DNA from: a virus
Length of the DNA: 24,356 bases
Direction: 5' to 3' (one strand)
Virus record (IMG/VR): IMGVR_UViG_3300042458_000227
Location: 1-24,356 of that record
A program made the position numbers and the translations under genes. A model generated the notes under the pieces. That model made no database searches. It was not told the DNA's origin and saw only the letters and a program-made list of their open reading frames with translations. Positions 1 through 24,356 of the stretch are shown here, in pieces; within the stretch, counting starts at the first letter, position 1; every line of letters starts with the position of its first letter.

Positions 1-3000
1 AAATATTCTGCACGAGCAATAGCACTACCACCAATAGGAAGATCAGTGACATTCTTATAGTCGGCAAGAACCTGCTCAGCCTTAGCAAGCCTCCAACGCA
101 TCTTAGGTGTAGTCGCACCCTGCCAAGCACCAAACTCCATACGTAGCGCAGAAGCAGTATCAAACTTTGATGATGCTTCAAGCAAAGTCTTTTCAACATT
201 ACGAATCTTTGCGGCAGTCTCATTATAACGTGCCTCAGTATAAGTAATAATGTCTGCCTTATCGTCAAGGAACTTAACTAACTCGTCATCAAAATTACTC
301 TTAATCTGATCAGCAAGACGTGTAGCGTACAAAATCTTTTGACCAATAGAATCCGTAGTGTCAGTACCCTTCCAAAAAATGTCAGTAAAATTCTCAATAG
401 CAGAGTTTAAGAAACCTATCTCTTTGCTAGTCAACTGAATCATCTCTTGCGTCTTGACAAGTTCCTTCAACCTCTCACCAGCAACGGTAACCAAACGTTC
501 ATTTGCGGGACGAAGAATTTTAATTTCGTCAAGTATGGTTTCCATCGCCTTAGTAGGAGTACTACCTGAAGCAAGCAACTCATCAAATCGTTTAACAGTA
601 TCAACTTGACCACCGACTATTTCGGAAAGTTTTTGCAAACGACCCTTAACAATTTTTTCTTGGAAAACACCACCAGTAAGATTCGCTTTAGCCTGCCAAA
701 CCTCAGGCCAAACTTCCTGACGTTTAACCAAAGCAGCGTTAGCCTGAATGCGCATCTTACTAATAGTTTCTAAAGCCTCATCAGTGTTAGACAACGAAAC
801 ATTGAAGCGTTCAATCTCAACAGTGGATTCAAGTTTGCGTGTCTTATCCAAGAACTTCTTATCTGAAGAAACATCCCAAATGTCATTTAACATTTTTTTG
901 CGTGCATTAATTCTACTTATATTAGTAACACGATTAAAATCGTTATTACCTTGTTTAGATAAAGAAACTAAACCTTCGGTGATGTCATCAAAAGAAGTTT
1001 CACCACTCTTAATAGCCTGCAACAAACCATGCATTTTCTGTAGGACAACTTCAGGAGCTGCCTGTTCTTGAGTGACAAACTTAAACTCCATAGCCTTACG
1101 ACGAGAAGCCAAAGCCTCTCCTTGTTGACGTAGTTTAAGGATTCTATTTCTAACCTCAGGCTTAATAGGCATATTGCGCCTCAAACCCTTTACTTCTTCA
1201 ATAGCACTTTCATAGTCAGCAACAAATTTCCTATTGTTAATAGCATCAAAAGTATCGCCTCGCATAGCACTACGTGCTGCTCTGTACTCAGCCTCGTACT
1301 TCTTAATCTGTCGCGGCAGACGTTCAAGAATTTCCATAGATTCAGCAGTGACAGAATCAGTAGGATCTAAACGAAGTAGTTCGTTATCAACATCAGCAAT
1401 CTCTTTATCCATAGCAATGCGTTGCGACTGCCTAGCAGACGCATACGCCTTAGGATCACCAATACTATATAAAGCCTCAAACTCGTTCTTGTTTAACGTA
1501 AAGATCTGACGTTTGCCATTCTCATAATAAACAATTTGTTGTTGGAACCCATCCTCAATAGCAACAAACGGCCTAGAAGTCTTTGTTGCAGCATCAGTGT
1601 TCTCACGATAAAACTTATTTATACCCAACTTCTGAGTATTCAAAGTAGTTTTTTCTTTCTGCAAGAAATCTATTTCACCAAGTTTCTGAGCACGCGGTTT
1701 AGTATTCTGCATGTCACGTGGTGACCAGCCCATATCAGAAACTTCTTTTCTTAAAGTTCCAACACGATCATCTATCTCAGCAATTCTGACATCAATATCT
1801 TTTTTAGCAGTAGAAATATAATCAGTAACATCATCAATCTGAATGTACTGACCATTCTGTTCAACATAAACTTTCTCACCCTTATTAACAGCCTGACGTG
1901 CACGAGCATTACCAGTCACAGGAATAGAGAAAGAAACATCGCCACTAACATCATAGTTAGCAAAAACACGCAACAAACTATCAAGTTGTTCACGTTCAAT
2001 AGCAGCAAAATATTCAGGAGAGTTCTGCAACTCTTCCAACTGACGATGAGCCTTACGAGCAGCAAGCAAAGCTTCCCTCTCAGGCAAGTCAACAGTCACC
2101 TTATCCAAACGACCCTTACCGACCAAACCTTCACGCTTGGCCAACAAAGCAGGTTCCGCAACGACAACTTCATCAAGTTTCTTTGAAGCACCTTCAACAG
2201 TACTGTTAATAACTTGGAACTTTCCTACGGCTTCCTCATACTGTCTAGCAAGCATATTCAAGATACCACCATACATTGAAGGCACATCTTGTCCTGGGCG
2301 TCGTCCGCCAATTACAATCTTGCTTACATCAACAAAAGGATCTTGAGCAACAGTTAGCCAAGTACGCGACTTGGATGACTGTTTGGCCGCGGTCGCAACA
2401 CGTTCCTGTGAAGCCTTCAACCACGTTAACATTTCACGAACAGAAGCATCTTCGGAAAGACGACCAGTCGTAATATTTGTTTTAGTTAACTCACGAATAG
2501 CAGAACCAATTTCTTGATACGAAGCAGTCTCATTGGTAGGATCAACATGCTTTGCATACCAATCACGCCAAACTTTAACAACAGAATCTTTCTGACGTTT
2601 CAAAGTAGCGTTATCAGGCAAAGCCGACAACTCAGCCTCAAGACTAGTGCGCTCTTCCGCTGTTATAGTTTTAGAACGCAACTTAGAATTAATAACACGC
2701 TTACGCTTAGGAATACCAGTGTTACCCTCTTCGGAACCAAGACGCAAAAACAATCGCTTCATATTACTAACATCTTCACGACCATTAACTTTGCTCAACA
2801 AAGTAACCCACTCAGCCATGTCGTCGCCAGTATTCGCAGAAAGAGCATTGTCAATCAAAGTATAAAGATCAGCAGGATCTCCACCCCAACCATCAGCCTG
2901 TGCAATCAAATCATTCAAGTTAATTTCTGCGCGACGATAGACAGCCGCTTCTGCTTGGATAACTTCACCATGTTCTTTGGCGACAATATTAACAATCTTG

Positions 3001-6000
3001 CGGTACATGTCTTGATCAGGAACAAGACCTTCTTTGAACATTAAGTCAGCGACACGTGAGAAACGTGTTTGAACTTCAGTAGTAAACCATGCTTCAAGAG
3101 TGGCGTTAGCCAATCTTGCACGCATCTCTTCCTGACCAACTCTGATAACTTTTTGTTTAGCGGCTTGTTGCGCTGTACGAACACCTTGACGTGTACCAGT
3201 ACCTGCACGAACATCAGCCTTCGCTCTAGCAACATTACTTCTACCACGTACACTGCGAGTAGAAGCATCCCAAGTAGTTTCATCGGCCATGCCCCCACCA
3301 GTGCCACCACGTTGAATACCATACTTGTCAAAAAGTTGAGTACGTAAAGATTCTATTTCACCACGCAAAGAATTATTTGGAAGTGCATCATCTCTAAAAG
3401 TTACTGCACGCGCGCGAGGTAAATTACCTCGTGGTGTAGACGCAGGAATAATTGCAGAAATACGATCACTAATATCTTTAGTAGCGTCATCAAGTTGCCT
3501 TGATGCAAGCGTCATGTTATCTAAAAGTAAACGATCAACTTCAGACCAATCAGACTCAGGAACATCTTTCAATTTCTTGCCTAGCACAGCAAGTTTTTCT
3601 TGAACAATATTTTGCACTGCACGCAAATCATTGTTCATAGAGACATAAGTTTTGGCATCAGCAGCACCAGTGAGCCACTTAACAATACGTTCATCAATCT
3701 TACGATTATTGATCATACGTGTAAGACCTGGCACAAGTTTATTCATACCAACTAAAGCAGTGACATTAGGAAGATCAATTAGGTCATCTGCGGTGACAAT
3801 ACGGCGAGGTGCACGAACGCCAGCGACACCACTTTCACCAGTAATATTTTCTGAAACCCATCTCTGCACATCGTCAATAGAAGCTTCACCACGATAGATG
3901 CGTCCACCATCAGTGTCACGCAACTTCAATGCGTTCATATAATCTTCCATGTTGATTGTTTTAATAACTTCATCCGTGTCAGTGACGCCAACACCCTTAA
4001 TGGGTGCAACAATCTGAAACTCGCGCGTCATTGTGTCAGTACGAATTTCATCAAGTCGGTTAGCAAAGTCATTGAAAGTAATGTTTGGTTTATCAAAATC
4101 AAAATACTTAAGCAACGAGTCATACTCGGGAGTATCTAAAAATTCTTTAAGAAGATCAGTACCATAAGTAGCATTAGGATCAGGTACACCATCTTTAAAC
4201 AAAGTATTCTTCAATTTGACAGCAGCAGCATATTCGTAAACGCTATCAACAACTTGGTTTTCAACTTTTGAATAGTTGTCATAAATTGTTTCCAAACGGA
4301 AACGACCAAACTTGTCTGTGTTAGATCTAGCTAACTTCATATAAAAGTTATCTACATCAGCGGCCTCAGCCAAAATGTCTTTAAGTTGATCAGCCAACCC
4401 AGCAGGCAAAGCAGTAGAACCATCATGCAAAGAAAGAATAGCCATAGCAGCAAGACGAGTTTCTTTAAGAGAAGCCTCGTCGCGCACACCACGATAAATT
4501 GCCTCGACAAGATTAGCGGAACCCATCATGTCAGCAACAGCAGTAGCAGAAATATCATCATCAGGGTTAGCCAACATCCACCAACGTTGATCAACAGCAC
4601 CTAAATTACTTACATCAACCTTAGACCACTCGCCACCAGCCTCAGCATAACGCTGAGCCAACAACGACTCTTTTGCAGGAGTCATCTTATTACGAGGGCC
4701 ACCAGTACTACCCCTCTGAACTTTTCCTTTAATTTCTTCCCACAACTTACCATTGACAGGAGTTGACTCAGTATCAACACCAAACACTCTCTGTCGTCGC
4801 CCACCCTGAACACGCGAATCACCAAACAAAGCCTTACGAACATTCTCAGAAAACTGTTTAGCGTTAGGAATATCCATACCATTAACAATGTCATCAAAAC
4901 GATTCTGAACAACATTGCCAAACTCTATTAAACGTCCCTCAATCTTTTGAAGTTGTTCCAACTCTTTGGCTGCTTCAGCCAAACGAGGACGAACAACACC
5001 ATCAATGTTCTCAAAAATCTCTGCCTGCTTCTGAGCCTCTTTAAGATCTTTAATAATACGACTGTACTGACCCTCAAGAGCATTCAACACTTCAGGACGA
5101 TCACCAAGAATACGACTCAACGTCTTATCATGCAAAGTCAACTCTTCAATAAGAGCACCCAAAGTTTGCTGTGTCTGGAAAACAGATTCACGTGCACCAT
5201 TAGTTCTAGTGAACAACTCGTCAAAAGAATCATTCAACTTACCCAAAGCCTTAGAAGCATTATTCATCGCCCCACGACGATCAGAAACAGCCTTCTTCAA
5301 ATTCTTAGTCGCACCATCAACAGCCTCATCGTTAATGAGTAGACGTTCCTCAAGGCGTTTAAAAACACCTTTCTCAGCAAGATATTTCTTACGAGCAATC
5401 TTACCCATCTGCGCAGAATACATATCAACATAACGATCCAACACAGTAGGCAAATCTGTTTCAAAGAAATCAAAATCAATTTTACCTTCACGACGAGCAA
5501 TCTTATTTAAACTAACAAGACCACCATCAATATCTTCTTGCTTTAAAATATAACCAAAGAAATCATCGCCAGCAACCATACGAGACTTGAACACACCCTC
5601 TTCTGTTAGAGGGTTATACAAAAGATTAGCCAACTTAACAGCAACAGGGTTCTCCGAGTTGGCCATAAAACGATACGCTTTTTCAGCAGGCAAGTGAGGG
5701 AAGTAATTAGTGATCCGACCAACAGGAGCATCAGGATCAACAGCCTTAGCAGCGACATCAATATTGTCATGCAACTGCTTTAAGAAACCAACAACAGGAA
5801 CAGCAAGACGCTCATCAGCAGTAGCAGTACCAGCCCTAACGGCCGCGTCAGAGTTATCCAACAAAGTATAAGCAGTACCACGAGCAGACTTAAGGTCTGC
5901 CTCGTTCACGGACCCCAACAACTGTCGTTGCAAAACTTGTGCAACACGTTTCTGAGCCGCTTGTTCCGCACGTTCAGTGTTACGTGAAACAACCATATGC

Positions 6001-6896
6001 AAATAATCTGCACCCTCATCAGCACCAGCAGTACCACGAGCCAAAGCCTTACGAGCCGCGTTCATGTCAGTAGAATCAAACAACTCAGAAGCACGTTTAA
6101 ACAAATGGTCACCTGACCAAGTTCTCATACCAACTATTCCACGTTCCAAACCTTCACCGACACGAGTAGTACCAGCAACACGGCGACCCATAAAATATAA
6201 GCCAGCACGATTGACGCCAGCCTTCGCAAGAAGGTCTGCGTCCTTGACAGCGACACGACCATAACGAGCAGCCCTAGTAACAATATCGTTAGGAGCACCA
6301 ATTTCTGCTAGACGACTAGCAAAAGCCAAACGTCCTTCTTTGCCGACAATAGAAACAGATTTAGCACCCTTGACAACAGCGCCAGCCTCATCAAGAAGTT
6401 TCATGCCACCCGAAATACGGCCAGCACCCAACGTCACATAAGTTAAAGGATCAAGAAGAATATCACCAGCAAAACCAAGAATACGGTTAGCCCAAGCACT
6501 ACCAGTAGCATCACCAATAACTTTACCAAAACCAAAACTAGGATCAGCGACCTGCTTAGTAAAATCATTCCACGAAGCAACAGTATTAGGATCACTATCT
6601 AAAGCATCTTTCAATTCCATTACTGTAGATGTGACAGCACGCCCAGGCAACGAAATAATTTCGCCTGCCTTTGAAACAACCTTGCCCACAGGTGACTCTA
6701 AAATGTCTGTAATAAGACCTTTCCAACCACCAACATCAGGAACAGTGTTAGCCCCGCCCATAGCGGTGTAATCCCTATTAAGCGTACTATTCATCGTCTG
6801 CTGTTTCAGAACACTTTGCAGTGTCTGAACAGAGGACGATTTGGCCTGTTGTTGGGCAGCGCGAGCGAGATCTAAACGAGGATTATAAACAGCCAT
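1..6896 (-). CDS. giant virion/ejection-type protein, C-terminus outside window
   Basis: A single minus-strand frame runs from ATG at 6894-6896 (MAVYNPRLDLARAAQQQ) to the left edge without a stop, giving 2298 complete codons plus two bases. The protein is therefore larger than this. I recognise no enzymatic motif. An early hydrophobic stretch (GDILLDPLTYVTLGAG) and an NYFPHLP motif (residues 397-403) resemble, from memory, large phage virion proteins. Long charged heptad-like helical segments are visible around residues 505-650 and 1700-1940, and the whole chain reads as mostly alpha-helical. It is the last gene seen in the leftward structural run, after three smaller Gln/Ala-rich or helical proteins. 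T7-like phages place internal core proteins gp14, gp15 and gp16 there. Inference: a DNA-ejection or capsid-core protein about twice the length of T7 gp16 or more. The start has no clear Shine-Dalgarno and lies 8 bases after the previous stop. Alternative: a polyvalent protein with an enzymatic domain beyond the window. The frame is certain; the role is moderately supported. Confidence 0.85.
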   Translation of the reverse strand, partial: MAVYNPRLDLARAAQQQAKSSSVQTLQSVLKQQTMNSTLNRDYTAMGGANTVPDVGGWKGLITDILESPVGKVVSKAGEIISLPGRAVTSTVMELKDALDSDPNTVASWNDFTKQVADPSFGFGKVIGDATGSAWANRILGFAGDILLDPLTYVTLGAGRISGGMKLLDEAGAVVKGAKSVSIVGKEGRLAFASRLAEIGAPNDIVTRAARYGRVAVKDADLLAKAGVNRAGLYFMGRRVAGTTRVGEGLERGIVGMRTWSGDHLFKRASELFDSTDMNAARKALARGTAGADEGADYLHMVVSRNTERAEQAAQKRVAQVLQRQLLGSVNEADLKSARGTAYTLLDNSDAAVRAGTATADERLAVPVVGFLKQLHDNIDVAAKAVDPDAPVGRITNYFPHLPAEKAYRFMANSENPVAVKLANLLYNPLTEEGVFKSRMVAGDDFFGYILKQEDIDGGLVSLNKIARREGKIDFDFFETDLPTVLDRYVDMYSAQMGKIARKKYLAEKGVFKRLEERLLINDEAVDGATKNLKKAVSDRRGAMNNASKALGKLNDSFDELFTRTNGARESVFQTQQTLGALIEELTLHDKTLSRILGDRPEVLNALEGQYSRIIKDLKEAQKQAEIFENIDGVVRPRLAEAAKELEQLQKIEGRLIEFGNVVQNRFDDIVNGMDIPNAKQFSENVRKALFGDSRVQGGRRQRVFGVDTESTPVNGKLWEEIKGKVQRGSTGGPRNKMTPAKESLLAQRYAEAGGEWSKVDVSNLGAVDQRWWMLANPDDDISATAVADMMGSANLVEAIYRGVRDEASLKETRLAAMAILSLHDGSTALPAGLADQLKDILAEAADVDNFYMKLARSNTDKFGRFRLETIYDNYSKVENQVVDSVYEYAAAVKLKNTLFKDGVPDPNATYGTDLLKEFLDTPEYDSLLKYFDFDKPNITFNDFANRLDEIRTDTMTREFQIVAPIKGVGVTDTDEVIKTINMEDYMNALKLRDTDGGRIYRGEASIDDVQRWVSENITGESGVAGVRAPRRIVTADDLIDLPNVTALVGMNKLVPGLTRMINNRKIDERIVKWLTGAADAKTYVSMNNDLRAVQNIVQEKLAVLGKKLKDVPESDWSEVDRLLLDNMTLASRQLDDATKDISDRISAIIPASTPRGNLPRARAVTFRDDALPNNSLRGEIESLRTQLFDKYGIQRGGTGGGMADETTWDASTRSVRGRSNVARAKADVRAGTGTRQGVRTAQQAAKQKVIRVGQEEMRARLANATLEAWFTTEVQTRFSRVADLMFKEGLVPDQDMYRKIVNIVAKEHGEVIQAEAAVYRRAEINLNDLIAQADGWGGDPADLYTLIDNALSANTGDDMAEWVTLLSKVNGREDVSNMKRLFLRLGSEEGNTGIPKRKRVINSKLRSKTITAEERTSLEAELSALPDNATLKRQKDSVVKVWRDWYAKHVDPTNETASYQEIGSAIRELTKTNITTGRLSEDASVREMLTWLKASQERVATAAKQSSKSRTWLTVAQDPFVDVSKIVIGGRRPGQDVPSMYGGILNMLARQYEEAVGKFQVINSTVEGASKKLDEVVVAEPALLAKREGLVGKGRLDKVTVDLPEREALLAARKAHRQLEELQNSPEYFAAIEREQLDSLLRVFANYDVSGDVSFSIPVTGNARARQAVNKGEKVYVEQNGQYIQIDDVTDYISTAKKDIDVRIAEIDDRVGTLRKEVSDMGWSPRDMQNTKPRAQKLGEIDFLQKEKTTLNTQKLGINKFYRENTDAATKTSRPFVAIEDGFQQQIVYYENGKRQIFTLNKNEFEALYSIGDPKAYASARQSQRIAMDKEIADVDNELLRLDPTDSVTAESMEILERLPRQIKKYEAEYRAARSAMRGDTFDAINNRKFVADYESAIEEVKGLRRNMPIKPEVRNRILKLRQQGEALASRRKAMEFKFVTQEQAAPEVVLQKMHGLLQAIKSGETSFDDITEGLVSLSKQGNNDFNRVTNISRINARKKMLNDIWDVSSDKKFLDKTRKLESTVEIERFNVSLSNTDEALETISKMRIQANAALVKRQEVWPEVWQAKANLTGGVFQEKIVKGRLQKLSEIVGGQVDTVKRFDELLASGSTPTKAMETILDEIKILRPANERLVTVAGERLKELVKTQEMIQLTSKEIGFLNSAIENFTDIFWKGTDTTDSIGQKILYATRLADQIKSNFDDELVKFLDDKADIITYTEARYNETAAKIRNVEKTLLEASSKFDTASALRMEFGAWQGATTPKMRWRLAKAEQVLADYKNVTDLPIGGSAIARAEY

Positions 6897-6904
6897 TACT
6901 AATA

Positions 6905-8164
6905 CTACTGGCTGTTACCTAAACCAAAAAGAGCCAAACGCTGATTAATCTGATCCCCAGTAGGCGTTCTACCAGCATCAATAAGGTTCTGCAACTCAGC
7001 CAATTTCTCAACATCAATCTCTCTACTCTTCGCTTCAACCTTAAAACGATCCGCAGAAAGATATTGATCCTTATTTTTATCCTTAGCTTTCTTCTCCGCT
7101 TCCCTGGACATAGCCATACCACGAAATTCAGCCATCAAATTGTTATCTTTACGTTTGCCACTAATAAGAGGTTTGCCAGCAGCAATATAGTCAGAAACCT
7201 TTACAGCACGTTCGTCGTCGTTACCCGAAAACCAGTCGTCTATTGCAGAGCCAGTACCCGAAGTACCCTTATTGACCTCATTGAGAATAAAGTTTTTGAA
7301 TGCTTCTTCTTTTTCAGCAGGAGTAAAAGTTTTGTCAACATACTTCTGTTTTTCCTGATCATAAACTTTGACAGTACCAAGACCAAAACTTTTATTATAA
7401 ATATCTATCATCCATGCTTCTTCAATACCAAGAATCTTAGCCAATTCCTTAGCATCTTGTTTACTCTGAGGCAACAACCTAGCAGGAATAGCATCCTGAG
7501 CAGCCTTATCTTGCTCCATCATCTTCGTATAAATAGCCTGAGTATCAACACCAGTCTGCTGTCGTTGCTTATCAGTACGCAAAGACAAACTCTGAATCAT
7601 ATTTTGCAACTCAGATTGCTGATCATAAATATCCTGGCTAAAAGGAGCATCATTAACAGAATACTGCTCGTAAGGTTGGCGCAACCCAGCCTTACCATAA
7701 ACATTATCCTGCTCAGCCTCACGCATATCCTTCTCATACGTAATAGCAGCATTCTGTTTGTCACGAACCTCATTAAACATATTGTTAATAATATCTTCAA
7801 TAGTTTTAAGATTAAGACCAGCACCAGTTGAATACTCGTCAACACCCAAAGTCTCAGCAACAACACTAATAGCGTTTTGACGATCAATAGTTCCATCAGA
7901 AATCTGTTGAGCAACCTGATTCCAAATAGGAGTAGAACTATTCAACGCGCCAGTTAACTCAGGAGTAGCGAACTCAAAAGGAGCAGGAACTAAACCAACA
8001 GGATCAAACATTCCATAAGCCGCAGAAAACTGCGGATTAAAAACAGACGACATAATATCCTGCGTATAATTCAACTGCGACGAAGATGAAGGTGGATTAT
8101 CACCCGAACTATCCTGCAAATATTGAATCAAAGCCAAAGGATCATTAATTTTAGGTTGTACCAT
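6905..8164 (-). CDS. internal virion (ejection)-type protein, unknown family
   Basis: A protein of 419 aa from ATG at 8162-8164. A GTG one codon upstream (8167) is also open. GGAGG at 8171-8175 sits 6 nt from the ATG but only 3 nt from the GTG, and the ATG gives an ATGA overlap with the upstream stop, so the ATG is preferred. No known enzymatic motif is visible. The chain is polar, rich in Gln, Asp and Lys, and largely helical in appearance, with a charged C-terminal half (EAEKKAKDKNKDQ; DVEKLAELQNLIDAGRTP). The middle has a compact Lys/Glu-rich stretch (KELAKILGIEEAWMIDIY). It lies between a Gln/Ala-rich protein and the giant protein, the slot of T7 gp15-like internal core proteins. The role is inferred from position; sequence alone does not identify it. 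Confidence 0.8.
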   Translation of the reverse strand: MVQPKINDPLALIQYLQDSSGDNPPSSSSQLNYTQDIMSSVFNPQFSAAYGMFDPVGLVPAPFEFATPELTGALNSSTPIWNQVAQQISDGTIDRQNAISVVAETLGVDEYSTGAGLNLKTIEDIINNMFNEVRDKQNAAITYEKDMREAEQDNVYGKAGLRQPYEQYSVNDAPFSQDIYDQQSELQNMIQSLSLRTDKQRQQTGVDTQAIYTKMMEQDKAAQDAIPARLLPQSKQDAKELAKILGIEEAWMIDIYNKSFGLGTVKVYDQEKQKYVDKTFTPAEKEEAFKNFILNEVNKGTSGTGSAIDDWFSGNDDERAVKVSDYIAAGKPLISGKRKDNNLMAEFRGMAMSREAEKKAKDKNKDQYLSADRFKVEAKSREIDVEKLAELQNLIDAGRTPTGDQINQRLALFGLGNSQ

Positions 8165-9372
8165 CACTGACCTCCAAGAAGAGCCATAATCTTAGATATA
8201 TCAACACCCTGGCCAGCAAGACCCAACAACTGTTGCATCAAAATATCCTGACGATTCTGAGTATTAGAAGTCTGAGTCAAATTACCTTGCAACTGACCAA
8301 GACCAAGTTGATTCAAAAAATCACCTAAACTATTTTGATTCAAAATACCTGACTGCAACTTGGACTGACCCAACTGTTGCATAGCCTGAGCAAACTGAGC
8401 CTGCTGAGCCTGCTGAGCCAACTGAGACTGCTGTAAAGCCTGCAAACCAGCCGCACGCTGATTAGCAGACAAATCCTGCTGAGCACCAGCACGAGCCACA
8501 CTCACATCACCAATACGAGACTGCTGAGCCGCCTGATTTGAAGCACCTAACAACTGAGCAAGATTACTGAATCCCCCACCTGTCGTCGCATTCTGAGACT
8601 GCAACATCTGCTGCAAAGCATCAATACCACCCTGAGGAGCACCAACAGCCTGACTATAACCAGCCATAGGATCAGACACAGCACCAATATTAGCCATCTG
8701 CAAACCAGCATAAGGATTACTTTGACCACCAAGCGCCGCTAAAGCGCGCTGGGTGCTCTCATCAATAGTTGCACGACCAGCATCAGATTGCGTAGTGATT
8801 TCGCCAGCAGTTTGGTTATACATGTTTTGCAACATTGCTAACGCATCTGCGTTTAAACCACCGAGTTGTGTTTCAACACCACCATAAAACAAATCAATAG
8901 CATCTTGCTGTGCTTTAGAACGAGCCTGCGCATCAGTAGACAACTGCCCATATCCTGCATTAATAGCAGGGTTAACAGCAGAGTTATTTAAATTTGTTGC
9001 ATACTGCGTAAGCGCCGACATGAGAGGAGCGTTTTGTGTAGTCATAGTTCCACCGCCACGTGAACTAGTTTTAGTAGGAGGATCAACTTTGTCTACATCA
9101 GGAAAAGCACGCTTCCTAACCCAATTCGCTAAATCATTACCAGCAAGAGGGCGCCCATCAACTATAATCTTTTTGCCTTCTTCAACAAAAGAAGCAAAAG
9201 CAGGATTTTTCATCCACGACAAATCATGAGCGGCACGCTGTGGAGTCGCAATGTTTTGAACATCAGCACTAAAATCAGGGTACACACTACCACCACTTGG
9301 ACCATCATATTTAGAAACAGTCGCTGGTTTACCAACAGTTCTTTTACGTTCCATTGCATTAGCATTAGGCAT
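8164..9372 (-). CDS. Gln/Ala-rich internal virion-type protein
   Basis: A 402-aa protein starting MPNANAMERKRTVGK. Residues 1 to about 110 are a mixed polar region containing a short folded-looking stretch (SWMKNPAFASFVEEGKKII). The rest is very rich in Gln, Ala, Asn and Leu, with runs such as QLAQQAQQAQFAQAMQQLGQ, typical of long helices that pack in a core or lie along membranes. The DNA under this run is a degenerate CTGAGC/CTGCTG repeat (about 8391-8430). There is no transmembrane segment and no catalytic motif. It begins 4 nt after the preceding stop, with AGGAG about 9 nt upstream, and ends in an ATGA overlap with the next gene. By position and composition it resembles the small and middle internal core proteins of podoviruses; this is inference. 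Confidence 0.82.
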   Translation of the reverse strand: MPNANAMERKRTVGKPATVSKYDGPSGGSVYPDFSADVQNIATPQRAAHDLSWMKNPAFASFVEEGKKIIVDGRPLAGNDLANWVRKRAFPDVDKVDPPTKTSSRGGGTMTTQNAPLMSALTQYATNLNNSAVNPAINAGYGQLSTDAQARSKAQQDAIDLFYGGVETQLGGLNADALAMLQNMYNQTAGEITTQSDAGRATIDESTQRALAALGGQSNPYAGLQMANIGAVSDPMAGYSQAVGAPQGGIDALQQMLQSQNATTGGGFSNLAQLLGASNQAAQQSRIGDVSVARAGAQQDLSANQRAAGLQALQQSQLAQQAQQAQFAQAMQQLGQSKLQSGILNQNSLGDFLNQLGLGQLQGNLTQTSNTQNRQDILMQQLLGLAGQGVDISKIMALLGGQ

Positions 9373-9375
9373 AAC

Positions 9376-9807
9376 TCACGCTCCTAAAAATGGGCGCAAG
9401 CCCTGTAAAGAAGCAGCAGTGTCAAGAATGTCACGCTGCTTCGCCAACTCTATATCACCCAAAGTACTCTCATACCCAGCCTGAGACTGAGCATCCTGCA
9501 AATCATACTCAGCCAACTGCTGACGCAAAGCGTCCAACTGATCATTACGCTGATTCATCCAATTCTGCGAATAGTCAGAAGCAGCACCTTTAAAAATACC
9601 GCTATTACGTAAACCACGCTTAGCATACCCAGCACCAAAACCCTCAAGCCCTTTAGCCGCAGTCTTGTCAGTAGTCATAAGATCACGAGAACCACGTTGC
9701 TGCGACAAAAGACGACTGAACGCATTCATCGCCAAAGAAGCGTCACGCTGTTTAGTCGCGCCACGCTTTTGAGGTTCGTAATTTAAACCTATATCAGTGT
9801 AAGCCAT
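9376..9807 (-). CDS. small internal virion-type protein
   Basis: A 143-aa protein, MAYTDIGLNYEPQKRGATK, with a basic N-terminal third, a Gly/Ala-rich middle (GLEGFGAGYAKRGLRNSG) and a C-terminal amphipathic helix rich in Gln, Asp and Leu (about residues 90-135: NDQLDALRQQLAEYDLQDAQ). The start lies 2 nt after the stop of the 45-aa gene, with an AAGGG run about 10 nt upstream as ribosome-binding site. It is the first of four consecutive genes with helical, Gln/Ala-rich products that lead into the giant protein. That order matches T7 gp14-gp15-gp16. No family was recognised from sequence; the ejection role is positional inference. Confidence 0.8.
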   Translation of the reverse strand: MAYTDIGLNYEPQKRGATKQRDASLAMNAFSRLLSQQRGSRDLMTTDKTAAKGLEGFGAGYAKRGLRNSGIFKGAASDYSQNWMNQRNDQLDALRQQLAEYDLQDAQSQAGYESTLGDIELAKQRDILDTAASLQGLRPFLGA

Positions 9808-9809
9808 TA

Positions 9810-9947
9810 CTAATCACCCTTTTCGTTACCCTCACCCTTATCCACAGAAGCAATAAAAGCCTCTAGCAAGGCAACCTTCTGAGCATAATCTGCCACTTGT
9901 CGTAGCAAAGACTCGATAACTTTATTTGCATCTACCTGCTCGTTCAT
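9810..9947 (-). CDS. 45-aa hypothetical protein after the tail fibre
   Basis: A short frame, MNEQVDANKVIESLLRQVAD and onward, 45 aa, ending GNEKGD. It starts at ATG 9945-9947 in an ATGA overlap with the tail-fibre stop and ends 2 nt before the next start, so it fills an otherwise empty slot exactly. Residues 6-35 form one amphipathic helix (IESLLRQVADYAQKVALLEAFI). A GGTAACG motif lies inside its last codons, 16 nt before the next gene; here it also encodes Gly-Asn. Translational coupling is likely. Function unknown; it could be a small fibre-associated or chaperone-like helical protein. Confidence 0.65.
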   Translation of the reverse strand: MNEQVDANKVIESLLRQVADYAQKVALLEAFIASVDKGEGNEKGD

Positions 9948-11638
9948 GCTGTCTCCAACTCTTCCACTCGTTTACGAAGATCTTGTATACCCAAAGTTAA
10001 CAAACTTAACCAAGAGTTTTGGTTGATACCGCTAGGGGCAGTTGGCACGATGTTTCCTTCTTCATCACAGTCCATACCCCTGATCGACAAGAACGGAGAA
10101 ACTTCATCCATATCTTCTGCCATCGGTCCAATCTCAGGAAAGCCTGTTGCACCTTTTCTGTTCCACAAACTGATGTCAATATTATCAATCATGCTTGGCG
10201 TAACAATGCCGTTCAGCGGTTGGAAGTTTTCTTTGTCATCGCGTGTTGAAGTGTTCCTATATAGAACATAAATACCCAAAACACTTACCCATTGAGCAGC
10301 GTTACCCGTGCCTGTTGTTGGGTTTTGAGCAGCAAAGTTTGAACCTGATGCAGAAACAAAAATGTTGCTACTAACTGAAAGACCGCCATTGGTTATAATC
10401 CCGTAAGTTGTAGTACCAACACCAAACCGAACATCTTGAGCGCCAGCACCATCACCAAACTGGATGAAGCCCATGCGTGTTGAGTCAACTTTGCGACCCA
10501 TACGCCAAATAGCGGTAGTCCAATCTGAACCGTTGCCGTTTCGTATTAAGCGAGTATCAAGTCTGTCGCCGTTAGTTGTTGTCGCATTGGGGTCTAAGAA
10601 AACGATTTCGTTTCCTGCCGTTGTGCCTAATGCGCCACGAGTCATTGTTACTTGACCCGTTGTGGTCAAAGAAGTCAAAGTACCGACAGAAGTCAACGAT
10701 GAAGTAACAATGCTAGAAGGCAAAGTTGTGCCAGTAAGTAATGACACAGGGATAGAACCAGCACTCAAAGTTCCTACACCAGTAATTCCCGTGTACGAAC
10801 CACTAATACGTGCAGAGGCAATAGTGTCAGTCAACAATGTTGCTGGAATAGAACCCGAACTTAACGTGCCAACACCAGTAATACCCGTATATGAACCACT
10901 AATACGAGGAGGGGCAACAGTACCACTAGACAAGTTTGTTGCATTCAATGAAGTCAAGTTTGCACCTGATACCGCACCAAACGAACCTGACCACGTACCA
11001 GTTGTAATAGTACCAACACTCGTAATGGAAGTCTGCGGAGTATTAATCCACAAGTTAGAACCATTACGCATTAAAATATTACCCGTAGCAGGCGACGTGA
11101 TCTGAACATCATGAATTTCGTTTAACTCATAACCATTCTGACAACGGACATAAATAATGCCGTTGCCAGCATTAGCACGAACAACAACACCAACATAAAC
11201 AAGATGGTTAGGAGCATAAGGTTTAGTCGTCGTCATCGTGCCAGCAGTAGCACCTAAATAAAGAGTATCCCCAGCAGTAAACGCAGAAGTATTAACCTTC
11301 TCTAAATAACCCAACGTAGTAACAAGACCATCACCATGAGCAGGAATTAACTCTGCGACGACACCAAGGGTCTTAGCACTCGTAGCATCACTCGTGTTAA
11401 TCGCACGTTTGACAGTAGCCCTATTGCCCTGTTGAGCATCCAAATACACAACAGTTCCAATAGTCAATGTCGTTGCTTCACCATTGCGTACAAACGTCTG
11501 TGACGATTCTGCACTCTCACTTTCAAGAGTGTTTTGGTATTCCTTAAGATACTCTGTTAAAGATCCAAAGATCTTTTGCAGAGGTCTACTATTGTCACCA
11601 CGAATGGATGCAATATCAGGCGCAGTCCACTTAGTCAT
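9944..11638 (-). CDS. tail fibre with C-terminal S74-type intramolecular chaperone
   Basis: A 564-aa receptor-binding fibre. Residues 1 to about 180 look like a virion-attachment and shoulder region (MTKWTAPDIASIRGDNSR at the N-terminus). Residues about 200-340 are Thr/Ser/Gly-rich beta-repeat shaft with a 32-residue repeat (ISGSYTGITGVGTLS twice). The C-terminal ~100 residues match the peptidase S74 / intramolecular chaperone pattern: STRDDKENF around residues 464-471, then GPMAEDMDEVSPFL, then NSWLSLLTLGIQDLRKRVEE leading to a terminal coiled coil. In this family the domain trimerises the fibre and cleaves itself off next to a Ser with a nearby Lys; S464 and K469 are candidates. It overlaps the collar-domain gene by ATGA and the 45-aa gene by ATGA. 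Confident for the fold, inferred for the cleavage residues. Confidence 0.9.
   Translation of the reverse strand: MTKWTAPDIASIRGDNSRPLQKIFGSLTEYLKEYQNTLESESAESSQTFVRNGEATTLTIGTVVYLDAQQGNRATVKRAINTSDATSAKTLGVVAELIPAHGDGLVTTLGYLEKVNTSAFTAGDTLYLGATAGTMTTTKPYAPNHLVYVGVVVRANAGNGIIYVRCQNGYELNEIHDVQITSPATGNILMRNGSNLWINTPQTSITSVGTITTGTWSGSFGAVSGANLTSLNATNLSSGTVAPPRISGSYTGITGVGTLSSGSIPATLLTDTIASARISGSYTGITGVGTLSAGSIPVSLLTGTTLPSSIVTSSLTSVGTLTSLTTTGQVTMTRGALGTTAGNEIVFLDPNATTTNGDRLDTRLIRNGNGSDWTTAIWRMGRKVDSTRMGFIQFGDGAGAQDVRFGVGTTTYGIITNGGLSVSSNIFVSASGSNFAAQNPTTGTGNAAQWVSVLGIYVLYRNTSTRDDKENFQPLNGIVTPSMIDNIDISLWNRKGATGFPEIGPMAEDMDEVSPFLSIRGMDCDEEGNIVPTAPSGINQNSWLSLLTLGIQDLRKRVEELETA
10749..10906 (-). repeat. 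96-bp-period imperfect repeat inside the fibre gene
   Basis: Two copies of about 62 bp (10749-10810 and 10845-10906) are offset by 96 bp, exactly 32 codons. They encode the repeated shaft segment ISGSYTGITGVGTLS(S/A)GSIP. DNA divergence is mostly at third codon positions, so the repeat is maintained at the protein level. Such a unit could expand or contract in frame and change fibre length. Confidence 0.8.
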
Positions 11639-12645
11639 AGTTTAATAATGTAGTTCACCACAATATAAGGAGCAAGATTACTAAACGCAGTACCGCTACC
11701 TTCAAGGGCAGTAGAACCACTCATCGTGTGCGTGTGTCCACCACCAGCAGTAATTGAACCAGTAAATGAGTGTACCATCGCAGCAAAACCTGATTCACTA
11801 CCTGATGTAAATGAAGCAATATCTACCGTACCACTTGCCGTGTGAGTATGTTCGTTTTCAAACGAAACAGCCATACCTTCGTTAGTATTTGAATATCCCA
11901 ATCCTGCTGTTCCTGCCAAAAGACCATTCATAGTGGTGGGTTGAACACCAGTAGCATAACCACCTGATACTTGTGCAGTAAGTCTAGTAACACGATCAAC
12001 AGTGTTGTTATCTACAGTTACTGAAACTGCCGTACTTGGCGGGTCAACCGTATGAGTGTGACTAGAACTATGGTTTGCAATAGCAAGAGTATGAGTATGA
12101 ACATGGTCAGCAATAGTGTTAGGCAAAATAGTTCCAACACCGTGTTGATGAGAAGGCAAGTTAGCCGTAATTAACGTACTTGTCTTAGAACCACCAGTCT
12201 CAGCCAACGCATCAAACTCAGTCTGAGTAGAATCCTTACCAACAGGAATACGACCCTGTAAGTTAGGAACATTATAAGTAGTTGTACCATCACCAGTACC
12301 GTACGTAATGCCAATGGTAGAAAACAAACGACTATACAAAGGATTAGTGCGACTAACAGCCTGACCCTGACACAACAACCAACCTGTCGGCGCAGAAGAA
12401 CCACCATACTGAGTGATCACACCAGCAGGCAAAAAGTTATCAACATACGCTTTACGTACAGCCTGATTATCGGTCGTAGGATCAGTAGCGGGCAAACTAG
12501 GAATAGCCGTGAACGCAATACTTGCGTCACGCTGAACAACCTCAGTGTTTACAAAGTTAACAACACTAGTAAAGTTAGAGTTAACCTGAGTACCATCAGC
12601 ATTAGTACCATTAGCGAACGTATAAGTAACAGCAGCAGTAGCCAT
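11635..12645 (-). CDS. tail adhesin with phage collar domain and His-rich tip
   Basis: A 336-aa protein. Residues about 72-140 match the phage tail collar domain: GVITQYGGSSAPTGWLLCQG, then YGTGDGTTTYNVPNLQGRIPVG. After it come repeated HxH motifs (HQH 166-168, HVHTH 181-185, HTH near 197, and further EHTHT and GHTHT). In T4 gp37-like needle tips such motifs coordinate metal along a trimer axis. The C-terminus NLAPYIVVNYIIKL is the usual end of collar-domain fibres. The N-terminus (TFANGTNADGTQVNSNF) is a typical fibre attachment start. It begins in a 1-nt overlap (TGATG) with the upstream tail gene and ends ATGA into the S74 fibre. The phage thus encodes two adjacent adhesins. Role confident; receptor unknown. 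Confidence 0.88.
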   Translation of the reverse strand: MATAAVTYTFANGTNADGTQVNSNFTSVVNFVNTEVVQRDASIAFTAIPSLPATDPTTDNQAVRKAYVDNFLPAGVITQYGGSSAPTGWLLCQGQAVSRTNPLYSRLFSTIGITYGTGDGTTTYNVPNLQGRIPVGKDSTQTEFDALAETGGSKTSTLITANLPSHQHGVGTILPNTIADHVHTHTLAIANHSSSHTHTVDPPSTAVSVTVDNNTVDRVTRLTAQVSGGYATGVQPTTMNGLLAGTAGLGYSNTNEGMAVSFENEHTHTASGTVDIASFTSGSESGFAAMVHSFTGSITAGGGHTHTMSGSTALEGSGTAFSNLAPYIVVNYIIKL

Positions 12646-14258
12646 CAGGCACGCACCTTCCTTGGATTATATTTGTAGGTAATCGAGTTAACACCCCAAG
12701 GTTTCCCACCCTCACCTTGAATTCTTAATTGCACACTACGAGCAAGTCCTAAAGACTTGCCGACAGTAAAGACAGCACCAGTAGCACTAGAACCCCAGTT
12801 GGCTTCATTCCAACCATCAATGTCGTCATCCTCAGTACCAAGAGGATTCCAAATAAGAGAAGTACCCGAAGCATCCAACGACACAACATACGTCTTAGCC
12901 ACAATAGACTCTTCCCAATCATGATAAACACTCAAAGTCAAATCAGTAGCAACACTCGTCTGCTTCACAACAAAATCAGGACGTCTCCACATTTTACGAT
13001 TAGAAACATTATTAGCATCCTGCCACCCAGTCGTATAATACGAACTAAAATTAGTAGTACCTGTACCAACATCGTCCTGGTACACACTCAACTGATCAAC
13101 TTTCAACACATAAGCGTTAGAAGGATGACAAACCAAATTGTAAGTCGTGCCAGTTGACGTAACAAAATTGCAGCCACTACCAACACCTTTTAAATCAGAA
13201 GTCTGATATTTAGTCCAAGCACCATTCTGCTTCAACGTAGGATCATAAACATATGAAGCAGTAGCTTTAGTATCAGAACCCAAAGGCAACGAAAGCCAAA
13301 TCTTTTGATTCACACTAGAAACACGAATCTCATCCTGAGCAATATTATTAACCCCACCCGACTGCACCAAAGGACGAATATTCGCAAACAAATCCATAAA
13401 TTGCTGACCATCAAACTTGAACAGTCCATCAGGCCAAGAGAAAAAATATACTGCAGTTTCAGTAGCAACAACACTCAAAGGATTAACAGCACCAACTTCA
13501 CCAGTCAAATTAACAACCTGGAACGTGTCAGTTGAATAACCCATAATACTGAACACGGCACGCTTCTTAAAAACAAGAAGGTTGCCGTTAAAAGGAATGA
13601 TCGCAGTAATACCCGAACCACCCTCAACAATATCAATGTAATCATTAGTAGCCCAAGACTCACGATTAATAGGATGAGAAAACCGAACACGGTTAGGGTA
13701 ATCAGTAGAACCCTCAGTCACATGCGCACACCACAAACGATCAACATGCGACGTAATATAACGACACTTGGGAGCAAAACCAGTAACAGGAGCAGAATAA
13801 TCATCCGCATAAGCAGTGCTAGCATCAGTCAACGCAGTAGCAGTAGTACCATCCCATTTATAACTAGCACCACCAGTACCAATATAAACAAAACTTTGAT
13901 CACTGGCAGACCAAGCAGTAAACGACGCACCAAAAGGTGCAGTCGTAGTAATACCAGCAATGGCAGTAAACGCTGTTGTCGTAGCATCATAAACAGCACT
14001 ATTAGCAGACAACAATAAACGTGGCGTAGTGTTATCCCAAGCGTACAACGCTTTGGGAGTAAACGAACCATTCGAGATAGACCCAATAGCAGACGTATTC
14101 AACTTCGTCATACCACCACGCATAGTCAAACCACCACGTGGATCAATATCCACGTTAAGTAGATCGGGTGATTCAGTACGACCTAACTGGAAAGGATCAG
14201 CGCGAAGGTTAAGACCACCAGTAAAATCGTCTGTACGAAGCAACGACAAACGGCTCAT
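12645..14258 (-). CDS. tail nozzle/hub-like beta-rich tail protein (T7 gp12-type position)
   Basis: A 537-aa protein, MSRLSLLRTDDFTGGLNLRA at its start. The opening DFTGGLNLRADPFQL, followed by SPDLLNVDIDPRGGLTMRGG, is the common start of podovirus tail tubular/stabilisation proteins. The rest is beta-rich with propeller-like elements (LYAWDNTTPRLLLSANSAVY, QSFVYIGTGGASYKWDG, GNLLVFKKRAVFSIMG, AVYFFSWPDGLFKFDG). In T7 the equivalent gp12 forms the nozzle below the adaptor ring. It overlaps the adaptor gene by ATGA upstream and the collar adhesin by 1 nt downstream, as expected for stoichiometric tail parts. The fold and role are inferred from these motifs and the order adaptor, nozzle, fibre. 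Confidence 0.82.
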   Translation of the reverse strand: MSRLSLLRTDDFTGGLNLRADPFQLGRTESPDLLNVDIDPRGGLTMRGGMTKLNTSAIGSISNGSFTPKALYAWDNTTPRLLLSANSAVYDATTTAFTAIAGITTTAPFGASFTAWSASDQSFVYIGTGGASYKWDGTTATALTDASTAYADDYSAPVTGFAPKCRYITSHVDRLWCAHVTEGSTDYPNRVRFSHPINRESWATNDYIDIVEGGSGITAIIPFNGNLLVFKKRAVFSIMGYSTDTFQVVNLTGEVGAVNPLSVVATETAVYFFSWPDGLFKFDGQQFMDLFANIRPLVQSGGVNNIAQDEIRVSSVNQKIWLSLPLGSDTKATASYVYDPTLKQNGAWTKYQTSDLKGVGSGCNFVTSTGTTYNLVCHPSNAYVLKVDQLSVYQDDVGTGTTNFSSYYTTGWQDANNVSNRKMWRRPDFVVKQTSVATDLTLSVYHDWEESIVAKTYVVSLDASGTSLIWNPLGTEDDDIDGWNEANWGSSATGAVFTVGKSLGLARSVQLRIQGEGGKPWGVNSITYKYNPRKVRA

Positions 14259-14947
14259 TGACCAAGAGTCCTACCAAGTGATTGTAGCCACCAGCGACGA
14301 GAGTTATGTGGAGCACCATCAGAAACAGCAAGAGGTCGTTGCGACGAAGGACGCATAAGATCTTGTGCTGTTAATCGTACCGCTTCGTCAAATGATTTAC
14401 GATAGAAGGAGGCGAGTTCAATGTCCTCTTGCAACTGGTACACTTGCGCCACCCCATAGTACACAAGACACTGATGTAAGCGTTCGTCTGCGTCAACTTC
14501 CGTGGAATCTGAAGCAGACCAATCGTCAGGCTTACGATATCCACGAATAGTAAGCGGATACGTTGTATCAGGCTTGGGCCACAAATGCACTTGGTCTTGC
14601 CACAACGTAAAATACAATGGCCGTTGAACTTGGTCATAAGATCCGACCCAAACCGCTTCAGCATCATCATAACTAATATACTCCAAACGATTACCAACAG
14701 TAGAGGTATCAACAATAGAAGTGATCTCACGCAAGTTGCCATCACCAATAGCGTTAATAGCGTACGAACGTTGACCAGGGATAGTGGTCATGGTGAACGT
14801 TTTTTGATAGAACGGCCAACGCCGTTCCAAAGCAATAATACGATCAAAACCATCTTTAATATACATTGTTAAAAGAGTGTCAGAAACATCCTGTTGATCA
14901 AGATCAACTATCTCACGAATCTTAGAACGGATCTCAGCTAGGTTCAT
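14255..14947 (-). CDS. head-to-tail adaptor (T7 gp11 / tail tubular protein A-like)
   Basis: A 230-aa protein starting MNLAEIRSKIREIVDLDQQD. The pattern of an N-terminal helical pair, FDRIIALERRWPFYQKTFTM with a beta segment ending in GQRSYAI, a middle DQVHLWPKPDTTYPLTIRGY and a C-terminal helix rich in Glu/Arg is typical of podovirus head-tail adaptors. These form a 12-fold ring under the portal. The start is supported by AAGGAG 8 nt upstream; the coding region overlaps the preceding Cys/His gene by 14 nt and the following tail gene by ATGA. Family assignment rests on this pattern plus position; no other candidate adaptor exists in the block. Confidence 0.83.
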   Translation of the reverse strand: MNLAEIRSKIREIVDLDQQDVSDTLLTMYIKDGFDRIIALERRWPFYQKTFTMTTIPGQRSYAINAIGDGNLREITSIVDTSTVGNRLEYISYDDAEAVWVGSYDQVQRPLYFTLWQDQVHLWPKPDTTYPLTIRGYRKPDDWSASDSTEVDADERLHQCLVYYGVAQVYQLQEDIELASFYRKSFDEAVRLTAQDLMRPSSQRPLAVSDGAPHNSRRWWLQSLGRTLGQ

Positions 14948-15167
14948 TAGCTTTCTCCTTCTCTTTTTGTCGTAGATGACCTATACAGTAATCAGTTCCT
15001 TTGGCACGTGCGCCTTGACATGTTTCTTCGTTAGCCATGCAGCGTGTATGACCCAAATAGGGCATACCGCCTGCAGGCGCGGGAGCAGCGTCTGCTGTAG
15101 CAAAAGGACGTGAGCCTATGTTTGCAGAGACTCCGTAGTATGAATATATAGGTGTTCCAGCCATCAT
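14934..15167 (-). CDS. 77-aa Cys/His-motif protein, putative metal binding
   Basis: A small protein, MMAGTPIYSYYGVSANIGSR, with an Ala/Pro linker and a C-terminal C-x6-C-x10-C-x2-H motif (C43, C50, C61, H64; KGTDYCIGHLRQKEK) that could bind one zinc ion. A very charged tail follows. Similar short Cys/His proteins occur beside head-tail genes in some phages of actinobacteria, as far as I recall; I do not know a function. Either of two successive ATGs could be the start and neither has a good Shine-Dalgarno. A GTAACG motif lies 13 nt upstream of the first ATG. It overlaps the adaptor gene by 14 nt. Confidence 0.72.
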   Translation of the reverse strand: MMAGTPIYSYYGVSANIGSRPFATADAAPAPAGGMPYLGHTRCMANEETCQGARAKGTDYCIGHLRQKEKEKANEPS

Positions 15168-15180
15168 TAGTAGGCTGAAT

Positions 15181-15186
15181 CGTTAC
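15181..15186 (-). promoter_or_regulatory. GTAACG junction motif upstream of the Cys/His gene
   Basis: GTAACG follows directly after the TAG stop of the 120-aa gene (TAGGTAACG) and precedes the next start by 13 nt. The adjacent sequence lacks the long match seen at the 15563 and 16028 elements, so this copy may be weak or not a promoter. Confidence 0.4.
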
Positions 15187-15549
15187 CTACTTGTTGTAAG
15201 GCAATGCTTTATAAACCCCACCAGTACGAGACTTTGGCTTTTCATTGTAAGGCAATGTTTTATAAACTCCACCAGTACCAGGACGTTTTCCTTTACCAAC
15301 AGTACCAATACCTTTTCGTGTACCAGCAACACCAGTTTTTGAACCAACCTTTGCGCGACCAGGAGCAACACCAATTTTTGAACCGACCTTTGGACCAGTC
15401 TTTGCACCAGTCTTTGCACCAGGCACTTTACTGGCATACGCTAACTTAGCTTCGATATTGCCACTAGAGTTACGAGGTGTAGCAGTACCTGAATTTTTTG
15501 ATTTAGTAAAACTGTTCCTCAATTTAAGAACATCATCTTTGGCAGCCAT
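15187..15549 (-). CDS. basic Gly/Lys-rich small protein with duplicated motif
   Basis: A 120-aa basic protein (121 aa if the ATG at 15552 is used). AGGAG lies only 2 nt from that first ATG but 5 nt from the second at 15549, which is preferred. Residues 1 to about 40 are polar (AAKDDVLKLRNSFTKSKNSG). From there on it is a low-complexity Gly/Lys/Thr/Val sequence (TGAKTGPKVGSKIGVAPGRA) ending in two copies of TGGVYK(T/A)LPYN. There are no membrane segments or catalytic motifs. It follows the capsid gene in its own promoter-like unit. Candidates are a head decoration or cement protein or a DNA-condensing protein; neither is shown. Confidence 0.7.
   Translation of the reverse strand: MAAKDDVLKLRNSFTKSKNSGTATPRNSSGNIEAKLAYASKVPGAKTGAKTGPKVGSKIGVAPGRAKVGSKTGVAGTRKGIGTVGKGKRPGTGGVYKTLPYNEKPKSRTGGVYKALPYNK
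15194..15278 (-). repeat. two 34-bp direct repeats at the end of the basic protein gene
   Basis: 15194-15227 and 15245-15278 are 34-bp copies that differ at only two positions, offset by 51 bp (17 codons). They encode the C-terminal TGGVYK(T/A)LPYN duplication. Near identity at silent sites points to a recent duplication. Confidence 0.85.
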
Positions 15550-15562
15550 CATATCTCCTAAT

Positions 15563-15595
15563 AAATAGATTCTTATAACACAGATTAAACGTTAC
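15563..15595 (-). promoter_or_regulatory. promoter-like element of the GTAACG family
   Basis: The 33-bp minus-strand element begins GTAACG at 15595, then TTAAT, then TGTTATA, then GAATCTATTT. It matches the element at 16028-16060 at 28 of 33 positions. TGTTATAAG is an extended -10-like box (TGnTATAAT), 5 of 6 in the hexamer. GTAACG sits 12 nt upstream of the hexamer, too close for a standard -35, so it may bind a phage activator or be part of a phage-polymerase promoter. It overlaps no coding sequence apart from touching the upstream stop. Confidence 0.6.
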
Positions 15596-16015
15596 CTAAC
15601 GCTTTTTGGGACGAGGAGTAGCAGTCTTTTTTGCAGCAGCCTTCTTAACAACTCTTGGTTTTACGATTGCATCAGAAGTATTGAACTTGCGACCCGATGA
15701 ACCCCACTCGCTAGAACCATCGCCATAGTGATATTGGGCAAAACCGCTATCAGTTCTTTTTTCAGAAATACGCTTTCCACTATTAACTTTTTTAGTAGAA
15801 GAACCAGTCACATGATACTGATAATCGGGACTAGTTCCCTTATTGCGAGCAGCAACACCATATTTTTCTACACCAGCAGTACTACGACGAGTCTTAGAGT
15901 CGGCAGTACCAGCAGTACGCTTCACTTTAGCCTTATTAACTGCATCAGCAGTTTTTTTGCTGCTTTCACGAGTGTCAACAGAAGGATTGGATTTGACATA
16001 CTTCTTCATTGCCAT
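15596..16015 (-). CDS. basic 139-aa protein following the capsid terminator
   Basis: A protein of 139 aa, MAMKKYVKSNPSVDTRESSK, rich in Lys, Arg, Ser, Thr and Gly, with a Lys/Arg/Ala tail (KKAAAKKTATPRPKKR) resembling DNA-binding tails. The middle has a Tyr/Gly segment (DSGFAQYHYGDGSSEWGSSG). Start: AGGGAG lies 5 nt upstream of the ATG. It is the first gene after the intrinsic terminator of the capsid gene and is preceded by a promoter-like element. It could be a minor head, cement or genome-binding protein; the sequence does not decide. Confidence 0.72.
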   Translation of the reverse strand: MAMKKYVKSNPSVDTRESSKKTADAVNKAKVKRTAGTADSKTRRSTAGVEKYGVAARNKGTSPDYQYHVTGSSTKKVNSGKRISEKRTDSGFAQYHYGDGSSEWGSSGRKFNTSDAIVKPRVVKKAAAKKTATPRPKKR

Positions 16016-16027
16016 AATAACTCCCTA

Positions 16028-16060
16028 AAATAGATTCCTATAACATGAATTAAGCGTTAC
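16028..16060 (-). promoter_or_regulatory. promoter-like element directly after the capsid terminator
   Basis: GTAACG at 16055-16060, then TTAAT, TGTTATA and GAATCTATTT: the partner of the 15563-15595 element, with 28 of 33 positions identical. TGTTATAGG resembles an extended -10. It starts 13 bp after the stem of the intrinsic terminator and leads to a gene with a strong ribosome-binding site. This placement is what a new transcription start needs once transcription of the capsid unit has been stopped. Function is inferred. Confidence 0.62.
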
Positions 16061-16073
16061 TTATATAACAAAA

Positions 16074-16095
16074 AACCCACCCCGAAGGGTGGGTT
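16074..16095 (-). terminator. intrinsic terminator after the major capsid gene
   Basis: On the minus strand a perfect 9-bp stem, AACCCACCC and GGGTGGGTT, closes on a TTCG tetraloop and runs into a stretch of T residues (the stem end plus TTTTG). The stem starts 24 nt after the capsid stop codon. The UUCG loop and GC-rich stem make it a strong rho-independent terminator. In T7 the terminator T-phi sits at the same place, right after the capsid gene. Confidence 0.93.
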
Positions 16096-16119
16096 CTCTG
16101 CATTCCTTGTCGGAAAAAC

Positions 16120-17085
16120 TCAAGCAGTCTTAGCCGTAAGCTTACCCTGCTTTTCGCGGTTACGAATCGTAAGGTTACCGTAGCACAAGATGAGCGCATA
16201 GCGAGCATCCATGTTCTCAGGACGAAGGAATTCGGTATTAGCGAACCACTTGTCTGAGTGACCTACAAGGCTGATGTACTTGCTGTTCAGGAAGTACATA
16301 ACACCCGAAGTGCAATGAACGTCATAAGCAACAGGAGCAGCCTTGAACAACAAGTTTTGGAAGCCTGCATCAGCAGTCTTAGTGTCGGTGTAGCGAAGTT
16401 GCGGTTGAAGCAACGACTCATACTTTTCAAACAATGTCTGAGTGGTAAGAACCATGTCAGGATGATCGTTACCAACACTAACAGTGTTATAGGCAGTCGT
16501 CATCTGAGCAAGTGTCAAAGCACCAGCAGTGTTTTCTTCGTATGAACGCCACCAGTCATTACCCTGACCTGAAGCCGAGTTAATGCCACCAACAGTGTTG
16601 CCTGATTCAACCAAGTTACCAAGGCCGTTCCAAGACTTACCGCTGTCAGCGCCAGCAGCACCAAGAGTGTCAGTTCCGTTACCGAAGAACATGCGGTTGA
16701 AGCCTTCCTTCATTGATTCTTCAGCCTGCATAATCTTGGCTTCAAGAAGGTTAAGGATAGCCTGCTCACCATTGTTCTTGGCTTCTTCAATACCGCTGAT
16801 AGCGATAGAAACAGCGTACTGCTTCCAATCGTATTCAGCAGCCGACATTCCTTCTTGAGGAGTCAAAGCCAATGTGTCGTAGCCACTGTAAGGTGCAACA
16901 GTAGATGATTCACCATAAATCAATGGTTCAACAATCTTAGTTCCACCATTCAACATGCGGATACGGCCTTTGTCCATCAAATGATAGGTCAAAGGACGTG
17001 CAGTGAACACGTTGTCAGTGAGGGTCTTGCGATAGTTCGCAATCGTTGTGGATAGAAGTGCGTCAAAGTTAGCGTTACCAGCCAT
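16120..17085 (-). CDS. major capsid protein (HK97-like fold expected)
   Basis: A 321-aa protein that forms the procapsid and capsid shell. Its sequence pattern fits phage major capsid proteins: an N-terminal helix (FDALLSTTIANYRKTLTDNV), a spine-helix region with Gln/Glu/Lys (EAKNNGEQAILNLLEAKIMQ), a Gly/Ser/Asn-rich loop segment and a C-terminal domain ending GHSDKWFANTEFLRPENMDA. Length fits T7-like capsids. AAAGGA lies 7 nt upstream of the ATG. It follows the scaffold by 18 nt and is closed by a strong terminator 24 nt later, so it is the last gene of the head unit, as needed for high expression. No frameshift product is evident. Family assignment is from pattern and position. Confidence 0.92.
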   Translation of the reverse strand: MAGNANFDALLSTTIANYRKTLTDNVFTARPLTYHLMDKGRIRMLNGGTKIVEPLIYGESSTVAPYSGYDTLALTPQEGMSAAEYDWKQYAVSIAISGIEEAKNNGEQAILNLLEAKIMQAEESMKEGFNRMFFGNGTDTLGAAGADSGKSWNGLGNLVESGNTVGGINSASGQGNDWWRSYEENTAGALTLAQMTTAYNTVSVGNDHPDMVLTTQTLFEKYESLLQPQLRYTDTKTADAGFQNLLFKAAPVAYDVHCTSGVMYFLNSKYISLVGHSDKWFANTEFLRPENMDARYALILCYGNLTIRNREKQGKLTAKTA

Positions 17086-17103
17086 GATAGTTCCTTTATA
17101 GGG

Positions 17104-17877
17104 TTAGGAGACGCCGTGGGTTCTCTTTGCAGAGTTCCAGGCATCAGAAATTGAACGGACAGTGCCGACTGCATCCTTGCCAGCCTTAGCAGACGATGCA
17201 CCTGAAACGACAGACGCATTACGTTTACTTTCAACAGCCTTAGTATCACGAGAAGGTTCTGCCTTCTTTGTTCTAACGCGGTCAAAAGCTACCTGCTTAA
17301 AGACAGCTTCAAGGTTAGTGTTGCCTTGCGCGAGCGCGGCAGCCACCACTTCTTGAGGGTTGAAATCTTCACCATAAGTGTTTTTCAGTCGCTGGATTTC
17401 CTCTTCAAGCCTCTGTTGTGCTTGCATCTGCTCAAACGCGCTAACGCGTTTATCAATTTCTTGCAGACGCTTATCCACTGGGTCGTCTTGCTGGAATTCA
17501 TCCATGAAATAGTCATCATCAACCATACGCTGTGCCTCTTTACGAGTCACACCATAATGGCTAGTTAACAAATCAATAGTTCCAGCAGGATCGTTTTCCA
17601 ATGCCTGCCTAATGGCAGAAGCCCATTGAAGTTCCTGCTTCTGTGATGCTAGTTCTTGAGTCTTACGAGTATAATCCGCTTGACGTGAATAACCAGCAAT
17701 TGCTTCCGAAAGAGGTACACGAACATCTTCTCCATCAACTTTAACAGTGATATAATGATCGCTGTATTCGTCAATGTCTAAAAGTGGTGCATCAAATTCT
17801 TCTGCTTCACCCATCCCTTCAACTTGTCCATCATCAATGGGGTCGAATTCTGAGTCATTTGTAAAAGTGTCAGACAC
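17104..17877 (-). CDS. capsid scaffolding protein
   Basis: A 257-aa acidic then helical protein from a GTG start (17875-17877), supported by AAAGGAG 8 nt upstream. The acidic N-terminus (MSDTFTNDSEFDPIDDGQVE) leads to a conserved scaffold segment: VKVDGEDVRVPLSEAIAGYS, then RQADYTRKTQELASQKQELQ (about residues 45-85), followed by long charged helices (RLQEIDKRVSAFEQMQAQQR) and a basic Ser/Ala-rich tail. Scaffolds assemble with the capsid protein inside the procapsid and then leave or are degraded. It lies between portal and capsid genes, the invariant place for it in podoviruses. Starts after a non-coding gap of 57 nt that carries GTAACG. Confidence 0.9.
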   Translation of the reverse strand: MSDTFTNDSEFDPIDDGQVEGMGEAEEFDAPLLDIDEYSDHYITVKVDGEDVRVPLSEAIAGYSRQADYTRKTQELASQKQELQWASAIRQALENDPAGTIDLLTSHYGVTRKEAQRMVDDDYFMDEFQQDDPVDKRLQEIDKRVSAFEQMQAQQRLEEEIQRLKNTYGEDFNPQEVVAAALAQGNTNLEAVFKQVAFDRVRTKKAEPSRDTKAVESKRNASVVSGASSAKAGKDAVGTVRSISDAWNSAKRTHGVS

Positions 17878-17927
17878 TTTGTTTCTCCTTTAGAGTCCAC
17901 ATGGTTGCTCTACATATAGGAATAGTG

Positions 17928-17933
17928 CGTTAC
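17928..17933 (-). promoter_or_regulatory. GTAACG junction motif between portal and scaffold
   Basis: GTAACG follows the portal stop by one base. Downstream, TATATGTAGAG is AT-rich and -10-like, at a shorter spacing (9 nt) than the two well-matched elements. It lies 51 nt before the scaffold start and could set separate expression of the scaffold-capsid pair. Confidence 0.45.
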
Positions 17934-17934
17934 A

Positions 17935-19788
17935 TTAAGTATTAGGTAATTGCATACCCAAACGCTGCGACAAAGCCGCGAGCACCGCAGGATCAACACC
18001 TGACAACGCCTCAGGACCTTGAGGCATCGGCCCCATAGCACCAAGATTAGTAGGAGGCATACCCATTCCTTCAGGAGGCATAGGTGCGCCACCAGGAGGC
18101 AACATACCCATTTCTTCGGGAGGCATAGGAGCACCCTCAGGTGGCATACCACTTTCTTCGGGTGGAGGACCCATAGGTAATGGTGCTTCTTGAATAAACT
18201 GATCAGGGTTCTTGATACCAAAACCAAACTGCAGAACATGTCCAGCCAACGCTGGCATGTTCACAATACCCATACCAGCAAACGGGGCCATAGCATCCAC
18301 AAGTTGCAAAGCCATCTGTCGTCGGAACGACTCATTGCTAGGTGCAGTAGAGCCTGCCTCAACTTCAAAGTCAAACTCGCCAGCAATATAGTCGGAATCA
18401 AAAGTAACCCACAAAGGCTCACCATCTTTACCAACAATACGAGCAACCTGCTCACCAGTCATAAACTGTTGAGCCAAACCAACAAGACGCAAAGCAACTT
18501 CAGCAATAGCACCTTCAATGGTAGCTAACTTGTCAGCAGCACGAGCGTTAGCCGCGTCCTGCACAATAGCCGCTTCTGTTGCTGTACGACGAATCTCAGG
18601 AACACCACCACGCTGATACTCGGATACACCCGAAACAGTCTGAATGTCACCTTCAATAATGTCTGACTGACGATAAAACTCGGGAGGAGTCATAACAGCA
18701 GGAAAAGGAGCAACAACGTTAGCGAGGTTTTCGTCACCCGAAACTGGAACCATTACGTTGTCGTAATCTGATTCCAAAGCGTCACGACCATCAGCATCAA
18801 ATGCTGATTCCTTGTATAGATATTTACGTGAGTACCGTTTACGGTGATTCATCATCTGAGTACGAGTCGCGTTCAACTCACGTTGAAGCGGCTCAATAGC
18901 CTCAAGATCACCCATAGGATAGAAGTAGTCGGGAATATCGTAGTTGCGGATCATTACAAAAGGATGACCAAAAGTATAGGGCATATCCATAGGCTTAACC
19001 AAATACTGGTCACCACCATCACAGAATACACACATAGTCTTTTTAACTATGTCGTAGTATTCCCAAACTTCAACATATCCTTCTTCGGTATCTTGAATTT
19101 TACGCTTGCCTGGATCTTCGTTGTAACGACCCCACGAAGTAGCATTGATGCTCTCGCGCGCGGCGCGTGAGTATCGCTTATCTGACTTAACTTCAGTCAA
19201 TGTACGACGAATACGTTGAGCGATCCAACGAGCGTCCTGCATAGAAGTAGCATCAGGATCAACAAACACATCAAATGGTGACACACGCTCAACAAAAGGA
19301 CGATCTTCCGTAACAATAATAGTAGGCGTAATTTCGTTGCCTTCTACTTGCGAATCAGAATTATCTCCTTCTTCAGAAATCTGATCTTCTTCCACATAAC
19401 GATAACCACACTTAAGCCAGCCATGACCAACAATAAGAAAATCTTTTACAGCCCTACGGAACTCAGGACGAATCTTATAGTGCTTCCACCAGTAGTTAAT
19501 GACAGCCTCAGTAATAATAGCCTTAGGCGAGTCCTCGGGACGACGAGCATTAACAGCAATCTTAGGATAGTTAACAGCAACGCTAGGAGCAATAACGTTT
19601 ACAGTAGAAAACGAAATATTGACAAGCAAACGATCCTCAGGAGAAATGTCCTCATACTGCTTGCCTCGATACAAGTCAATTAGGCGACGCCAAAGATCAT
19701 CATAATCTTCCTCACGACGCCACCGTTTTGTCGTAGCGATCTTTTGCTTATATTTGCTAAGAGTTTCTGAATGCGTTTGACGCGCCAT
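17935..19788 (-). CDS. portal protein
   Basis: A 617-aa portal that forms the dodecameric DNA entry pore at one capsid vertex and binds the terminase and the adaptor ring. Matching features: the N-terminal helices and WRRLIDLYRGKQYEDISPED segment, FSTVNVIAPSVAVNYPKIAV, the beta-rich clip/wing region (PFVERVSPFDVFVDPDATSM), a long stem-helix region (EPLQRELNATRTQMMNHRKR) and the crown helices with many Ala/Arg. The extra C-terminal ~90 residues are Pro/Met/Gly-rich with PPEG and PMPPEE repeats, not part of the core fold. Starts 2 nt after the preceding stop; no strong Shine-Dalgarno. Confidence 0.93.
   Translation of the reverse strand: MARQTHSETLSKYKQKIATTKRWRREEDYDDLWRRLIDLYRGKQYEDISPEDRLLVNISFSTVNVIAPSVAVNYPKIAVNARRPEDSPKAIITEAVINYWWKHYKIRPEFRRAVKDFLIVGHGWLKCGYRYVEEDQISEEGDNSDSQVEGNEITPTIIVTEDRPFVERVSPFDVFVDPDATSMQDARWIAQRIRRTLTEVKSDKRYSRAARESINATSWGRYNEDPGKRKIQDTEEGYVEVWEYYDIVKKTMCVFCDGGDQYLVKPMDMPYTFGHPFVMIRNYDIPDYFYPMGDLEAIEPLQRELNATRTQMMNHRKRYSRKYLYKESAFDADGRDALESDYDNVMVPVSGDENLANVVAPFPAVMTPPEFYRQSDIIEGDIQTVSGVSEYQRGGVPEIRRTATEAAIVQDAANARAADKLATIEGAIAEVALRLVGLAQQFMTGEQVARIVGKDGEPLWVTFDSDYIAGEFDFEVEAGSTAPSNESFRRQMALQLVDAMAPFAGMGIVNMPALAGHVLQFGFGIKNPDQFIQEAPLPMGPPPEESGMPPEGAPMPPEEMGMLPPGGAPMPPEGMGMPPTNLGAMGPMPQGPEALSGVDPAVLAALSQRLGMQLPNT
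18061..18135 (-). repeat. Pro/Met/Gly repeat in the portal C-terminus
   Basis: Two 30-bp copies (18061-18090 and 18106-18135, period 45 bp) match at 26 of 30 positions. They encode GAPMPPE(G/E)MGM-type units in the disordered-looking tail of the portal. Divergence is mostly silent. Confidence 0.7.
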
Positions 19789-19790
19789 TA

Positions 19791-19979
19791 TTATTCACCA
19801 TCAATGCTATTAATGTACTCTTCAGAAGCACGATAAACAAAGTTAATGAGTGCGCCAAAACCAGTCCACAAAGCGGTTTTCCAAATTTCTAAACCGCCCA
19901 CAGCACCACCTACAAGAATACCTGTTGATGCAAAAATAAATGTTGCGATTGCTTTCTTGGCTGATTCTGAATATTTCAT
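19791..19979 (-). CDS. small membrane protein, possible holin
   Basis: A 62-aa protein, MKYSESAKKAIATFIFASTG onward. Two hydrophobic segments (about residues 10-30, ATFIFASTGILVGGAVGGLE, and 33-50, ALWTGFGALINFVYRA) flank a short turn and the ends are charged. That size and layout fit a class II holin or a small phage membrane protein. It starts in an ATGA overlap with the upstream gene and ends 2 nt before the portal start. No lysin gene is adjacent in the window, so a lysis role is only a suggestion. Confidence 0.68.
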   Translation of the reverse strand: MKYSESAKKAIATFIFASTGILVGGAVGGLEIWKTALWTGFGALINFVYRASEEYINSIDGE

Positions 19980-20170
19980 AATCCCTCTTTCAAGTGGTAT
20001 TCAACATGATCGTCCAAACGATCATCTATGTGGTCAACTTTTTCTTCAATACGGCGAAGAACTTTATAGTTCTCACCGTGTTCTTTAGTATTACGAGCGT
20101 CATATCTTTTTAAAGCCAACATTAAAGGACCACCAATAAGTGCGACGACAATGGGGGTGATCCAATACAT
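19976..20170 (-). CDS. small membrane-anchored protein, holin-like topology
   Basis: A 64-aa protein from ATG at 20168-20170: MYWITPIVVALIGGPLMLAL forms one transmembrane segment, followed by a basic turn (KRYDARNTKEHG) and an amphipathic, charged helix (VLRRIEEKVDHIDDRLDDHV). A TTG 7 codons upstream (20191) is also open, but the ATG lies just after the previous stop and gives the more usual N-terminus. Small proteins with this N-in helix plus charged tail are common beside phage terminases. Neighbour to another small membrane protein; the pair could be holin and partner. Function not proven. Confidence 0.66.
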   Translation of the reverse strand: MYWITPIVVALIGGPLMLALKRYDARNTKEHGENYKVLRRIEEKVDHIDDRLDDHVEYHLKEGL

Positions 20171-20171
20171 G

Positions 20172-20399
20172 TCAGATCCAACGAGTCCCAACGGGTTCGG
20201 CTTTAATGCCAGCAGCAGTGGCTTGCCTCATCTGTTCATCTTGACGCTGTTTGATGGTCGGGCCATGAAAGTCCTCTTTACCATGTGCAAATCCTAGACG
20301 GATGCCTTTTATGTGGCATGCGAAACATACCGCACCTCTACGCGGAAGTACGTCAAAGGAGAACAATTTTGAACACTCTGTGCAGTTAATAGATCCCAT
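20172..20399 (-). CDS. small zinc-ribbon-like protein
   Basis: A 75-aa protein from ATG (20397-20399); a GTG just upstream (20402) is the alternative. Two CxxC pairs (CTEC and CFAC, 16 residues apart between the pairs: CTECSKLFSFDVLPRRGAVC then FAC) can hold one zinc ion, as in zinc-ribbon proteins. The rest is basic and polar (KEDFHGPTIKQRQDEQMRQA). No Shine-Dalgarno is seen; a GTAACG motif covers the TerL stop 16 nt upstream. It could be an adaptor of terminase or a nucleic-acid binding regulator. Function unknown. Confidence 0.66.
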   Translation of the reverse strand: MGSINCTECSKLFSFDVLPRRGAVCFACHIKGIRLGFAHGKEDFHGPTIKQRQDEQMRQATAAGIKAEPVGTRWI

Positions 20400-20415
20400 C
20401 ACATTAAGAATGTTT

Positions 20416-20421
20416 CGTTAC
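20416..20421 (-). promoter_or_regulatory. GTAACG junction motif after TerL
   Basis: The TAA stop of the large terminase is part of GTAACG (GGTAACG). Sequence further downstream (ATTC, then GGGATCTATT) resembles the two 33-bp elements but overlaps the start of the next gene, so the similarity may be chance. Confidence 0.4.
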
Positions 20422-22010
20422 CTGTTGTTTCTAGTGTTATATGCGCCGATAGGTATCGTTCCTGTACCATGATCTTCACTCATAACAAATCGTTCAAACC
20501 AATGCAAACTATATTTAGGTATAGGGGCTTCGGCGCGATATTCGGGCAACCACACATATTTCAACATTTGATATGTGATAGCCAAGGACATTACACGGTC
20601 GTCATGGGGTGAACCATGCATTTTACCATTGGGGTCACGGACGAATGTTCTTAATTCTGCAATAGTGCGGCTATCAAACAAACCAAGCTCAGAGTCACGG
20701 ATAGAAGCAGAAAGTTCGTCAATAGCCAAAGGTTTTGTGGCTGTCGTAGTACGCCAACCCAACTGTTCAGTCGCCTCAGGGCGACGTTGCTGTAATCTGC
20801 GAGTGCGGTAAATATTTTTGTAACCATATCGTTGTAAAGCTTTCAGAGTAGTTAGACCGTGGTTGTTATTTTCTACACCCACAAGAGCGCCGTTATACCA
20901 CCAGCCTATTTCGGCAAGTAGATCACCAAAAAGGTCAGGTTCAATATGGCCATGCCAGTGTCCTACAACTTCTAACGATCTAGCCTCAATAATATGTGCG
21001 GTAGAATAGTCGCCGTGAACAAGACCTTCGGCAACGTCAGCACCGACAACATACACACCTTCAGGTTTGGGGTATTCCCAAATAGCGAACTCTCCTTCAG
21101 GAACTATTCTGAAGTCACAGTTCTTTTTAGAAATAGTATGCAAATATCCGCGGGCAGGTTCAATAGTTTCTAATGAATCCAGTAAATCAATATCAAAGAC
21201 AGGGTTACCTGACTTAATGAACGCTTCTTCGGGTGTGCGAGGGTATTCCTGGTGCAATTGCCAACCAGGCATAGTTCTACATTTAGATTCATACCATTCT
21301 TCGTCACGGTCGCCAGCAGACCAAGGCCAAAAGATGCCTTTGAAAAGGTTTGCTCCCGTCTGTGAGCCAGTCCAAAGATGATGAAAGAAGTTACCTGACC
21401 CGTTAGCCGTACTCAAACAAATAACACGACCACCAACGTCAGCAATCGGCTCAATAGAAGCCCACGCTTCTTCCGAGTTAGGTAAGAACGCCATCTCGTC
21501 AACAATAACAAGATACACAGATTCACCACGAGCAGGATCATTACCCGATGGTAATGATTCAATCGCAGACTCATTAGAAAAAGTCATCTTTAACTGGTTA
21601 TCAGATGTGATCTGAGGACCACGTTCTTTCATCCACTGAGGGACAAACTTAAAGCCATACTTAGACTTCTGTAGCAACTTGGCGGCTTCTCGTTCAGTAC
21701 GAGACAACATGACCACAAAACGGTCCTGCCAAAAGAATGTCAACCAAAACGCGTAAGCAGCACCAAGAGTAGAAAACCCGATCTGACGTGCTTTTAAAAC
21801 CACACTGTAACGGTTAGACAACCATGCTCGGATAGTTTCAATCTGGGCTTCACGCATTTCAAAAGGGATACGTCCTCGCTCAGGATGTTTGATATACCAA
21901 TAGTTGGTACAGAAGTGCTCAAATGCGTCCACGAGGTCGTCAATACTGGCGTCCTGAGGTCCTTTACATTTACGCCACTCACGTTCGTTGAGTAGTTCAT
22001 TCAGATCCAT
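20418..22010 (-). CDS. terL: terminase large subunit
   Basis: A 530-aa packaging ATPase-nuclease that moves genomic DNA into the procapsid and cuts it. ATPase: Walker A-like KARQIGFST (residues 73-81), Walker B YLVIVDE (166-172) and coupling motif STANG (200-204). Nuclease (RNase H-like): D325 in GADVAEG, E380 in VGVENNN and D470/D471 in HDDRVMS are the likely metal ligands. Length is normal for the family. The start has GAGGA about 5 nt upstream. It is preceded by a 42-aa Cys-rich gene overlapping by 14 nt and by the small subunit. No headful or cohesive-end mechanism can be told from sequence alone. Confidence 0.96.
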   Translation of the reverse strand: MDLNELLNEREWRKCKGPQDASIDDLVDAFEHFCTNYWYIKHPERGRIPFEMREAQIETIRAWLSNRYSVVLKARQIGFSTLGAAYAFWLTFFWQDRFVVMLSRTEREAAKLLQKSKYGFKFVPQWMKERGPQITSDNQLKMTFSNESAIESLPSGNDPARGESVYLVIVDEMAFLPNSEEAWASIEPIADVGGRVICLSTANGSGNFFHHLWTGSQTGANLFKGIFWPWSAGDRDEEWYESKCRTMPGWQLHQEYPRTPEEAFIKSGNPVFDIDLLDSLETIEPARGYLHTISKKNCDFRIVPEGEFAIWEYPKPEGVYVVGADVAEGLVHGDYSTAHIIEARSLEVVGHWHGHIEPDLFGDLLAEIGWWYNGALVGVENNNHGLTTLKALQRYGYKNIYRTRRLQQRRPEATEQLGWRTTTATKPLAIDELSASIRDSELGLFDSRTIAELRTFVRDPNGKMHGSPHDDRVMSLAITYQMLKYVWLPEYRAEAPIPKYSLHWFERFVMSEDHGTGTIPIGAYNTRNNR

Positions 22011-22125
22011 TGTTCCTCATCTTAAGAGGCTCATCATCCAATTCGCCACAGGCGGGACATTGCCACTTACAAGCCAGTGGTGGATACTCTTCACCACAAA
22101 CAAGACATTCAACGTATTCGGTCAT
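21997..22125 (-). CDS. 42-aa zinc-ribbon protein between terminase subunits
   Basis: A 42-aa protein, MTEYVECLVCGEEYPPLACK, then WQCPACGELDDEP. Cys at 7, 10, 19, 23 and 26 (CLVC then CKWQC and CPAC) form a rubredoxin- or zinc-ribbon-like knuckle pair. It starts in an ATGA overlap with the TerS stop and its end overlaps the TerL start by 14 nt, so it is embedded in the packaging unit and its translation is likely coupled. It may contact the terminase or DNA; no known family was recognised. The frame is supported by the precise fit and the Cys pattern. Confidence 0.75.
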   Translation of the reverse strand: MTEYVECLVCGEEYPPLACKWQCPACGELDDEPLKMRNNGSE

Positions 22126-22550
22126 ACCACACGAAGTTTGCGAGATTCTTTTTCCTGCGTAGCAACAGCAGCAATTAGATCTTCAAGTTCCTTGTCTGAC
22201 AACTGACCGATATTTGTCTCAGATTTAACGGTAAGGGTTGGGGGAGCCATTCTGTTTGTAGCCTGCAAGTACAACTGGGCAGCCTTGATGTCGCCGCCCA
22301 ATGCCTTTTCATACAGAGTGTCCAGCAGACGCTGAGAACGCTCAGGAGAACCCTGTACATCATCAACCTTGGACTGCCATTCTTTACGGAAAACGTCTTT
22401 CTTTTCCCAACGGCGAAGAGTAGTAATATTGACGCCAATAGATTGAGCGTACTTTTCTTTGGACGCAGGTGTCCTTTCAGAAGGTGGTGTACACAACCAA
22501 CTGATATACGCTTCTTGGCGCGAATCCAAAACATTTTCTTCAAGTCCCAT
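22122..22550 (-). CDS. terS: terminase small subunit
   Basis: A 142-aa protein from ATG at 22548-22550 (a TTG one codon upstream is open). An N-terminal helix-turn-helix (about residues 29-50: KEKYAQSIGVNITTLRRWEK) for recognising packaging sites is followed by a helical oligomerisation part (RLLDTLYEKALGGDIKAAQL) and a C-terminal charged helix (QLSDKELEDLIAAVATQEKE). This is the usual small-terminase layout and size. It lies directly upstream of TerL with the Cys-rich gene between. It is the first gene of the leftward unit. No Shine-Dalgarno; GTAACG lies 17 nt before the start. Confidence 0.87.
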   Translation of the reverse strand: MGLEENVLDSRQEAYISWLCTPPSERTPASKEKYAQSIGVNITTLRRWEKKDVFRKEWQSKVDDVQGSPERSQRLLDTLYEKALGGDIKAAQLYLQATNRMAPPTLTVKSETNIGQLSDKELEDLIAAVATQEKESRKLRVV

Positions 22551-22567
22551 CAAAATACAGGCAACTT

Positions 22568-22573
22568 CGTTAC
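22568..22573 (-). promoter_or_regulatory. GTAACG motif of the leftward unit
   Basis: GTAACG on the minus strand, 17 nt before the TerS start, part of GGTAACG. It is one arm of an inverted arrangement with copies on the plus strand at 22586 and 22593 and would serve the first leftward gene. Confidence 0.5.
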
Positions 22574-22585
22574 CTGTTTAGGGAT

Positions 22586-22598
22586 GTAACGGGTAACG
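22586..22598 (+). promoter_or_regulatory. two GTAACG motifs facing rightward
   Basis: GTAACG at 22586-22591 and again at 22593-22598 (GTAACGGGTAACG), on the plus strand, facing the rightward genes. CTTAGG after the second copy resembles the CTTAAT following the 16055 copy. With the minus copy they make a symmetric divergent arrangement: CGTTACC, 17 nt, GGTAACG. Confidence 0.5.
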
Positions 22599-22621
22599 CT
22601 TAGGTTAGGGGCCATCAAGTA

Positions 22622-22664
22622 ATCCGTACCTACCGCAGGGGCGGGACGGATCTAGTGACCTAGA
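22622..22664 (+). other. structured leader upstream of the first rightward gene
   Basis: ATCCGT (22622-22627) pairs with ACGGAT (22646-22651) and encloses CCGC-AGGG-GCGG, forming a two-part hairpin. Directly after it, TCTAG-TGAC-CTAGA (22651-22664) is a second hairpin that shares one base with the first stem. Both lie between the divergent motifs and the ribosome-binding site of the 50-aa gene. They could be operators, an RNA leader or an attenuator. Confidence 0.4.
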
Positions 22665-22690
22665 AACAAGTTGCGACGACAGGAGCTGAT

Positions 22691-22843
22691 ATGCCTAAGG
22701 TGGGAAACAAGACTTTTCCTTATACAGCGAAGGGTAAGGCTGCCGCTAAGAAGGCGGCCGCTAAGTCGGGGATGAAGGTGTCGGCTGGTAAAGCCGCACC
22801 CAAAAAGCGTTCTCAGACTCGTGTTAACAACATGGATTACTGA
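22691..22843 (+). CDS. 50-aa Lys/Ala-rich protein
   Basis: A 50-aa basic protein, MPKVGNKTFPYTAKGKAAAK onward, with Lys/Ala repeats and a C-terminal RVNNMDY. AGGAG at 22681-22685 gives a 5-nt spacing to the ATG, a strong start signal. Short proteins beginning MPKVG-K-FPYT-KG with an Ala/Lys helix are common in aquatic podoviruses, from memory; the role is unknown. A DNA-condensing or DNA-binding function would fit its composition. It is the first gene of the rightward unit, 3 nt before the next start. Confidence 0.78.
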   Translation: MPKVGNKTFPYTAKGKAAAKKAAAKSGMKVSAGKAAPKKRSQTRVNNMDY

Positions 22844-22846
22844 GTC

Positions 22847-23137
22847 ATGGCATCCAGTAAAGATCCTCGTCTAGCACGAGCAGGAGTAGCAGGTTACAAT
22901 AAACCAAAGCGTACTCCTGACCATCCTAAGAAGTCCCATATTGTCGTGGCTAAATCAGGGTCACAAGTTAAGACTATCCGCTTTGGTGAACAAGGTGCAT
23001 CGACAGCAGGGAAACCTAAAGCAGGTGAATCTGACCGCATGAGCAAGAAACGTGCCTCCTTTAAGGCACGTCATGCTTCTAACATTGCTAGAGGACCAAT
23101 GTCCGCGGCATATTGGGCTGACAAAGTAAAATGGTAA
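22847..23137 (+). CDS. conserved phage protein (YNKPKRTP...SAAYWADKVKW type)
   Basis: A 96-aa basic protein. The chain of motifs RLARAGVAGYNKPKRTPDHP, SHIVVAKSGSQVKTIRFGEQ, KKRASFKARHASNIARGPMS and the terminal AYWADKVKW is a pattern I recognise as widespread in marine and freshwater podoviruses and cyanophages, always of unknown function. It has no membrane segment and no catalytic signature; the many Lys/Arg residues suggest nucleic-acid contact. It starts 3 nt after the preceding stop and ends within the start of the next gene (overlap of 7 nt), so the three rightward genes are one transcription unit. Confidence 0.85.
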   Translation: MASSKDPRLARAGVAGYNKPKRTPDHPKKSHIVVAKSGSQVKTIRFGEQGASTAGKPKAGESDRMSKKRASFKARHASNIARGPMSAAYWADKVKW

Positions 23138-23403
23138 AAAAGAAAACCCCTAAAATACCACCCTTAGTAGAAATCTTTTGGGAAGATCACTACAGCATGG
23201 GAGACGATTGGCACGAACCAGGAGCCAAACACGAACCATGCGTACTATCAGCAGTAGGCTACCTTGTCGCTGAAGATGCCCAGTACTATTGGGTCACTTG
23301 TACGTACGAATTAGCTACAGGAAACTATAGTGCAGGGACAGCAGTTCTCAAGAACTGCGTCACCTACTTTAATGAGCATACTCCAGCCCGTAAAATACAT
23401 TAA
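23131..23403 (+). CDS. 90-aa hypothetical protein
   Basis: A 90-aa protein, MVKKKTPKIPPLVEIFWEDH, with a basic N-terminus and an aromatic, beta-looking body (VGYLVAEDAQYYWVTCTYEL). It has two Cys and no known motif. The start overlaps the end of the previous gene by 7 nt, which suggests translational coupling. The fold may be a small beta barrel. Function unknown. Confidence 0.75.
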   Translation: MVKKKTPKIPPLVEIFWEDHYSMGDDWHEPGAKHEPCVLSAVGYLVAEDAQYYWVTCTYELATGNYSAGTAVLKNCVTYFNEHTPARKIH

Positions 23404-23433
23404 AACATATTCTTACCTGCGACGACAGAGTTA

Positions 23434-23456
23434 AAAGGCAACACAACTGGGCCTTT
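23434..23456 (+). terminator. weak terminator-like hairpin
   Basis: AAAGGC and GCCTTT (6 bp) around an 11-nt loop lie 31 nt after the stop of the 90-aa gene. The stem is short, the loop is large and only three T residues follow, so termination would be weak. Confidence 0.3.
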
Positions 23457-23709
23457 GTGACCATCGTCACCCTAACATATACAACTATCACGATTCGGCT
23501 ACACCCCGAGAGACTCCTTTATATTGTAACTAGCGCGCCCCCCCATGCCCCCCCTTGACACGACAAAAACGCCCATATGCGCAAACAAGCCCGATGAGCC
23601 GTTCTGCGCCATATTTCCCGTCTCCACAATAGATAGGAACAGGGCGTTCCTGCCAACAGCAATCCTAGTTCTAGCGTGAGTTGTTGGTATCTAACCCATC
23701 AAATCAAAT

Positions 23710-23727
23710 GTGACTTAATTAAGTCAC
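23710..23727. promoter_or_regulatory. upstream 18-bp palindrome
   Basis: GTGACTTAATTAAGTCAC is a perfect 18-bp palindrome. It ends 6 nt before the AAAGGAG ribosome-binding site and 19 nt before the TTG start of the 171-aa gene. A homodimeric regulator would bind such a site. A second copy (16 bp) covers the stop codon of the same gene. Confidence 0.7.
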
Positions 23728-23746
23728 TTAACCAAAGGAGAATACA

Positions 23747-24262
23747 TTGCCCATTCAGGAACACGGCGTACCCGCCGAAAGCAACATCAACTTCAAGCCA
23801 TTGACAACGGCTTTAGAAAAAATTGGCAAGCAGAACATTGCTCTAGTCATTGACCTTTACCTCGTTTGGAAAAAGGAGAACAATCGGTTGGGCAAATTGA
23901 AAGTGACGAAGTACGGCAAGGTTGGTTACACCATCGGCAAGTTCATCGGTGAGTGGGTTGAGTCCATGCCTGACCTTGACATTCAGAAAAGTGCTAAGTC
24001 GTTAAAGAATCAGGTTGAGGCGATGAACCGTGTCACGGTTGTTTACAAGCCGAACTCAATCTTGAACTTTGCAATGCTTGCTCGTTACGACGCAGAGTTG
24101 GCCGCTAAGAAAAACAAGGGCAAGCCTGTTGCTAAGCCAACGCCGAGCGTTCGCTTGACTCGTGATGAAAAGGAGAAGGCCGCTAGCGTTTTGCGCAAGG
24201 CTGGTTTCTCTGATAACAAGGTTGCTAGCCTGCTCGCCTTTGGTGCGCTTGGTAATAAGTGA
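23747..24262 (+). CDS. 171-aa protein bracketed by identical palindromes
   Basis: A 171-aa protein from a TTG start, supported by AAAGGAG 6 nt upstream. The sequence is basic and helical: NFKPLTTALEKIGKQNIALV at the N-terminus, a middle GKVGYTIGKFIGEWVESMPD, and a C-terminal part (RLTRDEKEKAASVLRKAGFS then DNKVASLLAFGALGNK) that could be a small helix-turn-helix. I know no family for it. It lies alone, 343 bp after the three-gene unit, with TGACTTAATTAAGTCA before its ribosome-binding site and again over its TGA stop. Inference: a DNA-binding autoregulator, or a gene whose borders were fixed by the palindrome. The next gene seems to begin just past the right edge. Confidence 0.82.
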   Translation: MPIQEHGVPAESNINFKPLTTALEKIGKQNIALVIDLYLVWKKENNRLGKLKVTKYGKVGYTIGKFIGEWVESMPDLDIQKSAKSLKNQVEAMNRVTVVYKPNSILNFAMLARYDAELAAKKNKGKPVAKPTPSVRLTRDEKEKAASVLRKAGFSDNKVASLLAFGALGNK

Positions 24263-24275
24263 CTTAATTAAGTCA
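24260..24275. promoter_or_regulatory. downstream palindrome covering the stop codon
   Basis: TGACTTAATTAAGTCA is identical to the 16-bp core of the upstream palindrome. The TGA stop of the 171-aa gene is its first three bases. It lies about 80 nt before a likely ribosome-binding site at the right edge, so it may act as operator of the next gene as well. Confidence 0.7.
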
Positions 24276-24286
24276 GAATTGTTGAA

Positions 24287-24323
24287 ACGCCGTGAGGCGT
24301 ATAGCAGAGTTCGCCTACTGCTA
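24287..24323. other. two hairpins before the right-edge gene
   Basis: ACGCC-GTGA-GGCGT (24287-24300) has a GNRA-type loop, and TAGCAG (24302-24307) pairs with CTGCTA (24318-24323) around 10 nt. No T-run follows. Together with the palindrome they fill the gap before an AAAGGAAA run near 24344-24351, which may be the ribosome-binding site of a gene starting at or beyond the window end. Confidence 0.4.
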
Positions 24324-24356
24324 CTGATGATACAGGCGCAACCGAAAGGAAATCAT

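What the first reader, a model, noticed from the sequence alone, without database searches (positions are those of the whole stretch)
1..6896. Giant open frame of at least 2298 codons in a compact podovirus
One uninterrupted minus-strand frame covers the left 28 percent of the window and still has no stop. It follows three Gln/Ala-rich or helical genes, in the slot of T7 internal core proteins. I find no transglycosylase or protease signature in it. A chain this long in a short-tailed phage is unusual and may be an ejection tube or core protein, or a polyvalent protein with an enzymatic part further on.
Basis: partly seen in the sequence, partly recalled or inferred. Interest (0 to 1): 0.68.

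Follow-up and report, generated by a model that had tools for sequence, protein, structure and literature searches.

The report
Giant phage protein, probably injected
The huge gene is real and belongs to a widespread, unnamed family of very long proteins (about 960 to more than 3,700 amino acids) in short-tailed phages; their shared rear part is distantly related to a known 'polyvalent protein' domain, so this one is most likely packed in the virus head and pushed into the bacterium with the DNA.

Summary
One minus-strand frame runs from 6896 off the left end (at least 2298 codons), under purifying selection (dN 0.11, dS 0.64 against an 82%-identical relative). The record is a fragment; the closest full-length relatives are 3116-3173 aa, so about 530 residues are probably missing.

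Profile searches recovered about 80 relatives, mostly on phage contigs up to 46 kb, plus Arthrobacter phage Jasmine gp29 (a podovirus by electron microscopy), Microbacterium phage Shocker gp37 and a Cellulosimicrobium phage DS1 protein. Nearly all full-length members combine an undescribed N-terminal module, a middle of about 120 to 2280 residues, and a C-terminal module of about 416 residues. By profile-profile comparison the C module is a divergent LPD38 plus the block before it (HHalign probability 96.9; controls 5.1 or less). LPD38 is reported only from phage-type polyvalent proteins; the giant LPD38 protein of podovirus JC1 is in the virion by mass spectrometry.

Gene order resembles the N4 ejection set. 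Best reading: a virion-packaged, ejected giant protein. No enzyme was found in the window's copy; one relative carries a GNAT domain. New variant of a known kind. The window's own C-terminus and its virion location were not observed.

The parts
3..6896 (-). Giant gene, at least 2298 codons, 3' end beyond the record; expected total about 2830 aa from alignment with L023
5217..6896 (-). N-terminal module (residues 1-560), conserved in the family; contains the G-x-x-GD-x-x-LDPLTY motif
   Evidence: PHROG 36598 (the Jasmine gp29 family) matches residues 91-172 with E 5.4e-5
2307..3329 (-). Middle segment (about residues 1190-1530) shared with 31 of 82 relatives; function unknown
6905..8167 (-). 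420-aa gene directly upstream of the giant, third of a conserved trio
8164..9372 (-). 402-aa Gln/Ala-rich gene, second of the trio
9376..9807 (-). 143-aa gene, first of the trio; 27-87% identical counterparts in the same place in relatives
12645..14258 (-). 537-aa short-tail structural gene (PHROG 21185 tail protein, PHROG 511 internal virion protein)
14255..14947 (-). 230-aa structural gene (PHROG 399)
16120..17085 (-). Major head protein (PHROG 9953, E 2.5e-72)
17935..19788 (-). Portal protein, SU10/P22 type
20418..22010 (-). Terminase large subunit

Best explanation
The giant frame encodes a virion-packaged protein that is ejected into the host with the DNA at the start of infection. It is the last member of an ejection set (143 aa, 402 aa, 420 aa, giant). 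Proposed working: the conserved C-terminal module (divergent LPD38) helps load the protein into the head or engage the tail channel; the long helical middle passes the narrow channel as loosely linked pieces; the conserved N-terminal module works at the host membrane or with the smaller partners; the middle is a length-variable spacer that sometimes carries an effector domain. Shown here: the frame, the N and C modules of the family, the gene order, and homology of the family's C module to LPD38. Inferred: presence of the C module in this phage, packaging, ejection, and the role of each module.
For: N and C modules in nearly all full-length relatives with a middle of 124-2283 residues, also in three cultured actinophages. 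HHalign of the C module with genuine LPD38 proteins: probability 96.9, E 1.6e-10, 384 colinear columns, against at most 5.1 in controls. Viral structure matches to polyvalent and LPD38 proteins. LPD38 is reported only from phage-type polyvalent proteins, proposed to be injected (PMC5512222); the JC1 4515-aa LPD38 protein is in purified virions (PMC9144972). Conserved gene trio upstream, arranged like N4 gp52-gp51-gp50 (PMC12633501). Jasmine's virion genes are placed at 11-29, the giant being gene 29.
Against: No mass spectrometry or structure for any member of this family. The window's own C-terminus is not in the record. The Pfam LPD38 model itself does not match family members. The trio has no detectable homology to solved ejection proteins. 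No strongly hydrophobic segment was found in the window's part, so membrane contact is unsupported by simple hydropathy.
Confidence: 0.7

Rival explanations
1. It is an internal core or tail-lumen structural protein that stays in the particle and organises DNA packing or release, without entering the cell.
For: Gene position among virion genes, helical make-up and absence of an enzyme.
Against: Its C module is related to one of proteins proposed to be injected, and podovirus proteins in this slot are typically ejected.
Confidence: 0.15
2. It is a polyvalent effector protein whose main role is an enzyme or anti-host domain hidden in the divergent middle or in the missing end.
For: A GNAT domain lies inside the 2160-aa giant of L099. 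The middle of the L036 giant resembles phage proteins of which two are annotated ADP-ribosyltransferase. Polyvalent proteins usually carry enzymes.
Against: Pfam finds no enzyme in the window's part or in nearly all relatives; ART-PolyVal was not met in 38 records; the closest complete relatives end in the C module, not in an enzyme.
Confidence: 0.1
3. It is a virion RNA polymerase of the N4 kind.
For: Same size class and a similar gene set of small, middle and giant proteins.
Against: No RNA polymerase model in Pfam scans of the middles; only a sub-threshold hit to the vRNAP plug insertion inside one C module (E 0.067). The shortest members leave only about 120-380 residues between the modules.
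Confidence: 0.03

Closest known systems
LPD38-bearing giant polyvalent proteins of podoviruses (JC1 gp69; Pfam PF18857)
   Same: Giant chain in a short-tailed phage, encoded in the virion module, C-terminal module homologous to LPD38
   Different: No methylase-helicase, transglycosylase or LPD3 domain found; different N module; C module too divergent for the Pfam model
N4 gp50 virion RNA polymerase and its partners gp51 and gp52
   Same: Giant protein preceded by small (about 145 aa) and middle-size partners in one operon; likely ejected through a short tail
   Different: No RNA polymerase domain recognised; no sequence match
T7 gp14-gp15-gp16 internal core proteins
   Same: Position late in the virion operon and proposed working
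   Different: No transglycosylase domain in the giant; no sequence match in the profile libraries; well over a thousand residues in most members
Arthrobacter phage Jasmine gp29 (PHROG 36598)
   Same: Both modules, same neighbouring genes, same place before a lytic enzyme; a true relative
   Different: 1803 aa instead of an expected 2830; itself of unknown function

Membership tests
Pfam LPD38 (PF18857) | Match to the Pfam model over its curated cut-off | tested here: not met
   No match in 54 C modules, 17 records or four whole proteins
Pfam LPD38 (PF18857) | Homology of the C-terminal region at profile-profile level (family, not the window's own missing end) | tested here: met
   HHalign probability 96.9, E 1.6e-10, 384 columns; controls at most 5.1
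Phage-type polyvalent protein (Iyer et al. 2017) | Several domains of disparate biochemical activity in one chain | tested here: not met
   No enzymatic domain recognised in the window's part; one relative has GNAT
Phage-type polyvalent protein (Iyer et al. 2017) | Encoded with virion genes, packaged and injected | tested here: inconclusive
   Encoded among virion genes; packaging and injection not testable with these tools
N4-like virion RNA polymerase | Single-subunit RNA polymerase domain | tested here: not met
   No such Pfam match in the window's part or in the relatives scanned
T7 gp16-like internal virion protein | Lytic transglycosylase (SLT) domain in the protein | tested here: not met
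   SLT found only in separate frames of 112-184 aa in 7 of 49 records; none in the window's part
DarB-like methylase-helicase antirestriction protein | Adenine methylase plus SF2 helicase domains | tested here: not met
   No such Pfam match in the window's part or in the relatives scanned
Jasmine gp29 family (PHROG 36598) | Match to the family profile and the same gene neighbourhood | tested here: met
   Window residues 91-172, E 5.4e-5, and 28 of 41 relatives; neighbourhood

The most novel reading that the evidence does not exclude
The C module marks one very large superfamily of ejected giant phage proteins of which Pfam LPD38 is only a part. It would be a common loading or ejection element for chains of 1000-4000 residues, while the N module is a separate host-membrane or partner-binding device of this podovirus lineage, several members of which infect actinobacteria.
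Probability: 0.35. Interest if true: 0.72.

Novelty: new variant of a known kind. Interest (0 to 1): 0.52.

Why it matters
In these phages roughly a tenth to a quarter of the genome goes into one gene that databases call hypothetical. Recognising two conserved modules, and linking one of them to polyvalent proteins, ties many unannotated giants to one testable idea: very long proteins threaded through a short tail into the host. Jasmine and Shocker grow on laboratory actinobacteria, gram-positive hosts in which podovirus ejection machinery is little studied, so the idea can be tested directly.

Tried and rejected
Pfam, PHROG and PDB sequence searches with the window's part found nothing firm. 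The PDB coiled-coil matches at the end of the N module and the four-helix-bundle matches reflect generic helices and were not used. The PDB second look with the C-module model gave nothing above Z 3.2. The N-module model is of modest confidence (pLDDT 71, pTM 0.52) and its fold was not interpreted. A direct search of annotated phages missed with the window's protein but worked with a full-length relative. A genome scan with the C-module alignment found no relatives and a motif scan found seven MAG contigs, so no host was assigned to the window. Bcep22 and Ralstonia phage records were not found under the accessions tried, so LPD38 sequences were taken from genomes. The last viral scan for a contig continuing past the window's left end found none. 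The vRNAP, methylase-helicase and transglycosylase readings failed. A tail tape measure was set aside because the portal and tail genes are of short-tailed type.

Full report
WHAT WAS CHECKED. The minus-strand frame 3..6896 is open over 2298 codons, begins with ATG and runs off the left end. The window is the entire virus record, so nothing to its left is held. The frame is a real gene: the chance of such a run at this base composition is about 10^-65, and against L002 (82% identical) dN is 0.113 and dS 0.639. The other genes on the strand include a terminase pair, a P22/SU10-type portal, a scaffold, a major head protein, two short-tail structural genes and a tail fibre gene, consistent with a podovirus.

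RELATIVES. A first scan gave six relatives, four of them with the complete gene (2496, 2496, 2632 and 3288 aa). A full-length relative then found Arthrobacter phage Jasmine gp29 and its kin and two Podoviridae genomes from Manatee Spring, and Jasmine led to Microbacterium phage Shocker gp37 and a Cellulosimicrobium phage DS1 protein. Jasmine is a podovirus with a tail of about 10 nm (PMC5513430). Scans with alignments of the two conserved ends gave 19 and 73 loci. Seventy-five complete frames (some from identical contigs) run from 961 to 3416 aa, median 2569; one frame open at its 5' end reaches 3782.

ARCHITECTURE. Profiles of the N end (about 560 residues) and the C end (about 416 residues) match nearly all full-length members, more weakly at the N end in the shortest ones. 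The three cultured actinophage proteins match both profiles (E 2e-12 to 1e-7 for N, 3e-21 to 2e-8 for C, each in a small search). The stretch between the modules ranges from 124 to 2283 residues and is poorly conserved. The closest complete relatives, L023 and L024, align with the window up to residue 2278 (L023 residue 2633), and L023's C module begins at 2755. The window therefore stops just before the C module, and about 530 residues are probably missing.

THE C MODULE. Its core resembles FDY...PFW.W.SRN. A scan for the variant PFYTWTRKN gave 86 frames from viral and genome contigs; in 84 of them the motif lies 128-311 residues from the end of the frame. All 86 match the C-module profile at E 1e-3 or better and 26 also match the N profile. 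The AlphaFold model (pLDDT 86.5) matches, in the viral structure library, proteins named for large polyvalent protein associated domains, LPD38 among them. The Pfam LPD38 model itself does not match. Genuine LPD38 proteins were therefore collected from genomes and aligned with 330 upstream residues. HHalign gives probability 96.9 and E 1.6e-10 over 384 colinear columns, and an independently gathered alignment gives the same. Reversed profiles, 20 block shuffles and three other alignments gave at most 5.1. The C module is thus a divergent LPD38 together with the conserved block before it.

SETTING. The 143-, 402- and 420-aa genes before the giant have counterparts at the same places in relatives. 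The gene after the giant, tested in nine relatives, is a VanY-type peptidase or an amidase over the Pfam cut-off in three and a sub-threshold M15 peptidase in one; five are unrecognised. In L037 and L038 the set is 137-141 aa, one gene of 654-952 aa, and the giant, closely like N4 gp52 (150 aa), gp51 (644 aa) and gp50 (about 3500 aa), all ejected (PMC12633501). None of the upstream genes matches a solved structure, so the likeness is one of arrangement, not shown homology.

MECHANISM. LPD38 is reported only from phage-type polyvalent proteins, proposed to be injected with the DNA (PMC5512222). In podovirus JC1 the 4515-aa LPD38 protein is in purified virions, with 51 unique peptides (PMC9144972). 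The best reading is therefore a packaged and ejected giant; packaging, ejection and the role of each module are inferred. An enzymatic function is not required: Pfam found none in the window's part, one GNAT domain in L099, and in L036 a stretch resembling phage proteins of which two are annotated ADP-ribosyltransferase, while the ART-PolyVal model was not met. Transglycosylase occurs only in separate small genes.

VERDICT. The kind is known; the family, its N module, its spread and the LPD38 link of its C module were not described in the papers found here, a search limited to one open-access library.

Noticed in passing
L099 4898-11380, about residues 1086-1149 of the 2160-aa frame: A GNAT acetyltransferase domain sits inside the middle of this giant protein, over the Pfam cut-off.
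   Followed up: partly
L036 9758-17623, residues 1221-1499: The middle of this giant resembles Gordonia phage Forza gp78 (next to the portal gene) and phage proteins of which two are annotated ADP-ribosyltransferase; ART-PolyVal was not met.
   Followed up: partly
L191 11739-12806 (minus strand): The only motif-bearing frame in which the C-module core lies far (1452 residues) from the end of the frame, so the module may be internal there.
   Followed up: no
Seven relatives, e.g. L266-L269: A small separate frame (112-184 aa) with an SLT transglycosylase match occurs in the same phage genomes.
   Followed up: no
window 9944-11638 (minus strand): A 564-aa gene with a sub-threshold phage cement-protein match (residues 90-160) and a sub-threshold Peptidase_S74 match near its end.
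   Followed up: no
window 22554-24356: The right end beyond the small terminase gene holds only short frames; no gene was identified there.
   Followed up: no
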